A DNA stretch of 64,000 bases from contig NZ_BBWW01000001.1 in the NCBI RefSeq assembly GCF_001485215.1, positions 3,224,001 through 3,288,000 of the forward strand, in the 5' to 3' direction. Both the position numbers and the translations under genes were made by a program. This document shows positions 1-64,000 of the stretch, piece by piece. Source of the stretch: Leptolyngbya sp. NIES-2104. GTDB taxonomy: Bacteria > Cyanobacteriota > Cyanobacteriia > Leptolyngbyales > Leptolyngbyaceae. The notes beneath the pieces were generated by a model that made no database searches, was not told the DNA's origin, and was given only the letters and a program-made list of their open reading frames with translations. Position 1 is the stretch's first letter, and the number at the start of each line of letters is the position of its first letter.

Positions 1-206
1 AATCAGAGGAAATCAAACCGACTTTAGTCGTAGCGACTCCCTCTGGATTCCTCGATGTCGAAACAGCGAAATCGCGATTAAGTGATTCTTTAGTGCCGCA
101 TATTCGGACTGGAGGCAGAAAAGGAAGTGCAGTTGTAGCCGCCGCGATCGTCAATGCACTCGTTGATTTAGCATGGCAAGCTTACGGCGGAACGAATGCA
201 GGCTAA
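1..206 (+). CDS. Precorrin-8X methylmutase, C-terminal part (cut by window edge)
   Basis: The reading frame enters from the left edge and ends at TAA 204-206. The visible 67 residues carry 'TPSGFLDVETAK' and 'VPHIRTGGRKGS' followed by an alanine-rich helix ending 'NALVDLAWQAYGG'. This matches the C-terminal layout of precorrin-8X methylmutase (CobH/CbiC), which moves a methyl group from C11 to C12 during cobalamin synthesis. The glycine-rich 'GRKGS' segment is typical of that family. Most of the protein lies outside the window, so the call rests on the tail only. It converges on the next gene, with a gap of 36 bases. Confidence 0.68.
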   Translation, partial: SEEIKPTLVVATPSGFLDVETAKSRLSDSLVPHIRTGGRKGSAVVAAAIVNALVDLAWQAYGGTNAG

Positions 207-242
207 TCGCCCCGATTGATTCCGGGGCAATTCACTCCTCAA

Positions 243-1016
243 TTAACGCGCTCGACGTTTCGATTTGGGAATCCGCTTCCGGGTAGGCGGCTCTTCAAAC
301 TGCGCTTTAGTGCGTTCAGTTCGGCGAGGACGCTCCTCATATTCATCGAGATCGAGGTCGATTGTCTGTAATTTCCGGCTCACCGCTTCAAATTCATCGC
401 GCCGCAGATACGGATAATCGCTCACCCAAACCCCAACCCGACTAACAAAAAGATCGCTCACCTTAGCGATTCGGCTCAAATCGGGTCGATCAGACATCAC
501 CAACATTTCCGCCGTGTCCCCGATCCGAATCGCTTGATGTTCCCGTTGCAGCGGCACTTGAATCCGGGTTGCAAATCCCGTTTCATCCCCGACTTCGACA
601 TTGATGCATCGTTCACGATTCTCAGTTACGACTAAATCGCCTCGATCGTTCACGCTTTCCTGAGTACTAACGACTTCATCAGTGACGAACACATCGAACA
701 CCTCACCCCGAAAAAATCCAGCATATTTGTAGCGCCGACACGCTGCATTTCTCATGCCTGCTTGCACTGCGGGACCCCAGAGCCAATACACCAGCGCGAA
801 CAGAGAGATAAAAAAGGTCACTGCCTGGAGCACGTCTTGGAGTTCTCCAGTGCCAAAAAAGGCTCGAATCAAGAGAACCACTGCCAAGGCGGTAATCGAG
901 ATCAAAACTCGTCTGAGCACATCGGGGAACTTGCCCCAGCAGTACTTATACTGGGCACCTGTGCCAACAAACGGAATGAGATCTTCAAACTTTTTACGGC
1001 TAAGAGGAACGAGCAT
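243..1016 (-). CDS. Conserved cyanobacterial membrane protein, function unknown
   Basis: A 257-residue protein if started at the ATG at 1016 ('MLVPLSRKKFEDLIP'). The open frame extends upstream to 1223, but the extra 69 residues are low-complexity and look untranslated. Two hydrophobic segments lie near residues 37-55 and 65-85. A soluble domain rich in beta-strand-like sequence follows, then a very basic tail (RKRIPKSKRRAR). Similar proteins are conserved in cyanobacteria and are sometimes labelled phosphate-transport permease; I see no motif that supports a transport role. No strong ribosome site precedes either start. Confidence 0.7.
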   Translation of the reverse strand: MLVPLSRKKFEDLIPFVGTGAQYKYCWGKFPDVLRRVLISITALAVVLLIRAFFGTGELQDVLQAVTFFISLFALVYWLWGPAVQAGMRNAACRRYKYAGFFRGEVFDVFVTDEVVSTQESVNDRGDLVVTENRERCINVEVGDETGFATRIQVPLQREHQAIRIGDTAEMLVMSDRPDLSRIAKVSDLFVSRVGVWVSDYPYLRRDEFEAVSRKLQTIDLDLDEYEERPRRTERTKAQFEEPPTRKRIPKSKRRAR

Positions 1017-1419
1017 AAATCGATCGATAAACCAGAATTCCTTTAATTTTATCTGCTCTAGCTTAAGACCGCCTGAATTGAATCGAGTTTCACTGACTGT
1101 GCAGGGAGAAATCACGGATTCTGCTGGGAAGCTCGACTTTTGTCGGACGTAAAAATAAGTACTTTTTGCGAGGGGATCGGGGGGGTATGTAACTGAGAAT
1201 GGATTCAAATCTGAGGAACGCACTCGGAAAAGCTAAGCAACTAGGGGGCAACTAAGCTTGTTTAGTGTATCCGGTCAAGCGCGTCCTTACAGGTAGACTG
1301 CCTGATCCTGGGGGCTTTTAAGGATCAGGCAATTTTTTATATTTTGTGTTCATGCAACGGTTTCTTTGACCTATGTTTTCTCCTCATTCACACGAGCGTT
1401 GGTCATCTAGTCGAACAGG
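1017..1419. other. Intergenic region with a + strand terminator and a possible small RNA
   Basis: About 400 bases without a convincing protein gene. The right half holds a small hairpin (ACTAA ... TTAGT near 1251-1266) and then the strong terminator at 1299-1338. No protein gene on the + strand ends here, so the terminator would serve an untranslated transcript. That transcript would start somewhere in about 1140-1230; I cannot place its promoter. Confidence 0.4.
1299..1338 (+). terminator. Rho-independent terminator
   Basis: A perfect 11-base stem (TGCCTGATCCT at 1299-1309 pairing with AGGATCAGGCA at 1321-1331) with an 11-base loop is followed directly by ATTTTTTAT. The T run lies only on the + strand side, so it terminates rightward transcription. 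Nothing coding on the + strand lies within 1 kb upstream. Confidence 0.7.
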
Positions 1420-2478
1420 CTACTTAGAGTATTCGTAGATAGTCGCTCCACCACTGCGGAGTTCATCCAAGAACCATTTGGGATCTGAGAGTAGTTCGGG
1501 TAGGTAAAGCCCAGGGCGGACAGGAGAGCGGTCGTTCAGTCCCAATACTGACGAAAGGGAAAGAACGACGCTCAGACCTGTGAGTGAGGCTGTGCCATGC
1601 TTGAACTCTATCACTGATCTCGATCGCTTTGTTTGACCCTCAGACTCGCCCTCGATCTCGACGACGATCTCGGTCGCCGCCTCATCGCCCCGGCGGCGGC
1701 TGGACGATTCACCATTCACCAGGTCGAAGCGGATATCCGGTGCCCCAGTGGCGGCATAGAGACTGACGGTATCGAACGTGGAAAATGCGGTGGCATCGAG
1801 CGATCGACCGTCAATTGCTTCGAGCTTGCCCTTTGCGGCATCGCCGGACAGCCACACGCGCCGCCCACCCTCGAATACCAGTGCGGGGGGAGCAGCCCCG
1901 TGTACCCGCTCCATGTCTTCGATCGCCGCTGGACCGACTGAATCCTGCTCATCGACGATTGCGCCGAGCCTGATAGAGCAGACGATCTCGAAGTCTTTGG
2001 CGCTGTTCAGCGCTAGAAACGTAGCCGCACCAGCCATCCAGTGACTGGCGAGTACAACGGGTGCTGCGGTCGCACGATGCGCGAACAGTGCCAACTCGGG
2101 ACCGCTTTCGGTGACAGCAGCGTTGATGTTCAAGTAAGGGACACCCAAGTCCTGCGCGTAGCTCATGCCTTTAAGCCCAGCTTCGGGAGCCAACATGACC
2201 ACAGCAGCGATGGCGATGTCGTTACCGAGTCCCAAGCGGGGCTGATCGAGATCAATGGCAACGGCTTCGGCAGCACCCACCTCCTGGGCGACTTCGTTTG
2301 CCGCTTGCAGGTTCCGTCCTCCGATGAGGACTGGAATATCGGGATACCTCTGGCGGAACCACTTGACAGCAGTGCGCCCCACGAAGCCCGATCCTCCGGC
2401 GAAAAGTACCTTTGCTGTCGTTATAGAGTGAGAAACGCGTTCTTGGTCAGACACAATGGTTGGTTCTTTGGTTTTCAT
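1420..2478 (-). CDS. Saccharopine-dehydrogenase-like NAD(P)-binding protein
   Basis: A 352-residue protein. A Rossmann fold starts near residue 22 with 'VLFAGGSGFVGRTAVKWF', the GxxGxxG nucleotide-binding turn, followed by 'GGRN' at the end of the second strand, as in the saccharopine dehydrogenase NADP-binding family. The rest is a catalytic-like domain without a motif I can name. Members of this family are often uncharacterised reductases. It lies downstream of, and in the same direction as, the AraC-type gene at 2702-3598 with 223 bases between, so it may be that regulator's target. No clear ribosome site was seen before the ATG at 2478. Confidence 0.75.
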   Translation of the reverse strand: MKTKEPTIVSDQERVSHSITTAKVLFAGGSGFVGRTAVKWFRQRYPDIPVLIGGRNLQAANEVAQEVGAAEAVAIDLDQPRLGLGNDIAIAAVVMLAPEAGLKGMSYAQDLGVPYLNINAAVTESGPELALFAHRATAAPVVLASHWMAGAATFLALNSAKDFEIVCSIRLGAIVDEQDSVGPAAIEDMERVHGAAPPALVFEGGRRVWLSGDAAKGKLEAIDGRSLDATAFSTFDTVSLYAATGAPDIRFDLVNGESSSRRRGDEAATEIVVEIEGESEGQTKRSRSVIEFKHGTASLTGLSVVLSLSSVLGLNDRSPVRPGLYLPELLSDPKWFLDELRSGGATIYEYSK

Positions 2479-2701
2479 AATGCAATGTTAATGAGTGGAT
2501 GAGATATACAATCGAGCGTACCTTTGCTTGCTGTTGGCGGTTTACCTGTTTACTGCGATCGCTTGCCAGTCATGTTGTACATTTGGTGCAAGCTGCACTG
2601 GATTCTCGTCTGAATTTAATTTGAGTGTAATGAGTGCCAACGCTCAACTTCTTTCAGATTCTTACGATGATTTGTCAACGATTTGTCAGATTCTTATGGT
2701 G

Positions 2702-3598
2702 TTAGCGAAACTGCTTTGGTGTCATTCCAGTAATTCGCTTAAACTGTTGTGTCAAATGACTTTGGCTGGAGAAGCCGACTTGCAGGGCGATGTCTGCGAT
2801 CGCCAAATCTGTTTTCGACAGCATCACTTTTGCCTGTTCCACTCGCTGTTGAATCACATACTGATGCGGCGAGATTCCGATTGCTTGTTTAAACAAATTG
2901 GCAAAGTAAGTGGGGCTGATATTAACGACGTTTGACAGTTCAGCCAATGACAAATCTTGATCGAGATGAGTGTGAATGTAGTCGATCGCTTGCTGCAACT
3001 GGATATGAGTTAAGCTTCTATTCTCAGGTGCAATGATGGGCGCATCCTCAGAATAATGCCGCAAGAGATGAATGATTAATGCTTGAGACAAGGATTCAAC
3101 ATATAATCGCCCCATCATGCCACCGGATTTTACCTCTGCTAAAAGTAGCATGGCAATCTGCTGAAGATTCAAGTCTTGCTGACCGAAATGGTTGACCAGA
3201 TTGACCCGCGTTGTATTGATTTCAGACGCTTCAGCAACTTGTTCAACCAGCTTTGGCTGCAAATGAATGTTGAGTTCCGTTTGGATAGCCTCACTGCCTG
3301 GACAACACCAGTAGCTCAACTGCTCAGCCGGAACCAAGAGGCTATCTCCTTCTTGAAAGATTGATTCGTGCCAGCGATTGTCGGACTTCTGGCTTAGATA
3401 AGTGGGATGCCCCTTCGGTAAGATTAGCCAATGATCGGACAGAGCAGGCAGTTCTATTTTCTCTATTTTGCCAGGAGTTGAAGTATAGTCATGCTGCTCA
3501 ACTAAAATGCCATTCCAGCCCATCTGCCGACTGGATAAGGTCAGCGTTCTTTGGAGTCGTTGGTTCAGCTCACTGGGTTTAAGAAGGGAGTTTGTCAT
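2702..3598 (-). CDS. AraC-family transcriptional regulator
   Basis: A 298-residue protein from the ATG at 3598 (a GTG four codons earlier is in frame, but GCAGG lies at ribosome-site distance from the ATG). The N-terminal half is a cupin-like sensor domain; the C-terminal 100 residues hold the double helix-turn-helix of AraC regulators ('LSLAELSNVVNISPTYFANLFKQAIGISPHQYV', then 'IADIALQVGFSSQSHLTQQFK'), shown here as its two recognition regions. The ending 'GMTPKQFR' is characteristic. The effector is unknown. The saccharopine-dehydrogenase-like gene downstream is a plausible target. Confidence 0.88.
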   Translation of the reverse strand: MTNSLLKPSELNQRLQRTLTLSSRQMGWNGILVEQHDYTSTPGKIEKIELPALSDHWLILPKGHPTYLSQKSDNRWHESIFQEGDSLLVPAEQLSYWCCPGSEAIQTELNIHLQPKLVEQVAEASEINTTRVNLVNHFGQQDLNLQQIAMLLLAEVKSGGMMGRLYVESLSQALIIHLLRHYSEDAPIIAPENRSLTHIQLQQAIDYIHTHLDQDLSLAELSNVVNISPTYFANLFKQAIGISPHQYVIQQRVEQAKVMLSKTDLAIADIALQVGFSSQSHLTQQFKRITGMTPKQFR

Positions 3599-3669
3599 AG
3601 TTGCCTGCACCTACTCATTCACAGCTTGAAACATAAACGCTTTTGACCTTCTTAGCTTCTAACACGAGT

Positions 3670-3822
3670 TCATCTCAGGTCAATCCTCTTTAGGTCAACA
3701 TCTTCTCTTTCACAAAAAGAATAGTATGCCAACTCAATGACGATTTTGCCGAAGAGATCTGGTAATGCCTCAAATAGATAGGCATTTTTAGCATCCTCAA
3801 AGCGAAACGACGATCGATGAAT
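3670..3822 (-). pseudogene. Fossil: C-terminal piece of a quinone oxidoreductase / alcohol dehydrogenase
   Basis: The minus-strand frame reads 'FRFEDAKNAYLFEA' then 'FGKIVIEL', which is the usual C-terminus of zinc-type alcohol dehydrogenases and quinone oxidoreductases (FEDAKNAYxYxxxxxxxGKIVI). No start codon or nucleotide-binding domain is attached. It abuts another fossil of a different family, so this is a recombination scar, not a gene. Confidence 0.55.
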
Positions 3823-4131
3823 CTTGTGTGTTGATCGTCTGCACCAGAATTTCATGCAGAGGAGGCAGGAGTTTCGCGATCGCTTCTGCGTGACCTGCTG
3901 CAAGCCACTGATCAAAGGTCAACAAACCAGGATGCAATGCGCGTAAGGATGGTATATCCGCCCTGCTTTACCGTCGATCATCGCCTGCAAGAGGCGCGCG
4001 ATCATCGAGTTCTGTGCGGCAGCTTCGGCTGTAACCTGCATGTATGGCACCTGCCGTGCCGTCGCCTGGCTTATCTTCGCTGCGATGTCGTTGTCCGATA
4101 GGGCATCGCTGGCAATATCAATGGTGCCACC
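3823..4131 (-). pseudogene. Fossil: C-terminal piece of an NmrA-type NAD(P)-binding protein
   Basis: Read leftward from 4131, one frame gives 'GGTIDIASDALSDNDIAAKI' and 'RQVPYMQV'; after a frame change near 3940 another gives 'ALHPGLLTFDQWLAAG'. Together these match the C-terminal half of NmrA/HSCARG-like proteins (new helix after the 'DIA' strand, then 'LRAxHPxLxTFxxWL'). The N-terminal Rossmann half is missing, and at least one frameshift is present. The fragment starts about 22 bases past the stop of the AraC gene at 4154. Confidence 0.55.
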
Positions 4132-4153
4132 TGTGGTTCAAAAATAGGCAAGG

Positions 4154-5071
4154 TCAAGCGACCCGTAACCGTTCAATGTCCCGAATGGGCGGTGCACCAA
4201 ACATGCGGGCATATTCGCGGCTGAACTGTGAGGTACTCTCATACCCCACTTGATAAGCAGCCTGAGTTGCATCAGCATTCTCAGCCAGCATGATCTGCCG
4301 CGCTGTTAATAGCCTCAGTTGTTTTTGATATTGCAGCGGACTCATCGAGGTGACTGCTTTGAAGTGACGGTGGAATGATGCAGCAGACATGTTCGCTTGC
4401 TCTGCCAACTCCTCAACCCGGAGCGGCTTTGCAAAATCGGTTTTGATTTGTTTGATGACTTCAGCGATCCGCTGCATATTGCTGCCAGCGGTGGCAATCT
4501 GACGCACCGCCTCTCCTTGTTCTCCTATCAGCAGACGGTAATAGATTTCGCGGATGATCAGCGGTGCAAGAAACGAGATATTCTGCGGTGTATCCAAAAG
4601 CTGTGTCAGTCGGAGGGCACAATCAATCAACGGTGGATCGGCATCACTGATGAACCAGCCTCTCACTGATTCTTTTTGAGTGGTTTCTAGGCTCGTTTGA
4701 GCAATAATCTCACTGAGTTTGGCTGGGTCTAACTTTAGCTTAAATCCCAGATAGGGCTGATTGGAGGTCGCCTCTAGCACACGTCCACTCAGGGGCAAAT
4801 CCACTGACACGACTAGATACTGGGCAACACTGTACCGATAGGTTTTCTCATTCAGCAACACTTCTTTTTTGCCCTGCACCACAATGCTGAGAAGCGGTTC
4901 GCTAACCGTCTGGATTGCGGTGGCAGGATTGCATTCTCGCATGAAGATCAGGAAATCGATCGCAGTGGCATGGGCACCGTTTCCCTGGTTGTCAGTGTGC
5001 CGAGCGACCAATGCCGCTAGTTCTTCACATTTATCGATCGTGCTCTTGTGGCTGAGTGTGTCAATCGTCAT
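4154..5071 (-). CDS. AraC-family regulator with AraC_N sensor domain, copy 1
   Basis: A 305-residue protein: an AraC-type N-terminal sensor domain (residues about 20-180) followed by a double helix-turn-helix ('LRVEELAEQANMSAASFHRH' and 'YQVGYESTSQFSREYARMFG'). The ending 'GAPPIRDIERLR' is typical of this subfamily, which often controls adjacent oxidoreductases. A paralogue of identical length, roughly three quarters identical by eye, lies at 12003-12920, and their upstream regions also match. It is divergent from the SDR fossil and SDR gene that start at 5241 and 5533, which are the likely regulated side. Confidence 0.9.
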   Translation of the reverse strand: MTIDTLSHKSTIDKCEELAALVARHTDNQGNGAHATAIDFLIFMRECNPATAIQTVSEPLLSIVVQGKKEVLLNEKTYRYSVAQYLVVSVDLPLSGRVLEATSNQPYLGFKLKLDPAKLSEIIAQTSLETTQKESVRGWFISDADPPLIDCALRLTQLLDTPQNISFLAPLIIREIYYRLLIGEQGEAVRQIATAGSNMQRIAEVIKQIKTDFAKPLRVEELAEQANMSAASFHRHFKAVTSMSPLQYQKQLRLLTARQIMLAENADATQAAYQVGYESTSQFSREYARMFGAPPIRDIERLRVA

Positions 5072-5240
5072 GCTGGATTCCTAATTGATGTAGCCCTGCT
5101 CATGCGCTTAATTATAGGAAATTTTTCTTCTTTGTCTGCGTCTTTTGAGAGAATTAGGCAATCATCTGCGAGGTTTGTGCATTTAACCTCCTGATTCTTG
5201 CTCATAGGATGAAACTATCCGAATACAGAAGTAGAAGGTT
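5072..5240. promoter_or_regulatory. Divergent promoter region, copy 1 of a duplicated module
   Basis: This stretch between the AraC start and the SDR start at 5241 aligns with 12921-13075 before the second AraC copy. Shared blocks include 'CTCATGCGCTTA.TTATA', 'TTAGGCAA.CATCTGC.AGGTTTGTG', and 'ATAGGATGAA.CTATG/CC'. The conserved 'AGGCAA...AGGTTTGTG' block is the best candidate for an AraC binding site. Conservation between copies while nearby DNA has decayed suggests selection, though common recent descent would also explain it. Confidence 0.5.
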
Positions 5241-5469
5241 ATGACAAACGACAAGAAAATCTGGTTAATCACCGGAGTTTCCCATGGTCTTGCCCAAGCG
5301 GTACTGCTGTATCTCCGACAACAGCGGAGCGGACATCTTGAGCAAGGTACTCAACGTTCCCGCCGACAAGGTTTGGAGCATCGTGCGGGACTTCGGAGCA
5401 CTGCCAAAGTGGTTCCCGTTCGTCATCTTCCAGACCTGCCTTGATGAACTGGAGCGGCTTTTAAGATAG
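5241..5469 (+). pseudogene. Fossil mosaic: SDR start fused to an SRPBCC fragment
   Basis: The frame at 5241 opens 'MTNDKKIWLITGVSHG', the first strand and glycine turn of a short-chain dehydrogenase like those at 13226 and 15040, then loses sense. From about 5335 another frame reads 'ILSKVLNVPADKVWSIVRDFG' followed by 'WFPFV', the N-terminal part of an SRPBCC (polyketide cyclase / START-like) protein. It stops at 5469. Neither part is complete. It sits at the position where the target gene of the divergent AraC regulator would be expected. Confidence 0.55.
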
Positions 5470-5532
5470 TTCTGCCGCATGAACCGATGCCACAATCTAA
5501 ACTCATTACTGCAAAAGAACAGAGGAATACTC

Positions 5533-6273
5533 ATGACTACCCAGGAAAAGACCAAGAAGGTTGTGCTGATTACGGGTGCAAGCAGCGGCATTGGTGAAGC
5601 TACCGCTCGTCTGCTCGCTCGTCAAGGTTTACAGGTCGTGTTGGGGGCACGTCGTACCGATCGACTCGAAACGATCGTATCTGAAATTCGCGACAAAGGG
5701 GGCGCAGCAGAGTACCGCACCCTAGATGTGACCAGCCTTGAAGACATGCAAGCCTTTGTCGAATTTGCCAAGGATAAGTTTGGTCACCTTGATGTGTTGG
5801 TGAACAATGCAGGCTTGATGCCGCTCTCTAAGCTAGAAGTGTTGAAGGTTGATGAATGGAACCGGATGATCGATGTCAACATTCGCGGTGTACTCCACGG
5901 TATCGCTGCTGCCCTTCCCACCTTTAAGCAGCAGCAATCCGGGCAGTTTATGAATCTATCCTCGATCGGGGGGCACAACGTGTACCCGACAGCCGCCGTG
6001 TACTGCGCGACTAAGTTTGCGGTTTGGGCAATCTCCGAGGGACTGCGGCAGGAATCGCCGGATATTCGGGTGACGGTGATCTCCCCTGGAAACACCGAAT
6101 CTGAACTAGTTAACACCATTAGCGATGCTGAAGCGGCACAGTGGGTGGAGGAATTTCGAGGGTCAGCTATTCCAGCAGACGCGATCGCCCGTGCCATTGC
6201 CTTTGCGATCGAGCAACCCGCAGACGTGGATGTGAATGAGATCATTGTTCGACCGATCGGACAGAGCGGCTAA
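5533..6273 (+). CDS. Short-chain dehydrogenase/reductase (SDR)
   Basis: A 246-residue classical SDR. Start chosen at the ATG at 5533 because AGAGGA precedes it; the frame is open upstream to 5479. The cofactor turn TGASSGIG is at residues 14-21, the NNAG motif at 91-94, the catalytic Ser near 144, and YxxxK at Tyr157-Lys161 (YCATK). Such enzymes reduce or oxidise alcohols and ketones with NAD(P)H in the cytosol; the substrate cannot be told from sequence. It likely belongs to the regulon of the divergent AraC gene at 4154. Confidence 0.9.
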   Translation: MTTQEKTKKVVLITGASSGIGEATARLLARQGLQVVLGARRTDRLETIVSEIRDKGGAAEYRTLDVTSLEDMQAFVEFAKDKFGHLDVLVNNAGLMPLSKLEVLKVDEWNRMIDVNIRGVLHGIAAALPTFKQQQSGQFMNLSSIGGHNVYPTAAVYCATKFAVWAISEGLRQESPDIRVTVISPGNTESELVNTISDAEAAQWVEEFRGSAIPADAIARAIAFAIEQPADVDVNEIIVRPIGQSG

Positions 6274-6381
6274 GCGCTAGCTGACTGGCAGAATTTCCTC
6301 CCACATCTTGAAAGGGCTGCACTTCTCATACTCAAAGTCGTAACCATGCTTCAAACGATACCGACATGAAGGGTTTCTTGT

Positions 6382-6837
6382 ATGAAAACACAATTGATGC
6401 TCAACACATTAGCAGTGACGATCGGTTTGGGAGCTTTTGCATTGATAAGCTGTACTCCTCAATCGACGGCAGAAGCACCCGCGCCAGAGTCCTCCGTAGA
6501 AGCTTCTGCCACTGAATCTCCGTCAGTTGCTCCATCTCCTCAAACCTCTAGTAATCGCCAAACTATGAATCAAAATCAAGCTAGCACGGAAGCCTCCCAA
6601 CCCACTAACCCTTACGTTGGAATGTGGGTCACGAAAGATGGTTATATCCGCCACGAACTTCTACCGAATAACCGTTACGACGAAGCTCGCGGTGACAGAG
6701 AGAGCGCGTATCAGGGACGCTATGAACTAACAGGAAATCGCATTAATTACTGGGACGATACCGGATTTACTGCGGATGGCGAGTTTCGTGACGGCGTACT
6801 TTATCACGGCGGCTATGTTTTTTACCGAAAAAGATGA
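6382..6837 (+). CDS. Lipoprotein with Atu4866-type domain
   Basis: A 151-residue protein. It starts with a lipoprotein signal ending 'ALISC' (cysteine about residue 24) and a Pro/Ala/Ser-rich linker to about residue 70. A compact domain follows: 'YVGMWVTKDGYIRHELLPNNRYDEARG', quoted here only by its ends, then 'YQGRYELTGNRINYWDDTGF' and 'GEFRDGVLYHGG'. That domain matches the small beta-barrel family named after Agrobacterium Atu4866, whose function is unknown. The leader and linker are nearly the same as those of the methyltransferase lipoprotein at 51837-52535, although the C-terminal domains are unrelated. Confidence 0.82.
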   Translation: MKTQLMLNTLAVTIGLGAFALISCTPQSTAEAPAPESSVEASATESPSVAPSPQTSSNRQTMNQNQASTEASQPTNPYVGMWVTKDGYIRHELLPNNRYDEARGDRESAYQGRYELTGNRINYWDDTGFTADGEFRDGVLYHGGYVFYRKR

Positions 6838-6862
6838 ACCCAAAACAAAGTTTAGGAGTGCA

Positions 6863-7429
6863 ATGAACGAGATGAGTAATCAAGTCAGCGATCGTAAACA
6901 CAGACAGGTTGTGTACTGGAAAAAAGCTGGATACAGAATAATCATTACCTTATTCTGCACTTTTGTTGCGTTGCTCATTGCGTTCTTGCCGCATGTGGTC
7001 ACTGCACAAACTCAATCAGAGACTAGAACGATGACACAAACTCAACCCGAAAACCAGAGCCGTCGTGAAAAAGGTAACCAAGTCATCAATAAGCTGACTG
7101 GTGGCGCAGGGCAACCTGTACTCAATGCCTTACGACAGGATTTCCCGTTTCTGGCAGATGCGATCGTGGACTATTCGCTTGGTGAGGTTTGGTCGCGTCA
7201 GGGGCTAAACGATCGCACTCGTCAGCTTGCCACCGTTGCCGCCTTTGCTGCCACCGGAAATTTGCCACAAATGAAGGTTCACGCAGGCTATGCCCTCACT
7301 CTCGGCGTAACGCCAGACGAACTCAAAGAAATCATTTACCTGACGACAGTAACGGCTGGTTTTCCACGCTCGATTGATGCGGCACAAGCATTACGAGAAG
7401 TCTTCACCGCGCAATCAAAACCGTCCTGA
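6863..7429 (+). CDS. Carboxymuconolactone-decarboxylase-like protein, exported or membrane-anchored
   Basis: A 188-residue protein from the ATG at 6863, which has TTAGGAG at good distance; the open frame overlaps the previous gene's end but translation there is unlikely. One hydrophobic segment at about residues 25-46 ends in 'VTAQT', like a signal peptide. The rest is the alpha-helical CMD fold ('GLNDRTRQLATVAAFAATGN', 'HAGYALTLGVTPDELKEII'), the layout of gamma-carboxymuconolactone decarboxylases. No CxxC pair is present, so an AhpD-type peroxidase role is unlikely. An export signal on a CMD protein is uncommon. Confidence 0.83.
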   Translation: MNEMSNQVSDRKHRQVVYWKKAGYRIIITLFCTFVALLIAFLPHVVTAQTQSETRTMTQTQPENQSRREKGNQVINKLTGGAGQPVLNALRQDFPFLADAIVDYSLGEVWSRQGLNDRTRQLATVAAFAATGNLPQMKVHAGYALTLGVTPDELKEIIYLTTVTAGFPRSIDAAQALREVFTAQSKPS

Positions 7430-7459
7430 CGGCGTAAAGATGTCGCAGGTGCGGTCTGT

Positions 7460-8356
7460 CTAGATTTCAAAATAGCTTGATTGATCGAGATCGGGAATGA
7501 GCGCGGGCTGTGTTGGATGCCATCCTAATCGTTTCTGCGTTTGCACACTCGAAGCTGGACAGTCGGCACTCAGAAAATGCGCGAGCCAGCCGAAATGGTC
7601 GGCTGCTTCATCGGAGGACTTCGCGATCGTGGGTACATTCAAACGCCGTCCGACAACCTCGGCAATCTGTTTGACGGGTACGCCTTCGTCAGCAACTCCG
7701 TGATAGATTGCGCCCGCAGAACCTTTCTCAAGTGCCAGCCTGAACAGATGGGCAGCATCGAGCCGATGCACTGCACACCAGCGGTTGAGACCATCATTCA
7801 CATACGCTGAAACACCCTTTTCACGAGCAATACTAATGAGCGCTGGAATAAAGCCGTGGTCGCCATCGCCATGCACCGACGGCGGCAGACGCACTACCGA
7901 TGCCCGCACTCCCCGCGAAGCCATCGCCAGCACTGCTTCTTCCGAAGCGACACGCGGAGCCGCGACGGAGCTAGGATCGCCCGCGTCGTCTTCGGTTGCA
8001 ATGCCACCCGGCGGAACGACCACGGTTCCGGAGGTGATGACGAAGGGGCGACCCGATCCCGCGATCGCATTCCCCATTGCCTCAACCGCCCGCCTATCTG
8101 TCTCGCCCGCCCCCGCATAATCCGAAAAGTCATGCACGAAGGCTGTATGGATGATTCCATCACAGTCGCGAACCCCTGCGATGAGGCTCTGTGTGTCCGA
8201 TAGATCGCCTCGATGCACCTCAACGCCCATCTGCGCTAAAGCCTTGGCAGCAGCATCGTTACGCGCCAGTCCAACGACCTGATACCCCACGTTCAGCAAC
8301 TCCTGAACAATGGCAGAGCCGATAAAACCCGTAGCACCAGTGATAAAGACACGCAT
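7460..8356 (-). CDS. NAD-dependent epimerase/dehydratase-type SDR
   Basis: A 298-residue extended SDR. Start at the ATG at 8356 ('MRVFITGATGFIG'), preceded by AAGGAGAAGTCGTG; the frame is open to 8413. The TGATGFIG nucleotide-binding turn is at residues 6-13. Position-specific features follow the epimerase family, although the usual YxxxK tyrosine is not obvious in the stretch 'AAPRVASEEAVLAMA'. That suggests an NAD-binding protein related to nucleoside-diphosphate-sugar epimerases but with altered catalysis. It is divergent from the AraC-type gene at 8485, with a palindrome between them. Confidence 0.85.
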   Translation of the reverse strand: MRVFITGATGFIGSAIVQELLNVGYQVVGLARNDAAAKALAQMGVEVHRGDLSDTQSLIAGVRDCDGIIHTAFVHDFSDYAGAGETDRRAVEAMGNAIAGSGRPFVITSGTVVVPPGGIATEDDAGDPSSVAAPRVASEEAVLAMASRGVRASVVRLPPSVHGDGDHGFIPALISIAREKGVSAYVNDGLNRWCAVHRLDAAHLFRLALEKGSAGAIYHGVADEGVPVKQIAEVVGRRLNVPTIAKSSDEAADHFGWLAHFLSADCPASSVQTQKRLGWHPTQPALIPDLDQSSYFEI

Positions 8357-8429
8357 CACGACTTCTCCTTGATTGGATGACGATGACTGCATTTGCAGAC
8401 TCATGACGATCAAGATAAGCGATTGAGAA

Positions 8430-8458
8430 AATACGGTCTATGCTATAAAGTCCGTATT
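8430..8458. promoter_or_regulatory. Inverted repeat, probable operator of the divergent pair
   Basis: AATACGG at 8430-8436 and CCGTATT at 8452-8458 form a perfect 7-base inverted repeat separated by 15 bases. A -10-like CTATAA lies inside it. It sits in the 128-base gap between the epimerase-type gene and the AraC-type gene, about 26 bases before the latter's start, where an autoregulatory site would be expected. Confidence 0.5.
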
Positions 8459-8484
8459 ATCTTCGCGATCGTCCAGGATAGTTC

Positions 8485-9420
8485 ATGGATCCACTCTCAG
8501 ATGTGTTGTCACTGCTGAAACCTCGCAGCTATGTATCCGCTAGTTTGGATGCGGGTGGAACATGGTCGATTCAGTTCCCTCAGCATGAAGGGGTCAAGTT
8601 TAATGCTGTGATTTCGGGTCAGTGCTGGTTGTCTGTAGAAGGTATTCCCGACGCGGTGCGCTTGCAGTCGGGGGATTGCTTCCTGCTACCCAGAGGGCGA
8701 CCTTTCTGCTTAGCAAGCGACTTAGCTTTGACCCCGATCGATGCTCATAAAATTTTTGCGATCGCACGCGAGGGTGGCATCGTCTCATACAATGGCGGCG
8801 GAGATTGCTTTGTTGTGGGTAGCCTCTTTGCTCTGGCTGGCAATCATGCTGACATTCTGTTGGGGGAACTGCCGCCGATCGTGTATATCCGGCAAGAATC
8901 AGATCAGGCAGCGCTGCGTTGGTCTCTGGAGCGAATGATGCAGGAACTGCGCGATCGACAACCAGGCTGCTTTCTAGTCATAGAACACCTCGCCCACATG
9001 ATGCTAGTTCAGGCGCTGCGGCTGCATCTAGCGGAAGGGTTGAGAGGTGGCGTTGGATGGCTGTGTGCTCTGGCGGATCAACAGATGGGCGCGGCGATCC
9101 ACGCGATGCACGATGATCCGGCGTATGGCTGGACATTACAGGAACTGGCGGAGCGTGTTGGCATGTCGCGATCGAGCTTTGCCCTGAAATTTAAAGCGAC
9201 GGTTGGGGCATCACCGATGGCATACTTAACGCGCTGGAGAATGCTGCTAGCGGGGGACAGGTTGGCAAATTCTAGCGATTCCGTTTCCGTCATTGCTTTG
9301 TCACTCGGCTACGAATCAGAAAGCGCCTTCAGTACTGCCTTCAAGCGGATCATGGGCTGTTCGCCACGGCAATATAGCTGTAGACAGACTCCGGTTTCTC
9401 TTTTGCCCATCAAGGGATGA
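8485..9420 (+). CDS. AraC-family regulator with cupin sensor domain
   Basis: A 311-residue protein. The N-terminal half is a cupin-type effector-binding domain ('GQCWLSVEGIPDAVRLQSGDCFLLPRG' marks the barrel, residues about 45-75). The C-terminal third is the AraC DNA-binding module ('LAERVGMSRSSFALKFKATVG', 'IALSLGYESESAFSTAFKRIMG', 'SPRQYS'). Proteins of this layout usually control the gene next to them; here that is the divergent epimerase-type SDR at 7460. Confidence 0.88.
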   Translation: MDPLSDVLSLLKPRSYVSASLDAGGTWSIQFPQHEGVKFNAVISGQCWLSVEGIPDAVRLQSGDCFLLPRGRPFCLASDLALTPIDAHKIFAIAREGGIVSYNGGGDCFVVGSLFALAGNHADILLGELPPIVYIRQESDQAALRWSLERMMQELRDRQPGCFLVIEHLAHMMLVQALRLHLAEGLRGGVGWLCALADQQMGAAIHAMHDDPAYGWTLQELAERVGMSRSSFALKFKATVGASPMAYLTRWRMLLAGDRLANSSDSVSVIALSLGYESESAFSTAFKRIMGCSPRQYSCRQTPVSLLPIKG

Positions 9421-9815
9421 AGAGTACTTGATCGAGAACTAGGCGCAATGGATTGTCATTTCTATTACTTGGTTCAATCTTCTATAGAAGCATTGCTCGG
9501 AATCTAAGTTGCGATCGCACATTCTGACTCTAGAGAGTAGCTTTATTTTTTGATAGCTGATTCACTAGCAAAATTCTTGGCTTTTGCCTCAAAAGAATTT
9601 GCGATACAGCTAGAGAAACGACTTATGAAAGCAAATTCACTACCCCCTAAAATTTGGCGATCGCACCCACTTCACCAAAAACTGGAAAGATTCCTGGGCA
9701 GTCGGCTTTGACACGCCTCAGCAAGATTTCGTTCAATTCGTGTCATTCGCTTGACCGACAACACATTCCTCGATCGTCGCATACATCCCCTTTCTTGCTT
9801 CCGTGATGTGGTGGT
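9421..9815. other. Intergenic region with a short degenerate coding trace
   Basis: About 395 bases between convergent genes. At about 9630-9754 the + strand has an open frame without a start that ends 'WAVGFDTPQQDFVQFVSFA' and TGA. It looks like the tail of a lost gene, but I do not recognise the family. Nothing else stands out. Confidence 0.25.
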
Positions 9816-10508
9816 TTACAGCCGATCTGACTCGTCGATCGATGCTGTGTCCAGGTCCGAGCCAACTGACTCGCGCTCGGGAGGCGTATTCACCGATGGG
9901 TTCGCAGTGTATCGCAATCCGTCGACGAGCAGAGCAACCATGCGGCGCACGTAGTCGGTTCGATCCCCGTCAGCCGACATACACAAGCTCGCAACCGCTC
10001 TCAGTAAGTCGTCTGGCTCGATATCGGTACGCACCTCACCCGCGCTAGCCGCTGCGTTGAGCAATGCTTGTAGCGCAGGACGGAGTCGCTTATCAAAGTA
10101 GATAGGCAAAGTGTTGAATGCCGGGTTTCCAGAGTGCAAGGCGGTTGCAAGTCCGCGTTTGGTTGCGATGAAGTCTGCATAGCGCTGCATCCAAAGCGCC
10201 AGCGCTTCACCCGGCGGATGTTTTGCTGCCAAGACCGATGCGGCATCCGCACAGGCATCGACCTGATGACGGAAGACCGCCACGATCAGATCCGAGCGTT
10301 GCGGAAAATGGCGATACACGGTGCCGATGCCGACACCAGCCTTCTCTGCAATCTCTCGTACAGGAGCGTCCACTCCCGAAGTTGCGAACACCGCCAACGC
10401 TGCCTCCAGCAGTGCATCAATATTCCGTTGCGCGTCAGCCCGCACAGGTCGCGACTTCGAGGCTTCGCGTCCGTAGTCACTGCCTTTCGCGTCCGTCTTC
10501 TTGCTCAT
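9816..10508 (-). CDS. TetR-family transcriptional repressor
   Basis: A 230-residue protein from the ATG at 10508 (GGAGAG precedes it; the frame is open to 10538). The N-terminal TetR helix-turn-helix is clear: 'DALLEAALAVFATSGVDAPV' then 'AEKAGVGIGTVYRHFPQRSDL' (residues about 29-72). The rest is an all-helical ligand domain. It is divergent from the SDR gene at 10623, and the gap contains two palindromes overlapping the SDR promoter, so it very probably represses both genes until a ligand binds. Confidence 0.9.
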   Translation of the reverse strand: MSKKTDAKGSDYGREASKSRPVRADAQRNIDALLEAALAVFATSGVDAPVREIAEKAGVGIGTVYRHFPQRSDLIVAVFRHQVDACADAASVLAAKHPPGEALALWMQRYADFIATKRGLATALHSGNPAFNTLPIYFDKRLRPALQALLNAAASAGEVRTDIEPDDLLRAVASLCMSADGDRTDYVRRMVALLVDGLRYTANPSVNTPPERESVGSDLDTASIDESDRL

Positions 10509-10521
10509 TTTCACTCTCCAC

Positions 10522-10568
10522 TTGACAAGGCGGAACATTGTTCCGTATTATGTGGAATATAGTTCCGC
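10522..10568 (+). promoter_or_regulatory. Promoter with overlapping TetR operators
   Basis: TTGACA (10522-10527) and TATTAT (10546-10551) with an 18-base spacer form a good sigma-70 type promoter facing the SDR gene at 10623. The spacer contains CGGAACATTGTTCCG (10531-10545), with perfect 7-base arms. A related imperfect site, GGAATATAGTTCC, lies at 10554-10566, just after the -10 box. Binding at these sites would block the promoter. Confidence 0.75.
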
Positions 10569-10622
10569 TTAAGCTAATTTAGCACAGCGGCGTAGACCAA
10601 CATTGAGGCAAAAGAGATTACT

Positions 10623-11372
10623 ATGCAAAACAACCGCATCGCCCTAATCACCGGGGCTAACCAAGGAATCGGACTCCAAATCGCCAAAGAGATGGCGCAA
10701 CACGGCTTCACCGTGCTCGTCGGGTCGCGCAACTTCGAGAATGGTGAGACCGCCGCGAAAAGCATCGGGGCGAATGCTCACGCCCTTCAACTTGACGTGA
10801 CGGACAGAGCGTCCATCGCCGCCGCCGTAGAGCGCGTTCGCAGTGAGTTCGGGCGGCTCGACGTGCTGGTGAACAACGCGGCCATCGCGCACGCGGGAGA
10901 ACGGGGAAGGTCGCTCGAAGAGATGCTCCAGTCGAACCGCGCCAGCGTTGCGTCTCTGGACGAAGTGCGTACCGTTTTTGAGACCAACGTGTTCGGTGTT
11001 CTCGCCGTTACGCAGGCGATGCTACCACTGCTGCGCGAAGCACCTGCGGCGCGCATTGTTAACATCGGGAGCGGTGTCGGTTCGCTGACGCTGAACTCGG
11101 ATCCGACCTGGGAGTATCGCACGGGGTATGGCGTGACTTACGCCGCCTCGAAGACCGCTCTCAACGCTATTACGCTGTCCTTTGCCATTGAACTGGAAGG
11201 GACAAACATCAAGGTTAACGTCGTCAGCCCCGGCTTCACCAAGACGGCTCTCAACAACTTCGCGGGCACAGACTCGATCGAAGAGGGTGCTCGTGAACCG
11301 GTGCGCGTCGCCCTGGAAGAGGACGGACCGACAGGCACCTTCTCTGGACCGAGCGGACCGCTCCCGTGGTAA
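10623..11372 (+). CDS. Short-chain dehydrogenase/reductase, carbonyl-reductase type
   Basis: A 249-residue SDR. TGANQGIG at residues 10-17 is the cofactor turn; the NNAG motif is NNAA (84-87); the catalytic YxxxK is Tyr173-Lys177 (YAASK). The TGANQGIG variant and the layout resemble carbonyl reductases that use NADPH on aldehydes and ketones. The C-terminus ends 'FSGPSGPLPW', common in this group. Its promoter carries the TetR operator pair, so it is the probable target of the repressor at 9816. Confidence 0.9.
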   Translation: MQNNRIALITGANQGIGLQIAKEMAQHGFTVLVGSRNFENGETAAKSIGANAHALQLDVTDRASIAAAVERVRSEFGRLDVLVNNAAIAHAGERGRSLEEMLQSNRASVASLDEVRTVFETNVFGVLAVTQAMLPLLREAPAARIVNIGSGVGSLTLNSDPTWEYRTGYGVTYAASKTALNAITLSFAIELEGTNIKVNVVSPGFTKTALNNFAGTDSIEEGAREPVRVALEEDGPTGTFSGPSGPLPW

Positions 11373-11460
11373 TCTTGCCTTCCCAGAAACGCTATTCAAC
11401 AAACCGCTAACATCCCACTTGGACACGAGTTTCCAAGGAGAGACCAGAAGAAGTGTGACT

Positions 11461-11626
11461 ATGCAAAAGCGCAAACTTGGAAACAGCAATTTGGAAGTCT
11501 CGGCTCTTGGTCTTGGCTGCATAGAATAAGCTTTTCCCATGCTCCGTCAAAAGAGGAGATGATTTCCCTGTCTCTCAGATCACGGTGCAGGGGGCACGCT
11601 ACCCCGAACAACTGGAGCGCATAGCT
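11461..11626 (+). pseudogene. Fossil aldo/keto reductase with most of the gene deleted
   Basis: An AAGGAG site and ATG at 11461 open 'MQKRKLGNSNLEVSALGLGC', the standard N-terminus of IolS/YakC-like aldo/keto reductases, but it stops after 22 residues at 11529. From about 11565 another frame reads 'SQITVQGARYPEQLERIAGR', the normal C-terminus of the same family. About 290 codons between are missing. Both ends of one gene therefore remain around a large internal deletion. Confidence 0.62.
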
Positions 11627-11724
11627 GGACGCTGCTCTGCTATCGTCCCCGAATTGCTCAATGCCGTCCATCAGGTACTGGGTCTCGCCCAAAAGGTGCG
11701 ATCGGGAATGGGGGCAATTTGACG

Positions 11725-11957
11725 ATCGAAGCTCCGTTAATTGTGGGTCTGGGGAACAGTGATATCGTGGCGAGTGCGATCGCGGGCAATGGAGGTCGGA
11801 TTCAGATTGCGCTCAGCGATCGACTACGACTGTGACTGTTCCCACCTCGATCGTTGAAGCGACCGCTTGGCATCGCAATGCTCAGACGGGTAAGGTTGAA
11901 CTGACGGCGGGTCAGACTGCACCGGGAAGCACGATCTCAACTTGTAACCCGGTGTAA
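11725..11957 (+). pseudogene. Fossil: C-terminal scraps of a filamentous-haemagglutinin-like exoprotein
   Basis: Two frames carry recognisable pieces: 'NSDIVASAIAGNGGRIQI' ending at a stop near 11835, then 'IVEATAWHRNAQTGKVELTA' ending with TAA at 11955-11957. These match the end of cyanobacterial two-partner-secretion exoproteins ('DSDIxAxAxxGxGGxIxI' and 'VEAxGWxxNxxGxVxLxA'). A frameshift separates them, and the rest of the gene is missing. Confidence 0.5.
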
Positions 11958-12002
11958 CGTGTTTCTACAGTCGATCGCGCTGGGGTTCAAAAACAAGTAA
12001 GG

Positions 12003-12920
12003 TCAAGCGACTCGTAACCGTTCAATGTCTCGGATAGGTGGCGCACCAAACATGCGGGCATATTCGCGGCTGAACTGCGAGATGCTCTCATAGCCCACCT
12101 GATGAGCCACCTGGGTCGCACCCACATTCTCGGACAGCATGATCTGACGCGCTGCTGACAGTCTCAATTGCTTTTGATATTGCAGCGGACTCATCGAGGT
12201 CACTTGCTTAAAGTGGCGATGGAACGATGAAGCAGACATATTCGCCTGCTCAGCTAGATCCTCAACTCGGAGCGGCTGGGCAAACTCTGCTTTGAGTCGT
12301 TTGATGACTTCAGCAATCCGCTGCATATTGCTACCAGCCGTGGCAATCTGACGAATCGCCTCCCCTTGTTCACCAGTGAGCAGGCGGTAATAAATTTCGC
12401 GGATGACCATCGGGGCGAGAAACGGGATATCTTGCGGTGTCTCTAACAGCTTGGTCAGGCGGATAGCACAATCAATCAACGTTGAATCGGCATTACTGAT
12501 AAACCAGCCGCTAACAGAATCTTTGTGATCGATACTTGGATTCGTTTGAGCGATGATTTCACAGAGCTGGGCAGAGTCTAGCTTTAGCTTAAGACATAAA
12601 TAGGGTTTGTCGGGTGTCGCCTCGACAGCACATCCACTCATCGGCAAATCCACCGAAACAACCAAATACTGAGCAACGCCGTATCGATAAGCTTCTTCAT
12701 TCAGCAGCACTTCTTTTTTACCTTGCACCACAAGACCAAGTACCGGTTCGCTGACACCGCGCATTGCTGTAACAGAATCACATTCCCGCATGAATGCTAA
12801 AGAATCGATCGCAGTTGCATGGGAACCGTTGCCCTTGCTGTGCGTGTGCCGAGCAACTAATGTCGCCAGTTCTTCACATTTGTCGATCGCTTCCTCATGA
12901 CTCGTTGTCTCAATTCCCAT
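12003..12920 (-). CDS. AraC-family regulator with AraC_N sensor domain, copy 2
   Basis: A 305-residue paralogue of the regulator at 4154-5071, same length and same ending 'PPIRDIERLRVA'. The helix-turn-helix regions are almost the same; most differences lie in the sensor domain (for example 'SLETTQKESV' against 'NPSIDHKDSV'), so the two may respond to different ligands at similar DNA sites. Even the sequence just after the stop resembles copy 1 ('GGTTCAAAAA'). It is divergent from the SDR gene at 13226. Confidence 0.9.
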   Translation of the reverse strand: MGIETTSHEEAIDKCEELATLVARHTHSKGNGSHATAIDSLAFMRECDSVTAMRGVSEPVLGLVVQGKKEVLLNEEAYRYGVAQYLVVSVDLPMSGCAVEATPDKPYLCLKLKLDSAQLCEIIAQTNPSIDHKDSVSGWFISNADSTLIDCAIRLTKLLETPQDIPFLAPMVIREIYYRLLTGEQGEAIRQIATAGSNMQRIAEVIKRLKAEFAQPLRVEDLAEQANMSASSFHRHFKQVTSMSPLQYQKQLRLSAARQIMLSENVGATQVAHQVGYESISQFSREYARMFGAPPIRDIERLRVA

Positions 12921-13225
12921 GCATCCTGCCTGCTGTGATTGTTCTCATGCGCTTATTATAAGAACATTTTTTTGCTGCTTGCACCTTGCTTGGGAGGATT
13001 AGGCAAACATCTGCCAGGTTTGTGTATTTAAGCTCTTGGTTCTGGCTTATAGGATGAATCTATGCAAGTACAGCAGTGAGAGGCACTGGCTCAAGCGACT
13101 GATCTAGTTATCTGGGCAGATCGACACCCCGATATTGGACAGATTTGTGGCTAACGGGCAAAAAGTCCTTCGTGCCTTCCTCTTCACTAACCACTTCTCA
13201 TAAACTTTTTGAACAAGGAGCACCC
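12921..13225. promoter_or_regulatory. Divergent promoter region, copy 2 of the duplicated module
   Basis: Positions 12921-13075 match the region upstream of copy 1 (see 5072-5240), including 'TTAGGCAAACATCTGCCAGG' and the following 'TTTGTG'. The match stops near 13080, after which about 145 bases lead to the SDR start at 13226. The shared block is the candidate binding site for the AraC paralogues. Confidence 0.45.
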
Positions 13226-14038
13226 ATGAAGACATGGTTTATTACAGGGACATCTCGCGGCTTTGGTCGCGAATGGACTCAGGCGGCACTAGAGCGAGGA
13301 GACAGAGTGGCTGCAACAGCGCGTAATCCTGACAGCCTCAATGACTTGGTAGAGCAATTTGGCGATCAGATCTTGCCTCTGCATTTGGATGTCACTGATC
13401 AAGCAGCGAACTTTGCAGCGGTGCAGGCAGCACATAAGCATTTTGGACAGCTTGATGTGATTGTGAATAATGCAGGCTATGGCTTGTTTGGAGCGATCGA
13501 AGAAGTCAGCGAGGCTGAAGCACGAGCGCAGATCGAAACTAATTTATTTGGGGCACTGTGGGTGACGCAAGCGGCATTACCCTACCTGCGATCGCAAGGC
13601 AGTGGACATATTCTCCAAGTTTCCAGCATCGGAGGGATCGGTGCATTCCCAATGCTCGGACTGTACCACGCCTCCAAATGGGGACTGGAAGGATTCAGTG
13701 AGGCACTCAGTCAGGAGGTCGCGCCCTTCGGTATCAAAGTCACGATTATCGAGCCGGGTGGGTTCAGTACAGATTGGTCGGGTAGCTCGGCGGTACACGC
13801 TACGCCGATCGCGGACTATGACAGCGTGCGGAATGCACGAGCAACTCGAAATGCGGATGTGAAAATTAGCGATCCCACTGCATCCAGTGCGGCAATCCTC
13901 AAGCTCGTCGATGCCGAGAATCCGCCGTTGCGTCTGCTCCTCGGCACGTTTGCAACTCAGATTGTCCCGCACATCTATGAGCAGCGATTAAAGGTCTGGA
14001 CAGAATGGCAAGATGTGGCACGTGCTATTGACCAATAA
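13226..14038 (+). CDS. Short-chain dehydrogenase/reductase (SDR)
   Basis: A 270-residue SDR from the ATG at 13226, which has AAGGAG five bases upstream; the frame is open to 13145. TGTSRGFG at 7-14, NNAG at 81-84 and YHASK at Tyr147-Lys151 mark an intact enzyme. It resembles the SDR at 15040 (both have 'GDRVxATAR', 'NNAGY', 'GAIEE') and the fossil start at 5241. A YdbC-like aldo/keto reductase and that second SDR follow in the same direction, probably one operon controlled by the divergent AraC regulator. Confidence 0.9.
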   Translation: MKTWFITGTSRGFGREWTQAALERGDRVAATARNPDSLNDLVEQFGDQILPLHLDVTDQAANFAAVQAAHKHFGQLDVIVNNAGYGLFGAIEEVSEAEARAQIETNLFGALWVTQAALPYLRSQGSGHILQVSSIGGIGAFPMLGLYHASKWGLEGFSEALSQEVAPFGIKVTIIEPGGFSTDWSGSSAVHATPIADYDSVRNARATRNADVKISDPTASSAAILKLVDAENPPLRLLLGTFATQIVPHIYEQRLKVWTEWQDVARAIDQ

Positions 14039-14098
14039 CGAATAGCACATTCAAGTTCAAGCAAGAAAAGTCGTAAACATTGATAAGGAGCAGTAACA

Positions 14099-14986
14099 AT
14101 GACTGTACAAACAAATCTTGGCGGCAGCTTCACGCTGCCAAACACGTCGATCGCTTTAAATCGTCTAGGATACGGCGCAATGCAACTCGCGGGTAAAGGG
14201 GTCTTTGGTCCGCCGCGTGATGTCGATGCTGCGGTTGCCGTTCTGCGCGAGGCGATCGCACTCGGCATCAATCACATCGATACCAGCGACTTCTACGGTC
14301 CCCATATTACCAATCAGATTATCCAGCAAGCACTGCATCCCTATCCAGAGGATCTCGTCATTGTGACTAAGATTGGTGCCCGTCGTCCTGAAGATGGCTC
14401 GTGGCAACTTGCGATGTCGCGGCAGGAGCTGATTGATGCCGTTCACGACAACTTGCGAAACCTCGAAATTGATGCGATCGATGTTGTCAATCTTCGGATG
14501 ATGGGTGACATGGCAAAACCATCGGAGGGTTCTCTCGCGGAGCCACTGACCGTTTTGGCTGAACTCAAACAACAGGGGCTGATCCGCCATATCGGACTCA
14601 GCAACGTCACGCCCAAGCAGTTAGCAGAGGCACAAACAATTACCGAGATCGTTTGCGTTCAGAACGAGTACAACTTAGTGCATCGTGAAGATGACGCTTT
14701 CATCGACGATCTGGCACGTCAGGGTGTAGCGTATGTCCCGTTCTTTCCGCTCGGTGGGTTTTCGCCGCTGCAATCGTCCACACTGAATGACGTTGCCGCC
14801 TCTTTGAATGCAACCCCAATGCAGGTCGCGTTAGCTTGGCTGCTTCATCGTTCTCCCAACATTTTGCTCATTCCCGGAACGTCATCGGTTGAGCATTTGC
14901 GCGAGAATCTTAAAGCCGCCGCTCTGCAACTTTCGCCCCAAGTGCTTGAAACGTTAAACGCGATCGCAACTCAAAAAGACAAATAA
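14099..14986 (+). CDS. Aldo/keto reductase of the YdbC/PdxI type
   Basis: A 295-residue enzyme with an AAGGAG site before the ATG. It closely follows the Escherichia coli protein YdbC (PdxI, pyridoxal reductase): 'NRLGYGAMQLAGKGVFGPPRD', quoted here by its ends, 'NHIDTSDFYGPH', 'IVTKIGARR', 'QNEYNLVHR' and 'LLIPGTSSVEHLREN'. Catalytic residues Asp61, Tyr66 and Lys91 are present. The usual catalytic His is replaced by the 'VVNLR' strand, as in YdbC itself. The probable reaction is NADPH-dependent reduction of pyridoxal to pyridoxine, though relaxed substrate use is likely. It lies between two SDR genes. Confidence 0.9.
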   Translation: MTVQTNLGGSFTLPNTSIALNRLGYGAMQLAGKGVFGPPRDVDAAVAVLREAIALGINHIDTSDFYGPHITNQIIQQALHPYPEDLVIVTKIGARRPEDGSWQLAMSRQELIDAVHDNLRNLEIDAIDVVNLRMMGDMAKPSEGSLAEPLTVLAELKQQGLIRHIGLSNVTPKQLAEAQTITEIVCVQNEYNLVHREDDAFIDDLARQGVAYVPFFPLGGFSPLQSSTLNDVAASLNATPMQVALAWLLHRSPNILLIPGTSSVEHLRENLKAAALQLSPQVLETLNAIATQKDK

Positions 14987-15039
14987 TTGACGTTTCCAAC
15001 TCTTCATTCACCTCAATCCACATTCACAAGCAACAAATA

Positions 15040-15891
15040 ATGTCAAATTCTGATACTAAAGTTTGGTTGATTACGGGTAGCTCTAGCGGGTTTGGTCGAT
15101 CGCTAGTTGAAGCGGTACTTAAGAAGGGCGATCGTGTGGTTGCCACGGCTCGAAAACCGGAACAACTCGATGATCTCGTTCAACAATACCCAGAGACAAT
15201 CCATCCGGTTCGCCTAGATGTGACGAACCCACAAGAGATTCAAGCGTCGATCAAGTCGGCATTGAATCAGTACGCTTGTATTGATGTGCTGGTGAACAAT
15301 GCGGGCTATGCCACACTGGGCGCGATTGAAGAATTTAGTGATGAAGACATTAGACGACAATTTGAGACGAATTTCTTCGGCGTACTGAATATGACTCGTG
15401 CCGTGTTACCAACAATGCGTAAACAACGCAGTGGTCACATTCTCAACATTTCTTCTTTTGCTGGCGTGGTTGCCTTTGGTGGACTCGGAATTTATAGTGC
15501 AACCAAGTTTGCTATAGAAGGAATTTCTGAAGCGTTAGTACAAGAAGTTAAGCCTTTAGGGATCAACGTGACGCTGATCGAACCAGGGACATTTCAGACG
15601 AATGGCGCTGCATCAGTCATCACTCCAAAGCAGCCGATCGCGGAATATGCCGCGACGATCGATTCAATGCAAGCAGCGATTGTCAGCCAACCGGGTGATC
15701 CAGCCAAAGCCGCTGTCGCAATGATTCAAGTCGTCGAAAGTGACAATCCACCTTTGCGATTAGCACTCGGCGAAGATTCAGCAAACGGAATTGCTCAAAA
15801 ACTCGATGCAATGAAAGCTGAACTCGAAGCTTGGAAATCCGTTTCGCTTAGCACTGCATTTGAAGGTGAAACGGTAGGAGCAAGGAACTAG
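15040..15891 (+). CDS. Short-chain dehydrogenase/reductase (SDR)
   Basis: A 283-residue SDR. TGSSSGFG lies at residues 12-19, NNAG near 86-89, and YSATK supplies the catalytic Tyr and Lys. It is a paralogue of the SDR at 13226; both share the C-terminal 'NPPLRLxLG' segment typical of this subfamily. It ends the run SDR - aldo/keto reductase - SDR. No good ribosome site is seen before the ATG, so translation may be weak or depend on the upstream genes. Confidence 0.9.
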   Translation: MSNSDTKVWLITGSSSGFGRSLVEAVLKKGDRVVATARKPEQLDDLVQQYPETIHPVRLDVTNPQEIQASIKSALNQYACIDVLVNNAGYATLGAIEEFSDEDIRRQFETNFFGVLNMTRAVLPTMRKQRSGHILNISSFAGVVAFGGLGIYSATKFAIEGISEALVQEVKPLGINVTLIEPGTFQTNGAASVITPKQPIAEYAATIDSMQAAIVSQPGDPAKAAVAMIQVVESDNPPLRLALGEDSANGIAQKLDAMKAELEAWKSVSLSTAFEGETVGARN

Positions 15892-16122
15892 GAAACAACC
15901 AAAGGGTTGCAAAAACAGTAGTCGATCGCCGAAGCCGCATTTAAGCCCTAGAGTTTGGCGATCGCAGATTCTAACTCGATCGCAATCCCGAAAGACAGAT
16001 GAGCGGCATGAGAAAGACCAATAATGTCAGTTATCCCTTCGTCGATCGTGGTTTCAACGCGGATATCCGGGTGAGCATCGAGGACACCACGCAATACAGG
16101 CTTATTATCTGGAAGAACGTTT

Positions 16123-16788
16123 ATGAGAATTCGGTTAAAACGCCGCCGCTTCGGTCAATTAATGATCGTAGGTACGATCATGACAACAGCGGGGAACTGG
16201 ATGAGGCGATCGATCGCTCAACCCAGTCCTAAACCCTCACCTATCCCCCCGATCGCTCAGCCCAATGGAGTGGCTGTGGCACTAAAGATTAATGGCAAAC
16301 CTCAGTCACTTACGCTTGAACCGCGTGTGACGTTACTCGATGCCCTGCGCGAACATATCGGGCTGACTGGCTCGAAAAAAGGCTGCGATCACGGGCAGTG
16401 CGGTGCCTGCACGGTGATTGTAGATGGGCGGCGCGTGTTGTCCTGCCTGACGCTGATGGCAACGTGCGAAGGCAGCGAGGTGACGACGATCGAGGGTTTG
16501 GCACAAGGCGACGATCTGCACCCGATGCAGGCGGCGTTCGTCAAGAACGATGGATTTCAGTGCGGCTACTGCACACCGGGTCAGATTTGCTCAGCGGTCG
16601 CCATGTTGAACGAAGCGCAGAACGGCGGAGCGAGCTATGTCACCGCTGATGTGCGGCAGCAACCACGCCCGGTACAGCTCTCCGACGACGAGATCAAAGA
16701 AAGAATGTCGGGCAACCTCTGTCGCTGTGGTGCGTATCCAAACATTGTTGCGGCAATCAGAGAAGTTCACACGGGTGAGGCGGCGTAA
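16123..16788 (+). CDS. Molybdenum hydroxylase A, 2Fe-2S subunit (PaoA-like)
   Basis: A 221-residue protein. An N-terminal 'LKRRRFGQLM' followed by a short hydrophobic stretch looks like a twin-arginine signal, so the enzyme may be exported. A plant-ferredoxin fold follows with 'GCDHGQCGACTV' and a fourth Cys in 'VLSCLT', then the second cluster domain with 'CGYCTPGQI' and 'CRCG'. This is the electron-transfer subunit of xanthine dehydrogenase / aldehyde oxidase type enzymes. Only three bases separate it from the FAD subunit gene. Operon B carries a paralogue at 57395. Confidence 0.92.
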   Translation: MRIRLKRRRFGQLMIVGTIMTTAGNWMRRSIAQPSPKPSPIPPIAQPNGVAVALKINGKPQSLTLEPRVTLLDALREHIGLTGSKKGCDHGQCGACTVIVDGRRVLSCLTLMATCEGSEVTTIEGLAQGDDLHPMQAAFVKNDGFQCGYCTPGQICSAVAMLNEAQNGGASYVTADVRQQPRPVQLSDDEIKERMSGNLCRCGAYPNIVAAIREVHTGEAA

Positions 16789-16791
16789 ATT

Positions 16792-17790
16792 ATGAGACCT
16801 TTTCAATACACAAAAGCGAAGGACGCGAACACAGCCGTGCAAACCGTTGCAGCAAATGCAAATTCCCAGTTTCTAGCGGGCGGCACCAACCTGATTGACC
16901 TGATGAAGGAAGATGTAGCCCGTCCGGTTGAACTGGTGGATATCACGCGCTTGAACCTGACGCAAATCGGCACCGTTGCGGGAAGTGGCAATCTCTCGAT
17001 CGGAGCGCTGGCGAAAAACTCCGATACGGCGAATCACCCCCTCGTGCGGCAAAACTACCCGCTGTTGACGCAGGCGATTTTAGCAGGCGCGTCGGGGCAG
17101 ATTCGCAATATGGCGACCAATGGCGGCAATCTCAATCAGCGAACGCGCTGCCCGTACTTTTACGATACGGCGATGCCCTGTAACAAACGCGAACCGGGCA
17201 GCGGCTGTGGTGCGATCGCAGGCATCAACCGCAATCATGCGATTTTCGGCTGGTCGGAACAGTGCGTTGCGGTTTATCCCAGTGATATGGCGATCGCGCT
17301 TGCTGCCCTCGATCCGATTGTGCAGGTGCAGCGCTCAGACGGCACAGTGCGATCGATTGCCTTTACCAACTATCACCGTCTGCCAGAGAACAACCCGGAA
17401 AAAGACAACAACTTAGACCGAGGCGAATTGGTTACAGCGATCGAACTGCCGAGAAACAATTTTGCTGCTAAAAGTCACTACTTGAAAGTGCGCGATCGCA
17501 GCAGTTACGCCTTTGCGCTCGTCTCGGTCGCCGTCGCACTGGAAACCAGCGGCAACACGGTCAATCAAGTGCGAATCGCAATGGGTGGTGTAGCACACAA
17601 ACCCTGGCGCGCCACGGCAGCCGAAACGTTTCTAGCGGGTAAAGCGGCAACCGAAGCGAATTTTCTAGCGGCGGCTGAAGCGGAAATGCGGAATGCTAAA
17701 CCGCTCGAACACAACGCCTTCAAAGTCGAACTCGGTAAGCGGATGATCGTCCGCGCTTTAATCCAAGCGATGGGTAGCGATAGAGCTTGA
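16792..17790 (+). CDS. Molybdenum hydroxylase A, FAD subunit (PaoB-like)
   Basis: A 332-residue protein of the CO-dehydrogenase/xanthine-dehydrogenase FAD-binding family. 'FLAGGTNLIDLMK' near residue 27 and 'NMATNGGNLNQRTRCPYFYD' (about 106-125) are the FAD contacts; the four Cys residues nearby (C120, C130, C139 and others) fit a 4Fe-4S site as in E. coli PaoB. Its first 247 residues differ from the operon B copy at only about six positions, but the last 82 differ at about a quarter, a patchwork discussed in the findings. Confidence 0.93.
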   Translation: MRPFQYTKAKDANTAVQTVAANANSQFLAGGTNLIDLMKEDVARPVELVDITRLNLTQIGTVAGSGNLSIGALAKNSDTANHPLVRQNYPLLTQAILAGASGQIRNMATNGGNLNQRTRCPYFYDTAMPCNKREPGSGCGAIAGINRNHAIFGWSEQCVAVYPSDMAIALAALDPIVQVQRSDGTVRSIAFTNYHRLPENNPEKDNNLDRGELVTAIELPRNNFAAKSHYLKVRDRSSYAFALVSVAVALETSGNTVNQVRIAMGGVAHKPWRATAAETFLAGKAATEANFLAAAEAEMRNAKPLEHNAFKVELGKRMIVRALIQAMGSDRA

Positions 17791-17823
17791 TGCGTAAAAT
17801 TTTGGATCAAGGAGACGAATAAG

Positions 17824-17960
17824 ATGGCATTAATCGGCAAACGCCGCTAAATTCAACCCGCCGCGAATAGTGCATTCTGAACGAGAAAACTGCTTGTCGC
17901 ACATCATCGGCGGCGTGATTTTTGGTATCGGCTCGGCGCTGCTGGAAAAATCATTCAAAG
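17824..17960 (+). pseudogene. Remnant of an earlier Mo-subunit gene
   Basis: After a good AAGGAG site, an ATG at 17824 opens 'MALIGKRR' and stops at once. Another frame then reads 'CLSHIIGGVIFGIGSALLE', which matches the 'RSQIIGGVIxGIGxALxE' segment near the C-terminus of molybdopterin-binding subunits such as those at 18701 and 54176. The start and a late internal segment of a large-subunit gene thus remain, with about 550 codons deleted. It lies exactly where the Mo subunit sits in operon B. Confidence 0.6.
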
Positions 17961-17970
17961 GAGAAGGAGA

Positions 17971-18642
17971 ATGAAAATGTCGAGACGTGGAATGTTGACT
18001 GCGGCTTGCGGCTGCTGTCTTGCCGCGCTGGGTGCAGCGGCATGTTCCACCAACGCGCAGGATTCGCAAGTCGTGACCCAAGCCAGCGGCTCTGATCGGG
18101 AGAGAAAATCAAGTGCACGCGGCGAACGTCGTGACGGGTCGGGATTGCCCGACTTGCATCACGTCGCCCTGATTGTGGCTGATCGAGACCGCTCACTCGC
18201 AAAGCTCCAAGACGGCTTCGGCTTCGGTCGTTCGCACGTCTTCGATGCCCAGTTTCCGAAGGCTCGCGTGTCGAGCGGCGTGACCGGATTCAATCTTCGC
18301 ATTGGGTTCACCTGGATGGGGAATACGTTGCTTGAACTGCTGCAACCTGTGGACGATCGCTCTCCCCACGCGACTTTTCTCAAGGAACGCGGAGAGGGAA
18401 TGCACCACCTGGGGTTTCTTGTGCGCTCGATCGAGCGTGAACTCGACGCGATGGCGGCGACGCGTGGCGGGCAACGTCCGCCCTTGTTGGTTGATGCGAT
18501 GACCGCTGATGGCGTGAGCTGGTGCTATGTCGAGGGCGAATATGCGAACGGCGCAGTCATCGAGCTGATCGAGCGCAGCCCCGAATCCGAGAAGTTCTTC
18601 AAGCAGATATACCAAGCGACCGGCGGTCGGATGCCGGACTGA
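17971..18642 (+). CDS. VOC-family protein with Tat lipoprotein-like signal
   Basis: A 223-residue protein with AAGGAG before the ATG. The N-terminus 'MKMSRRGMLTAACGCCLAAL' has a twin-arginine motif, and 'GAAACS' is lipobox-like, so export is expected. The rest is a vicinal-oxygen-chelate fold: 'LHHVALIVADRDRS', 'GMHHLGFLV' and 'AVIELIE' give the usual His, His and Glu metal ligands. VOC proteins act as glyoxalases, epimerases or dioxygenases; this one is nearest in pattern to glyoxalase/methylmalonyl-CoA-epimerase types. It lies inside the molybdenum hydroxylase operon, in place of a lost Mo subunit gene. Confidence 0.85.
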   Translation: MKMSRRGMLTAACGCCLAALGAAACSTNAQDSQVVTQASGSDRERKSSARGERRDGSGLPDLHHVALIVADRDRSLAKLQDGFGFGRSHVFDAQFPKARVSSGVTGFNLRIGFTWMGNTLLELLQPVDDRSPHATFLKERGEGMHHLGFLVRSIERELDAMAATRGGQRPPLLVDAMTADGVSWCYVEGEYANGAVIELIERSPESEKFFKQIYQATGGRMPD

Positions 18643-18700
18643 GGCGGGCGATAAACGACGATACGAACACACAAAATGCGGAAGCAAGGAAACCAATCAG

Positions 18701-20977
18701 ATGGCAGTGACAGGTAAACCGATTGACCGCGTTGACGGGCGATTGAAGGTAACAGGCGCGGCGAAATACGCCGCCGAATTTAACCAGCCGAATATGGCTT
18801 ACGCTTTTCCGGTCTGTTCGACGATCGCTAAAGGAACGATCACGGCGATCGATACGAGCGCGGCTTTAAGCGCGGCGGGCGTTCTAACTGTTTTAACGCA
18901 TGAAAACGCCGTCAAATTAAAAGCCATTAATCCAGCGGAGCAAATGAAAGCGGGCGTTCAGCTCGTCGGCGAGGATTTGCCGCCGCTCCAGACTAATAAA
19001 ATTTATTATTTCAAGCAGTGCGTCGCTTGCGTTGTTGCCGAAACTTACGAGCAGGCGCGTTTCGCCGCTGCGCTGGTCAAAATCACTTACGCCCAGGAGA
19101 AGCCCGCGAGCGATTTGAAAAGCGGATTGGCGAACGGTTATGTCCCGGAAAAGAATATGGGACAGCCCGCGCAGATCAACTCCGGCAAAGCCGCCGCGCC
19201 CTTTGCCGCCGCGCCGGTTAAATTTGAGCGGACTTACACGACCCCGACCGAGACTCATCATCCGATGGAGCCACACGCCGCCGTGGCGGTGTGGGACAGC
19301 GCGGGTAAGCTAACGATTTACGATTCGTCCCAAGGCGTTCTAAATATAAAAGCAACGGCGGCTTATTTTCTCCAAATCAAGCCGGAAAACGTGCGCGTAC
19401 TTTCGCCGTTTGTCGGCGGTGCTTTCGGCGGTAAAGGATTGTGGATGCAGCCCGTGCTGGCGGCGATGGCGGCTCAAGCGGTTAAGCGTCCAGTCAAAGT
19501 TGTTCTCACGCGCCAGATGCTGGTGGCGCAAGTCGGGCGACGACCCGAAACGAGTCAGAAAATCGCCCTCGGCGCAGGTAAGGACGGAAAACTTTCTGTG
19601 GTCCGACACCACACCGACACCTACAACAATAATGTCTGTGACTATCTTGAGCCGTGCGGTTCTGGAACCCAGTCTTTATATAACGCTACAGTGCGGGAAA
19701 TTACTTACAAAGTCGCCAAATTAAATCTCGGCTCGCCGACGTATATGCGCGCTCCCGGAAAAACACCTGGCACTTTTGCGTTTGAATCGGCGATGGACGA
19801 GCTAGCGCATGAGTTGAAAATTGACCCGATCGAGTTTCGCATCATTAACCATGCGATAAACGACCCGCTGACCAAAACTCCGTTTTCGAGCGAGTATTTG
19901 CGCGAATGTTACCGGATAGGTGCAGAAAAATTCGGCTGGTCGAAGCGCAAATCGCAGCCGCGTCAAACGCGCAACGGAAAATATTGGGTCGGTTACGGAA
20001 TGGCAGCGGCGACTTATCCGGGAGTCCGCCTTGCCGCGAGCGCCCGCGTGCAGATGATGTCAAACGGCGACGTTAAAGTAATGAGCGCAACGCACGACCT
20101 CGGCACGGGAACTTATACGGTCATGGCGCAGGCGGCATCGGACGCGCTCGGAGTTCCACTTGAAAGAATCAAAGTCGAAATCGGTGACACGAACTTGCCG
20201 AACGCCCCGCTCTCTGTTGGTTCGATGACGGTGGCGACCGTCCTTCCGGCGGTGCTAGCGGCGTGCGAAATGCTCCGCAAAAACTTAATGGGGATGGCGA
20301 CGGCTGACGGGAAATCAGAGTTAAGCGGCAGACGTGCTGAAGAAGTCGCTTTCGCCGACGCGAAATTTTTCATTAAAGGCGACTCTGGAAAATCGGATTC
20401 ATACGCTGACATTATGCAGCGTAATGGCAAAACAATGATGGAAGCCTGCGCGACGACAAAACCTGTGTCAGGTCCGCCCTCTAACGCGCCGTGTCTGGTT
20501 GCACAGGCGGCACCCGAAGAAAACAAGGACGACAAAAAATACTCGTTTCATTCGTTCGGGGCGCAGTTCACCGAAGTTTGGGTGGACGAAGACCTCGGCA
20601 TCGCGCACGTCAAACGGTTTACGAGCGTTCACGATGTTGGAATCATTATGAACGAAAAGACGGCTCGTTCCCAGATTATTGGCGGTGTGATCATGGGCAT
20701 CGGCGCGGCTCTGATGGAAATCACCGAACACGATAAACGCTGGGCATATCCAGTGACGCGATCGTTCGCCGATTATCACGTTCCGGCAAATCTGGACGTG
20801 CCTCCGATCGACGTTTATTTTATCAACAAGCCCGACCCGCACATTTCGCCGATGGGGGCGCGCGGAGTCGGCGAGATTGGGATTGTCGGTGTCGGCGCGG
20901 CGATCGCGAATGCGATTTTTAACGCGACCGGCAAGCGTATCCGTGATCTGCCAATCACACTCGATAAATTGCTGTAG
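18701..20977 (+). CDS. Molybdenum hydroxylase A, molybdopterin-binding subunit (PaoC-like)
   Basis: A 758-residue catalytic subunit. 'VTGAAKYAAEF' opens the aldehyde-oxidase hammerhead domain; 'VGGAFGGKGLW' and 'MRAPGKTPGTFAFESAMDEL' are molybdopterin contacts, and 'GARGVGEIGIVG' holds the catalytic Glu near the C-terminus. The enzyme would hydroxylate an aldehyde or N-heterocycle with electrons passed to the Fe-S and FAD subunits. It is only moderately similar to the operon B subunit (717 residues), unlike the FAD subunits. GCGATCGC is almost absent until its 3' end and its codon choice looks GCG/CGC rich, which suggests separate origin. Confidence 0.92.
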   Translation: MAVTGKPIDRVDGRLKVTGAAKYAAEFNQPNMAYAFPVCSTIAKGTITAIDTSAALSAAGVLTVLTHENAVKLKAINPAEQMKAGVQLVGEDLPPLQTNKIYYFKQCVACVVAETYEQARFAAALVKITYAQEKPASDLKSGLANGYVPEKNMGQPAQINSGKAAAPFAAAPVKFERTYTTPTETHHPMEPHAAVAVWDSAGKLTIYDSSQGVLNIKATAAYFLQIKPENVRVLSPFVGGAFGGKGLWMQPVLAAMAAQAVKRPVKVVLTRQMLVAQVGRRPETSQKIALGAGKDGKLSVVRHHTDTYNNNVCDYLEPCGSGTQSLYNATVREITYKVAKLNLGSPTYMRAPGKTPGTFAFESAMDELAHELKIDPIEFRIINHAINDPLTKTPFSSEYLRECYRIGAEKFGWSKRKSQPRQTRNGKYWVGYGMAAATYPGVRLAASARVQMMSNGDVKVMSATHDLGTGTYTVMAQAASDALGVPLERIKVEIGDTNLPNAPLSVGSMTVATVLPAVLAACEMLRKNLMGMATADGKSELSGRRAEEVAFADAKFFIKGDSGKSDSYADIMQRNGKTMMEACATTKPVSGPPSNAPCLVAQAAPEENKDDKKYSFHSFGAQFTEVWVDEDLGIAHVKRFTSVHDVGIIMNEKTARSQIIGGVIMGIGAALMEITEHDKRWAYPVTRSFADYHVPANLDVPPIDVYFINKPDPHISPMGARGVGEIGIVGVGAAIANAIFNATGKRIRDLPITLDKLL

Positions 20978-20986
20978 GGACGATTG

Positions 20987-21598
20987 ATGAACAATTTACA
21001 AGCAATTCTAGAAGCATTTCAAGCCACTCACCAGCGCCGTGAACCCGTGTTTTTAGCTACTGTCGTCAATACTCAAGGCTCTACCTATCGCCGCTCCGGT
21101 GCGCGGATGCTGATGACGCAATCCGGCGAAACGATCGGCATGGTGAGTGGGGGTTGCCTAGAGCAAGATATTCTGGAACACACGCGGCAGATGTCGCGGA
21201 GTGAGGCGATCGTCGTTACCTACGACAGCACCGCTGAACAAGAAGATATTCTCTGGGGATTCGGACTAGGCTGCAACGGCATGGTGCAAGTTCTAATCGA
21301 ATCTTTGCTGCCTGATGCCTGCAATTCACTCACGGTTCTAGATGAGTGCTGGCGCGATCGCACACCTGCCGTATTAGCCAGCATCCTTCAATCGGAAGGC
21401 TCGATCGCGCAAACATCAATCCGTCTAGGAACCTGTCTCGCCTTGACACCAGACAAACTGATTGTTTTTGATCAGTCTCACTCTGATTTAGTCACCGCGA
21501 TCGTGGCAGAGATTCAAGCCGTTTTAGTTCAGCGAACGGGTGGATTCTTGAAACATCGCTCTGTCCCCATCCATTCCTCAAATGCGTTCAACCTCTAA
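20987..21598 (+). CDS. XdhC-family maturation factor lacking its Rossmann domain
   Basis: A 203-residue protein from the ATG at 20987 (a TTG one codon earlier is also possible). Residues 1-165 match the XdhC/CoxI domain ('TVVNTQGSTYRRSGARMLMT', 'VSGGCLEQDI', 'WGFGLGCNG'). Residues 170-203 match the extreme C-terminus of the full-length XdhC at 50558 ('AIVxEIQAVL', 'GGFLKHRSVPIH'). About 180 residues, the whole Rossmann domain with its 'FGAGHDV' site, are missing without a frame break. XdhC binds molybdenum cofactor and delivers it to the apo-enzyme. Whether this short form works is unknown. Confidence 0.85.
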   Translation: MNNLQAILEAFQATHQRREPVFLATVVNTQGSTYRRSGARMLMTQSGETIGMVSGGCLEQDILEHTRQMSRSEAIVVTYDSTAEQEDILWGFGLGCNGMVQVLIESLLPDACNSLTVLDECWRDRTPAVLASILQSEGSIAQTSIRLGTCLALTPDKLIVFDQSHSDLVTAIVAEIQAVLVQRTGGFLKHRSVPIHSSNAFNL

Positions 21599-22190
21599 TG
21601 CGATCGGACTGGTTTTATTAGCTGCGGGAGCCTCTTCTCGCATGGGAACTGCTAAACAACTGCTGCCTTATCAAGGACGCAGCTTACTGCGTTACATGGC
21701 AGAAGTGGCGCTGGCATCAAGGTGTAGCTCGGTTGTCGTTGTGCTAGGTGCTCATGTCGATCGTACTCGATTAGAAATTCGCGATCTCCCGGTACAGACC
21801 ATTGAAAATCCCCACTGGTCATCCGGAGTGGGCAGTTCAATTCAGGCGGGTGTACAGCAGATCACCGCACAGCCGCTAGACGCAATTATCGTGATGTTGT
21901 GTGATCAACCTTTAGTAACTTCCGCGAACCTCAATCAACTGATCGAATCCTATCAAGCCACTCAGCCCTCAGTGATTGCTTCTGCCTATGCTGATACGCT
22001 AGGTGTACCAGCTTTATTTAGTCATCAGTTGTTTCCAGACTTATTGAGGTTAAGTCCGAACGAGGGAGCAAAGCATCTGATTAAGCAATACCGCGATCGC
22101 GTTGACTCGATTTCCTTTCCAAAAGGCGCGATCGACTTAGACACCCCAGAAGACTATCAGCGGTTGCACTCTAACCTGCATTCACTCTAA
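21582..22190 (+). CDS. MocA/MobA-like molybdenum-cofactor nucleotidyltransferase
   Basis: A 202-residue NTP-transferase. 'VLLAAGASSRMGTAKQLLPY' is the glycine-rich nucleotide loop with the following Lys, and 'VMLCDQPLV' is the metal-binding strand, as in MocA, which attaches CMP to molybdopterin. It overlaps the shortened XdhC gene by 17 bases, so the two are translationally linked. The paralogue at 49901 follows the full-length XdhC in the same order. It likely prepares the cofactor for hydroxylase A. Confidence 0.88.
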   Translation: MRSTSNAIGLVLLAAGASSRMGTAKQLLPYQGRSLLRYMAEVALASRCSSVVVVLGAHVDRTRLEIRDLPVQTIENPHWSSGVGSSIQAGVQQITAQPLDAIIVMLCDQPLVTSANLNQLIESYQATQPSVIASAYADTLGVPALFSHQLFPDLLRLSPNEGAKHLIKQYRDRVDSISFPKGAIDLDTPEDYQRLHSNLHSL

Positions 22191-22222
22191 GTTTTCTATA
22201 CTACTAAGGGAGCCATAGTCTC

Positions 22223-23126
22223 ATGTCTTCGATTGAAACTCAGTTTCTTAATATCAAAGCTCATCACGCGCAGTACTCCGCGATCAATCCCAAGACAACT
22301 TTAAAAGGCAGCGCGTCAGACAAGATCGTTTTCATTACTGGTGCATCACAGGGTATCGGTCAGGCTACTGCTGTAGCCTTTGCTCAAGCGGGTGCTAAAG
22401 CTGTCTATATCACGGCAAGATCAGAAAAAGCGCTTGAGGAGACGAGAACACGAGTGAAAGAGGCGAATCCAGAAACGCAATGTGCATACACGGTCTGCGA
22501 TGTAACGAACGAGGAGCAGGTTAAAGCGTCGATCGAGGATTGTGCGACCCAATTTGGCGGCATCGACGTAGCCGACTCAAATGCAGGTTATCTCGATCGA
22601 TGGCAGAAGATTGGAGAATCGGATACCACGAGTTGGTGGAACACTTGGGAGGTCAATCTAAAGGGCACTTATTATCTCATTCGGTACACGCTACCTTACC
22701 TGATCGAATCGGCACAGAAGCACTCTGCCAGAGGCTCTACGGGTGGTCATCTCATTCTCGTTTCTTCGATCGGCGCTCAACTGTTGACACCGACCGCATC
22801 TGACTACCAGACCTCTAAGCACGCGATCAACCGCCTTTGCGTTCGTTGACGTTGATCATGGCAACGATGGGGTGAAATGCTTTGCCATCCATCCCGGAGG
22901 AGTACCCACCGCGACAGCAAAGAACATGCCCGAAGCACTCCACACCAACCTTGTAGACGAACCTGAATTGGCAGCCGGGTTTGCGGTTTGGCTTTGTTCG
23001 GGCGCGGCTGACTGGGCGAAGGGTCGATACTTGAGCTGCAACTGGGATGTTGGTGAGTTGACACATCTCAAAGACCAAATCGTCCTTGAGGATTTGCTGG
23101 TTAATCGTTTGCGCACTAAGGCTTGA
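22223..23126 (+). pseudogene. SDR gene broken by one frameshift
   Basis: The frame from ATG 22223 (AAGGGAG upstream) carries TGASQGIG near residue 40, 'DSNAG' in place of NNAG, and 'YQTSKHAINRL', then goes out of frame near 22840 and stops at 22849. The next frame continues in register with 'VKCFAIHPGGVPTATAK', 'ELAAGFAVWLCSG' and 'DLLVNRLR', ending TGA at 23126. A single-base change restores a full SDR of about 300 residues. Either a young pseudogene or a sequencing error; the single clean break leaves both open. Confidence 0.8.
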
Positions 23127-23333
23127 TGCAATCATCAACACTCGAATGAATTTTTCGAGGTTCCCCACAGTATGTTCAGCGCCCAAAATACACCGCTCAA
23201 TAATAATCGGTATCCTGATATTCGGTGGAAGAGCGCGATCGAGGTGATTTCAAAAATTTAACTTCAACTGATCATCGAATTGCGATCGCGCCAGAACCGA
23301 GCTACTGAATCTTAGCTCAGTCCGCATTCCCGA

Positions 23334-24281
23334 TTAGGGCATCTCACAAACAACTCGAAAACCGAGACCAACGAGGCTGCTGTCGGAGGAATAGAGGTGG
23401 CGACTCGCAGAACGACAACGATCCGGAAAATGGCTCGAAGAACCGCCCCGCGCAACGTATATCACATCACTATCAGTGTTCCACTCGCTTGCGTCAGCGA
23501 CTGCGCTGGCAGCGTGACTCTCATGATCAAATCTCCAAGCACTGCCGTCAGCGGCTGCACCCTCATAGTTACCCGAATAGTTATCCAAACACCATTCCGA
23601 CACATTCCCGTGCAGGTCGTACAAGCCAAAAGCATTCGGCGGAAAAGCATCGACTGGAGTTGTATAGTCACGGTAAACCCCTTTTGAACCTTGATCGTAG
23701 GAACCCGAAAAGAAAAATTGCTCATTTACACTCCCAGCATCCCTCCCGCGATAATTGGCTAAATCGGTTGTAATGGTTTTGCCAAAATAAAAAGGGGTTT
23801 CAGTTCCCGCCCGACAAGCATATTCCCATTCTGTCTCGGTTGGGAGTCGATAAGTTCGTCCGGTCTCTCGTGATAGACGTTGACAAAATTCAATCGCTTC
23901 CTCCCAACAGACGCATTCTACGGGTAGATTATCGCCTTCATAGCCAGATGGATCAGGGTCTAACTCTCGCTCTACGGGTAGAGTATTCCCGATCGCTCGC
24001 CACTGTGCTTGGGTAACTGGATATTTTCCTATATAAAAGGGTTGTAGGGTGACTGGGTGTTGAGGGCTTTCATCTTCACATCGATCGTGTTCTGACTCTG
24101 GCGAACCCATGACAAATTGACCGCCAGGGATTGCTACCATCTCTAACCCAACTTCATCTGCCAAGGGTTCGCGAAATGCAAAGGCTTGACCCTGCTTTCG
24201 TTCAACGATCTGACCCTGTTCATCAACCTGTACAGTTTCAAATTCAAAGGAATATGGGTCGTTAACTTTGATGAGAGACAT
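23334..24281 (-). CDS. Formylglycine-generating-enzyme-like (SUMF1/C-type-lectin fold) protein
   Basis: A 315-residue protein. The SUMF1 fold begins near residue 45 with 'LEMVAIPGGQFVMGS', then 'YRLPTETEWEYACRAG', 'GLYDLHGNVSEWCLDNY', and ends 'GLGFRVVCEMP'. Short proteins of this type in cyanobacteria are often surface or signalling proteins and not sulfatase activators; the Cys pair of true activating enzymes is not evident. The last 40 residues ('RCRSASRHLYSSDSSLVGLG') resemble the variable region of diversity-generating-retroelement targets. The usual RGGSW is RGGSS here. No reverse transcriptase lies in the window. Confidence 0.87.
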   Translation of the reverse strand: MSLIKVNDPYSFEFETVQVDEQGQIVERKQGQAFAFREPLADEVGLEMVAIPGGQFVMGSPESEHDRCEDESPQHPVTLQPFYIGKYPVTQAQWRAIGNTLPVERELDPDPSGYEGDNLPVECVCWEEAIEFCQRLSRETGRTYRLPTETEWEYACRAGTETPFYFGKTITTDLANYRGRDAGSVNEQFFFSGSYDQGSKGVYRDYTTPVDAFPPNAFGLYDLHGNVSEWCLDNYSGNYEGAAADGSAWRFDHESHAASAVADASEWNTDSDVIYVARGGSSSHFPDRCRSASRHLYSSDSSLVGLGFRVVCEMP

Positions 24282-24420
24282 AAGATTGCGACTCTATTAG
24301 CCTAGTGGTTTTAGGACTACTAATTTGCTGAAATGTTTCGTCAATGGTTGCCCTCGATCGTGCCACGAGTAACCGTCACCAATAAACTCAAAGGCGACGA
24401 AAATGATTTCTCTAATGCCC

Positions 24421-25014
24421 GCCACCGCCAGCAACAGGTTTGATTTTCTTGAAGAAGAGTACCAGCACTGCACTGATAAACAGAACGCAACCCATAAATA
24501 AAAAGCAGTCGTTGAACGCCATCATGTTCGCCTCACGTCCAATGGTACGATCGAGCAACGCATAAGCTTAATTCTGAGCTTGTATCGGGTCGCTCGTGTA
24601 CCGCAAAAACATCTGTGTGAGTTGATCAATGTGATCGCGCGTGATCGGACTTGACAAGGATACCGAATCGACTAAACAATTCGAGTGAAATCGTTCCTGC
24701 ACCGACTGTAAGGTTCCAAGTGCCGCAATTCTCATTGATCCACCCAAGTTCCGTGCCATGTTGTATATTGCTGAGGCTGAGCCAATCTGCTTTGGTTCAA
24801 TTCCTACGGTGGCAAAGCTAGAGAGCGGTGTCATCACGAGCGGTTGCCCCAACGCTCGGATGACTTGCGCTGGGATGAGTTCTATCACTCCAGTATCGTG
24901 CGTCATCGTCGTGTTCATAAAGCAACTAAGTCCGAATAGCGTAAAGCCGACCCCGACCAACAAACGCAGATCAAATCGCTGCATTAATTTCGGCACAAAC
25001 GGCGTAATGATCAA
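24421..25014 (-). pseudogene. DHA2-type MFS drug transporter, C-terminal remnant with a nonsense codon
   Basis: Read leftward from 25014, 'FVPKLMQRFDLRLLVGVGFTLFGLSCFMN', given here by its ends, and 'IYNMARNLGGSMRIAALGTL' match the second half of EmrB-like 14-helix transporters. TAA at 24570-24568 interrupts; the same frame then continues 'AYALLDRTIGREANMMAF' and 'FKKIKPVAGGG' to a natural stop at 24421. The interrupting codon is one base from CAA. The N-terminal half is missing, replaced by an unrelated sensor fragment. Confidence 0.75.
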
Positions 25015-25285
25015 TTGCGGTATTCCTGCCCACAGGCGACCGCTTGCAGGACGTGACGCGACTCCTCGAAGACCGAGAGGATCGCAGCCTCTGCACCGAG
25101 TTGTGCGATCGCTTCTTGAGCAACATAATGCAAGAAGGCTGCAAGATCCGGTCGGGCTGCCAGTCGTTCAGAAACACGGGCGAGGGCTTGATTCGCTTTT
25201 GCCAGGTCTGCCATGCGAGATTCTGCGATCGCGAGCTGGCGGGACTGTTGAGCGAACTGTTCCTGTGTTGCCAGTTGTATTCGTA
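25011..25285 (-). pseudogene. Fossil: internal piece of a GAF-type sensor kinase
   Basis: The minus frame reads 'LAIAESRMADLAKANQALAR' then 'PDLAAFLHYVAQEAIAQLGA' and 'LSVFEESRHVL', a coiled-coil linker running into the first part of a GAF domain, as in cyanobacterial hybrid sensor kinases. It has no start of its own and runs straight into the MFS remnant. This is one tile of a mosaic of broken genes. Confidence 0.5.
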
Positions 25286-25363
25286 TTCCTCTAGCATGTG
25301 GAGTCCGTAGGCGATGATTGCAATCCACAAGATGTATTCACGGGAGCTGGTATCACGAGACAT
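25286..25363 (-). pseudogene. Fossil: N-terminus of an HXXEE-domain membrane protein
   Basis: An ATG at 25363 opens 'MSRDTSSREYILWIAIIAYG' and then 'LHMLEEYEYNW', the start of the small HXXEE membrane-protein family (His followed by two Glu). The frame is lost about 10 residues later, where the sensor-kinase fragment begins. Only the first transmembrane segment remains. Confidence 0.5.
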
Positions 25364-25393
25364 AGCGAACCTCCAAAAGATTGATGTCAACGG

Positions 25394-25945
25394 TTATAGC
25401 GTGTCAAAAATCATCCAATTCTGAACATTTTGCGTTTTCAAAACCGTTTCGGCTTGATGAATTTCTTCATTCGTTCCTTCAACCAGAATGAGATACTCTC
25501 CTTGCGCTAACCGCTCTCTGTAGCGCTGCACTTGCTCGTCTGGAATGTTCGTGCCGATCGCGGCTCCAAGTAGTATGCCTGCCACCCCTCCATAAAATGC
25601 TCCGGCTGCGAGTCCTACTGAGGCTGCTTCAGCTCCAGCAACAGCGGTCAAACCAACGCCTGGAACTGCTAAAGTCACGAGTCCAGCTTCTAAAATGCCG
25701 ACGATACCGCCCCAGATTCCAGCATCTAAAGCACCATGCCCTAAGCGCTCAAGCAGGCGGCGACGAGCAAAGTGGGCTTCAGGCTCTATCAATGGATCTA
25801 GCGTCGTATTGTCTGAAGTGACGTGTTGAGCAACGACTGAAATTTTGTTAATCGGAAAATTAGTGGCTTTAAGTTGGTTAAGGGCTGTCTCGATGTGTTG
25901 GCGATCGAGAAACGTCCCAGCAGCATTCTGATGTTCTAGCGCCAT
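25394..25945 (-). CDS. Conserved protein with glycine-zipper membrane region
   Basis: A 183-residue protein from the ATG at 25945 (CAGGAG upstream; the frame is open to 25963). Residues 1-60 form a small alpha/beta domain ('ALNQLKATNFPINKISVVAQ') like the N-terminal domain of general-stress-17M-type proteins. A Gly/Ala-rich stretch (about 75-140, with 'GIWGGIVGILEAG' and 'AGILLGAAIGTNIP') may insert in membranes. 'GEYLILVEGTNEEI' near the end repeats the first domain's fold. Function unknown, perhaps stress-related. Confidence 0.72.
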   Translation of the reverse strand: MALEHQNAAGTFLDRQHIETALNQLKATNFPINKISVVAQHVTSDNTTLDPLIEPEAHFARRRLLERLGHGALDAGIWGGIVGILEAGLVTLAVPGVGLTAVAGAEAASVGLAAGAFYGGVAGILLGAAIGTNIPDEQVQRYRERLAQGEYLILVEGTNEEIHQAETVLKTQNVQNWMIFDTL

Positions 25946-26073
25946 GTTGAATCTCCTGTTCATAGAACTGTCCGAGATATAAATAAAAGTTTTAGAGTGA
26001 CTAGAATCCTCAAGGGTTACAACGCCAAGAATGCACCCTCAATTGTTGCTAAAGCGATAAATAGCGCTACCTA

Positions 26074-26920
26074 GAGGGTGTTATGCACTTTTGTTAGACT
26101 AGGAGGATGAGTAGAAAGCCATATCCGAGCGATGTGAGTGATGAAGAATGGGCATTTGTCGCTCCCTATTTAACCTTAATGACCGAAGATGCTCCGCAAC
26201 GCGCACACAGGCTACGTGAAGTGTTCAATGGTACGAGATACAATGCAAGAAGCGGGGGAGCATGGCGACTGATGCCGCACGATCTGCCACCGTGGTACAC
26301 CGTGTATCAGCAAACTCAACGCTGGATTAAAGCAGGTGTGTTTGAAGCGATTGTGCATGACTTGCGTGAGATCCTTCGACTCCTGAGTGGACGCAACGCC
26401 CAGCTGAGCGCCATGATCCTCGATAGTCGTACCTTGCAATCGACGGTTGAAAGCGGAGAACGAGCAGGTTACGATGGCGGCAAGCGCAAAAAAGGGAGTA
26501 AGGTGCATTTGGCAGTTGACACCTTGGGCTATCTGCTCACTTTGGTCGTGACTCCAGCAAATGAGCAAGACTGAGCACAGGTTGAAGCACTGGCAAGACA
26601 GGTGCAGGAAGTCACTGGAGAATCTGTTGAAGTCGCGTTTGTAGACCAAGGTTACACCGGAGAGCAACCTGCTGAAGATGCTCAAGCTCAAGGCATTCGA
26701 TTGGAAGTGGTCAAGCTTCCCGAAGCTCGCAAAGGGTTTGTGCTCCTGCCCCGTCGCTGGGTCGTGGAGCGCAGTTTTGGCTGGATGTCTCGCTTCCGTC
26801 GATTAGCGCGAGATTATGAGCGTTTACCTGAGACGTTGGTAGGCTTTCATCTGATTGCCTTTGCAGCGTTAATGGTCAAACGCTTTGTTGAGATCCGGTT
26901 TCAAAGTGCATAACACCCTC
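26074..26920 (+). mobile_element. IS5-family insertion sequence with a broken transposase
   Basis: 847 bases bounded by inverted repeats GAGGGTGTTATGCACTTT (left end) and its complement (right end, 26903-26920), flanked by TA on both sides, which fits the IS427-type target duplication. It contains one transposase gene interrupted by a stop codon. On its right it directly abuts a 5'-truncated superoxide dismutase gene, while the left flank is unrelated, so DNA next to the element was lost after insertion. Confidence 0.85.
26107..26913 (+). pseudogene. IS5-family transposase with in-frame TGA
   Basis: The frame from ATG 26107 carries an IS4/IS5-type N-terminal domain ('PSDVSDEEWAFVAPYL', 'GGAWRLMPHDLPPWYTVY') and the first DDE Asp in 'MILDSRT'. 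TGA at 26572-26574 follows 'PANEQD'. The same frame resumes with '[11 protein letters not shown]', the second Asp in 'AFVDQGYTG', and the Glu in '[11 protein letters not shown]', ending at 26913. The stop sits where CGA (Arg) would fit, a single C-to-T change. The element is probably immobile unless helped in trans. Confidence 0.85.
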
Positions 26921-26925
26921 TAGAA

Positions 26926-27384
26926 ACCATCATCAAGGCGACCTACGAAGATCACGGCAAAATCAGCATCTTCAATAACGCCGCGCAAGCCTGGAACCAC
27001 ACCTTTTACTGGCACTGCATGAGTCCCAATGGCGGTGGCACACCAACCTCAATTCTAGCGGAGCAGATCGATCGCGACTTTGGCAGCTTCGAGCAGTTTA
27101 AGGAAGCATTTAAGTCGGCGGGTAGCACTCAGTTTGGTAGCGGTTATGCTTGGCTCGTGCTTGACAATGACACACTCAAAGTTATTAAAACTGCCAATGC
27201 TGCTAACCCAATGACGCATGGAGCCGTGCCGTTGCTCACCGCTGATGTATGGGAACATGCCTACTATCTCGACTACCAAAACCGTCGTCCAGACTATCTG
27301 CAAACGTTTCTCGATCGCTTGGTAAATTGGGAGTTTGTTGCTCAGCAATTTGCTGCAACGAAAGTCGCAGCAGTCAGTCAGTAA
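26926..27384 (+). pseudogene. Iron superoxide dismutase missing its N-terminus
   Basis: From the edge of the IS the frame reads '[20 protein letters not shown]' and '[19 protein letters not shown]', then '[18 protein letters not shown]': the SodB fold from about residue 55 on. The metal ligands His (NHTFYW), Asp and His (DVWEHAYY) remain, but the first ligand His of the missing N-terminal hairpin is gone, so the product cannot bind iron normally. It ends in TAA at 27384. Loss is tied to the IS on its left. Confidence 0.85.
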
Positions 27385-27445
27385 ACCGTTGCAGGTTGGG
27401 CAATTCGTAAATTGCGATCGCCTTCAATACATCAACCTTGCACTT

Positions 27446-27958
27446 ATGAACCCACAAAACAAGTCACAAGCTTTTGAAGTCAATCATGCCGAAGGTCGGG
27501 CATATTGGGGGATGGGCATTCTCTGGATTATGCTGGCGACTGCCGAAGATACCAACGGAGCGTATTCCTGTATTGAAGAGTTGATTCCACAAGGTCCGGC
27601 AGCACCGGCTCACATTCATGAGGCGGCAAATGAAACCTTTTACATCCTGGAAGGCGAAGCCACTTTCTTTGTTGAAGACCAGCCGATTAAAGCAACTGCT
27701 GGATCGTTTGTGTCCATTCCACAAGGCACCAAACATGCTTTTCAAATCGACTCGGAAACGGTACGGCTAATCAATACCTATGTACCCGCAGGGTTTGAGC
27801 AAATGATTATGGCGACGACTGTGCCCGCCGAGGTGCGAACATTGCCACCTGCTTCGATCGCTTTTCCAAATCAAGAACAGTCTAACCGAGCGATGGAGCA
27901 AATCATTCAAAAGTATCCTGCGGCTAAAACGGACTTCCTGCAAGGTTATGAAAGCTAA
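27446..27958 (+). CDS. Cupin-domain protein, quercetin-dioxygenase-like
   Basis: A 170-residue protein started at ATG 27446; upstream codons in frame overlap the SOD remnant and look untranslated. The cupin motif 1 is 'PAHIHEAANETFYILEGE' (His, His and Glu ligands) and motif 2 is 'GSFVSIPQGTKHAF'. The layout is that of single-domain quercetin 2,3-dioxygenase-like proteins, which bind a metal and may oxidise flavonoid-type compounds, though many have other roles. Its stop overlaps the upstream part of the next frame, and the FAD monooxygenase follows after 13 bases, so both were probably one operon. Confidence 0.85.
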   Translation: MNPQNKSQAFEVNHAEGRAYWGMGILWIMLATAEDTNGAYSCIEELIPQGPAAPAHIHEAANETFYILEGEATFFVEDQPIKATAGSFVSIPQGTKHAFQIDSETVRLINTYVPAGFEQMIMATTVPAEVRTLPPASIAFPNQEQSNRAMEQIIQKYPAAKTDFLQGYES

Positions 27959-28649
27959 GGAATCTAACCTTATGAACGAGCAAAACGAACACGCAACAAG
28001 TGACTCGCGTCCGGTACTGATTGTCGGTGCGGGACCAACTGGAATGACGGCAGCGATGGAACTCTCGCGCTTTGGAGTTCCCGTTCGCATCATAGATAAG
28101 CTGTTGGAACCTTCAACTACATCTCGCGCCCTTGCCGTACAAGCGCGCACCTTGGAACTCTTCGAGCAGCGTGGGCTAATCCAGGAGATGCTCCAGATTG
28201 GGAATCCGGGTAAGGCTGCCACCATCTATGGAAACGGCAAGTGCCTGGGTAAAGTACTCCTTGGAAAGATCAAGAGTCGTTACAACTACATCTTGCTCAT
28301 CTCTCAGGGCGAAACCGAACGCATTCTGCGCGAGCAGATCGATCGACAGGGGGTGGCGATCGAGCGCGGCACAGAGATGATCGATTTTTCTCAATTAGAG
28401 TCGTTCTCTGAGTCTGGGCTGAACGACGGTGTAAAGGCTGTACTCCGCAACAGCAAAGGAGAGCTTGAGGAACTCGAAGCATCTTACCTAATTAGCGCCG
28501 AAGGCTCACACAGCAAGGCTCGCCGCAACCTGAATCTTCAATTTCAAGGCAAATCACACAAGCAGAGCTATGCCCTCGCTGACCTTCATCTCGATGGCGA
28601 TATTCCCGATGATGAACTCTCAATCTTTACCGCCGCACATGGCTTCTTA

Positions 28650-29564
28650 GAGGGTGTTTTAAAAGTTGAATCGGGTCAAATTTTATGCCAAACGCCTCAC
28701 CATGATGCGAATCATCGCCAGATAAATAAAAGTCTCCGAAGTTTCCGGCAGTAGCTCATAGTCTCGCACTAAGCGACGACAGTGCATGATCCAACCGTTT
28801 GTCCGCTCCACCACCCAGCGCTTTTTGAGCAAGACGAAACCTTTGGTTTGCTCAGGACGTAAGACGACCTGGACAAGCCAATAGCAGATACTGATGACCC
28901 ACTGCATGAACGGTGCGCCATCAAATCCGCCATCGACCCAGATCGTGTGCAATCGAGATACGGCTTTGCCTTGTTTTCGGACTCGTTGCAGCGCCGTTTT
29001 GCCGCCCTCGCGTTCTGGGGTGCTAGCAGCAGTCACAAACACGCGCAAAACCAGTCCCAGCGTATCGACGGTGATAAATCGCTTGCGTCCTTTAATGATC
29101 TTTCCGGCATCGAAGCCCACGGCTTCATGGACACCCGCAGCGCTTTTCACCGACTGACTATCCAACACGGCTTCCGATGGACTGGGCATCCGTCCCTGTT
29201 CAATCCGACTGCAACGATACAGACAATCATGAACGTTGATCCAGGTTCCATCTTTGCGCCAGTTGCGAAAGTAGGTATAGACGGTTTGCCATGCCGGAAA
29301 GTCTCCAGGCAACGATCTCCAACGCACCCCTTCAACCAGAATGTAGAAGATCGCATTCAGGACTTCCCACAAATCCACTTCTCGCGGTCGTCCGCCCGGT
29401 TTTGCTTCGGGCAGCAAATCTCGCAACAGTTCATATTGAGCATGGCTCAAATTACTCGGATATGATTTACTCATGTTGCTCTCTCGGTGCTGTGTGTTTT
29501 ATGTATCTACAGCGTATAACCGGAGAGCTTTTTTACCCCCTTGATTGTCTTTTCAAACACCCTC
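28650..29564 (-). mobile_element. IS5-family insertion sequence, apparently intact
   Basis: 915 bases with terminal repeats GAGGGTGTTTTAAAAG (left) and GAGGGTGTTTGAAAAG (right, complement), 15 of 16 identical, and a 3-base target duplication TTA at 28647-28649 and 29565-29567 (the TNA pattern of IS5 relatives). One uninterrupted transposase lies on the minus strand. The exact fit into the monooxygenase codons shows a recent insertion. The MITE at 49581 has the same ends. Confidence 0.93.
28683..29474 (-). CDS. IS5-family transposase
   Basis: A 263-residue DDE transposase. 'LSHAQYELLRDLLPEAKPGG' is the N-terminal region; the catalytic residues are in 'AVLDSQSVKS' (Asp), 'IWVDGGFDG' (Asp) and 'RWVVERTNGW' (Glu). 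The reading frame is complete, unlike the transposase at 26107, to which it is only distantly related. It catalyses cut-and-paste movement of the surrounding element and could move the related MITE. Confidence 0.93.
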   Translation of the reverse strand: MSKSYPSNLSHAQYELLRDLLPEAKPGGRPREVDLWEVLNAIFYILVEGVRWRSLPGDFPAWQTVYTYFRNWRKDGTWINVHDCLYRCSRIEQGRMPSPSEAVLDSQSVKSAAGVHEAVGFDAGKIIKGRKRFITVDTLGLVLRVFVTAASTPEREGGKTALQRVRKQGKAVSRLHTIWVDGGFDGAPFMQWVISICYWLVQVVLRPEQTKGFVLLKKRWVVERTNGWIMHCRRLVRDYELLPETSETFIYLAMIRIMVRRLA

Positions 29565-30570
29565 TTAGGGGTCTTCCCGATGGGGAATCGTCACTTCCGC
29601 TTCATTGCGACTAATCCAGAGGAGCATGAAAAGACAGATGACGAACTGACTTTGGAAGAGTTGCAAAAGCTCTACGACGCGGACTCGCACATCCCTGTCA
29701 AGCTGAGAGATATGACTTGGAGTTCTCGATTTCGGATCAACAGCCGGATGCTTCACACGCTGCGAGAGCGCCGCATCTTCTTTGGTGGCGATGCGGCACA
29801 CATTCATAGTCCGGCGGGTGGGCAAGGAATGAATACTGGCATTCAGGACATGATCGATCTGAGCTGGAAACTGGCGATGGTTTGGCACGGCAAAGCAACT
29901 CCAGAGCTGCTGAACACCTACGAGGAGGAGAGGCTTCCGATCATTCGCGGTATCGTGTCCAAAACAGAAACCGCCACCGATGTGCTGAACTCCGACAGCC
30001 CGATCGTGCATCAGTTGGTCACGCACATCGCGCCCGTTCTACTCAACACCCGTTTCGTACAGCAGTTGAGTACTGGACTGATCAGCGAGGTCGCGGCGAA
30101 TTACCGGGAAAGCTCGCTCTCTCAAACTGATCAGGCTCGCGGCACTCTACGAGCGGGCGATCGAGTGCACGACTTAGATGTATTGGTGTGGAGCCGCGAT
30201 GCTGCGAGCGACACACAGTTCCGCAAATCACGTCTTTATGAAATTCTCGATCCGTCGCGCTTTACGCTGCTGGTAGCAGATGGCGATAGTACAGCGGACA
30301 TTGCTCCAACCTGGGAGGAGCAGCTCAGTCCTTGGTCTGGGATTTTGAAAACGTACCGAATCGCGCCTGCCTTTACCCAACCGGAGGCAAAGGTTCAATT
30401 CGACAGTTCCTTCGGCAGCGGTCAGAGCCTTTTGCTGGTGAGACCCGACTCGTATCTTGGTTTTATGGGAGATTGGGATGCTTTACCAGCACTGACAGAA
30501 TGGCTCAGTCGATGGTTCTCACCGACTGCAAATTGATCTCATTCGCATCAACAACTTTAGGAGAACAACC

Positions 30571-31230
30571 ATGACCGAACAACGCTACCTCAACTTCCTT
30601 AACGCTGAAGACTGTGCCCTACTCATGATCGACCATCAGACCGGCACGATGCTGGGTGTGCAGGATATCCGTCTAGATCAGTTCCGCTCCAACGTTCTGG
30701 CGCTGGCTTCGATCGGGAAAGTTCACAACTTGCCGACCGTGATCACGGGAAGCTATGTCGATGGTCCCAATGGACCGATCATGCCTGAACTGCTCGAAAT
30801 GTTTCCAGACGCACCTGTAATCTCGCGCCCCGGCTGGATCAACTCCTGGGAAGATCCGAGCTTTAAGGCGGCTGTAGAAGCCACAGGTCGTAAGAAGTTA
30901 ATCATGGCGGGCGTGACGACTGACGTTTGCCTTTACTTTCCGGTGATATCGGCACTTGCCGAGGGGTACGAGGTGTACGCCGTCTACGATGCGTCGGGCT
31001 GTTGGGACATGATGAGCCAGCTCACCTCCTGTATGCGGCTGCAACAGGCAGGCGCGATCGTTTGTAACTGGACGGTGATTGCCGCCATGCTGCAACGGGA
31101 CTGGCGACGACCCACCGCTGAGGGCACGCTCAAGTACATCTTCGGCGGTCATCTACCATTCTACGAGTGGTTATCCAACAATCAGAACTACACCCGCACC
31201 ACCCTGCAAAGCAAGAGTAAAACATCCTGA
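30571..31230 (+). CDS. Isochorismatase-family (YcaC-like) hydrolase
   Basis: A 219-residue protein with AGGAG before the ATG. The cysteine-hydrolase triad is visible: Asp21 in 'LLMIDHQTG', a Lys in 'GRKKLIM' (about residue 108) and Cys120 in 'GVTTDVCLYF'. The pattern 'GSYVDGPNGPIMPEL' and the Cys context resemble E. coli YcaC, a hydrolase of unknown substrate, more than true isochorismatase. It follows the broken FAD monooxygenase by 34 bases and precedes an ABM monooxygenase by 21, so it likely shares their operon. Confidence 0.88.
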   Translation: MTEQRYLNFLNAEDCALLMIDHQTGTMLGVQDIRLDQFRSNVLALASIGKVHNLPTVITGSYVDGPNGPIMPELLEMFPDAPVISRPGWINSWEDPSFKAAVEATGRKKLIMAGVTTDVCLYFPVISALAEGYEVYAVYDASGCWDMMSQLTSCMRLQQAGAIVCNWTVIAAMLQRDWRRPTAEGTLKYIFGGHLPFYEWLSNNQNYTRTTLQSKSKTS

Positions 31231-31251
31231 GCCTTCAAAAAGGAGAATGAA

Positions 31252-31557
31252 ATGGATAAGTTTGCAATCTGGTCATACATGAAAGTCAAGCCAGGCAAGG
31301 AACAGGAAGTAGAAGAGTTCCTAAAATATGCACACTCTCTGATTGAGCAGGAGCCAGGCACAACCACCTTTTACGCCTTGAAAATTGGGCCGGGCACATA
31401 CGGCACATTCGACACCTTTATCGACGAAGCGGCTCGCGATGCCCATGCGAACGGACCCGTCGCGAAGGCACTGCTGGCAAAGGTAGAGGAGCTATTTACT
31501 CAGCCACCAGAGATTGTTCAAACAACCATCTTAGAGGCAAAGGCACTGAGCGCTTAG
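31252..31557 (+). CDS. Antibiotic-biosynthesis-monooxygenase (ABM) domain protein
   Basis: A 101-residue ferredoxin-like small protein with AAGGAG before the ATG. 'SYMKVKPGKEQEVEEFLKYA' and 'EPGTTTFYALKI' match the ABM fold of quinol monooxygenases (YgiN-like) and dimeric alpha-beta barrel proteins. Such proteins oxidise quinols or reactive phenols without a cofactor; the neighbouring FAD monooxygenase would make suitable hydroxylated phenols. This link is inference. Confidence 0.85.
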   Translation: MDKFAIWSYMKVKPGKEQEVEEFLKYAHSLIEQEPGTTTFYALKIGPGTYGTFDTFIDEAARDAHANGPVAKALLAKVEELFTQPPEIVQTTILEAKALSA

Positions 31558-31627
31558 TTCGTTTTGTATGCTGCTTCCCTGAAACCGTAAAGTATCAATT
31601 TCACGAATCAATTAGGAGGAATGAGCA

Positions 31628-31759
31628 ATGAGCAATCCACCTGCTGCATCTCCGATACCTGAATCAGTACTCACCGTTTCTCAAGACAAACAAGACATCG
31701 TGACCGCGATCGAACGCTTCGACGTTCCAATGGATCAGCAAAAGGAGACTGAACCATGA
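31628..31759 (+). CDS. Small protein, coupled to the hydrolase gene
   Basis: A 43-residue frame from ATG 31628 with TTAGGAGGAATGAG just upstream, a strong ribosome site. It ends in TGA overlapping the ATG of the next gene (ATGA at 31756), the signature of translational coupling. The sequence 'DIVTAIERFDVP' resembles nothing I can name with confidence; it could be the shortened start of another ABM-type protein. It may act only as a leader that loads ribosomes onto the hydrolase message. Confidence 0.5.
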   Translation: MSNPPAASPIPESVLTVSQDKQDIVTAIERFDVPMDQQKETEP

Positions 31760-33471
31760 ATAATCAGCTTATCAACGAGACGACCAATCATTTCTACCAA
31801 CTGATTTGGCGAGAAGTACGGATACCGATGCGGGATGGCTCCTATCTCGCCGCCAATCTTTACCAGCCTGATGGACCGGGTCAGTTCCCAGTCATAGTGT
31901 CGATGTGTCCTTATGGCAAGGACCTGCACTTTACAGAATTTGCACCAGCTAATCCGACGATAAAAGCTGAGTACGCTCATTCCCAGGATAAAGGACCGCT
32001 CCTGAGCTGGGAGACACCCAATCCAGAGTGCTGGGTGCCTCAAGGTTATGCGGTGCTGCGGATCGACGAGCGCGGGATTGGACACTCACCGGGCAAGCTC
32101 GACATCCTTTCCGAGAGCCTAAAGGAGGACTACTACGATGCCGTGGAATGGGCGGGAACACAGGAATGGTCAACTGGTAAGGTGAGTCTGCTTGGCATTT
32201 CCTATCTGGCTATGAGCCAATGGGCTGTTGCCTCTCTACAGCCGCCGCATCTTACTTGCATCATTCCATGGGAGGGCACGGTCGATTACTACGCCGAGTT
32301 CACTTACCCTGGTGGCATGCTGGCGAACGGCTTTATTGATTTCTGGTGGAAGAACGCCGTTCTGTCCAACCAGTACAATCCTGATGGCAAGATGAGTGAT
32401 GATGATTTGCGTAGCAACCGCGTCGAGTTTCCCGAATTTGCCCGCCATAACCCGCTTCGGACAAAGGCTTGGACCGATCGATCGGGAGACATATCGAAAA
32501 TTGAAGTCCCATTCCTCTCGTCTAGCAACTGGTTCAGCGCTGGCATTCACACGCGCGGTAACTTTCTCGCATTCCAAAATGCGCCCTCGCCGCATAAGTG
32601 GCTTGAGGTGCATGTCGGCAGCCATGTTGGCGAGTTCTATACTGTGGAGGGCCGCGAACTTCAGAAGAAGTTTTTGGATTACTGGCTGAAAGGCATCGAC
32701 ACTGGGCTAATGAAAGAGCCGCGTGTCAAGCTGGCAATTCCCACTGGCGGAAGCAACTTTACTTGGCGATACGAAAACGAGTACCCGCTAGCTCGCACCA
32801 AATGGCGAAAACTTCATTTGAGCGCATCTAGTCGATCGCTCGTGTCAGAACAGCCAGAGAACATAGCAACTGTCGGCTTCTCAGGTGACAAGGAGTGCGA
32901 ATCCCGCGATTGGGGCAAGCCCTACCTGACAAAGCAATTTTTGAAAGAGGAGAATAGCAGCAAACGTGTTCTATTCGAGACCACGCCATTTGAAAGCGAA
33001 ACAGAGATCCTTGGTCCAATCAAGCTAAGACTTTGGGTCTCCTCCTCAACCGACGACCTGGATATCTTTGTTTCGCTCAGACATCTCGATGCAGATGGAC
33101 GGGAGATCGTCAACGAAGGATCGAATGCGAAGAACTATCCGATTAGCCAAGGCTGGTTGAAAGCTTCGCTACGCAAGCTTGATCCTGTGAGAAGCACGGA
33201 TTGGAAACCCTATTACAGTTTCGACGAGGTCGAGAAACTTAAGCCCAATACACCATACCCGCTCGAAATCGAGCTTTGGAATTCAGCGATCGTCATCCCG
33301 AAAGGTCATTCGCTTCTTCTTGAAATCGGCAGTCAGAATCAGAGTGGCTGTGGTCTTACCCTTCAAACATCTAACGATCGAGTCTGGGATGCTGACGCAA
33401 CCATTTACACCGGCGGTTCATTCGATAGCCATCTTTTACTGCCCATCATTCCGGCAAACATCAGTTGGTGA
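31756..33471 (+). CDS. CocE/NonD-family alpha/beta hydrolase
   Basis: A 571-residue protein. The alpha/beta-hydrolase core begins 'VRIPMRDGSYLAANLYQP'; the oxyanion region is 'DERGIGHSPG', and the nucleophile is Ser149 in 'LLGISYLAMSQW' (GxSY). The C-terminal jelly-roll domain typical of X-Pro dipeptidyl peptidases and cocaine esterases spans about residues 370-571 ('GPIKLRLWVSSS'). Family members cleave esters or acyl peptides. It is coupled to the small gene upstream by a 4-base overlap. The next SDR remnant overlaps its last codons. Confidence 0.9.
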   Translation: MNNQLINETTNHFYQLIWREVRIPMRDGSYLAANLYQPDGPGQFPVIVSMCPYGKDLHFTEFAPANPTIKAEYAHSQDKGPLLSWETPNPECWVPQGYAVLRIDERGIGHSPGKLDILSESLKEDYYDAVEWAGTQEWSTGKVSLLGISYLAMSQWAVASLQPPHLTCIIPWEGTVDYYAEFTYPGGMLANGFIDFWWKNAVLSNQYNPDGKMSDDDLRSNRVEFPEFARHNPLRTKAWTDRSGDISKIEVPFLSSSNWFSAGIHTRGNFLAFQNAPSPHKWLEVHVGSHVGEFYTVEGRELQKKFLDYWLKGIDTGLMKEPRVKLAIPTGGSNFTWRYENEYPLARTKWRKLHLSASSRSLVSEQPENIATVGFSGDKECESRDWGKPYLTKQFLKEENSSKRVLFETTPFESETEILGPIKLRLWVSSSTDDLDIFVSLRHLDADGREIVNEGSNAKNYPISQGWLKASLRKLDPVRSTDWKPYYSFDEVEKLKPNTPYPLEIELWNSAIVIPKGHSLLLEIGSQNQSGCGLTLQTSNDRVWDADATIYTGGSFDSHLLLPIIPANISW

Positions 33472-34015
33472 CATCTTCTATTGAGAAGTACGGTCAACTT
33501 GATATTCTGGTCAGTAATGCAGGGATTGAGCATTTCGGAAAGCTGGAGGAGATTACTCCGCAAGATTTTGAGCGGGTGTTCAGTGTGAATGTCGCGGGTC
33601 AACTGTTTGCTACACAGGCTGCGGCTCGCTACCTTCCGTCTGGTGGTCGTGTGGTGCTGACTTCCTCAGTCAGTGCCCAGATTTCGGTTTTTTATCACAC
33701 ACTCTATGCTGCCAGCAAAGCTGCTGTTTCGGCAATGGTACGCAATTTGGCTCCTGAGTTGGGAGAGCGTGGCATTACAATCAATGCCATTGCTCCTGGC
33801 GGTACACGGCGACAGATATGGCTAAAGAAAACGCCAAGCTATATACACATCCAGCTTTACGAGAATCGCCTCCAGAGACTTTGCTCAAGAGCAAGACATC
33901 ACTGCAACGAGTGGTACAGTCAGAGGAAATCGCCGCGGCAGTCACATTTTTAGTCTCTGACGATGCTTCCTATATTACTGGCAGCACACTCGCTGTGGAT
34001 GGTGGTAGGCTCTAA
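33465..34015 (+). pseudogene. SDR remnant: N-terminus lost and one frameshift
   Basis: The frame starts inside the family sequence at 'YGQLDILVSNAG' (NAG motif), so the TGxxxGIG cofactor turn is missing. 'YAASKAAVSAMV' supplies the catalytic Tyr and Lys. After 'NAIAPGGT' near 33805 the frame breaks; the other frame continues 'ATDMAKENAK', 'EEIAAAVTFLVSDDASYITG' and 'STLAVDGGRL', ending at 34015. Two lesions make it non-functional. It abuts the stop codon of the hydrolase gene. Confidence 0.82.
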
Positions 34016-34132
34016 AGTGGAGCTAGAGCGTGTTGCCAACGGCGAATCTCTAATTCTACTGATGCTCGCACACTGCCGTTTTCAAGGCTTTGAATTTGTT
34101 TTCCATAAATCAGCAGTAAGGAGCTGTTAGTG

Positions 34133-34918
34133 ATGTTAAAATCAGACACTTCTGAATCGAATCAACAATTCATCAACGCTTGGAGGTACTTTGCTAGTGC
34201 CTGTCCTAACGGAGAAGTTTTAGAAGCGAATAAATTAGCCGTCACCTGGAGCGGTACAGGCAATGTCTTTGTTAATGCTGTCTTTCTTGCTGAACCTGTC
34301 TTTGAGGAGGCTGAACTAGAAGCAAAAGCAAAAGCAGCTTGCAATTATGCTAAAGAGCGCAATCAACCCTGGTGGATGGTAGTTGCTGAAGACTGGGTAC
34401 CAAAATTCCTTCTCCCGCAGATCGATGAAGTGCTTGCTCGACAAGGGCTTGTTCCCTTACTCAAGATCACTGGTATGGCGACTGAGCAACTGCTTCCTTC
34501 GACAGCACATCGCTCGAAATTAGACTGTGTTAGCGTAAATAGCCTAGAGATGAGACAGGCTCTCGCTGACATTAATTCGATTAGCTATGATCTTCCTCTT
34601 TTACCTTTTCGCGAACCTTTCGAGCTTGACAACTTTTGGCAAGAGATGGTATTCGGTACAGTCGGGTATGTGGACAGTCAACCCGTATCAGCGGCAATAA
34701 CGCTTCTGATCAACAATGAATTCTATCTAGCATTTGTTGCCACCTTACCGAATTACAGAAATCAAGGTTTTGCTGAAGCTGTTATTCGGCACTCTCTAGA
34801 GCAGGCAACGCAGCGCTATGGCAAGAAACGGACTGTTTTACATGCAACGCCTGCTGGTCTTCTAGTGTATCAAAGAATCGGCTATCAACCCACTGCTTGT
34901 TTTAGAACTTATGCCTGA
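34133..34918 (+). CDS. GNAT-family N-acetyltransferase
   Basis: A 261-residue protein from ATG 34133 (AAGGAG upstream; a GTG one codon earlier is possible). The GNAT core is in the C-terminal half: 'AAITLLINNEFYLAFVATLP' is followed by 'YRNQGFAEAVIRHSLEQA', the acetyl-CoA pyrophosphate loop (Q/RxxGxA form), and 'GLLVYQRIGYQP'. The N-terminal 130 residues form a second, degenerate GNAT-like half. It would acetylate an amine substrate that cannot be predicted. Confidence 0.85.
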   Translation: MLKSDTSESNQQFINAWRYFASACPNGEVLEANKLAVTWSGTGNVFVNAVFLAEPVFEEAELEAKAKAACNYAKERNQPWWMVVAEDWVPKFLLPQIDEVLARQGLVPLLKITGMATEQLLPSTAHRSKLDCVSVNSLEMRQALADINSISYDLPLLPFREPFELDNFWQEMVFGTVGYVDSQPVSAAITLLINNEFYLAFVATLPNYRNQGFAEAVIRHSLEQATQRYGKKRTVLHATPAGLLVYQRIGYQPTACFRTYA

Positions 34919-35043
34919 TGCATCAGCAGCTAGGATAAGCAGATGTTTTGAGATTTACTGGTTCAGACAATTCAATGAAGTGAGGATTTCAGCCTCGCTT
35001 TCTCGTTCTTAATCTTTGAAATAATTGAAAATAGGAGGCAGCC

Positions 35044-35700
35044 ATGAAGATACTTGAGAATAAAGTTGCCTTGGTGACTGGCGGAACGTCGGGAATTGGA
35101 AAAACAACTGCGATCGCATTCAGCAATGCAGGCTCAAAAGTTGTGCTTTCAGGCAGGCGTGAGCAAGAAGGTGAAGAAACCGCCGATTTGATTCGTCGAT
35201 CGGGCGGTGAATCTTTGTTTGTGCGCTCAGATGTATCGAGTGAAGCAGAAGTCAAAGCACTCATTGAGAAGACCGTTGAACAGTATGGTCGGCTAGATTG
35301 TGCCTTCAACGCTGGAATTGAGCCACCTCTAAAGCCGCTCCATGAGCAATCGGTTGAAGACTTCGACAAACTGATGGCGATTAATGTTCGAGGAGTGTTT
35401 TTGTGCATGAAATACGAAATTCAACAAATGCTCACGCAGGGAGGGGGAGTGATTGTCAACAATTCTTCAATGGGTGGTCTGATCGCATTTCCTGGAAATA
35501 GTCCTTATCACGCAAGTAAACACGCCGTGATGGGATTGACTCGTTCTGCTGCGCTAGACTACGCCAAGCAAAACGTTCGGATTAATGCGGTCAATCCCGG
35601 AATGATTGATACAGATATGATGGATCGTCTTGCACATGGGAATCCAGAGCAGATCACTGCTAGCAACGAAGCTAGCAGCAGCACTATCAGGAGTAGCTAA
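35044..35700 (+). CDS. SDR with shortened C-terminus and altered NAG motif
   Basis: A 218-residue protein with AGGAGG before the ATG. TGGTSGIG (residues 12-19) and YHASK (Tyr and Lys of the active site) are present, but the NNAG motif reads 'AFNAGI', one Asn codon short. After 'MIDTDMMDRLAHGNPEQI' the usual last 35-40 residues ('...DGGF') are replaced by a short foreign tail that stops at 35700. The tail runs into a transporter fossil on the other strand. Folding or tetramer formation is doubtful, so it may be a recent pseudogene. Confidence 0.75.
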   Translation: MKILENKVALVTGGTSGIGKTTAIAFSNAGSKVVLSGRREQEGEETADLIRRSGGESLFVRSDVSSEAEVKALIEKTVEQYGRLDCAFNAGIEPPLKPLHEQSVEDFDKLMAINVRGVFLCMKYEIQQMLTQGGGVIVNNSSMGGLIAFPGNSPYHASKHAVMGLTRSAALDYAKQNVRINAVNPGMIDTDMMDRLAHGNPEQITASNEASSSTIRSS

Positions 35701-35969
35701 CTGGAGGTGTAACTGCCCGTGATATCCCGCAGCCACCCTAGCAGTAGTGGACTGCCGATTACTGCGACCTGATTGATTGCCATGGCTAAACCCAGCGTAA
35801 ACCCCAACAAACAATCCCAGCACCGGAACAATCTGGGCAGCCGAAACAAGCAATCTAATCTCGAAAGCATTGAGTTCAAGCGAGGCTTGCAGGTGACTGG
35901 ATAATGCTCCCAATCCTTGAACCAAAAAGCAGGCAGTTGCTTGAGCGATCGAGAAATGGCAGGATTCAT
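35697..35969 (-). pseudogene. Fossil MFS transporter with internal deletion
   Basis: One minus-strand frame has 'LNAFEIRLLVSAAQIVPVLG', an N-terminal MFS helix pair; the adjoining frame has 'LGLAMAINQVAVIGSPLLLG' followed by 'WLRDITGSYTSS', the last helix and tail of a CynX/NimT-like permease. The middle of the gene is missing and the frames do not agree. It lies between the truncated SDR and the LysR gene. Confidence 0.5.
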
Positions 35970-35989
35970 GCCAAACGATTCATTGGTAG

Positions 35990-36907
35990 TCAGTCCACAA
36001 TATCAACTTGCTTTAACGTAGCAGCCAATTTTGTCATAAATTCAACAAAGACGCGAACCTTGGCTGAAAGGTAGCGTTTTTGAGGATACAACACAGCGAT
36101 CGGTAATCCAGCTTGAGTCGCGTAGGATTGAAGAATCGGTTGCAGGTCTCCCCGTGCGATCGCTTTTGCGGCAATAAACTTAGGCAACTGAACGACACCC
36201 GCTCCTCCGATCACCGCGTCCAAAATGACTTCTGAGTTATCGAATTTTAGATAACTGTCAACAGCAAGCTCGATCAATTTTCCGTCCTGTTCAAACTTCC
36301 AGGTCGGTTCTCGCCGTGTCTGTGGAAAGATAAAGTTGACGCAGCGATGCTGTGACAGCTCTGTAAGTGTTGTCGGCTCACCGTACTGAGCAAGATACTG
36401 TGGCGAGGCACAAGTAATGTATCGCGCTGTTCCCAAGTGGTGCATGGCTAAACGGCTATCTGTGTTCAAGCCAATCCGCACCGTCGCATCAACATCGTCC
36501 TCAATTAAATCAATCACGCGATCGCTAAATGAAACATTCAGGTTTAGCTCAGGATATTGTGCGGCAAATTGCAGCAGAGCAGGAGCAATATGCAGTTTGC
36601 CAAATGTAAAGCTGAGGTCGAGCCGTAATGTTCCGATCGGCAGTGCTTGCAATTGTTTGACTTCGAGTTCGGCTTCTTCCAAGTCGCTGAGAATTTGCTG
36701 AGCGCGTTGATAAAATCGACTGCCCGCTTCAGTCAGCGTTAAATTACGAGTCGTTCGTTGAACTAGGCGCACCCCCAATTCATCTTCTAAGCGCAAGACG
36801 GCTCGACTCACGGCGGACGGAGCCATGCCTAACTGCCTTGCTGCCTCCGAAAAGCTGCCAGATTGAGCAGAGCGCATAAAGATCATCAGGCTTTTCAGTT
36901 TGTCCAT
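35990..36907 (-). CDS. LysR-family transcriptional regulator
   Basis: A 305-residue protein, started at ATG 36907 ('MDKLKSLMIFMRSAQSGSFS', the usual LysR start); the frame is open to 36940. The winged helix-turn-helix covers residues 1-60 ('EAARQLGMAPSAVSRAVLRL'), and the periplasmic-binding-like effector domain follows from about 90. It belongs to the CrgA/DmlR-like group common next to oxidoreductases. It is divergent from the NmrA-like gene at 37040, separated by 132 AT-rich bases, and probably controls it. Confidence 0.92.
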   Translation of the reverse strand: MDKLKSLMIFMRSAQSGSFSEAARQLGMAPSAVSRAVLRLEDELGVRLVQRTTRNLTLTEAGSRFYQRAQQILSDLEEAELEVKQLQALPIGTLRLDLSFTFGKLHIAPALLQFAAQYPELNLNVSFSDRVIDLIEDDVDATVRIGLNTDSRLAMHHLGTARYITCASPQYLAQYGEPTTLTELSQHRCVNFIFPQTRREPTWKFEQDGKLIELAVDSYLKFDNSEVILDAVIGGAGVVQLPKFIAAKAIARGDLQPILQSYATQAGLPIAVLYPQKRYLSAKVRVFVEFMTKLAATLKQVDIVD

Positions 36908-37039
36908 TGCTGCACCCGCATCTTTGAATTTTTTGCACAAGTGTTTTGTAGTTTAACTGCTTTTTCTCTTTTCTTGTACAAGCTATCGTTTAGACAAAAT
37001 TAAATTTCTAGATCTACAAACAGGATTGAGGAAGTAGAC

Positions 37040-37921
37040 ATGACACAGCAAACAGATTCAAAACAAACGATCTTAGTCACCGGAGCTACAGGCAACCAGG
37101 GCGGTGCAGTAGCACGTCAACTGTTGCAGCGGGGAAATTTTGCGGTTCGCGCTTTTGTACGTGACTTAAACAAGCCTGCTGCCCAATCCCTTCAACAAGC
37201 AGGTGCAGAACTCGCAGTCGGAGATTTTAGCGATCGCGCCTCCCTCGATCGCGCTTTACAGGGTGTCTATGGTGTTTTTTCATTGCAGACTTTTCTCAAA
37301 GAAGGCGGATTAGAAGCCGAGATCCGAGATGGCAAAACGGTTGCAGACGCGGCAAAAGCGGCGGGCATCCAGCACTTTGTCTACAGTTCGGTAGGAAGTG
37401 CTGAACGCAACACGGGCGTTCCCCATTTTGACAGCAAGTTTCAAGTTGAAGAATACATTCGGTCTCTGGGCTTGCCCTACACCATCCTGCGTCCGGTTTT
37501 CTTTTTTTACAACTACGCCTCGATGCGCCCAATAATAGAGCAGGGAACGCTGCCCCAACCACTCAGCCCTGAGACAAAATTGCAGCAGCTATCGGAAGAA
37601 GATTACGGGGCAATGGTCGCTGAGGTATTCGATCGTTCCACCGAGTTCTTGAACCGCGAAATTGAAGTTGCCAGTGTAGAGATGACCATGACTGAGATCG
37701 CGGCAGCGTTTAGCCAAGTTTTGGGCAGGTCTGTCACCTACCAGCAGATTCCGTTTGAAGCATTTGAGCAGCAAGCCGGAGAGGAAGTGACTACCATGTA
37801 TCGCTGGTTTGAGCGCGTCGGTTATGCAGCGGATTTGGCGCAGTTGAAACGCGAGTTTCCAGCACCAACCGACTTTGAATCCTATTTACGCGGTTCCTTC
37901 GGAGTTGCGCGAGAGCGCTAA
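37040..37921 (+). CDS. NmrA-like NAD(P)-binding protein
   Basis: A 293-residue atypical SDR. The cofactor turn is 'VTGATGNQGGAVARQLL' (residues 14-30), the form with GxxGxxG of NmrA/HSCARG proteins, and 'FVYSSVGSAERNTGVPHFDS' is the conserved middle segment with no catalytic Tyr-Lys pair. Such proteins often sense the NADPH/NADP ratio instead of acting as enzymes. GAGGAAG precedes the ATG. It is the likely target of the divergent LysR regulator. The fossil at 3823-4131 belongs to the same family. Confidence 0.88.
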   Translation: MTQQTDSKQTILVTGATGNQGGAVARQLLQRGNFAVRAFVRDLNKPAAQSLQQAGAELAVGDFSDRASLDRALQGVYGVFSLQTFLKEGGLEAEIRDGKTVADAAKAAGIQHFVYSSVGSAERNTGVPHFDSKFQVEEYIRSLGLPYTILRPVFFFYNYASMRPIIEQGTLPQPLSPETKLQQLSEEDYGAMVAEVFDRSTEFLNREIEVASVEMTMTEIAAAFSQVLGRSVTYQQIPFEAFEQQAGEEVTTMYRWFERVGYAADLAQLKREFPAPTDFESYLRGSFGVARER

Positions 37922-38009
37922 TCGCGGTTGGGCAAAACCAGCCGAAGCCTGACTGATGATATGAACTGCCGCACGACTTGACCAGTATGCAAACAATTAG
38001 GAGAGAGCG

Positions 38010-38876
38010 ATGAAAGTATTAATGGTAGGAGCAACAGGTCAGTACGCTAGCCTTGTTCTGCCTGAGCTGAAGCAACGTGGCGCTACCGTGCGGGCGCTGG
38101 TGCGAGATGAACGTAAATCGAACGCGGCGCGGCAGCAGGGTGCAGAGGAAACGGCGATCGCCGACCTCAACGACTCAGATAGTCTTCGTGCTGCTGCGAC
38201 TGGCGTGGACGGTGTGTTTCACATTAATCCTGCCTTTACATCTAATGAAGCAGAATTAGGTGTGGCGATGGTTGAGGCAGCGAAGGCAGCGGGTGTGCAA
38301 AAGTTCGTGTTTTCGGGTGCGATTCATCCATCGATCTCGAAGATGAGTAACCATGCAGCGAAACGTTCGGTCGAGGAAGCACTGTACGAGTCTGGGATGG
38401 AGTTCACTGTCTTGCAGCCGACGATGTTCATGCAAACGCTTGATAACGGGTGGAATGCCGTGATCGCACAAGGACGCTTCTCCTTGCCCTACTCTAAATC
38501 TGCAAAAGCATCCTACGTCGATTACCGCGATGTAGCAGAAGTGGCGGCATTAGCACTGACGGGGAATCGATTAGGCTACGGCACATTCGAGCTATGTGCC
38601 CCTGGCATGGTCAACCGCGTAGAATTGGCAGCAATGATGAGTGAAGCGATCGGGAGCACGATTGAAGCGGGCGAACCCTCCTTTGACGAGTGGGCACAGG
38701 CAGCACATATTCCAGAGGGTTCTCGGCGCGAGGGCATGAGAACAATGTATGCTGACTATGATCAGCATGGGTTTCCGGGGGGCAATGCGCTGGTGCTGCA
38801 AGCCATTCTCGAACGAGAACCCCGGACGCTGCGGCAGTACATCCAAGAACTTGCAAACCGCAAAGTGGCTTCATGA
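38010..38876 (+). CDS. NAD(P)-binding protein, NmrA/azoreductase-type atypical SDR
   Basis: A 288-residue protein with AGGAGAG before the ATG. 'VLMVGATGQYASLVLPELKQ' (residues 3-22) is the nucleotide-binding turn; 'GVQKFVFSGAIHPSI' is the family's central strand. It resembles QOR2-type NAD(P)H quinone reductases more than the 37040 protein does. It sits 88 bases after that gene and 22 bases before the FAD monooxygenase, in one probable transcription unit. Confidence 0.87.
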   Translation: MKVLMVGATGQYASLVLPELKQRGATVRALVRDERKSNAARQQGAEETAIADLNDSDSLRAAATGVDGVFHINPAFTSNEAELGVAMVEAAKAAGVQKFVFSGAIHPSISKMSNHAAKRSVEEALYESGMEFTVLQPTMFMQTLDNGWNAVIAQGRFSLPYSKSAKASYVDYRDVAEVAALALTGNRLGYGTFELCAPGMVNRVELAAMMSEAIGSTIEAGEPSFDEWAQAAHIPEGSRREGMRTMYADYDQHGFPGGNALVLQAILEREPRTLRQYIQELANRKVAS

Positions 38877-38898
38877 CTCAGCATCAGGAGGATTACCA

Positions 38899-40038
38899 AT
38901 GCCCAAGATTGAACGTGTCCTCATTGTTGGGGCTGGCATTGCTGGGCTAAGCCTTGCCATTGCCCTTAAGCGTCAGGGACTGAATCCTGAAATCGTGGAG
39001 CGTCAAGCAGCATTGCCAACTTACGGTGCAGGGATTTACCTGGTTGGAAACGCGATGCGGGCGCTCGGATCGCTAAATCTAGACGATCCAGTCCTTCGCC
39101 AAGGAGCATTAATCCAGACTCAAACCCTGTTAGACGATCGAGGTCGAACGCTTGCCACGATCAACACTGAGAGCGTGTGGGCAAGTTGCGGTCCCTGCGT
39201 GGGTATCCGCCGAGTTGATCTCCAGAGCATCCTAGTTGAGGCGTTGGGAGCGGCACAACTTCATTTCTCAACAACTGTGGCTGCACTTGAGCAGCGTGAG
39301 AACTTCGTTGCAGTTCAATTTAGCAATGGAACTGAAGGTCATTACGATCTCGTGGTGGGAGCCGATGGTGTGCGATCATCGATTCGCAAGCTGGTGTTTG
39401 GGGACTTGCAGCCCCGCTACTGTGGTCAGGTAGGCTGGCGGTTCCTGGTGTCGTGCCCGCCATCAATAACAGGCTGGACTGTCTTTGCTGGGCATCGTGG
39501 AGTCTTCCTGTTTGTTCCAGTGGGCAGCGGTCAGGCATACTGTTACGCTGACGCTGTAATTGCTCAGCCGCTGGATGATCCGCTAGAAGGACGATTGGAG
39601 CGGCTACGATCGCGCTTCGGGTCTTACGCGAGTCCGGTGCCGGAAGCACTGGCAGAACTCCAGTCTTCAGAACAGATTCACTTTGCGGCGATCGAGGACA
39701 TTCTACAAGAGCCGTGGGCATCAGGTCGGGTGCTGCTGATCGGGGATGCCGCTCATGCAACGTCCCCCAATATGGCTTCGGGTGCGGCAATGGCGCTTGA
39801 GGATGCTCTTGTGCTGTCCAAGCTGATTGCGTCGGAGCGAGATGTTACGCAAGTCCTGGATGAGTACATGACCCAACGGATGCCTCGAATTCGTTGGGTA
39901 CATGAACAGACCCACCGTCGCGATCAGATCCGAAATCTCCCGCCGCTCATCCGAAATATCATGACACGCTACCTAGCGAATTCCGTCTATCGTGCAAACT
40001 ACACTCCGCTCATCGCTGAGCTATCAGAGAGCAATTGA
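38899..40038 (+). CDS. FAD-dependent monooxygenase (salicylate-hydroxylase-like)
   Basis: A 379-residue protein from ATG 38899, with AGGAGG upstream; the open frame extends back into the previous gene. 'VLIVGAGIAGLSLAIALKRQ' (residues 7-26) is the FAD turn, 'YDLVVGADGVRSSIR' the DG motif, and 'VLLIGDAAHATSPNMASGAA' the second FAD contact with GD. The set of three motifs is that of class A flavoprotein hydroxylases, which use NAD(P)H and oxygen. Intact, unlike the monooxygenase at 27972. Substrate unknown. Confidence 0.92.
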   Translation: MPKIERVLIVGAGIAGLSLAIALKRQGLNPEIVERQAALPTYGAGIYLVGNAMRALGSLNLDDPVLRQGALIQTQTLLDDRGRTLATINTESVWASCGPCVGIRRVDLQSILVEALGAAQLHFSTTVAALEQRENFVAVQFSNGTEGHYDLVVGADGVRSSIRKLVFGDLQPRYCGQVGWRFLVSCPPSITGWTVFAGHRGVFLFVPVGSGQAYCYADAVIAQPLDDPLEGRLERLRSRFGSYASPVPEALAELQSSEQIHFAAIEDILQEPWASGRVLLIGDAAHATSPNMASGAAMALEDALVLSKLIASERDVTQVLDEYMTQRMPRIRWVHEQTHRRDQIRNLPPLIRNIMTRYLANSVYRANYTPLIAELSESN

Positions 40039-40146
40039 GGGAGTTCAATAGAAACCGATGTCATCCTAATGGTTGATTTAGGTTTACAGGTTCTTAAGTT
40101 AGATCTGTCACTTAAGCTGTACCTATCTCGCATTGCTCAGGCAAGT

Positions 40147-41040
40147 ATGAAAATGAATTATTCTCGAAGTCGTCGAATATTTTTGCTAGCTGCTGTATCT
40201 ATCCCGATCGCGACGGTTTGCGCCTCTTGGTCTACCAAGGGAGAAAATGCTTCTTCGGCTCAAACACAGTTTGCAAAACTCGAACGGACATTAGCAGGTC
40301 GGCTTGGAGTCTTTGCGCTGAATACCGCCAATCGTGCACAACTTAGCTATCGCGCCAACGAGCCTTTCCCCCTATGCAGCACTTTCAAGATACTCCTAAC
40401 ATCTGCCATCTTGAAGCGCAGCACACAGGTCGAGGGGTTAATGCAGCAGCGCATCAGATATCAGCAGCGCGATCTTGTCACCTATTCCCCGATTACTGAA
40501 CAGCATGTCAAAGAGGGCATGACGGTTGCCGCTCTTTGTGCTGCGGCAATGCAGTACAGCGATAACACTGCTTCAAATCTGCTGATGAAGATCCTGGGTG
40601 GACCTGGATCTGTAACTGCGTTCGCACGTTCTATTGGCGATCGTCAATTTCGCCTCGATCGCTGGGAGACTGCTCTTAATTCATCGATCCCAGGCGATCG
40701 GCGAGATACATCGACACCCGCTGCAATGGGGCTTAGCCTTCAACAACTCGCCCTTGGGAACGCACTAGAACCGCATCTCCAGGCGCAATTACAAGCTTGG
40801 TTACGGGGTAACACGACTGGGGCAGCGCGCATTCGAGCCGGTGTTCCAGCGAACTGGCAAGTTGGAGATAAGACCGGGACTGGCGACTACGGAACCGCAA
40901 ACGATGTTGCCGTGCTGTGGTCGCCACAGCGTTCACCCGTCGTTGTCGCGATCTACACCACTCAGGGTGAGAAAGACGCAAAAGCACGGAATGACATTAT
41001 TGCATCAGCCGCTCGAATTGTTGTCGATTCGCTGGGCTAG
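40147..41040 (+). CDS. Class A beta-lactamase
   Basis: A 297-residue protein started at ATG 40147; 26 upstream codons are open but lack signal-like character. The N-terminus 'SRSRRIFLLAAVSIP' looks like a twin-arginine export signal. All class A motifs are present: Ser78 and Lys81 in 'CSTFK', 'SDN' at 138-140, the Glu in 'RWETALN' (Glu174), and 'KTG' at 252-254. It should hydrolyse penicillins or related lactams in the periplasm. The Cys before the active Ser has no partner after KTG, so the carbapenemase-type disulfide is absent. Confidence 0.93.
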   Translation: MKMNYSRSRRIFLLAAVSIPIATVCASWSTKGENASSAQTQFAKLERTLAGRLGVFALNTANRAQLSYRANEPFPLCSTFKILLTSAILKRSTQVEGLMQQRIRYQQRDLVTYSPITEQHVKEGMTVAALCAAAMQYSDNTASNLLMKILGGPGSVTAFARSIGDRQFRLDRWETALNSSIPGDRRDTSTPAAMGLSLQQLALGNALEPHLQAQLQAWLRGNTTGAARIRAGVPANWQVGDKTGTGDYGTANDVAVLWSPQRSPVVVAIYTTQGEKDAKARNDIIASAARIVVDSLG

Positions 41041-41120
41041 TCGCATCACAAACTGAGTCCTTTCGACAAAAAAGGTGATTCTGAGGCTGACTTATTTAAT
41101 TTGGCATTGTACAAATCACA

Positions 41121-44100
41121 TTAACGGGTCGTTATCGCTGCTTCAGTTGAGGCTTGGCGCTGGCTGGGTGGCTTTGACTTACGACCCGAAATGTCCTGCA
41201 ACAACCCCATCAAGGCAGGAACGACAGTTGGGGTAAGAATCGTGGAGAACGCTAATCCTCCAGTTAAGACAATCCCCAATCCCTGATATAACTCGGTTCC
41301 CTGACCTGGCAAAACAGCGAGCGGTAACATTCCTAACACACTGGTTCCAGCCGCCATGAAAATAGCACGGAGTCGATCGCGTGTAGCTTCATAAAGCGAT
41401 TCATCGTAGTCCATTCCCTCTTCTTGAAGCTGAAGGGCGCGATCGACGAGTAAAATCGCATTGTTGACGACTACGCCTGTTAAAATCACAAATCCCAGTG
41501 CTGTGATCATATCCAGCGGCACAATGACACCTGGAATGCTGTTAGCAAGAACTAAGCAGAGCAACGCGCCCGTCATTCCCATTGGAACGGTTGCCATGAT
41601 CACCCAGGGGTAAAGAAACGAACGATAGAGCGCAACCAACAGCAAATAGGTAATCAACAGAGATAACGCAAAGGCAGAAGCTAACTGAGATACAGCGGTA
41701 GCTAAACGGTCTGCGGAACCTGCTAGCTGAATTCGATAACCCGGAGGAAGATTTGCCCGTAGGGGAGCAAGTACCTGCGTTTCTGCTTGCTCCACCAATC
41801 GACCCAAAGGTGCATCAGCAGCCAGTGTAGCAATCAATGTCACTGATCGATCTAAATCCACATGGTTGACGACATCAGGACCGGTCGTCTCCCGCACCTC
41901 AGCGACATCTGAGAGTTGAAGGCGCTGTCCTCTGTTGGAGTAAAGTGGCAATTGGCGCAACTGTTCAGGGGTTTCCACAAAGGTATCCTGAAGTTCAACC
42001 GAGACATCTAGCTCTTCATTGCCATCCACAAATTCAGACGCTATCCGTCCACCCAGCGAGGCTTCCACAACAGTTCCCACATCTGCTTCAGCCACTCCCA
42101 CTTCGGCTAAGCGTTCGCGATTAGGAATTACTTGAAGTTCACCTGCCCCAAACGCATAGTTTGAACGCACGTTTTGAATCCCACTTAACGATCGCAGTTG
42201 CCCGATCACCTGCTGATCAAGCTGACTCAACCGCTCTAAATCGGTACCAATAATATCCACTTCAAACTCTTTCCCCGGATCGCGAAAGATTGAGGATCGC
42301 GATGGCACCAAAAAGCGGTAGCCTGCAAACTGACTGCTGACACTTCGCATCCGATCGATCATGCTCGATAAACCACTGGTGGTCGCAAACTCTGGTTTAA
42401 GCACCGCGTTAATCGATCGATTTCCGCCAGGACGATCGACATGCAGTACCCGCTCAACTTCGGGTTGCGATTTGAGCCAGTCTCGGACAGGTTGCGACTG
42501 GCGAATCGCTTCTGGCAAATTGGTTCCAGGCATTGGCTCATTGCGCCAAAGCAGGTTATTGCGATTGCCTTCGGGCAAATAATCAGCGGGTGGCAACAGT
42601 AAGACACTCGTCACCAAGAGTACGATTGGAATCGCCAGAACGAATAACCGTCGCTTGAGTCGTCCGCGTCCGAGTGACCAACTCACCGTCATACATACTA
42701 TGGCTTCCAGTCTGCCCTGAAATCCTCGAAAGACGGCTGAAGTTTTTGCTACCGATCGCTCTAACCAATTGCCCCCGCGATAGGTTCCACCTGTGATCAT
42801 TTGCAGTGCCTCCGATTGCTTGAGAAATAAGCCAGAGAGCATCGGAACCAGCGTAAAGGCGGCAAACAGTGAGAACATTGTAGAGAAAGACAGGGTGATT
42901 GCCATATCGACATACAACTGTCCTACTTCTCCCGTCACCATGACCAAGGGAGCGAAAACCACGACGTTTGTGAGCGTTGAGCCGAGCATGGCTGCCCACA
43001 CCTCTTGAGTCCCGTCAACCGCAGCTTGCAGTGGCTGCTTACCCTGCTGCATGTGGGTAAAAATGTTCTCTACTACGACAATGGCATTATCGACCATCAT
43101 CCCAATTGCAAAGGATAAACCTGCCAGACTGATGATATTCAATGTGCGACCAAATAAATGCATCACAGTGAACGTCATGATCAACGATGTGGGAATGGTT
43201 AAGGCAATTACAGCAACCGTTCGCATGGAACCCAAAAACAACAGCAAAACTGCCGTTGCCAGCAATGCTCCTGAAACTAGGTTGCCTTGCACGAACGCAA
43301 TTGCTTGATTGATGTATTCGCTCTCATCGTAATTGTAGACAAACTGAATCCCTTCTCCCTCCTGGTCAAACTGGGCTTCCAGTTCTGTAATTGCCGATCG
43401 CACTCCTCTAGCGACGTTCGGCACATTCGCACCCACTTGTCGAACAATGCCGATTACAACCGTCTCCATGTCGTTAAAGACGAGCGCACTATCCCTGGTT
43501 CTGCGTCCCATCTGAACGGTTGCCACATCCCGCAAATAGACCGTGCCAGACGCATCACGCCGGAGAATAAATGCTTCAATTTGCTTTACTTCTTGCGATC
43601 GGCTTAATGTCCGTACCCGATATTCACGCCGACCTAGTTCCAGCGGACCCCCTCGGATATCGCGGTTGTTTTCCTGCAAAACCCGCACCACATCTCCAAT
43701 CGTCAGGTTGCGATCCGTTAGCGCCTGCGGATTCACCAGCACTTCGACTTCACGCTGTCGTCCACCGGCTGTGACAAATTGCCCCACGCCATTCACTTGT
43801 CGCAATCGCGGCACAATCACTTCTTCTACTAAGTCGCGGTAATGGTCAGGGTTACTTTCAAATCCCGCTTTCGGCTGCATGGGTATCCACATCATCGGAG
43901 AGCTATTGCCCCCGACCAATTCCACATTCGATTCATCGGCTTCTTCTGGCAAACTGTCTGCTTGCTGTAAGCGATTGATGACATCAACGAGGCGATCGTT
44001 CAGGTTATTGCCCTCCTCGAATTCCAATGTAATCACGCTCAAGCCCGTCCGAGAGATGCTGCTGACTTCCTGAACACCCTGAACTTGCTCCATTTGTTCT

Positions 44101-44303
44101 TCGATCGAGCGCGTCACCAACTCTTCGACTTCGACCGGAGCCGCTCCCAAATAAGGAGTAGTGATGGTAATTTCAGGACGATCGCCACCGGGCTGCAACT
44201 CTAGCGGCAAATTCAGCAGTGCCAGAATTCCGAGTAGCGCCAGCAAAACAAACAGCACGAATGTTCCGTGCCGCCAACGCACAGATGCTTCAATCAAATT
44301 CAT
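41121..44303 (-). CDS. RND efflux pump inner-membrane permease (AcrB-like)
   Basis: A 1060-residue permease. The first helix 'FVLFVLLALLGILALLNLP', 'GGDRPEITITTPYLGAAPVE' in the porter domain, and 'GMMVDNAIVVVENIFTHM' in TM4 are clear. TM10 reads 'TGVVVNNAILLVDRAL'. In AcrB the proton relay uses Asp-Asp in TM4 and Lys in TM10; here it is Asp-Asn and Asn, as in a subgroup of cyanobacterial HAE pumps, so proton coupling must differ. It follows the adaptor gene by 6 bases. Together they export small hydrophobic compounds or metals. Confidence 0.93.
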   Translation of the reverse strand: MNLIEASVRWRHGTFVLFVLLALLGILALLNLPLELQPGGDRPEITITTPYLGAAPVEVEELVTRSIEEQMEQVQGVQEVSSISRTGLSVITLEFEEGNNLNDRLVDVINRLQQADSLPEEADESNVELVGGNSSPMMWIPMQPKAGFESNPDHYRDLVEEVIVPRLRQVNGVGQFVTAGGRQREVEVLVNPQALTDRNLTIGDVVRVLQENNRDIRGGPLELGRREYRVRTLSRSQEVKQIEAFILRRDASGTVYLRDVATVQMGRRTRDSALVFNDMETVVIGIVRQVGANVPNVARGVRSAITELEAQFDQEGEGIQFVYNYDESEYINQAIAFVQGNLVSGALLATAVLLLFLGSMRTVAVIALTIPTSLIMTFTVMHLFGRTLNIISLAGLSFAIGMMVDNAIVVVENIFTHMQQGKQPLQAAVDGTQEVWAAMLGSTLTNVVVFAPLVMVTGEVGQLYVDMAITLSFSTMFSLFAAFTLVPMLSGLFLKQSEALQMITGGTYRGGNWLERSVAKTSAVFRGFQGRLEAIVCMTVSWSLGRGRLKRRLFVLAIPIVLLVTSVLLLPPADYLPEGNRNNLLWRNEPMPGTNLPEAIRQSQPVRDWLKSQPEVERVLHVDRPGGNRSINAVLKPEFATTSGLSSMIDRMRSVSSQFAGYRFLVPSRSSIFRDPGKEFEVDIIGTDLERLSQLDQQVIGQLRSLSGIQNVRSNYAFGAGELQVIPNRERLAEVGVAEADVGTVVEASLGGRIASEFVDGNEELDVSVELQDTFVETPEQLRQLPLYSNRGQRLQLSDVAEVRETTGPDVVNHVDLDRSVTLIATLAADAPLGRLVEQAETQVLAPLRANLPPGYRIQLAGSADRLATAVSQLASAFALSLLITYLLLVALYRSFLYPWVIMATVPMGMTGALLCLVLANSIPGVIVPLDMITALGFVILTGVVVNNAILLVDRALQLQEEGMDYDESLYEATRDRLRAIFMAAGTSVLGMLPLAVLPGQGTELYQGLGIVLTGGLAFSTILTPTVVPALMGLLQDISGRKSKPPSQRQASTEAAITTR

Positions 44304-44309
44304 AATCGC

Positions 44310-45704
44310 TTAACCTCTTCCTGCTTCTCTCACTTGAACGGCGGCACCGTTCTGCAATCCATCGCCGCCGCGGACCACGATCGGCTGACCCGCTTGCAGT
44401 TGTTGATTCGCAATGGCAACTCGTTCACCCATATCGGACACGAGTTCTACTTCAACTTGAGTAGCAGTGCCATTGGTAACCGTAAAGACATACCACCGAC
44501 CCTGCCGTTGCGTCAGGGCATCTCGCGAGATTACAAAACCAGGCGTGTTGGATGGCAATTCTAAGCGACCTGTAATCGCCATCCCAGATAGTAATCCTTG
44601 CGGTGGATTGTTGAGTTGCACCCGAACGCGCTGTCGTCTAGATGCCGAATCAGCCGATGGCACGATGCCTGTCAGCGTGGCGCGTCCTTGCCATTGCGGT
44701 AAAGCACGGGCACTCAGCCCGATCGGTAGTCCAGAGGCAATTCTGCCGCTCAACTCCTCCGGTAATTCCAGAAATACATCCAGTCGATCGCCCGCCACCA
44801 GCGTCGTCACTTCCCCTGAGCTTTCGACATAGTCTCCGGGACTCACCCGACGCTCTCGCACTACGCCTGCTGTTGGTGCGGTAATTTGAGTCCGTTGCAG
44901 AGCTAATCGAGCCTGATTAACCCCTGCTTCAGCCGCCGTAACCGTAGCTCGTTGTGCTGCGATTTCTTCGGCAGTGGGACCCGCTTCGGCTTCGGCTAAC
45001 TCAGCTTGGGCGGATAGCCGTGCACCCTGTGCATCATTCAGAACGGCTTGTGTTTCCACTAATAAACGCTGAGCGGCTGCCCCTTGTTGCACCAGGCTGT
45101 TGATCCGATTGAAATTATCTGCGGCGGCTCGTTCTCGTGCTTGAGCCGATCGCACCACAGCCTGACGTTGAGCAATAATTTCCGGGCGAGTGCCAACTTC
45201 CAATCGTGCCAAATTACTGCGTGCCTCAGCAAGCTCCGCTTGAGCTTCAGCCAGCGCCAACTGCTGATCACTGTCATTTAGAATCGCGATCGGTGTTCCA
45301 ACCGTAACTCGATCGCCTGGTTGTACCAGCACTTGTCGAATCACACCATTGGTCTGAGCACGCACCGTTGCCTGTGCCGTAGACTCAACCTGCCCTAGCA
45401 GTTCGATCGGTCTTACCCCAGTTCCTGGTGAAAGTTTCGTTACCTCTACGGTACGAGGCGGTGTTTGAGGAGACTGAGTAGGTTGGGCTGCTCCACTGGT
45501 AGAAGCAATCCAACGCCAAGCTGTAACTCCACCCGTCATCAGAGATAGCGCCACTATTGCCCATACCCAAGGCTTCTTAAAGCGGAATGGACTAGGGCTA
45601 GACTGAGGACTGCTTGATGAATCAGTTTGCGAACTCAATTGTAAATCAGACTGCGAATTCGGTTGTGAATCCGAAGACGGGAACTGCGATTCAGATGCGC
45701 TCAT
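44310..45704 (-). CDS. RND efflux periplasmic adaptor (HlyD/AcrA-like)
   Basis: A 464-residue membrane-fusion protein with AGAGAGG before the ATG. A Ser/Gln-rich cytoplasmic start (residues 1-45) precedes one membrane anchor ('WVWAIVALSLMTGGVTAW'). The lipoyl halves ('VLVQPGDRVTVGTPIAIL' and 'ITAPTAGVVRERRVSPGDYV') flank a long alpha-helical hairpin rich in Ala, Glu, Arg and Gln. It bridges the permease to an outer-membrane channel, which is not encoded here. Paired palindromes lie 43-86 bases upstream. Confidence 0.93.
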   Translation of the reverse strand: MSASESQFPSSDSQPNSQSDLQLSSQTDSSSSPQSSPSPFRFKKPWVWAIVALSLMTGGVTAWRWIASTSGAAQPTQSPQTPPRTVEVTKLSPGTGVRPIELLGQVESTAQATVRAQTNGVIRQVLVQPGDRVTVGTPIAILNDSDQQLALAEAQAELAEARSNLARLEVGTRPEIIAQRQAVVRSAQARERAAADNFNRINSLVQQGAAAQRLLVETQAVLNDAQGARLSAQAELAEAEAGPTAEEIAAQRATVTAAEAGVNQARLALQRTQITAPTAGVVRERRVSPGDYVESSGEVTTLVAGDRLDVFLELPEELSGRIASGLPIGLSARALPQWQGRATLTGIVPSADSASRRQRVRVQLNNPPQGLLSGMAITGRLELPSNTPGFVISRDALTQRQGRWYVFTVTNGTATQVEVELVSDMGERVAIANQQLQAGQPIVVRGGDGLQNGAAVQVREAGRG

Positions 45705-45746
45705 AATACCTCTCTAATTCACCAAAAGATCGACATTGAACCGCTG

Positions 45747-45790
45747 CGCTCACAGTGTGAGACATCTTGCAATCCCTCACACTGTGAGCG
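45747..45790. promoter_or_regulatory. Paired palindromic operators upstream of the efflux operon
   Basis: CTCACAGTGTGAG (45749-45761) and CTCACACTGTGAG (45776-45788) are each near-perfect palindromes, with centres 27 bases apart. With flanking CG they also form a perfect 15-base inverted repeat as a whole. No T run follows on either strand, so this is not a simple terminator. The position, just before the adaptor gene and after the response regulator gene, suits a binding site controlling the pump. Confidence 0.6.
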
Positions 45791-45843
45791 TAGCTATCTA
45801 GCTGCTGATTGCTGATACTTGACGTTTATGCAGAAAGTTTCTT

Positions 45844-46509
45844 TTAGGGACGGAAACGGAACCCCATCCCTTTCACCGTTTCAATTCGATCGCTGCCCAG
45901 CTTCTTGCGTAAATGTCCGATGTACACATTGACGATGTTGGAATCTGGATCATAGTCATACCCCCAGACGTGATTCAGCAATTGCTCTTTGCTCAACACA
46001 TGCATTGGGTGCCGCAGAAAGACTTCGGTTAAAAAGCATTCGCGGGCTGACAAATCAACGAGTCGATCGCCCACCCAGACCTGTCGAGTTTTGAGATCGA
46101 GCGCCACAGTTCCGACTTGCAGTAGTGTTTCTTGCCCTTTAGAAGAGTGATGAGTTCGTAACCGGACTCGAATTCGCGCCAGCAGTTCCTCAAAGCGAAA
46201 CGGCTTGGTAACATAGTCATCCGCACCCCCCTCCAGTCCAGCTACCGTGTCCTCAACGCCATCCCGCGCCGTCAGCACAATGATGGGCAACGATTCGCCT
46301 TGACCGCGCAACTCTTTGAGTACCACTAAGCCGTCTTTGCCAGGTAGTCCCAGATCGAGAATCATCAAATCAAAATCCTCGCTGCACGCCAGGCTTGCTG
46401 CCTCACGACCATCTTTAGCCACCAGGGTTGTGAACCCGTTCGCTTGCAGTCCGGTTTCCAGAAAGTCGGTGATGTGAGGATTGTCCTCGGCGATGAGAAT
46501 CCGATTCAT
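45844..46509 (-). CDS. Response regulator, OmpR family
   Basis: A 221-residue protein from the ATG at 46509, with AAGGAG upstream. The receiver domain has the acidic pair in 'ILIAEDN', the phospho-acceptor Asp52 in 'LMILDLGLPGKDG' and the Lys in 'YVTKPFRF'. The C-terminal winged helix ends 'VYIGHLRKKLGSDRIETVKG', standard for OmpR/PhoB types. It would bind DNA when phosphorylated by the kinase encoded immediately upstream, and the efflux operon is the obvious target. Confidence 0.94.
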   Translation of the reverse strand: MNRILIAEDNPHITDFLETGLQANGFTTLVAKDGREAASLACSEDFDLMILDLGLPGKDGLVVLKELRGQGESLPIIVLTARDGVEDTVAGLEGGADDYVTKPFRFEELLARIRVRLRTHHSSKGQETLLQVGTVALDLKTRQVWVGDRLVDLSARECFLTEVFLRHPMHVLSKEQLLNHVWGYDYDPDSNIVNVYIGHLRKKLGSDRIETVKGMGFRFRP

Positions 46510-48013
46510 CAGTAGCAATCTCCTTGGCGATTAAAGGCATGACTAGGGTAAAAGTAGAACCGTAACCGAGCTGGCTGGATAGCTCAATCCAGCCTCCGTG
46601 TGCGTTAACAATCGCTTTCACGATCGCTAGTCCCAAACCTGCTCCCTCAAAGCGATCGTCTTGATCAATATCGGTCGCACGGGCAAAGCGCTGGAAAATC
46701 CGCTCTTGGTCGGCAGGCGCAATGCCTTCTCCCGTGTCTTTGACCCAGAAATGCAGATACCCGTTCTTGCTGGTCGAACCAATCGCGATCGTATCTCCTG
46801 GCTGGGTATGACGCACCGCATTTTGCACCAGATTCATCACGGCTTGTGTGAATCGCTGACGGTCTAGTGTTACGGGACTGAGTCCCTTAGATTCTAGCTG
46901 CCAGTCTCGATCTGCTAGCAGTCTGGCTTTGAGGTAAAGCTCTTCGGTCAGCCAGTCCAGTTCGTCTGGCTTAGGTCTAAGAAAATCAGGACGTTCTGCT
47001 TTTGCCAACAGCAGCAAATCGTTTACCAGTCGCCCCATGCGATCGAGTTCATCCATCACCAGCTTGAGGGTTTGCGGTTGTCGTTCTGGTCGGTAGCTCA
47101 ACATCTCTAGCTGCCCCTGAATGACCGTAATCGGGGTTCGCAATTCGTGACCGGCATCTCGAATAAATTCTTGTTGGCTATTGAAGGCAAGCTGAAGTCG
47201 ATCGAGCATTTCGTTGAAGGTAATTGTCAGTTCAGCAATTTCATCTGAGCCTTTGACGACAATGCGCTGAGTCATATCTGACTCGGTGATGGAACGCGCC
47301 GTTTGAGTGAGCATCCGCAGCGGAGCCAGCACCTGTCTAGCTGTTCTCCAGGCGATCACCGCTGCGATAATGAAGACGACCGTAGCGACCTCAAAGACGA
47401 TTAGTACTGCATTATTGGTTTGCCTTGTGGTGACTGCGTTGTTATAGAGAATCACTAGTACACCTGCTTGCTTGTTTCCTAGCTGGATGGGTTCCACTCT
47501 ATAGAGCCAGCAGGATTCATTGACGAACGCAATTTCGCCGTGACGCGGTTGAGTTAGCTGTGACCAATCTTTGATGAGATCGGGTCTTTGGTTTAGCAAA
47601 TCCAGTCGCGTTTGAGGCGTGCTACGGGCGATCTTTCCGTCGATCACGGCAATTGCTGAATCAGCTACTTCCACCGTGGCAGGAACATAGTAGTAACGCG
47701 AGAAGTACATATCTAAAGCAGCAGCAAGATCGTCGCTGAAAGGTGGTTGAGCCGTTGAATTTTGTTTTCGGGTGATGCTGCGAAACACTTCTACTTTGCG
47801 AAGCATGGTCTGTTCTGCCTGCTGTTCCATACGGTGCCAGAAAATTTCACGAGTCACTAGAATCGCCACCAGACCAGAGCAGGCGGTTAGTATGAAGTAC
47901 CAAGCGAGAATACGGGTTGTTGCTTTGCTAAAAAATCGCCGCCAGTGCCCTAGCTGGGAATGCTTTACCAGACTGTGAGAGTGACGATCGACTGAAGAAC
48001 GATGGCGTTTCAT
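46415..48013 (-). CDS. Membrane sensor histidine kinase
   Basis: A 532-residue kinase from the ATG at 48013 (GGAG upstream; the frame is open to 48067). TM1 is near residues 35-58 and TM2 near 205-227, with an extracytoplasmic sensor between, then HAMP, the phospho-acceptor 'RDAGHELRTPITVIQ', the N box 'NLVQNAVRHT' and the G boxes 'DTGEGIAP' and 'GAGLGLAIVKAI'. It overlaps the response regulator gene by 95 bases, so its last 30 or so residues ('HRRGQSSHHRLSGN') are read out of frame from that gene and form a basic tail. Confidence 0.93.
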   Translation of the reverse strand: MKRHRSSVDRHSHSLVKHSQLGHWRRFFSKATTRILAWYFILTACSGLVAILVTREIFWHRMEQQAEQTMLRKVEVFRSITRKQNSTAQPPFSDDLAAALDMYFSRYYYVPATVEVADSAIAVIDGKIARSTPQTRLDLLNQRPDLIKDWSQLTQPRHGEIAFVNESCWLYRVEPIQLGNKQAGVLVILYNNAVTTRQTNNAVLIVFEVATVVFIIAAVIAWRTARQVLAPLRMLTQTARSITESDMTQRIVVKGSDEIAELTITFNEMLDRLQLAFNSQQEFIRDAGHELRTPITVIQGQLEMLSYRPERQPQTLKLVMDELDRMGRLVNDLLLLAKAERPDFLRPKPDELDWLTEELYLKARLLADRDWQLESKGLSPVTLDRQRFTQAVMNLVQNAVRHTQPGDTIAIGSTSKNGYLHFWVKDTGEGIAPADQERIFQRFARATDIDQDDRFEGAGLGLAIVKAIVNAHGGWIELSSQLGYGSTFTLVMPLIAKEIATDESDSHRRGQSSHHRLSGNRTASERVHNPGG

Positions 48014-48067
48014 CCTGATACTCCAATACTGCATTGATATTCTGCGACTGTGATACGCGCTATACAC

Positions 48068-48389
48068 TTGATACGAGAAGTATTTTTATATGATTGGCTT
48101 GAGCAGCAGAGTAGCCGTACTTGAGTTAAACAGTTATGTTACAACAAAAGTAAATGATTTTAATTGCTGGGTTATCTACCCTTGGGCATGAACGACAAAC
48201 TATTTGAGAGCTGCTTTACTCAGCTTGAGATGGATTAGTTAAGTGTTAAAAAACAACTGCTAAAACCGAGAACACCGAATTCTGTAGGTAGGATGTGTTA
48301 GGGGCTAGCCGTAACGCCATCAATTCTAGACTTTGATACGTTGCGGCTAACGGTATCCTACGCAGAATTACAGGTTATTTGACCCATGG
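48068..48389. other. Intergenic region holding a dispersed repeat
   Basis: About 320 bases between the kinase start and the end of the DUF2808 gene. No open frame of note. The right third is the hairpin-forming repeat at 48289-48360; the left part is AT-rich and presumably carries the kinase promoter. Confidence 0.4.
48289..48360. repeat. Imperfect inverted repeat of dispersed cyanobacterial type
   Basis: TAGGATGTGTTAG ... CCGTAACGC ... TCAA pairs with TTGATACGTTGCGG ... CGGTATCCTA, forming a 72-base interrupted hairpin around 'TTCTAGACTT'. Elements with the ends TAGGAT/ATCCTA and a core of 'GTTAGCGG' type are common short repeats in cyanobacterial genomes. It lies 30 bases downstream of the DUF2808 gene, where it may act as a transcript end or stabiliser. 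Confidence 0.6.
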
Positions 48390-49079
48390 TCATTGGTTTA
48401 TGTTGCCATAGAAATTGATACGTCCATAGCCTAAGAACTGCCCTAGCCCGTTCTCTCCATCTGGATAAGCAGTAACACCAAACAAGTAAACGCCACTCCC
48501 AGATGGATTCTTCTGGGCTGAAAGGGCGATCGTCACAGTGTTACCAGGCAAAACGGGTTGGTCAAACACAATTGTTGCTTCGCCTGGGTTAGCAGGCTGA
48601 CCACCAACGCTTGCCAAACGAATTTCAGAATTGGCTGTAAGCTGTGTGCCGGTATAGGCTTTACTGCTGCTAACATCAAATTCGATAGTTTCTGCATTTT
48701 CATCCTGGACAATTGTCACCGCTTTGAGCGGTCGCTGAGCATCTTGGGGCACCGTTAGGGTGAATTCGTAGGTAGAAGGTGTGTCTGTTTCAGGTCGAGA
48801 AGGTACCACTTGAATGAGCGTTGGAGGACGACTAAAGGACGTTTGTCCAGCCTCAGTGCTTTCAGTGTTTGCTTTGGGTTGAACTGCTTGAGGTGCAACG
48901 ACCTGAGATGCATCTGGTCGAGGTAGATCTGGTCGAGGTACAACGACTTGCAGTAGATCTGGTTGTGAGTCAAGTTGATTGATGAGATCGGATTTAGTTG
49001 TGGCGACAGACAGCAGTTGCATACTTAAGACGGTTGTGACTGCTAAAGTGGCAGGAATTGTAAATGTGTGGAATTGCAT
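48390..49079 (-). CDS. DUF2808-family exported protein
   Basis: A 229-residue protein. An N-terminal signal ('TIPATLAVTTVLSMQLLSVA') is followed by a repetitive Pro/Asp/Gln-rich linker ('QVVVPRPDLPRPDASQVV'). The folded domain starts near residue 100 with 'YEFTLTVPQDAQRPLKAVTI' and ends 'LFGVTAYPDGE', the pattern of the cyanobacterial DUF2808 family, whose role is unknown. It is likely periplasmic or surface-exposed. Same direction as the two-component genes, but separated from them by a repeat. Confidence 0.82.
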   Translation of the reverse strand: MQFHTFTIPATLAVTTVLSMQLLSVATTKSDLINQLDSQPDLLQVVVPRPDLPRPDASQVVAPQAVQPKANTESTEAGQTSFSRPPTLIQVVPSRPETDTPSTYEFTLTVPQDAQRPLKAVTIVQDENAETIEFDVSSSKAYTGTQLTANSEIRLASVGGQPANPGEATIVFDQPVLPGNTVTIALSAQKNPSGSGVYLFGVTAYPDGENGLGQFLGYGRINFYGNINQ

Positions 49080-49208
49080 AGCTAATCTCCTTGCAAAATA
49101 AATGGTTAATGACAGGGTGGACTTTAAGAAGAGCCATGGTTATTCGGATTGGAGGAAGATAGCAGAAAGCCGTTAGATCTCATGTAGGACTGCCCCAGCC
49201 CGTGAAAT

Positions 49209-49517
49209 TTAGCAACCGCTCAGTTGGCTGCTGTCGCCCGTGGGGTTGTTGGGGTCTTGAGGATTACGGTCACCCGGTAGATATCCAACCGCGATGATAT
49301 TGCTGGTCTCAACAGTGCGGTTGCCGCGATCGCTCAGGTTGTTGTCACCAGAGGGGAGTCTGGCTGCATTCACTAGTCTGTCATCAATCAAAGGGCTGTT
49401 AGGGACTTGAGGGTTGTTGTCGCGTACCGGAGGTGTGGCGACGATTGTGCCTTGCACACAGGGGGCAGCGATCGTTAGAGCGAAAACAGAGAAACCAGTA
49501 AGCATTAGACGGTTCAT
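49209..49517 (-). CDS. Small exported protein rich in Asn, Asp and Pro
   Basis: A 102-residue protein from the ATG at 49517, preceded by CCAGGAG. A clear signal sequence ('LTGFSVFALTIAAPCVQG') leads to a low-complexity body with motifs of the type 'DNNPQVPNSPL' and 'DRNPQDPNNPT'. No family is recognised; a surface or matrix role is possible. The gene's upstream region was split by the MITE at 49581, which moved its probable promoter 207 bases further away. Confidence 0.6.
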   Translation of the reverse strand: MNRLMLTGFSVFALTIAAPCVQGTIVATPPVRDNNPQVPNSPLIDDRLVNAARLPSGDNNLSDRGNRTVETSNIIAVGYLPGDRNPQDPNNPTGDSSQLSGC

Positions 49518-49580
49518 GATATTCTCCTGGTTGAATCCTTTGTTTGATTCGATTACCAAAGCGATTTCTTTGTTGTCTAA

Positions 49581-49787
49581 GAGGGTGTTTGAAAAGTATA
49601 AAAAGTCTCTTCGCTTCGATTGCGTCCCGCCCTGAAATAAATTTCGGGCTAACCGTGGAAAGTCTACTGAAGTAGACTAGGAGCCATTTTCAAGTTCTTA
49701 GTCCATTTCAATGGACTTGCGTCGATTAGCCCGAAATTTATTTCAGGGCGGGACGTTGCAACGAACGACAACTTTTCAAACATCCTC
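49581..49787. repeat. MITE with ends matching the intact IS5-type element
   Basis: 207 bases bounded by GAGGGTGTTTGAAAAG and the complement of GAGGATGTTTGAAAAG, with TAA duplicated at 49578-49580 and 49788-49790. The ends and the TNA target match the IS at 28650. There is no coding capacity. Inside, a perfect 30-base inverted repeat (49623-49652 with 49726-49755) and smaller hairpins around 49661-49678 and 49700-49716 would fold into a cloverleaf. Confidence 0.88.
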
Positions 49788-49872
49788 TAAGGTTTATTTG
49801 CCTTACACTATTCAGTCTCGGAGGTTGAGATAAATCACGGATAAATCCTATATGAAAAAACTTTTATGTTGG
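49788..49872 (-). repeat. Intergenic 85-base repeat, copy 1
   Basis: It shares 'GGTTTATTTGCCTTACACTA', then 'GATAAAT.ACGG.TAAATCCTA' and 'ATGAAAAA..TTTTATG' with copies 2 (54017-54105) and 3 (60256-60340). All three have the same orientation and lie between two minus-strand genes, which suggests a leader or promoter element read leftward. Here it would have stood directly before the small exported protein gene, until the MITE inserted at its edge. Confidence 0.7.
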
Positions 49873-49900
49873 TGATAGCGGTATGATTTGCTGATTCAAG

Positions 49901-50530
49901 TCAGTGTTGCTCTGCGATCGTGTGTAGAAGTTGTTCATAATCACTGGACGTATCAATATCAACCGTACCTAATGGAAACAGTATACGAGCGACAGCTTGA
50001 ACATGATTTTGAATCACAAACCTTGCCCCTCGATCGGCTTGCAGTGTCATCAGCACTGGAAACAAAGCATGGCTAAAGAGCGCAGGTACACCCAGCGTAT
50101 CGGCGTATTCTGAGGCAACAATCAGCGTGCCTGTACGATCGTATGCCTCAATTAGTTGATGAACTAGCGAGACAGAAACAAACGGTTGATCACACAGCAA
50201 GATAATGACTGCCTCGATAGTTGGCTCGATCGATCGCAATGTCTTCAGTCCTGTTTGAATCGAAGAACTCATGCCTTCAGCCCAGCGACTATTCCTAATG
50301 GTAGTAACTGGCAACTGCTGCACTTCTGCCTCCAGTTGTTCGGACTGTGCGCCCAGCACTACAACAATCGGTTGGCAACCTGAGGCAAGCGCTATTTCTG
50401 CGGTATGACGCAGTAAGCTCCGACCTCGATATTGCAGAAGTTGTTTCGGAGTGCCTAACCGAGTCGATGCACCTGCGGCTAAAATGACAATCCCGATCGT
50501 GGAGAAATCACTCATTTGTCTATCAAGCAT
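49901..50530 (-). CDS. MocA-like molybdenum-cofactor nucleotidyltransferase, copy 2
   Basis: A 209-residue paralogue of the protein at 21582. 'IVILAAGASTRLGTPKQLLQ' is the nucleotide-binding loop and 'VIILLCDQPFV' the metal strand; 'ALFSHALFPVLMTLQADRGA' matches the other copy. Start at 50530 or, equally likely, the ATG at 50515. It lies 27 bases after the full-length XdhC gene, so maturation factors for a molybdenum hydroxylase are made together. It probably serves operon B. Confidence 0.88.
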   Translation of the reverse strand: MLDRQMSDFSTIGIVILAAGASTRLGTPKQLLQYRGRSLLRHTAEIALASGCQPIVVVLGAQSEQLEAEVQQLPVTTIRNSRWAEGMSSSIQTGLKTLRSIEPTIEAVIILLCDQPFVSVSLVHQLIEAYDRTGTLIVASEYADTLGVPALFSHALFPVLMTLQADRGARFVIQNHVQAVARILFPLGTVDIDTSSDYEQLLHTIAEQH

Positions 50531-50557
50531 TGGTTGAGATGTACAGCATCTGTTTTG

Positions 50558-51736
50558 TTAGACATTCATCAGCATTTCGTCTATCTGTACAACATTGGAT
50601 TGAGGCTTAGGTTTAACCCGATCGTGAATGGGTGCTTGGCGGTTTCTTAGAAAACCACTTGATCGACTGGCTAAAACTGCTTGAATCTCAGAGACGATCG
50701 CCAGGGCAATTTCCTCTGATGTCTCCGCTCCGATATCGATACCAACCGGACTATACAACCGCTCCAGTTGTACCTCACCGTAGATTCTGCCTTCAGCCCG
50801 CGATTCTTGCAGCAATCGATCGGTTCGGTGTTTTGGACCCAGCACTCCAACATACCGCACTGGAGACGGAAGCAATAGCTGAAGCAGCTTTGAGTCATAG
50901 AGATAGTTGTGAGTCATCACCAGCGCGATCGTTTGATCGCTCAGGGCGACTTTCTCATGCACGTTTTCTAAACGAACTAGCAGCACACAATCTGCGGTTT
51001 GAAATCGAGTTAGAGAAGCTTCTGAACAACGCGGATCGACAACCGTGACGTGCCAACCCAGTGCTTTAGCAAACTGCATAACAGGACTGACATCATGACC
51101 TGCTCCAAAAATAACGAGCGGCACAGGGGGTTGAATCACATTGAAGAAAACTTCGATAACACTTCCTGCCACTGAATAAGATTTGCTGGCGGGTTGTTGA
51201 TTTATGTAAGCAAAATGAGCATCAGCTAGAACTGCTTGACGCAGATTACTGTCTTCAATGTCGCTATACACTGCACGTCTGGGAGAGAGCATCAAATGAT
51301 TGCCGAGCAGGGTTGCTTGCTCTTCAACTGAAAACACCGTTGCCAGAACTCCGACTTGCTGTTGATGTAAGCACTGGTCCATAAATGCTAACGGATTAAG
51401 TTCATGTTTGAGTTCAATACATTCAATCAGAATGTAAACAACTCCATTACATCCTAGTCCCAGTCCCCAGATAATATCGTCATCAGAAGTACTGTCATAC
51501 TCGACGATCGCAGCGTTACCCGTTGCGATGACTTGCTGCGATCGAATCATCACATCATGTTCTAGACAGCCGCCACTAATCGTTCCCACACTGTGACCAT
51601 CCTGCGTGATCAACATCTGCGCCCCTGGTCGTCGATAAGTTGAGCCGCTCACTTTAACCACTGTAGCCAGCGCAGCTCTCTGATCCGAATGTGTGGTTTG
51701 CTTGTATGTTTCAACGATCGCCTGCAATTCTCGCAT
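50558..51736 (-). CDS. XdhC/CoxI-family maturation factor, full length
   Basis: A 392-residue protein. The N-terminal XdhC domain has 'VSGSTYRRPGAQMLIT', 'ISGGCLEHDV' and 'WGLGLGCNG'; the C-terminal Rossmann domain starts near residue 210 with 'PLVIFGAGHDVSPVMQFAKA' and continues 'VVDPRCSE' and 'RYVGVLGPKHR'. XdhC binds sulfurated molybdenum cofactor and inserts it into xanthine-dehydrogenase-type enzymes. Comparison with the 203-residue copy at 20987 shows exactly which domain that copy lost. Confidence 0.92.
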   Translation of the reverse strand: MRELQAIVETYKQTTHSDQRAALATVVKVSGSTYRRPGAQMLITQDGHSVGTISGGCLEHDVMIRSQQVIATGNAAIVEYDSTSDDDIIWGLGLGCNGVVYILIECIELKHELNPLAFMDQCLHQQQVGVLATVFSVEEQATLLGNHLMLSPRRAVYSDIEDSNLRQAVLADAHFAYINQQPASKSYSVAGSVIEVFFNVIQPPVPLVIFGAGHDVSPVMQFAKALGWHVTVVDPRCSEASLTRFQTADCVLLVRLENVHEKVALSDQTIALVMTHNYLYDSKLLQLLLPSPVRYVGVLGPKHRTDRLLQESRAEGRIYGEVQLERLYSPVGIDIGAETSEEIALAIVSEIQAVLASRSSGFLRNRQAPIHDRVKPKPQSNVVQIDEMLMNV

Positions 51737-51772
51737 CTGTTTTTTTCCTCATGTTGAGTCATTGTTCGTGTA

Positions 51773-51833
51773 TAAGAGCTGCTAGTACCAAACAGTCGTT
51801 GCTCAAAGCTGGTCCGGGGACTAGCAGCTCTTA
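51773..51833 (-). terminator. Stem-loop between the lipoprotein and XdhC genes
   Basis: TAAGAGCTGCTAGT (51773-51786) and ACTAGCAGCTCTTA (51820-51833) form a perfect 14-base stem with a 33-base loop, starting four bases past the stop of the methyltransferase gene on the minus strand. There is no long T run, so termination would be weak; it could instead protect the upstream message or attenuate reading into xdhC. Confidence 0.5.
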
Positions 51834-51836
51834 CAC

Positions 51837-52535
51837 TTATCCTTGTGGCGCTCGCCGTAAGTTCTCTGGAACTTGTTCTGGAACCGTCCAGACATAAATG
51901 GTGCGTCCATCAACTTCTACAACCTGCTCAGGTTTCCAATCGCCCATATCAAATGCGTGGGAAACAATGCGTGTCCCTGGTCGCAGTTGCCTTAGCAGTT
52001 GAGGACGCAGACGGAGATTGACTTCAGGCAGCAGATAGAGCGTCACGACCGTTGCTTCGCTAAAATCAGCTTGAAGCAGGTCTTGCTGGCGGAACCTGAC
52101 GCGATCGGTCACACCTGCTTTTTGGGCGTTGGCGTTGGCTTCCTGAATGCGCTCCGGGTCAATATCAATCCCAACACCACGAGCACCATATTGCTGAGCC
52201 GCCGTGATCACAATCCGTCCATCTCCGCTACCCAGATCGTAAAGCACATCATCTGATCCCACCTGTCCCAGTTCTAGCATTCGTCTCACAACTGCCTCAG
52301 GTGTGGGAACATAGGGTACATCCCGCCTGACCACCCCTTGTGCTGGTGCATTAGGAGAGATTTGAGGAGATGGAGCAGTGGAGGGATTAGCAGCAGGAGC
52401 TTCCACAGAAGATCCTGGCGCGGGTGCTTCTGCTGTCGATTGAGGGACACAACTTGTCAGGACAAAACTTCCTAACCCGATCGTGACTGCCAATGTTTTG
52501 AGCATTGATGTTTTGAGCATTCGTTGCGATTTCAT
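51837..52535 (-). CDS. Lipoprotein carrying a SAM-dependent methyltransferase domain
   Basis: A 232-residue protein from the ATG at 52535 (AAGGAG upstream; the frame is open to 52583). The lipoprotein signal ends 'LTSC', followed by the linker 'VPQSTAEAPAPGSSVEAPA', nearly identical to that of the protein at 6382. From residue 85 a class I methyltransferase domain appears: 'VPTPEAVVRRMLELGQV', 'YDLGSGDGRIVITAA' (SAM loop) and 'GIDIDPERI' (acidic end of strand 2). A methyltransferase outside the cytoplasm lacks SAM, so either export is inefficient or the domain binds something else. Confidence 0.85.
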   Translation of the reverse strand: MKSQRMLKTSMLKTLAVTIGLGSFVLTSCVPQSTAEAPAPGSSVEAPAANPSTAPSPQISPNAPAQGVVRRDVPYVPTPEAVVRRMLELGQVGSDDVLYDLGSGDGRIVITAAQQYGARGVGIDIDPERIQEANANAQKAGVTDRVRFRQQDLLQADFSEATVVTLYLLPEVNLRLRPQLLRQLRPGTRIVSHAFDMGDWKPEQVVEVDGRTIYVWTVPEQVPENLRRAPQG

Positions 52536-52584
52536 ACAAGGTCTCCTTTGTCTTAATGTTGTTTGAGGTCTAGAATCAAGCATT

Positions 52585-53934
52585 TCAAACCATAGAACGA
52601 CGAGCGATCAGCAAAACTGGAATGCCTGCCAGTAAAGCAGCTACCCCCACTAAGGCACCAACTCCGGTAAAGCTGAGACTGGAATACAGCATGTAGCCGC
52701 AAACCAAGCAAAACAGAAACGGAATTACGGGATAGAACGGCACTTGGAAGGGTCGAAGGATGTGCGGCTCCCGCTTCCGTAATACAAACAGCGACAACCC
52801 GGTAAGCAGAAAGAAAAACCAGAAGACAGGCGCGGTATAGTCCACCATCGCCTCAAAGCCTTGCCGCTGCAAGGTGGCGAGCAGCACCAGAACCGATGCG
52901 ATCGCTCCCTGTACGAGCAGGGCTGAGGTAGGAGTGTTGGACTCTGAATGCCAGCGTCCGAGGACTGAGAAAAGGGGAAAGTCGCGTCCTAGAGCATAGT
53001 TCGTCCGTGCTCCGGTCAAGATAGTGGCGTTAATGGAACTAAGCGCAGCAATCGCCACCAGTACGCTGATCAATCGCGCACCGGGTTCCCCCAGAGCCTG
53101 TCGCATCAAATCAGCAGCAATCGCATCAGACTGTGCCATTGCGCTCAGCCCCATTCCGTGCAGGTAGGCTAGATTGAGCAAGACGTAAACGGTGCTGATG
53201 ATGCCAATGCTCCAAAGCAGCGATCGCACCATGTTGCGCTCAATCTGCCGTAGCTCAGCCGAAATGTAAGCCGCTTCATTCCAGCCGCCATAAGAGAGCA
53301 GCACAAAGATCAGGATAGAACCCCAGTTGGTAGAGGCTGCTGGTTCTACAGAGGTTGCAGCGGGATTGCTGGGTGTCCAAACCAGACCCACGGCAATAAT
53401 CAAAAGTAAGCCGAGAAGTTCTACGATTGCTAAGGCATTTTGAGTCCCTTTGCCTTGGCGAATGCCGAGCAGGTTGAGTCCTGTAAATAACGCGACCGTA
53501 GCAATGGCATAGAGTGAAGAGGAGTAGGCACCTAACGGTAGGAGTTGAGTCGCATAGTCACCTAATACAAAGGCTAAGAGCACGATGGAACCGGGTTGAA
53601 TCACCACCATCCTCGCCCAGGAAAATAGAAAGGCAATCTTGTAACCAAAGGCGCGTTTGAGATAGTAATAGTTACCCCCCGCATTTGGATAAGCGGTTGC
53701 GAGTTCTGCAAAGCAGAGTGCGCCAATCAAAGAGATACCTCCTCCAGCGACCCATGCCAGGATCAGCGACGTTGCATTCCCGGAACTGGCTGCGACCAGG
53801 GCAGGAGTTTCAAAGATGCCTGCACCAATGACGACTCCCACAATCAGCGCGACAGCATCTACAAAACCTAAGGTAGGCTTTGGGGCTGTTGTGCTTTGAA
53901 TGACTGGTGATGTTGGAGAATGAAGTTTATCCAC
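52585..53934 (-). CDS. APC-family amino-acid permease
   Basis: A 449-residue transporter with 12 predicted helices and a GTG start. 'GFVDAVALIVGVVIGAGIFE' (residues 24-43) carries the GxGIF motif of TM1, and 'AELATAYPNAGGNYYYLKRA' is the conserved TM2-3 loop of the APC superfamily (LAT/YfnA-like). It would import or exchange amino acids or related amines. It is 49 bases from the methyltransferase lipoprotein gene downstream and lies 83 bases after a copy of the 85-base intergenic repeat, which could hold its promoter. Confidence 0.92.
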   Translation of the reverse strand: MDKLHSPTSPVIQSTTAPKPTLGFVDAVALIVGVVIGAGIFETPALVAASSGNATSLILAWVAGGGISLIGALCFAELATAYPNAGGNYYYLKRAFGYKIAFLFSWARMVVIQPGSIVLLAFVLGDYATQLLPLGAYSSSLYAIATVALFTGLNLLGIRQGKGTQNALAIVELLGLLLIIAVGLVWTPSNPAATSVEPAASTNWGSILIFVLLSYGGWNEAAYISAELRQIERNMVRSLLWSIGIISTVYVLLNLAYLHGMGLSAMAQSDAIAADLMRQALGEPGARLISVLVAIAALSSINATILTGARTNYALGRDFPLFSVLGRWHSESNTPTSALLVQGAIASVLVLLATLQRQGFEAMVDYTAPVFWFFFLLTGLSLFVLRKREPHILRPFQVPFYPVIPFLFCLVCGYMLYSSLSFTGVGALVGVAALLAGIPVLLIARRSMV

Positions 53935-54016
53935 GTTTTCAACCTAGAGTACGGTAACAGCAATCGGCTTCAATCAAGACACGATTTAAACTTTCTAGTC
54001 AGTAAACGCCGCTCTT

Positions 54017-54105
54017 CAGTAAGGTTTATTTGCCTTACACTATCCAGTTTCAGAGGTGAAGATAAATTACGGCTAAATCCTAGATGAAAAAGTTTTTATG
54101 TGGGT
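54017..54105 (-). repeat. Intergenic 85-base repeat, copy 2
   Basis: Same element as at 49788 ('GGTTTATTTGCCTTACACTA', 'GATAAATTACGGCTAAATCC', 'ATGAAAAAGTTTTTATG'). It lies between the end of the operon B large subunit gene and the APC permease gene, 83 bases before the start of the latter. The conserved block with 'TAGTGTAAGGCAAATAAACC' on the minus strand is the part nearest the downstream gene. Confidence 0.7.
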
Positions 54106-54175
54106 GTCTGGAGCTATAGCTTGTCGTGTCTTCAAGCAATTGCTCGTCGTGTCAACACCGTATCCGCCCTGTTAG

Positions 54176-56329
54176 TCATAGCAACTTGTCAGGCGTAATC
54201 GGTAAATTTCTAATGCGCTTGCCCGTCGCGTTAAAGATCGCGTTCGCCACTGCGCCTGCCACACCACAGATTGCGATTTCACCGAGTCCTTTAACGCCCA
54301 TTGGATTGACTATCTTATCTTCTTCTGTCACAAAAACAGTTTCGATCTCGCCGATGTCAAGATTGACTGGCACATGATAATCGGCAAACGAACGGGTGAT
54401 GAAATTGCCGTAGCGCGGTTCGATAACGGATTCTTCCGTCAGCGCCATTCCAATGCCCCAGATGACACCGCCGATGATCTGCGATCGCGCCGCTTTTGGA
54501 TTCAGGACGCGCCCTCCGCCCGTGACGGCAACGAACCGCGGAATTTTGACCATCCCAGTTGCTTCATTGACCCAGACTTCAGCGAAATTGGCGTTAAAAC
54601 TATGCGAAGAATACTTCTCCGCCTCAGGTGATGGTTTTGCATCTGCCCGCGTTTGATATTCGCTCAATTTGGCGGCTTCCATCAGTTGTACCAGAGTTGG
54701 CGGAGTCGCCCACTGCTGGTTTGATTTCGCCTGAAGTTCTTGACGCAGTTGTCCACACGCGGCGTAAACGGCGTTGGTGAAGCTGGCGGCACCGAACGAT
54801 CCGACTGAACCAGCGGCGGGCGGCAGACTCGAATCGCCGATTTTGACGGTGACTTTTTCTAACGGCAAATCGAGCAGTTCGCCCGCCGTTTGCGCGATGA
54901 TCGTGTAGGTTCCTGTGCCTAAATCTGATGCCGCAAGTTCAACGCTGGCACGCACATCCGCGGCTTTGCGGGTGAGTTTGACCATAGCGGACGAGTCCCG
55001 CGTTCGAGCCGGGTAGGTGGCGCTGCTGACCCCGTAGCCGATCAGATAGTTGCCTTGCCGAACGGTGCGCGGCTCCAGTCTGCGCCGATTCCAGCCAAAC
55101 ACTTCTGCGCCTCTGGTGAGACATTGCACAACCGAACGCGACGACCAGGGTTTGCCGTTTGATGGGTCTCGCGCTGGCTCGTTGCGGAGACGAAATTCGA
55201 TCGGGTCGAGGCGCAACTGATAGGCGAGTTCATCCATTGCCGATTCGAGCGCGAAGCTGCCCGTGGATTGACCCGGACCGCGGGTGAAAGTCGGCAGGAT
55301 AATGTTCATGGGCACAACGCGGTAGGTCACTAGCGAATTCGGCGAGTCATACATAATTTTTGCGCCCTCGCCGCAATCTTCGAGAAATTCGGCAGTTGTG
55401 GCGGTGTGCGTCGTTGTGTCGTGTCCGATCGCGGTGAGTTTACCGTCTTGGGTCGCAGCTAGACGCAGGCGCTGGTGATTTCTCTGCCGCAGTCCCACTG
55501 AGTTGAACATCTGCTGGCGCGAAAGAGCAAGTTTAACCGGACGCTTTACGGCTTGAGCCGCGATCGCGGCTATCACCAGATTGCTCCACTGAGAGCCTTT
55601 CGCGCCGAAACCGCCACCGACATGGGGCGTAACAATACGGACGTTTTCCGGCGGCAAACCCAGCGTCCCTGCCGCCGCTCTTTGCACGCCGTTCACAACC
55701 TGCGCTTCGTTGTAAAGCGTCAGTTTGTTGGGGGCTTCCCACACGGCAATCGTCGCGTGTGGAGCCATCGGGTGATGATGCTCGATCGGCGTTTCGTAAA
55801 CCGCTTCGACTTTAAATTTGGCGGATTGAAAAGCTGTATTGAGATCGCCGCGCCCGTCGTCCTGAAATTCTTTCCCTGTGGGAACTACCGCTTCATTGAT
55901 ATGTTTTTCAAACTCAATTTTCGCTGCCGACTTTTGGTAAGAAACTTTCACTAAACGCGCCGCAGCCCGCGCCTGCTCGAAGGTTTCAGCAACAACGACA
56001 CCGATGTGCTGCCCATAGAACTCAATTTTATTATCTTGCAGCAACGCCCCGCCACGGATGCTGCTATCCGGTCTCGCATCGGGCGCGTTTGCTTTCAAAT
56101 TCAGCTTAGGCGCGTTTTTGTGAGTGATGACCGCCAAAACTCCCGCTGATTGTTCTGCCGCGCTTTGGTCAATCTCCGAAATTGTCCCAGCGGCAATCTC
56201 GCTTTTGAAAATCACGGCATATGCCAAGTTTGGAATTTTGTGATCAGTCGCGTAATTTGCCGCTCCGGTCACTTTCGAGATTCCATCAACCCGGCTTGTC
56301 GCCTCACCGATCAACTTTCTGCGTTTCAT
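54176..56329 (-). CDS. Molybdenum hydroxylase B, molybdopterin-binding subunit
   Basis: A 717-residue catalytic subunit. 'VTGAANYATDH' opens the hammerhead domain; 'VGGGFGAKGSQWSNLV' and 'TRGPGQSTGSFALESAMDEL' are the molybdopterin contacts, and the catalytic Glu is in 'GVKGLGEIAICG'. Only moderately similar to the operon A subunit at 18701, though both end 'ATGKRIRxLPITxDKLL'. The operon order 2Fe-2S, FAD, Mo subunit is uninterrupted, unlike operon A. Substrate unknown: aldehyde, purine or another heterocycle. Confidence 0.92.
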   Translation of the reverse strand: MKRRKLIGEATSRVDGISKVTGAANYATDHKIPNLAYAVIFKSEIAAGTISEIDQSAAEQSAGVLAVITHKNAPKLNLKANAPDARPDSSIRGGALLQDNKIEFYGQHIGVVVAETFEQARAAARLVKVSYQKSAAKIEFEKHINEAVVPTGKEFQDDGRGDLNTAFQSAKFKVEAVYETPIEHHHPMAPHATIAVWEAPNKLTLYNEAQVVNGVQRAAAGTLGLPPENVRIVTPHVGGGFGAKGSQWSNLVIAAIAAQAVKRPVKLALSRQQMFNSVGLRQRNHQRLRLAATQDGKLTAIGHDTTTHTATTAEFLEDCGEGAKIMYDSPNSLVTYRVVPMNIILPTFTRGPGQSTGSFALESAMDELAYQLRLDPIEFRLRNEPARDPSNGKPWSSRSVVQCLTRGAEVFGWNRRRLEPRTVRQGNYLIGYGVSSATYPARTRDSSAMVKLTRKAADVRASVELAASDLGTGTYTIIAQTAGELLDLPLEKVTVKIGDSSLPPAAGSVGSFGAASFTNAVYAACGQLRQELQAKSNQQWATPPTLVQLMEAAKLSEYQTRADAKPSPEAEKYSSHSFNANFAEVWVNEATGMVKIPRFVAVTGGGRVLNPKAARSQIIGGVIWGIGMALTEESVIEPRYGNFITRSFADYHVPVNLDIGEIETVFVTEEDKIVNPMGVKGLGEIAICGVAGAVANAIFNATGKRIRNLPITPDKLL

Positions 56330-56401
56330 CTCTTGCTTAACCTCAATTTGATCTTGCTCATATCTCCGATCGACGAGCCAGAACGCGGTTGGGCGCTCGT
56401 T

Positions 56402-57391
56402 TTAACTCTCCATTGCCCTCTGCAATGCGCTGATGATGGCACGTTTGCCGAGTTCAACTTTGAATTGGTTATGTTCGAGCGGTTTCGCTTGGCGCATTTC
56501 TGCTTCAGCCGCCGCCGCAAAATTCACCTCGGTCGCCGCTTTACCCGTCAGGAATCGCTCGGCTTCCGTGGCGCGCCACGGTTTGTGCGAGACACCGCCC
56601 ATTGCCACTCGCACCTGTTTGATTTGATTGCCGTCCATCTCTAACGCGGCGGCGACCGAGACGAGCGCAAAGGCGTAACTGCTGCGATCACGCACTTTCA
56701 AGTAGTGACTTTTAGCAGCAAAATTGTTTCTCGGCAGTTCGATCGCTGTAACCAATTCGCCTCGGTCTAAGTTGTTGTCTTTTTCCGGGTTGTTCTCTGG
56801 CAGACGGTGGTAGTTGGTAAAGGCAATCGATCGCACTGTGCCGTCTGAGCGCTGCACCTGCACAATCGGATCGAGGGCAGCAAGCGCGATCGCCATATCG
56901 CTGGGATAAACCGCGACACACTGTTCCGACCAGCCGAAGATCGCATGATAGCGGTTGATGCCTTCTAATGCGCCGCAGCCCGTGCCGGGATTGCGTTTGT
57001 TACAGGGCATCGCCGTATCGTAAAAGTACGGGCAGCGCGTTCGCTGATTGAGATTGCCGCCGTTGGTTGCCATGTTGCGAATCTGTCCGCTAGCACCTGC
57101 TAAAATCGCCTGCGTCAATAGCGGGTAGTTTTGCCGCACGAGGGGGTGATTCGCCGTATCGGAGTTTTTCGCCAGCGCTCCGATCGAGAGATTGCCACTT
57201 CCCGCAACGGTGCCGATTTGCGTCAGGTTCAAGCGCGTGATATCCACCAGTTCAACCGGACGGGCTACGTCTTCCTTCATTAAATCGATCAGGTTGGTGC
57301 CGCCCGCTAGAAACTGGGAATTTGCATTTGCCGCAACGGTTTTCACGGCTGTGTTTGCATCCTTCGCTTTTGTGTACTGAAAAGGTCTCAT
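56402..57391 (-). CDS. Molybdenum hydroxylase B, FAD subunit
   Basis: A 329-residue FAD-binding subunit. The start, spacing to the 2Fe-2S gene (3 bases) and first 247 residues are almost those of the operon A copy at 16792, with 'FLAGGTNLIDLMK', 'GGNLNQRTRCPYFYD' and the same cysteines. After 'SSYAFALVSVA' identity drops to roughly three quarters. DNA identity in the first part includes silent sites over long runs, which points to gene conversion. The Mo gene follows 72 bases downstream. Confidence 0.93.
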   Translation of the reverse strand: MRPFQYTKAKDANTAVKTVAANANSQFLAGGTNLIDLMKEDVARPVELVDITRLNLTQIGTVAGSGNLSIGALAKNSDTANHPLVRQNYPLLTQAILAGASGQIRNMATNGGNLNQRTRCPYFYDTAMPCNKRNPGTGCGALEGINRYHAIFGWSEQCVAVYPSDMAIALAALDPIVQVQRSDGTVRSIAFTNYHRLPENNPEKDNNLDRGELVTAIELPRNNFAAKSHYLKVRDRSSYAFALVSVAAALEMDGNQIKQVRVAMGGVSHKPWRATEAERFLTGKAATEVNFAAAAEAEMRQAKPLEHNQFKVELGKRAIISALQRAMES

Positions 57392-57394
57392 AAT

Positions 57395-58129
57395 TTATGC
57401 TGCCGCCTCGCTTGCTTCCGTTTTCATTTCTGGCGTGTCGAATATCGCCTCTTCATTCGCAAACTGCCCTGCCTGTGCCTTGCCCGTGTGAACTTCCCTG
57501 ATTGCTGCGACAATGTTTGGATACGCGCCGCAGCGACAGATATTGCCCGACATTCTTTCTCTGATCTCGTCATCAGAGAGTTGCACTGAGCGCGGTTCCT
57601 GCCGCACGTCTGCTGTAACATAGCTGGCTTCGCCGTTTCGCGCTTCATCGAGAACAGCGATCGCGGAACAAATCTGACCGGGCGTGCAGTAGCCGCACTG
57701 AAACCCGTCGTTCTTGATGAACGCCGCCTGCATCGGATGCAAATTATCGCCTTGCGCTAACCCCTCGATCGTGGTCACCTCGCTGCCTTCACAGGTCGCC
57801 GCCAAGGTCAGGCAGGACAACACGCGCCGCCCATCAACAATCACCGTACAGGCACCGCACTGCCCGTGATCACAGCCTTTTTTCGAGCCAGTTAGCCCAA
57901 TCTGTTCGCGCAGGGCATCGAGTAACGTCACGCGCGAATCAAGCGCGAGTGAACGAGATGAGTTATTGATCTTCAGTGCCACATTTACAGCATTAGATGG
58001 CGATGGAACGGCTGGGGGTTGCGGACTGATTTGAGCAATCGATCGCTTCATCCAGTTGCTGGCAGTTGCGACCACCGTGCTCACAATTATCAGTTGACCG
58101 AAGCGTCTTCTTCTTAGCTTAATTCTCAT
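57395..58129 (-). CDS. Molybdenum hydroxylase B, 2Fe-2S subunit
   Basis: A 244-residue paralogue of the subunit at 16123. 'IKLRRRRFGQLI' suggests a twin-arginine signal; 'GCDHGQCGACTV', 'CGYCTPGQI' and 'CRCG' bind two 2Fe-2S clusters. It has about 20 extra C-terminal residues ('FDTPEMKTEASEAAA'). Unlike the FAD genes, silent differences from the A copy are spread through its length. A Crp-type regulator gene precedes it by 57 bases on the same strand. Confidence 0.92.
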   Translation of the reverse strand: MRIKLRRRRFGQLIIVSTVVATASNWMKRSIAQISPQPPAVPSPSNAVNVALKINNSSRSLALDSRVTLLDALREQIGLTGSKKGCDHGQCGACTVIVDGRRVLSCLTLAATCEGSEVTTIEGLAQGDNLHPMQAAFIKNDGFQCGYCTPGQICSAIAVLDEARNGEASYVTADVRQEPRSVQLSDDEIRERMSGNICRCGAYPNIVAAIREVHTGKAQAGQFANEEAIFDTPEMKTEASEAAA

Positions 58130-58186
58130 ATGCGTTCTCTTCCTCTATAAATCGTCTCTACAGCTCAATTGAGAGTCTTGAGTTAG

Positions 58187-58753
58187 TTATGCAGATAATG
58201 TTTGATCGCGATTCGATAACAGCACAATACGCCGTCGAATTCGCCAGATTAACCCAGTTTGCTCCAGTTGCTCCAGTAACCGTGTCACGGTCACGCGGGT
58301 AGTGCTGATTGTTTCTGCAAGCTGTTGGTGCGTCAGGGGTAGATCAATCAATGTGCCTTGCTCAATCGGGCGACCAAACTTCTGGGCTAACCAGGTTAGC
58401 AATTCAAGTAAGCGAAGTTGAATGCGATCGCGATGCACAATACTCAGGAGTTGTTCTACCTGTTGTCCATGTAAGACAACAGGCTCTAAAAGGTGGTGCC
58501 AGAGTGAAGTTGGCACTGCTGTCACTTTTACACTTGTTAAACACTCAATCTTGTAGGGAGCAATTCGAGACAGGGGTTGACCTACCACATCTTGCACTCC
58601 CCAGTAGCCCAATGTACTCTTTGTTCCTATTTCATTCCACGTTACTGTGCGAACGATCCCATGCTCAATTTTCCACAACAGATCGAGTTGGGGTGGAATT
58701 AAGCTTTGTTGGTTAAACACTCGCTGTTCTAGATTGAGCAATGCAATGGTCAT
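58187..58753 (-). CDS. Crp/Fnr-family transcriptional regulator
   Basis: A 188-residue protein. The N-terminal 110 residues form a shortened cyclic-nucleotide-binding-type barrel ('LLWKIEHGIVRTVTWNEIGT'); the C-terminal helix-turn-helix is 'LIDLPLTHQQLAETISTTRVTVTRLLEQL', given here by its two recognition helices ('HQQLAETIS' and 'RVTVTRLLE'). It resembles the cyanobacterial NtcA/Crp-like group, but no cluster cysteines are present. It is the first gene of the run leading to molybdenum hydroxylase B and is the natural candidate for its regulation. Confidence 0.88.
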   Translation of the reverse strand: MTIALLNLEQRVFNQQSLIPPQLDLLWKIEHGIVRTVTWNEIGTKSTLGYWGVQDVVGQPLSRIAPYKIECLTSVKVTAVPTSLWHHLLEPVVLHGQQVEQLLSIVHRDRIQLRLLELLTWLAQKFGRPIEQGTLIDLPLTHQQLAETISTTRVTVTRLLEQLEQTGLIWRIRRRIVLLSNRDQTLSA

Positions 58754-58912
58754 TGATCAGAATCTCCATAGACAGACATTTCAAATCGTTTCGTTCATCG
58801 CTAGATTAATCAACAGAAGTGACACAAAAATGTCAGCCATTGATTCACTCCCACGTCGCCTGACTCTCCTATGGGCTTAACGCCCAATCACTGATATGCG
58901 GATTGTGTTCTT

Positions 58913-59224
58913 TCAGGAACTCAATGGTGATATTTGTGGGAGTATTGGTGCTAACTGGAACGAATACTCGACAGAATTCGTATTGGTATAGCGTCCAAAG
59001 TAGAGCGACGATCGGGGAGTAGTAAATTGGATAAATAATGGCAGCGAAGCCCTTGCGACAATTGCAAATATGCTTGCAATATAATCTTTCCTCCTACAAT
59101 AATTCCACCTTCCTTTAGATAGATAAAGGTACATAGAGCTACCTACGCTAGCAATCATTGTTAATGAGTCAAGTCTCACGAAGCCAATAAAAACACTCAC
59201 GGTGATGGTTTTTTGAAGTTTCAT
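58913..59224 (-). CDS. Possible small hypothetical protein
   Basis: A 103-residue open frame beginning 'MKLQKTITVSVFIGFVRLDS', which could be a weak signal or membrane segment. The remainder has no recognisable domain, and the Ser/Tyr-rich tail looks unstructured. No good ribosome site precedes it. It may be non-coding; it fills the gap between the Crp-type gene and the short helix-turn-helix gene. Confidence 0.25.
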   Translation of the reverse strand: MKLQKTITVSVFIGFVRLDSLTMIASVGSSMYLYLSKGRWNYCRRKDYIASIFAIVARASLPLFIQFTTPRSSLYFGRYTNTNSVEYSFQLAPILPQISPLSS

Positions 59225-59275
59225 CCATTTTTTAGTTAAAAATGTGTTGCTGAAGACAGTAGTGGAGACGGTATT

Positions 59276-59563
59276 TCATCTAGAACATAGCCGCTCTTTC
59301 AATTCATCAGGAATCTGCTCCCACAACTCCCAAATCAAATCCATCTCTGCCAGTCTCCGCATGTAGATGAATTCTGGAACCTGTCGCGGGCTACCAAACC
59401 AACGACCCACCGTGGCAATGCTGCAACCACAAATGATAGCGATTTGTTTCTGAGTCACATTCCACTTGCGGTAGAACTCAAAGACATCCATGGAAAACTG
59501 ACAGTTACTATATAGCGTCAGCAAAGTCAATTCTCTAGTCTCCAAACGGCGGTTACTTGTCAT
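59276..59563 (-). CDS. Short helix-turn-helix protein
   Basis: A 95-residue protein. 'KWNVTQKQIAIICGCSIATV' and the following 'GRWF' form a helix-turn-helix like those of phage-type or plasmid regulators. It is widely found as a small conserved protein in filamentous cyanobacteria. The C-terminal part ('LIWELWEQIPDELKERLCSR') is amphipathic. It lies 15 bases after the 96-residue gene at 59579, so the two are probably cotranscribed; a role in DNA binding is likely but unproved. Confidence 0.65.
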   Translation of the reverse strand: MTSNRRLETRELTLLTLYSNCQFSMDVFEFYRKWNVTQKQIAIICGCSIATVGRWFGSPRQVPEFIYMRRLAEMDLIWELWEQIPDELKERLCSR

Positions 59564-59578
59564 ATCTAATTACCTTCG

Positions 59579-59869
59579 CTACCTCGACACCTGTATAGAA
59601 TTAGAAGTGGGCAACGGTTCCAGATCGTCTTGCCAGCCCCAGTCGAATTGAGTCCACTGGGAAGAAGGGCTGTCACTGTCAAGCGCAATGTAGTACTGCC
59701 ATTGCCAGCAGTTTAGGTATTCTGCCCACAGATATCGCATCCCCATAACCAAGCCCCTATCAGAACTTGACGTAGGCTTCCAACCTACTCTTGATATACC
59801 GATTTGAAAGATGGGTGTTGAAATGTCTTGAGTCTGAATTTGCACTGGTTGAGTTTTATCAGTAGACAT
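59579..59869 (-). CDS. Hypothetical protein, partner of the helix-turn-helix gene
   Basis: A 96-residue protein with an N-terminal Thr/Gln-rich stretch and a Trp/Tyr-rich body ('MRYLWAEYLNCWQWQYYIAL', 'WTQFDWGWQDDLEPLP'). No domain is recognised. The high aromatic content and the tight spacing to the helix-turn-helix gene suggest a real gene of a two-gene unit. Copy 3 of the 85-base intergenic repeat lies about 390 bases upstream. Confidence 0.5.
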   Translation of the reverse strand: MSTDKTQPVQIQTQDISTPIFQIGISRVGWKPTSSSDRGLVMGMRYLWAEYLNCWQWQYYIALDSDSPSSQWTQFDWGWQDDLEPLPTSNSIQVSR

Positions 59870-60255
59870 ATATTTGCCTTGCGTTAGTACTAGAGCCTGC
59901 GCTTCATTTGTCCAAGGTTTGACTGTTTACTGCTTGAGAAAAATTGAGATTCGATCGATAAAACGGGATAGGTTTATCCAAAACCAGTCTACTAAAGGAA
60001 TAGCTTTTGATTCAGGCTATTTCGGATAGTAGAGATAAAGGCTATTGTCAACTTGAACAAGGTCTAAGCTACTAATTTACTGATGCTAGTGGACTGTGAT
60101 TAAGGACTCCGAGCTAGGAATGCCTTGAGAACGTAAACCTGCTTGATAAGCAGATGTCACTAGACCGAAAGGTGAATGCTTTAGCTTGCCAAGAATGACA
60201 GTTTTTACTGCTCTATGTCCGTGAGAATTTCTCAAACGATGTAGTTTAAGTTTGC

Positions 60256-60340
60256 CAGCCTTGTTTGCCTGACACTATTCAGTTTCGGATGCTGAGATAA
60301 ATTACGACTAAATCCTATATGAAAAAGTTTTTATGTGATT
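60256..60340 (-). repeat. Intergenic 85-base repeat, copy 3
   Basis: It shares 'TTTGCCTGACACTATTCAGT', 'GATAAATTACGACTAAATCC' and 'ATATGAAAAAGTTTTTATGT' with the copies at 49788 and 54017, and is the most diverged at its left end. The conserved right half ends 'AAGTTTTTATG', shared by all copies. It lies between the Kelch gene end and the pair of small genes on the minus strand. Confidence 0.65.
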
Positions 60341-60370
60341 AACTGCGCTATGGTCGCCCATTCAAGTGAG

Positions 60371-60438
60371 TAGACCTCCTGCATGAATGCCCGCCGAATG
60401 GAATTCGCCAAGGCACAATGATTCGTGCAGGAGGTCTA
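60371..60438. repeat. Miniature inverted-repeat element
   Basis: TAGACCTCCTGCATGAAT (60371-60388) and ATTCGTGCAGGAGGTCTA (60421-60438) are inverted repeats matching at 17 of 18 positions around a 32-base centre. The end sequence 'GACCTCCTGCA' resembles terminal repeats of cyanobacterial insertion sequences, so this looks like a solo miniature element of about 68 bases. Ends TAG/CTA hint at a TA target duplication. Confidence 0.55.
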
Positions 60439-60468
60439 GTATTGTTCTGCGATCGCGTGCAGAAAATG

Positions 60469-60503
60469 GCTGTACAGTGCCAAATAAAAAGGCACTGTAC
60501 AGC
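60469..60503 (-). terminator. Hairpin after the Kelch gene
   Basis: GCTGTACAGTGCC (60469-60481) and GGCACTGTACAGC (60491-60503) form a perfect 13-base stem with the AT loop AAATAAAAA, 8 bases past the stop of the Kelch gene on the minus strand. The sequence after the stem on that strand is CATTTTCTGC, a weak T run. Probable transcript end for the Kelch gene. Confidence 0.62.
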
Positions 60504-60511
60504 ATAGCAAT

Positions 60512-61555
60512 CTAGATAGGCGATACTAGCACTTCGTTGACCGATGAAGTTGCATTTCCACCTGTTTTTGTTGAGCCACCAAACACAAAGATTCGGTTGC
60601 CAATGGTCGATGCTCCTAGTCCATGTCGGGGGGTTGGCAGAGACGGCAGTGCTTGCCATTGATTGGTTTGTGGATCGTAAACCCAACTTTCGGCGAAAAC
60701 CTTCTGCTCTGGAACCCACTGTTCGCCGCCAAATACGTAAAGCTTGCCGTTGAGGGCGGTTGCCGCCAGACCTCCTTGGGCTTGAGGCATCGGCGATCGC
60801 GTTTCCCAACGATCGAGCTTCGGATCGTAAACCTCAAGATTTGGCACATTCACCTGCCGCGCTGTGCCATCGGCATTCTTGGCAAACTTGCGCCCCCCAA
60901 CCACATAGATCTTGCCATCAATCACAGCCGACGCTGCGCTGTTTCGCGGGGTTGGTGCATTGGCACGGGTTGACCAACGCCTAGTTGTGGGATCAAAGAC
61001 TTCGTTTCGCACACTATCAATGTGGTCATTGAACAACCGAGCATCGTCAGTGGCTCGAACGCGCCCACCGATCAGGTATATCTTGTCATCGACCACTGCG
61101 GATACGCCCTCGCCACGAGCCGCTGGCAGGTCAATCCCTCTAGTCCAAGTATTAGAAGCAGGATTGTAGATGAACATTGTTGGCAGCGCCCGCCAGTTGG
61201 GGAACCCACCTGTGAAACCGCCAACACCATAAAGCAATCCATTGACTGCCGATAGTGTAATGTGATGGCGAGCTTCAGGGAGTGGTCTTAATGCTGTCCA
61301 TGCATTCTTGACTGGGTCGTAAGACTCGAAATGCGCAGTGAACTTAGTGAATGGATTGAGTATCCCGCCGACCACATAAATTTTGTTGTTCAAAACCTCT
61401 GGATAGAGTTCCTGCCGAGCGATCGTTGCGGGTGCAGCTTTAGTCCAATATGCCGTCTGGTTTTGTGCTTGACTGAATACGGACGAAGCTAGCACTATGA
61501 GCGAAAACACCAAAAATGACAGAGAAATCAAATATCTATGTCGATGTAGCATCAT
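60512..61555 (-). CDS. Exported Kelch-repeat beta-propeller protein
   Basis: A 347-residue protein from the ATG at 61555 (GGAG five bases upstream; GTG at 61561 is possible). A signal peptide ('LISLSFLVFSLIVLASSVFS') precedes six Kelch blades, each with the 'xxxIYVVGG' core and a Trp turn: 'NNKIYVVGGIL', 'NGLLYGVGGF', 'DDKIYLIGGR', 'DGKIYVVGGRK', 'NGKLYVFGGEQ' and 'GNRIFVFGGST'. It forms a six-bladed propeller in the periplasm. Function may be sugar or ligand binding; it is not diagnostic. The terminator-like hairpin follows. Confidence 0.88.
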   Translation of the reverse strand: MMLHRHRYLISLSFLVFSLIVLASSVFSQAQNQTAYWTKAAPATIARQELYPEVLNNKIYVVGGILNPFTKFTAHFESYDPVKNAWTALRPLPEARHHITLSAVNGLLYGVGGFTGGFPNWRALPTMFIYNPASNTWTRGIDLPAARGEGVSAVVDDKIYLIGGRVRATDDARLFNDHIDSVRNEVFDPTTRRWSTRANAPTPRNSAASAVIDGKIYVVGGRKFAKNADGTARQVNVPNLEVYDPKLDRWETRSPMPQAQGGLAATALNGKLYVFGGEQWVPEQKVFAESWVYDPQTNQWQALPSLPTPRHGLGASTIGNRIFVFGGSTKTGGNATSSVNEVLVSPI

Positions 61556-61617
61556 ACACACTCCATTACTCGACTATTCTCAAGCTGAAATATTGCACCC
61601 ACAGGCAGTGGCTGAAG

Positions 61618-62568
61618 CTATTCAGCCGATCGTAAAAGTATCTTACCGTGAGCGCGCCCTGAAGCACTGTGAGCAAGACCCTGCTGTACTTCGCTGAGAT
61701 GGAAAGTGCGATCGACAATTACGCGAAGCTGACCTGCGTCACAGAGTCCGGAGATGAGGTCTAGACGTGCTGAGTGCGATCGATGACCGATGAAGGTTGC
61801 GATAACACCATGCGCCTCGGCTTGTTTTTGATCTGGCGGCATTACGATCGATACGAGGAATCCACCTGGCTTGATTACCTGATATGACTTAGATAGAGTT
61901 TCGCCGCCGATCGTGTCTAACACAACATCCACATCGTGCAACGCAACGGAGAAGTCTTCTGTACGATAGTCAATCACCTGATCTGCTCCCAAACTGTGAA
62001 CAAGATCTGCATTCGCAGCGGACGCGGTGGAAATCACATGAGCGTCAATGTATTTTGCAAGCTGTACCGCAAAGCTGCCAACACCACCCGCTCCAGCATG
62101 GATAAGGACTGTTTGCCCAGACTTAAGATGGGCAGTCTCGAAAAGCGCCTGCCATGCCGTCCCTGCGGCAGTCGGCAGCCCCGCACTTGTTGCTAAATCC
62201 AGCTTTGTAGGAGCTGTCGTCAGAAGCTGTGCTGGAACGACTACGAATTCGGCGAATGCACCGCCGCGATGTTTATTCAAACTCGAACCGGGTTCTAGGC
62301 GAGCAATAACGCGGTCTCCCTGCTTCCACCGAGCAGCCAATAGACCCGCTTCAACGACGGTTCCAGACAAATCCGTACCGACTGTGTACGGCATCGTTAG
62401 CGGAAAGTAGTCCTTCATAGCGCCGCTGATCAATTTCACATCAAGCGGATTGATGCTTGCTGCTTCCACCTGAACCAATACTTCATCCAGTCCGATCGTT
62501 GGAACTGGAATCTCTTCAAGGACTGCGTTATCGATACTTCCATATTGATGAATTCGGACTGCTTTCAT
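61618..62568 (-). CDS. NADP-dependent quinone-oxidoreductase-like alcohol dehydrogenase
   Basis: A 316-residue medium-chain dehydrogenase from the ATG at 62568 (AAGGAAAC upstream; the frame is open to 62616). The GroES-like domain starts 'MKAVRIHQYG'; the nucleotide site is 'VLIHAGAGGVGSFAVQLAKY' (AGAGGVG), the form of zinc-free quinone reductases and RTN4IP1/QOR proteins. No zinc-binding Cys/His set is present. The ending 'AHGKILL' corresponds to the fossil tail at 3670. Reduces quinones or enals with NADPH. Together with the next gene it looks like a detoxification unit. Confidence 0.9.
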   Translation of the reverse strand: MKAVRIHQYGSIDNAVLEEIPVPTIGLDEVLVQVEAASINPLDVKLISGAMKDYFPLTMPYTVGTDLSGTVVEAGLLAARWKQGDRVIARLEPGSSLNKHRGGAFAEFVVVPAQLLTTAPTKLDLATSAGLPTAAGTAWQALFETAHLKSGQTVLIHAGAGGVGSFAVQLAKYIDAHVISTASAANADLVHSLGADQVIDYRTEDFSVALHDVDVVLDTIGGETLSKSYQVIKPGGFLVSIVMPPDQKQAEAHGVIATFIGHRSHSARLDLISGLCDAGQLRVIVDRTFHLSEVQQGLAHSASGRAHGKILLRSAE

Positions 62569-62619
62569 GATGCGTTTCCTTTGTAATGGGTTGAAAGTGA
62601 GTAGAAAAGTTTTCAAGTC

Positions 62620-63858
62620 TTATGACTGTTTTGGTAGCGGTTGGAGGCGAGAGCGATCCGCTTGCTCAGCCGGACGGACGATCGTAGCGTAGGCGGCAAA
62701 GGCGGCTGACGCGAACAATGACATCACGCTAGTCATCGCGATCGCAGTCCGTCCATCGTAGAAGAAGGCAACCAGCGCACTGGCAAGTGTGCCACCGATC
62801 GCCATCTGCGTGAATCCCAATACAGCAGCAGCGACTCCAGCAACTTCTGGCACTGGCTGAAGCGCTCCATGCTTCGCGTTGGGAGCAATTAGCCCGAAGC
62901 AGAACGTATTGAGAACTAGAAGCGGCAGCAGCGTTATGACGCGGACAGAATTACTGATAGACACCAGCACCAGCGCGATCGCGGAAACAACTGCAAGCGT
63001 GAGTCCGACTTTGAGCAAGCGCGACGGCGGCACACCGCGAACACTCAAGCGCCCATTCAAGAACGAGCCTGCCATAATCGCGAAAGCAGTTGCAGCGAAG
63101 AACCAACCGTAGAGCGTCGTTGAAATGCCTAAAACCTGAATCAAGATGAGCGGTGAGCCAGCAACGTAAGCAAACATACACCCAAAGCTCAACGCGTTCA
63201 CGAGCGCGTAGCCCACACAGATTCGATCACTCAGAACTCGAAGGTAGTTGCTGATCAGGCGGCGAGGGGAGATCGCACTTTGATCGCGATGAGCAATGGA
63301 TTCTTCAAACCCAATCGCGATCGTACCGACAAGAACTAGACCGCCAACTGCCAGCACTCCATAAATCGATCGCCAGTCTGCGATCGTCAGAACTAACCCA
63401 CCAATCGTGGGTGCAATCATCGGCGCAATGCTCATCACCAGATTGATATAAGAGAACTGTGTTCGGGCGGCAGCACCTTCAAACAAGTCGCGCACGATCG
63501 CCATCTCTAGGACAGCAGCAGCACCCGCCCCGGCACCCCCAACCAACCGCCAGAGAATCAATGCGTGAATTGAGGGCGCGATCGTACACATGACATTCGC
63601 GAGGGCGAAGACTCCACAACCGATGAATAGAACCGGGCGACGACCATATCGATCTGAAACGGGTCCAAAAATAAGCTGCGCGATCGCAAAGCCAGCCATG
63701 AACAGACTGAGGGTTAAACCTGTAGCAGCAGGGGGAGCATTGAAGGATGTGCCAAGTGCTTTGAGGGCGGGCAATCCCATGTCGATCGCTAAGGGCGGTA
63801 ACGCAGCCAACGCACCTAGCAGCAGAGTAAATCCCAAAGAGTTAGGTCGAATTCGCAT
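62620..63858 (-). CDS. Bcr/CflA-family MFS efflux transporter
   Basis: A 412-residue 12-helix transporter. 'PLAIDMGLPALKALGTSFN' at residues 22-40 is the Bcr/CflA start (ALxxxDMxLPAxP), and 'FGPVSDRYGRRPVLFIG' is the MFS loop 2-3 signature GPxSDRxGRRPxL. It expels small drugs such as bicyclomycin or sulfonamides by proton antiport. It lies 51 bases upstream of the quinone-oxidoreductase-like gene on the same strand, consistent with joint detoxification. Confidence 0.92.
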   Translation of the reverse strand: MRIRPNSLGFTLLLGALAALPPLAIDMGLPALKALGTSFNAPPAATGLTLSLFMAGFAIAQLIFGPVSDRYGRRPVLFIGCGVFALANVMCTIAPSIHALILWRLVGGAGAGAAAVLEMAIVRDLFEGAAARTQFSYINLVMSIAPMIAPTIGGLVLTIADWRSIYGVLAVGGLVLVGTIAIGFEESIAHRDQSAISPRRLISNYLRVLSDRICVGYALVNALSFGCMFAYVAGSPLILIQVLGISTTLYGWFFAATAFAIMAGSFLNGRLSVRGVPPSRLLKVGLTLAVVSAIALVLVSISNSVRVITLLPLLVLNTFCFGLIAPNAKHGALQPVPEVAGVAAAVLGFTQMAIGGTLASALVAFFYDGRTAIAMTSVMSLFASAAFAAYATIVRPAEQADRSRLQPLPKQS

Positions 63859-63912
63859 AGTTTCTCTTCCGATTCCGATAGCTGCTGACTGATGATAAAA
63901 ATGGGTCAGTTT

Positions 63913-64000
63913 CTAGCTCGGCAGTGCAGCGGGCGACCACGCACCAATTTGGTGCAGCATTCCGAACCAATCTTCCAAGTGCCAGGTGTGCGAAATGCGA
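63913..64000 (-). CDS. SnoaL-like / ester-cyclase-type protein, C-terminus (cut by window edge)
   Basis: The minus-strand frame entering from the right edge reads 'ISHTWHLEDWFGMLHQIGAW' and ends at a stop at 63913-63915. The pattern 'xxEHWxxEDxxGMLxQLG' is the end of SnoaL-like polyketide cyclase and ester-cyclase proteins. Only 28 residues are visible, so this is a family guess. It ends 54 bases before the Bcr/CflA start and could be the first gene of that unit. Confidence 0.5.
   Translation of the reverse strand, partial: RISHTWHLEDWFGMLHQIGAWSPAALPS

What the first reader, a model, noticed from the sequence alone, without database searches (positions are those of the whole stretch)
16792..17790. 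Patchwork near-identity of the two FAD-subunit genes suggests gene conversion between inverted operons
The FAD genes at 16792 (+) and 56402-57391 (-) differ at about 6 of the first 247 residues, with long DNA runs identical even at silent sites, but at about 21 of the last 82. The 2Fe-2S genes beside them are clearly diverged and the Mo genes much more so. Only the front of one gene looks recently homogenised. The copies are inverted and about 40 kb apart, so the same homology could also invert the DNA between them.
Basis: seen in the sequence. Interest (0 to 1): 0.66.

Follow-up and report, generated by a model that had tools for sequence, protein, structure and literature searches.

The report
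Swappable catalytic subunits in aldehyde-oxidase operons
Two copies of a molybdenum-enzyme operon in a cyanobacterium share patches of their flavin-subunit gene, most likely by gene conversion, and in this and related genomes the neighbouring catalytic-subunit gene has repeatedly been exchanged in place for a very different one while the genes beside it stayed.

Summary
The two FAD-subunit genes differ at 6 of residues 1-247 and 21 of 248-329. The near-identity is two discrete tracts, window 16915-17063 (149 nt, no mismatch) and 17284-17533 (250 nt, 2 mismatches); fourfold-site differences are 1/73 in them and 25/85 in the rest of the gene. Gene conversion is the best reading. Net inversion is not supported: locus B is collinear with FACHB-471.
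The conversion is part of something larger. Operon B and FACHB-471 share one locus; Nostoc mirabile and Komarekiella share another. FAD, XdhC, MobA and the 3' part of FeS give that tree. The catalytic Mo gene between them gives the crossed tree (742 of 749 informative sites, delta-lnL 1217). Switches lie at the end of FAD or the FAD-Mo gap, and in the last ~60 nt of Mo. A third pair, Nostoc MG11/N. mirabile operon 2, repeats this. Operon A holds a likely ~130-nt relic of a lost Mo gene.
Best reading: a conserved FeS-FAD chassis whose catalytic subunit is replaced in situ by recombination at conserved ends. The kind (mosaic operons) is known; this recurrent, mapped form is a new variant.

The parts
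16123..16788 (+). operon A 2Fe-2S subunit (PaoA-like) with RRRF twin-arginine-like N-terminus; lacks 75 nt (25 codons) near its 3' end that operon B has
16792..17790 (+). operon A FAD subunit (PaoB-like)
   Evidence: the operon B copy has E. coli PaoB 5g5g as best PDB match
16915..17063 (+). conversion tract 1 in operon A (149 nt identical to B 57120-57268)
17284..17533 (+). conversion tract 2 in operon A (250 nt, 2 mismatches to B 56650-56899); ends at residue 247
17791..17953 (+). likely relic of a deleted earlier Mo gene: FAD-Mo junction with a start codon at 17824, then a C-terminal fragment at 17897-17953 (IIGGVIFGIGSALLE)
   Evidence: C-terminal fragment: 0 of 1000 Markov-simulated sequences reach its score
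17971..18642 (+). VOC/glyoxalase-fold protein gene inserted between FAD and Mo of operon A
   Evidence: below-cut-off hit to the methylmalonyl-CoA epimerase model, 43.7 bits; layout
18701..20977 (+). operon A Mo catalytic subunit, type II (with FACHB-471 and Komarekiella)
20984..21598 (+). XdhC-like maturation gene of operon A, 204 aa against 392 aa in operon B
21582..22190 (+). MobA-like nucleotidyltransferase of operon A
57395..58129 (-). operon B 2Fe-2S subunit
56402..57391 (-). operon B FAD subunit
57120..57268 (-). conversion tract 1 in operon B
56650..56899 (-). conversion tract 2 in operon B
56435..56447 (-). start of the zone of topology switch: informative sites change at FAD nt 945-957 (five crossed-tree sites follow); in operon B the switch may lie anywhere from here to the Mo start
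54176..56329 (-). operon B Mo catalytic subunit, type I (95% nt to Nostoc mirabile L003)
54188..54236 (-). zone of topology switch at the Mo 3' end (Mo nt 2094-2142, conserved tail encoding ATGKRIRxLPITxDKLL); rests on three locus-tree sites and the stop codon
50558..51736 (-). XdhC of operon B, collinear with FACHB-471
49901..50530 (-). MobA-like gene of operon B, collinear with FACHB-471

Best explanation
These are PaoABC-like heterotrimeric molybdenum hydroxylase operons in which the FeS-FAD pair is a conserved electron-transfer chassis and the catalytic Mo gene is exchangeable. Shown: (1) operons A and B share two short stretches of the FAD gene that are far younger than the rest; (2) at the locus of operon B, and at two other locus pairs in cyanobacteria, the Mo gene belongs to a different lineage from the genes on either side of it, so it was replaced in place in one member of each pair; (3) the switch points lie at the 3' end of FAD or the FAD-Mo gap, and inside the conserved 3' tail of Mo. 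Inferred: replacement runs by homologous recombination between an incoming operon and a resident one, with the conserved FAD gene as the long anchor and the conserved Mo tail as the short one; the A/B tracts are non-crossover products of recombination on the same FAD anchor. The relic in operon A suggests that it too changed its Mo gene, there by insertion of a new one and decay of the old. Swapped-in Mo subunits must assemble with a foreign FeS-FAD pair; low dN/dS between the exchanged Mo genes (0.13 and 0.25) suggests that they still work.
For: A/B conversion. Quartet B, FACHB-471, Nostoc mirabile, Komarekiella: FeS 3', FAD nt 1-740, XdhC and MobA support (B,F471)|(Nm,Ka) with delta-lnL 27, 70, 477, 162; FAD nt 741-end by 13; Mo without its last 130 columns supports (B,Nm)|(F471,Ka) by 1217. 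Informative sites for the locus/crossed/third tree: FAD 91/13/6, Mo 6/742/1, XdhC 338/6/2, MobA 142/2/1; switches at FAD nt 945-957 and Mo nt 2094-2142. dS: B-Nm Mo 0.165 against FAD 1.06; F471-Ka Mo 0.246 against FAD 1.01. Nucleotide identity around rpoB is 71-77% for window-Nm and 74-76% for F471-Ka, against Mo 95% and 90%. Third pair L019/L025: dS FeS 0.013, FAD 0.072, XdhC 0.092, MobA 0.063, Mo saturated at 58% nt, breaks at the FAD end/Mo start and in the last ~60 nt of Mo. Trees. Relic. Two Mo genes behind one FeS-FAD in 3 of 40 operons (5 of the other 37 too short to tell).
Against: FeS does not follow the locus tree cleanly: its 5' part is unresolved and leans to the crossed tree, Komarekiella and N. 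mirabile do not align upstream of about FeS nt 196, and the A/B quartet on FeS is unresolved. FAD nt 101-200 holds 6 crossed-tree sites, so there was further recombination. Between Mo and XdhC the loci are not uniform: Komarekiella has insertions and a deletion there relative to N. mirabile (aligned blocks 93-97% identical), and operon B has a permease and a methyltransferase where FACHB-471 has 27 nt. The last 130 columns of Mo still favour the crossed tree by 42; the return to the locus pattern rests on three sites and the stop codon, plus ~25 shared bases after the stop for Komarekiella/N. mirabile but only 5 for B/FACHB-471. Tract 2 on its own gives AU 0.068-0.069 for the alternatives. The scored-fragment permutation test is at or near its floor for several other pairs (Ka-A, Ka-B, Ka-F471, It-Nm, It-Ka), so either mosaicism is wider or uneven rates inflate that test. 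On longest run only A-B and Nm-Ka of 15 pairs are at the floor, with B-Ka, B-F471 and Ka-F471 nominally at 0.01-0.05. In operon B the FAD-Mo gap is unlike that of N. mirabile, so no donor FAD sequence is clearly seen beside the Mo gene. Direction of conversion and of the swaps is unresolved. No biochemical evidence.
Confidence: 0.77

Rival explanations
1. The identical FAD stretches are left over from a recent duplication of the operon, and the diverged stretches (FeS, middle and end of FAD, Mo) are later imports.
For: Gives the same patchwork; imports clearly occur in this family.
Against: Needs at least three separate imports around two short tracts; two conversion tracts are simpler. Outside the tracts A and B are about as far from each other as from FACHB-471 (82% against 81% and 82% nt).
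Confidence: 0.12
2. Strong protein or codon constraint, not exchange, keeps the FAD stretches alike.
For: FAD proteins of the six closest cyanobacterial operons are 82-94% identical.
Against: 1 of 73 fourfold sites differ between A and B inside the tracts, while A against FACHB-471 in the same stretches differ at 23 of 57.
Confidence: 0.02
3. The crossed Mo pattern comes from an ancestral tandem pair of Mo genes with different copies lost in different lineages.
For: Tandem Mo pairs exist in Iningainema, Pontibacter and Ilyomonas; Pontibacter's second Mo aligns with the single Mo of Rufibacter at 70% nt.
Against: Mo dS between B and N. mirabile is 0.165 against 1.06 for the adjacent FAD; vertical descent cannot make one gene so much younger than its neighbour.
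Confidence: 0.04
4. The Mo gene is replaced by tandem insertion of a new Mo gene followed by decay of the old one, not by a double crossover between FAD and Mo-tail anchors.
For: Relic and inserted VOC gene in operon A; tandem Mo genes in 3 of 40 operons; insertions between Mo and XdhC in Komarekiella and in operon B.
Against: In three locus pairs the switches lie close to the ORF ends; in L019/L025 identity of about 95% runs on from the Mo tail through XdhC and MobA, which leaves no room for a relic there. The other loci were not searched for relics.
Confidence: 0.25
5. Assembly or polishing artefact homogenised the two FAD copies.
For: Reads were not available; repeats of this length can be mis-polished.
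Against: Genome in 5 contigs, 99.96% complete; tracts are short, flanked by diverged sequence, and tract 2 keeps two differences.
Confidence: 0.04

Closest known systems
[quoted passage not shown] 2003, Genome Biol 4:R55; seen only as a reference entry, text not held)
   Same: One gene of an operon replaced in place by a homologue from another lineage (judged from its title and from recall)
   Different: Here the replaced gene is the catalytic subunit, the exchange is crossed between two locus pairs, breakpoints map to within tens of bases, and a third pair breaks at nearly the same places. Whether the 2003 paper has such a case was not checked.
E. coli PaoABC periplasmic aldehyde oxidoreductase (PDB 5g5g, 5g5h; PMC3958847 passages read, PMC4273604 abstract and start of introduction read)
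   Same: FeS subunit with twin-arginine leader, FAD and Mo subunits, XdhC-type chaperone gene; FAD subunit's best PDB match, with a conserved CPYFYDTxxPCNKRxPGxGC stretch
   Different: Below NCBIfam equivalog cut-offs; two operons in one genome with unlike Mo subunits
Concerted evolution of paralogues in prokaryotes (PMC6053082, abstract and outline read)
   Same: Paralogues in one genome more alike than expected
   Different: Here two short tracts only, in one of three subunit genes
Cassette exchange between conserved anchors (e.g. allelic exchange at surface loci; recalled, no call)
   Same: Conserved flanks direct replacement of a variable middle
   Different: The variable middle is an enzyme's catalytic subunit that must assemble with the conserved subunits

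Membership tests
PaoABC equivalog (NCBIfam) | FeS subunit reaches PaoA model cut-off (322 bits) | tested here: not met
   284.1 (A) and 295.5 (B) bits; best model for both
PaoABC equivalog (NCBIfam) | Mo subunit reaches PaoC model cut-off (1180 bits) | tested here: not met
   664.3 (A) and 683.5 (B) bits; best model for both
Xanthine oxidase family heterotrimer, PaoABC-like | FeS, FAD and Mo subunit genes in that order with an XdhC-type maturation gene | tested here: met
   the operon A XdhC is about half length and operon A has a VOC gene between FAD and Mo
Xanthine oxidase family heterotrimer, PaoABC-like | Periplasmic export through a twin-arginine signal on FeS | not testable with these tools
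   RRRF motif near the N-terminus of both FeS proteins is seen; no signal predictor was run and export is not shown
Xanthine oxidase family heterotrimer, PaoABC-like | Aldehyde oxidation activity | not testable with these tools
   inferred from family only
Gene conversion between paralogues | Tracts of silent-site identity with sharp limits inside otherwise diverged copies | tested here: met
Gene conversion between paralogues | Tract groups A with B against the syntenic counterpart of B (FACHB-471) | tested here: met
   both tracts together AU 0.003 for alternatives; tract 2 alone 0.068-0.069
In-situ gene displacement in an operon | Gene conflicts with both neighbours at a syntenic locus | tested here: met
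Inversion by recombination between inverted copies | Flanks rearranged relative to a relative's order | tested here: not met
   locus B collinear with FACHB-471 on both sides; 0 of 7 congeners hold a close FAD homologue

The most novel reading that the evidence does not exclude
The FeS-FAD pair is a common chassis that accepts Mo subunits of only ~46% identity, and conversion between operons keeps the FAD gene alike because it must serve both catalytic subunits and keeps open a standing recombination port; catalytic specificity of these enzymes evolves mainly by cassette exchange at fixed anchors rather than by divergence.
Probability: 0.22. Interest if true: 0.75.

Novelty: new variant of a known kind. 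Interest (0 to 1): 0.56.

Why it matters
In E. coli the three PaoABC subunits depend on each other for export (abstract of PMC4273604), so one would expect them to stay together in evolution. Here the catalytic subunit changes lineage while its partners and maturation genes stay, in three locus pairs and at nearly the same breakpoints. That makes subunit compatibility in molybdenum hydroxylases directly testable with natural hybrids. It also warns that the FAD or FeS gene cannot be used to predict the substrate class of such an operon.

Tried and rejected
Inversion: congeners cannot test it, since 0 of 7 hold a close FAD homologue and in the listed matches the 30-49.9 kb stretch aligns with them only in pieces of about 4 kb or less (list cut); FACHB-471 was used instead. 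Direction of the A/B conversion: fourfold differences to FACHB-471 inside the tracts are equal or nearly so for A and B (10/23 and 10/23; 13/34 and 14/34), so unresolved. Plasmid carriage: 0 of 622 matching plasmid records cover 80% of the FeS-FAD-Mo genes of operon B in one place. Rfam over the whole window at gathering scores: 0 matches. A direct repeat of the FAD-Mo junction on both sides of the VOC gene in operon A: score 30 against a maximum of 32 and a 99th percentile of 25 in 500 shuffles, so only suggestive. Literature: the titles and abstract starts listed showed no paper on exchange of Mo subunits (listed 10 of 41 papers, 8 of 11, 10 of 12, all that were found in the others); the library holds open-licence papers only, so this is no proof of absence. 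IQ-TREE on all operons failed (thread setting) and timed out; FastTree was used. Rows dropped: L009, L017, L044 from the trees (37 of 40 operons used; the 40 were chosen by hand from the loci fetched); 12 of 94 loci from the wide survey because a gene was missing or cut. In that survey 22 of 139 pairs with FAD >=75% identical have Mo at least 20 points lower; the pairs are not independent, and the 7 with L020 may reflect its tandem Mo genes. On checking, several statements were mended (uneven downstream flank in Komarekiella and operon B, number of sites behind the 3' switch); none changes the odds.

Full report
OBSERVATION. Operon A (+) is FeS 16123-16788, FAD 16792-17790, a VOC-type gene 17971-18642, Mo 18701-20977, a short XdhC-like gene and a MobA-like gene. 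Operon B (-) is FeS 58129-57395, FAD 57391-56402, Mo 56329-54176, then a permease, a methyltransferase, XdhC and a MobA-like gene. A search of the 6.39-Mb genome (five contigs) with the B FAD protein finds these two copies only. The identity is in two tracts: FAD nt 124-272 without a mismatch and nt 493-742 with two. Fourfold-site differences A/B are FeS 34/91, FAD nt 1-125 2/19, nt 126-269 0/30, nt 270-479 9/33, nt 480-740 1/43, nt 741-988 14/33, Mo 125/188. In a permutation test over 651 polymorphic sites of six cyanobacterial operons the longest A/B run is 50 sites against a mean maximum of 13.2 (p<=1e-4). Of 15 pairs only A-B and N. mirabile-Komarekiella reach that floor on longest run (B-Komarekiella 0.012, B-FACHB-471 0.015, Komarekiella-FACHB-471 0.0497); on scored fragments several other pairs reach the floor too.

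A/B EXCHANGE. With FACHB-471 and Komarekiella as the other two taxa, the two tracts together support A+B (delta-lnL 18, AU 0.003 for both alternatives). The rest of FAD and the whole FeS are unresolved; nt 1-125 leans to A+B (AU 0.012 and 0.107 for the alternatives); tract 2 alone gives 0.068-0.069. FACHB-471 carries the locus of operon B: upstream sequence (window 60513-62000), FeS-FAD and XdhC-MobA are collinear at 82-88% nt. This argues against a net inversion between A and B since that split. Direction of conversion is unresolved.

THE MO GENE IS A DIFFERENT STORY. A and B Mo proteins are 46% identical, but B Mo is 95% nt identical to that of Nostoc mirabile (L003), and Komarekiella (L053) Mo is 90% identical to that of FACHB-471 (L004). 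For FAD, Komarekiella and N. mirabile are 93% nt identical. Protein trees of 37 operons put the FAD of opA, opB, FACHB-471, Komarekiella, N. mirabile and Iningainema in one clade (local support 99). The Mo proteins fall apart: opB and N. mirabile together (100) and with Ferruginibacter (82); opA with FACHB-471 and Komarekiella (100), beside the Mo of six operons from the window's own family (94); the first Mo of Iningainema with Niastella (100), next to the opB group, and its second Mo elsewhere.

IN-SITU REPLACEMENT. N. mirabile and Komarekiella share FeS 3'-FAD (94%) and XdhC-MobA (93%) with unlike Mo between. They do not align upstream of about FeS nt 196, and between Mo and XdhC Komarekiella has a short insertion after the Mo gene and a deletion and a ~1.1-kb insertion in the stretch where N. 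mirabile has a molybdenum-cofactor-synthesis gene. For the quartet B, FACHB-471, N. mirabile, Komarekiella (GTR+G4, AU test) the locus tree wins in FeS 3' (delta-lnL 27), FAD nt 1-740 (70), FAD nt 741-end (13), XdhC (477) and MobA (162); the crossed tree wins in Mo by 1217, and by 42 in its last 130 columns. The FeS 5' part is unresolved. Informative sites for locus/crossed/third tree are FeS 26/11/7, FAD 91/13/6, Mo 6/742/1, XdhC 338/6/2, MobA 142/2/1. The first change falls at FAD nt 945-957, after which five sites favour the crossed tree, one the third tree and none the locus tree. The return falls within Mo nt 2094-2142 of 2154, where the conserved C-terminus is encoded: the last three informative sites and the stop codon follow the locus pattern, as do ~25 bases after the stop for Komarekiella/N. 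mirabile and five for B/FACHB-471. In operon B the upstream switch could lie anywhere from FAD nt 945 to the Mo start, because its FAD-Mo gap is unlike N. mirabile's. dS is 0.165 for B-N. mirabile Mo against 1.06 for the FAD beside it, and 0.246 against 1.01 for FACHB-471-Komarekiella. Nucleotide identity around rpoB between these lineages is 71-77%. So each of the two locus pairs had at least one lateral Mo replacement, with the same two types of Mo. dN/dS between the exchanged Mo genes is 0.13 and 0.25.

A THIRD PAIR. Nostoc sp. MG11 (L019) and the second operon of N. mirabile (L025) have dS 0.013 in FeS, 0.072 in FAD, 0.092 in XdhC and 0.063 in MobA, but Mo at 58% nt. Identity drops at the FAD end/Mo start and returns in the last ~60 nt of Mo. 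L019 Mo is 86% nt to Chlorogloea (dS 0.55, against 1.16 for FAD), so L019 is a possible recipient. In 82 complete operons of 94 examined, 22 of 139 pairs with FAD >=75% identical have Mo at least 20 points lower; these pairs are not independent, 7 of them involve L020 with its tandem Mo genes, and L076 against L079 and L081 (Rhodobacteraceae by recall) is a further candidate.

THE SCAR IN OPERON A. After the FAD stop, 17791-17842 aligns with the FAD-Mo junction of FACHB-471 and Komarekiella including the Mo start (no separate control was run for this alignment). At 17897-17953 follows a stretch reading IIGGVIFGIGSALLE, matching the C-terminal part of Mo proteins (74% over 19 aa to opB and N. 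mirabile, 76% over 17 aa to opA). Its score, 32.7 bits, is not reached in 1000 Markov-simulated sequences (maximum 29.9). The most likely reading is an earlier Mo gene that was internally deleted, with the VOC gene and the present Mo gene now behind it. The fragment is short, so its Mo type cannot be told.

MECHANISM. Most likely, incoming DNA carrying a related operon recombines with the resident FAD gene on one side and the conserved Mo tail on the other; the catalytic gene is exchanged and the chassis stays. Conversion tracts between A and B are what recombination on the same FAD anchor leaves without exchange of flanks. Shown are the exchange, its approximate limits and the tracts. Inferred are the anchors' role, the route and the working of the hybrids. 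The alternative route, insertion and decay, fits operon A and the tandem Mo genes of L010, L020 and L021 (3 of 40 operons; 5 of the rest too short to tell).

RELATION TO KNOWN SYSTEMS. The enzymes are PaoABC-like: the FAD subunit's best PDB match is E. coli PaoB, and the best NCBIfam models are PaoA for FeS and PaoC for Mo, but both fall below the equivalog cut-offs, so they are not filed as PaoABC. In E. coli the FeS subunit carries the export signal and export needs all three subunits (abstract of PMC4273604), which makes exchange of one subunit notable. That the PaoB cysteine stretch binds an extra 4Fe-4S cluster is recalled, not tested. In-situ displacement in operons is a known kind (Omelchenko et al. 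2003, seen only as a reference entry). What seems new is its recurrence, crossing pattern and mapped limits in a catalytic subunit; the searches named in Tried and rejected listed no such report.

Noticed in passing
window 49575-49792: A ~215-bp palindromic element (arms 49623-49682/49696-49755) with at least 35 other places listed in this genome and further copies in congeners; MITE-like (list cut).
   Followed up: partly
window 49788-49874, 54020-54106, 60255-60341: An 87-nt repeat outside the longer ORFs whose three copies found in the genome all lie around operon B, in one orientation, with similar copies around the FACHB-471 operon; holds a GATAAATC-type direct repeat and may be a regulatory site.
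   Followed up: partly
L053 11324-12779 against L003 11253-11914: The molybdenum-cofactor-synthesis (MoaA-like) gene behind Mo in N. mirabile is cut by a deletion and replaced in part by ~1.1 kb with an NAD-binding (NmrA-like) gene in Komarekiella.
   Followed up: partly
window 20984-21598: XdhC-like gene of operon A is 204 aa against 392 aa in operon B; it seems truncated.
   Followed up: no
window 4131-4430 and 11980-12279: Two AraC-type regulator genes share a 300-nt stretch at 83%.
   Followed up: no
window 27948-30536: An FAD monooxygenase is in two pieces (27948-28754 and 29541-30536) matching successive parts of one family; possibly a split or interrupted gene.
   Followed up: no
L010 9043-13483, L020 9127-13777, L021 9160-14062: Two tandem Mo genes behind a single FeS-FAD pair.
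   Followed up: partly
window 51837-53934: Amino-acid permease and methyltransferase genes lie between Mo and XdhC of operon B; a similar pair lies upstream of the Iningainema operon.
   Followed up: no
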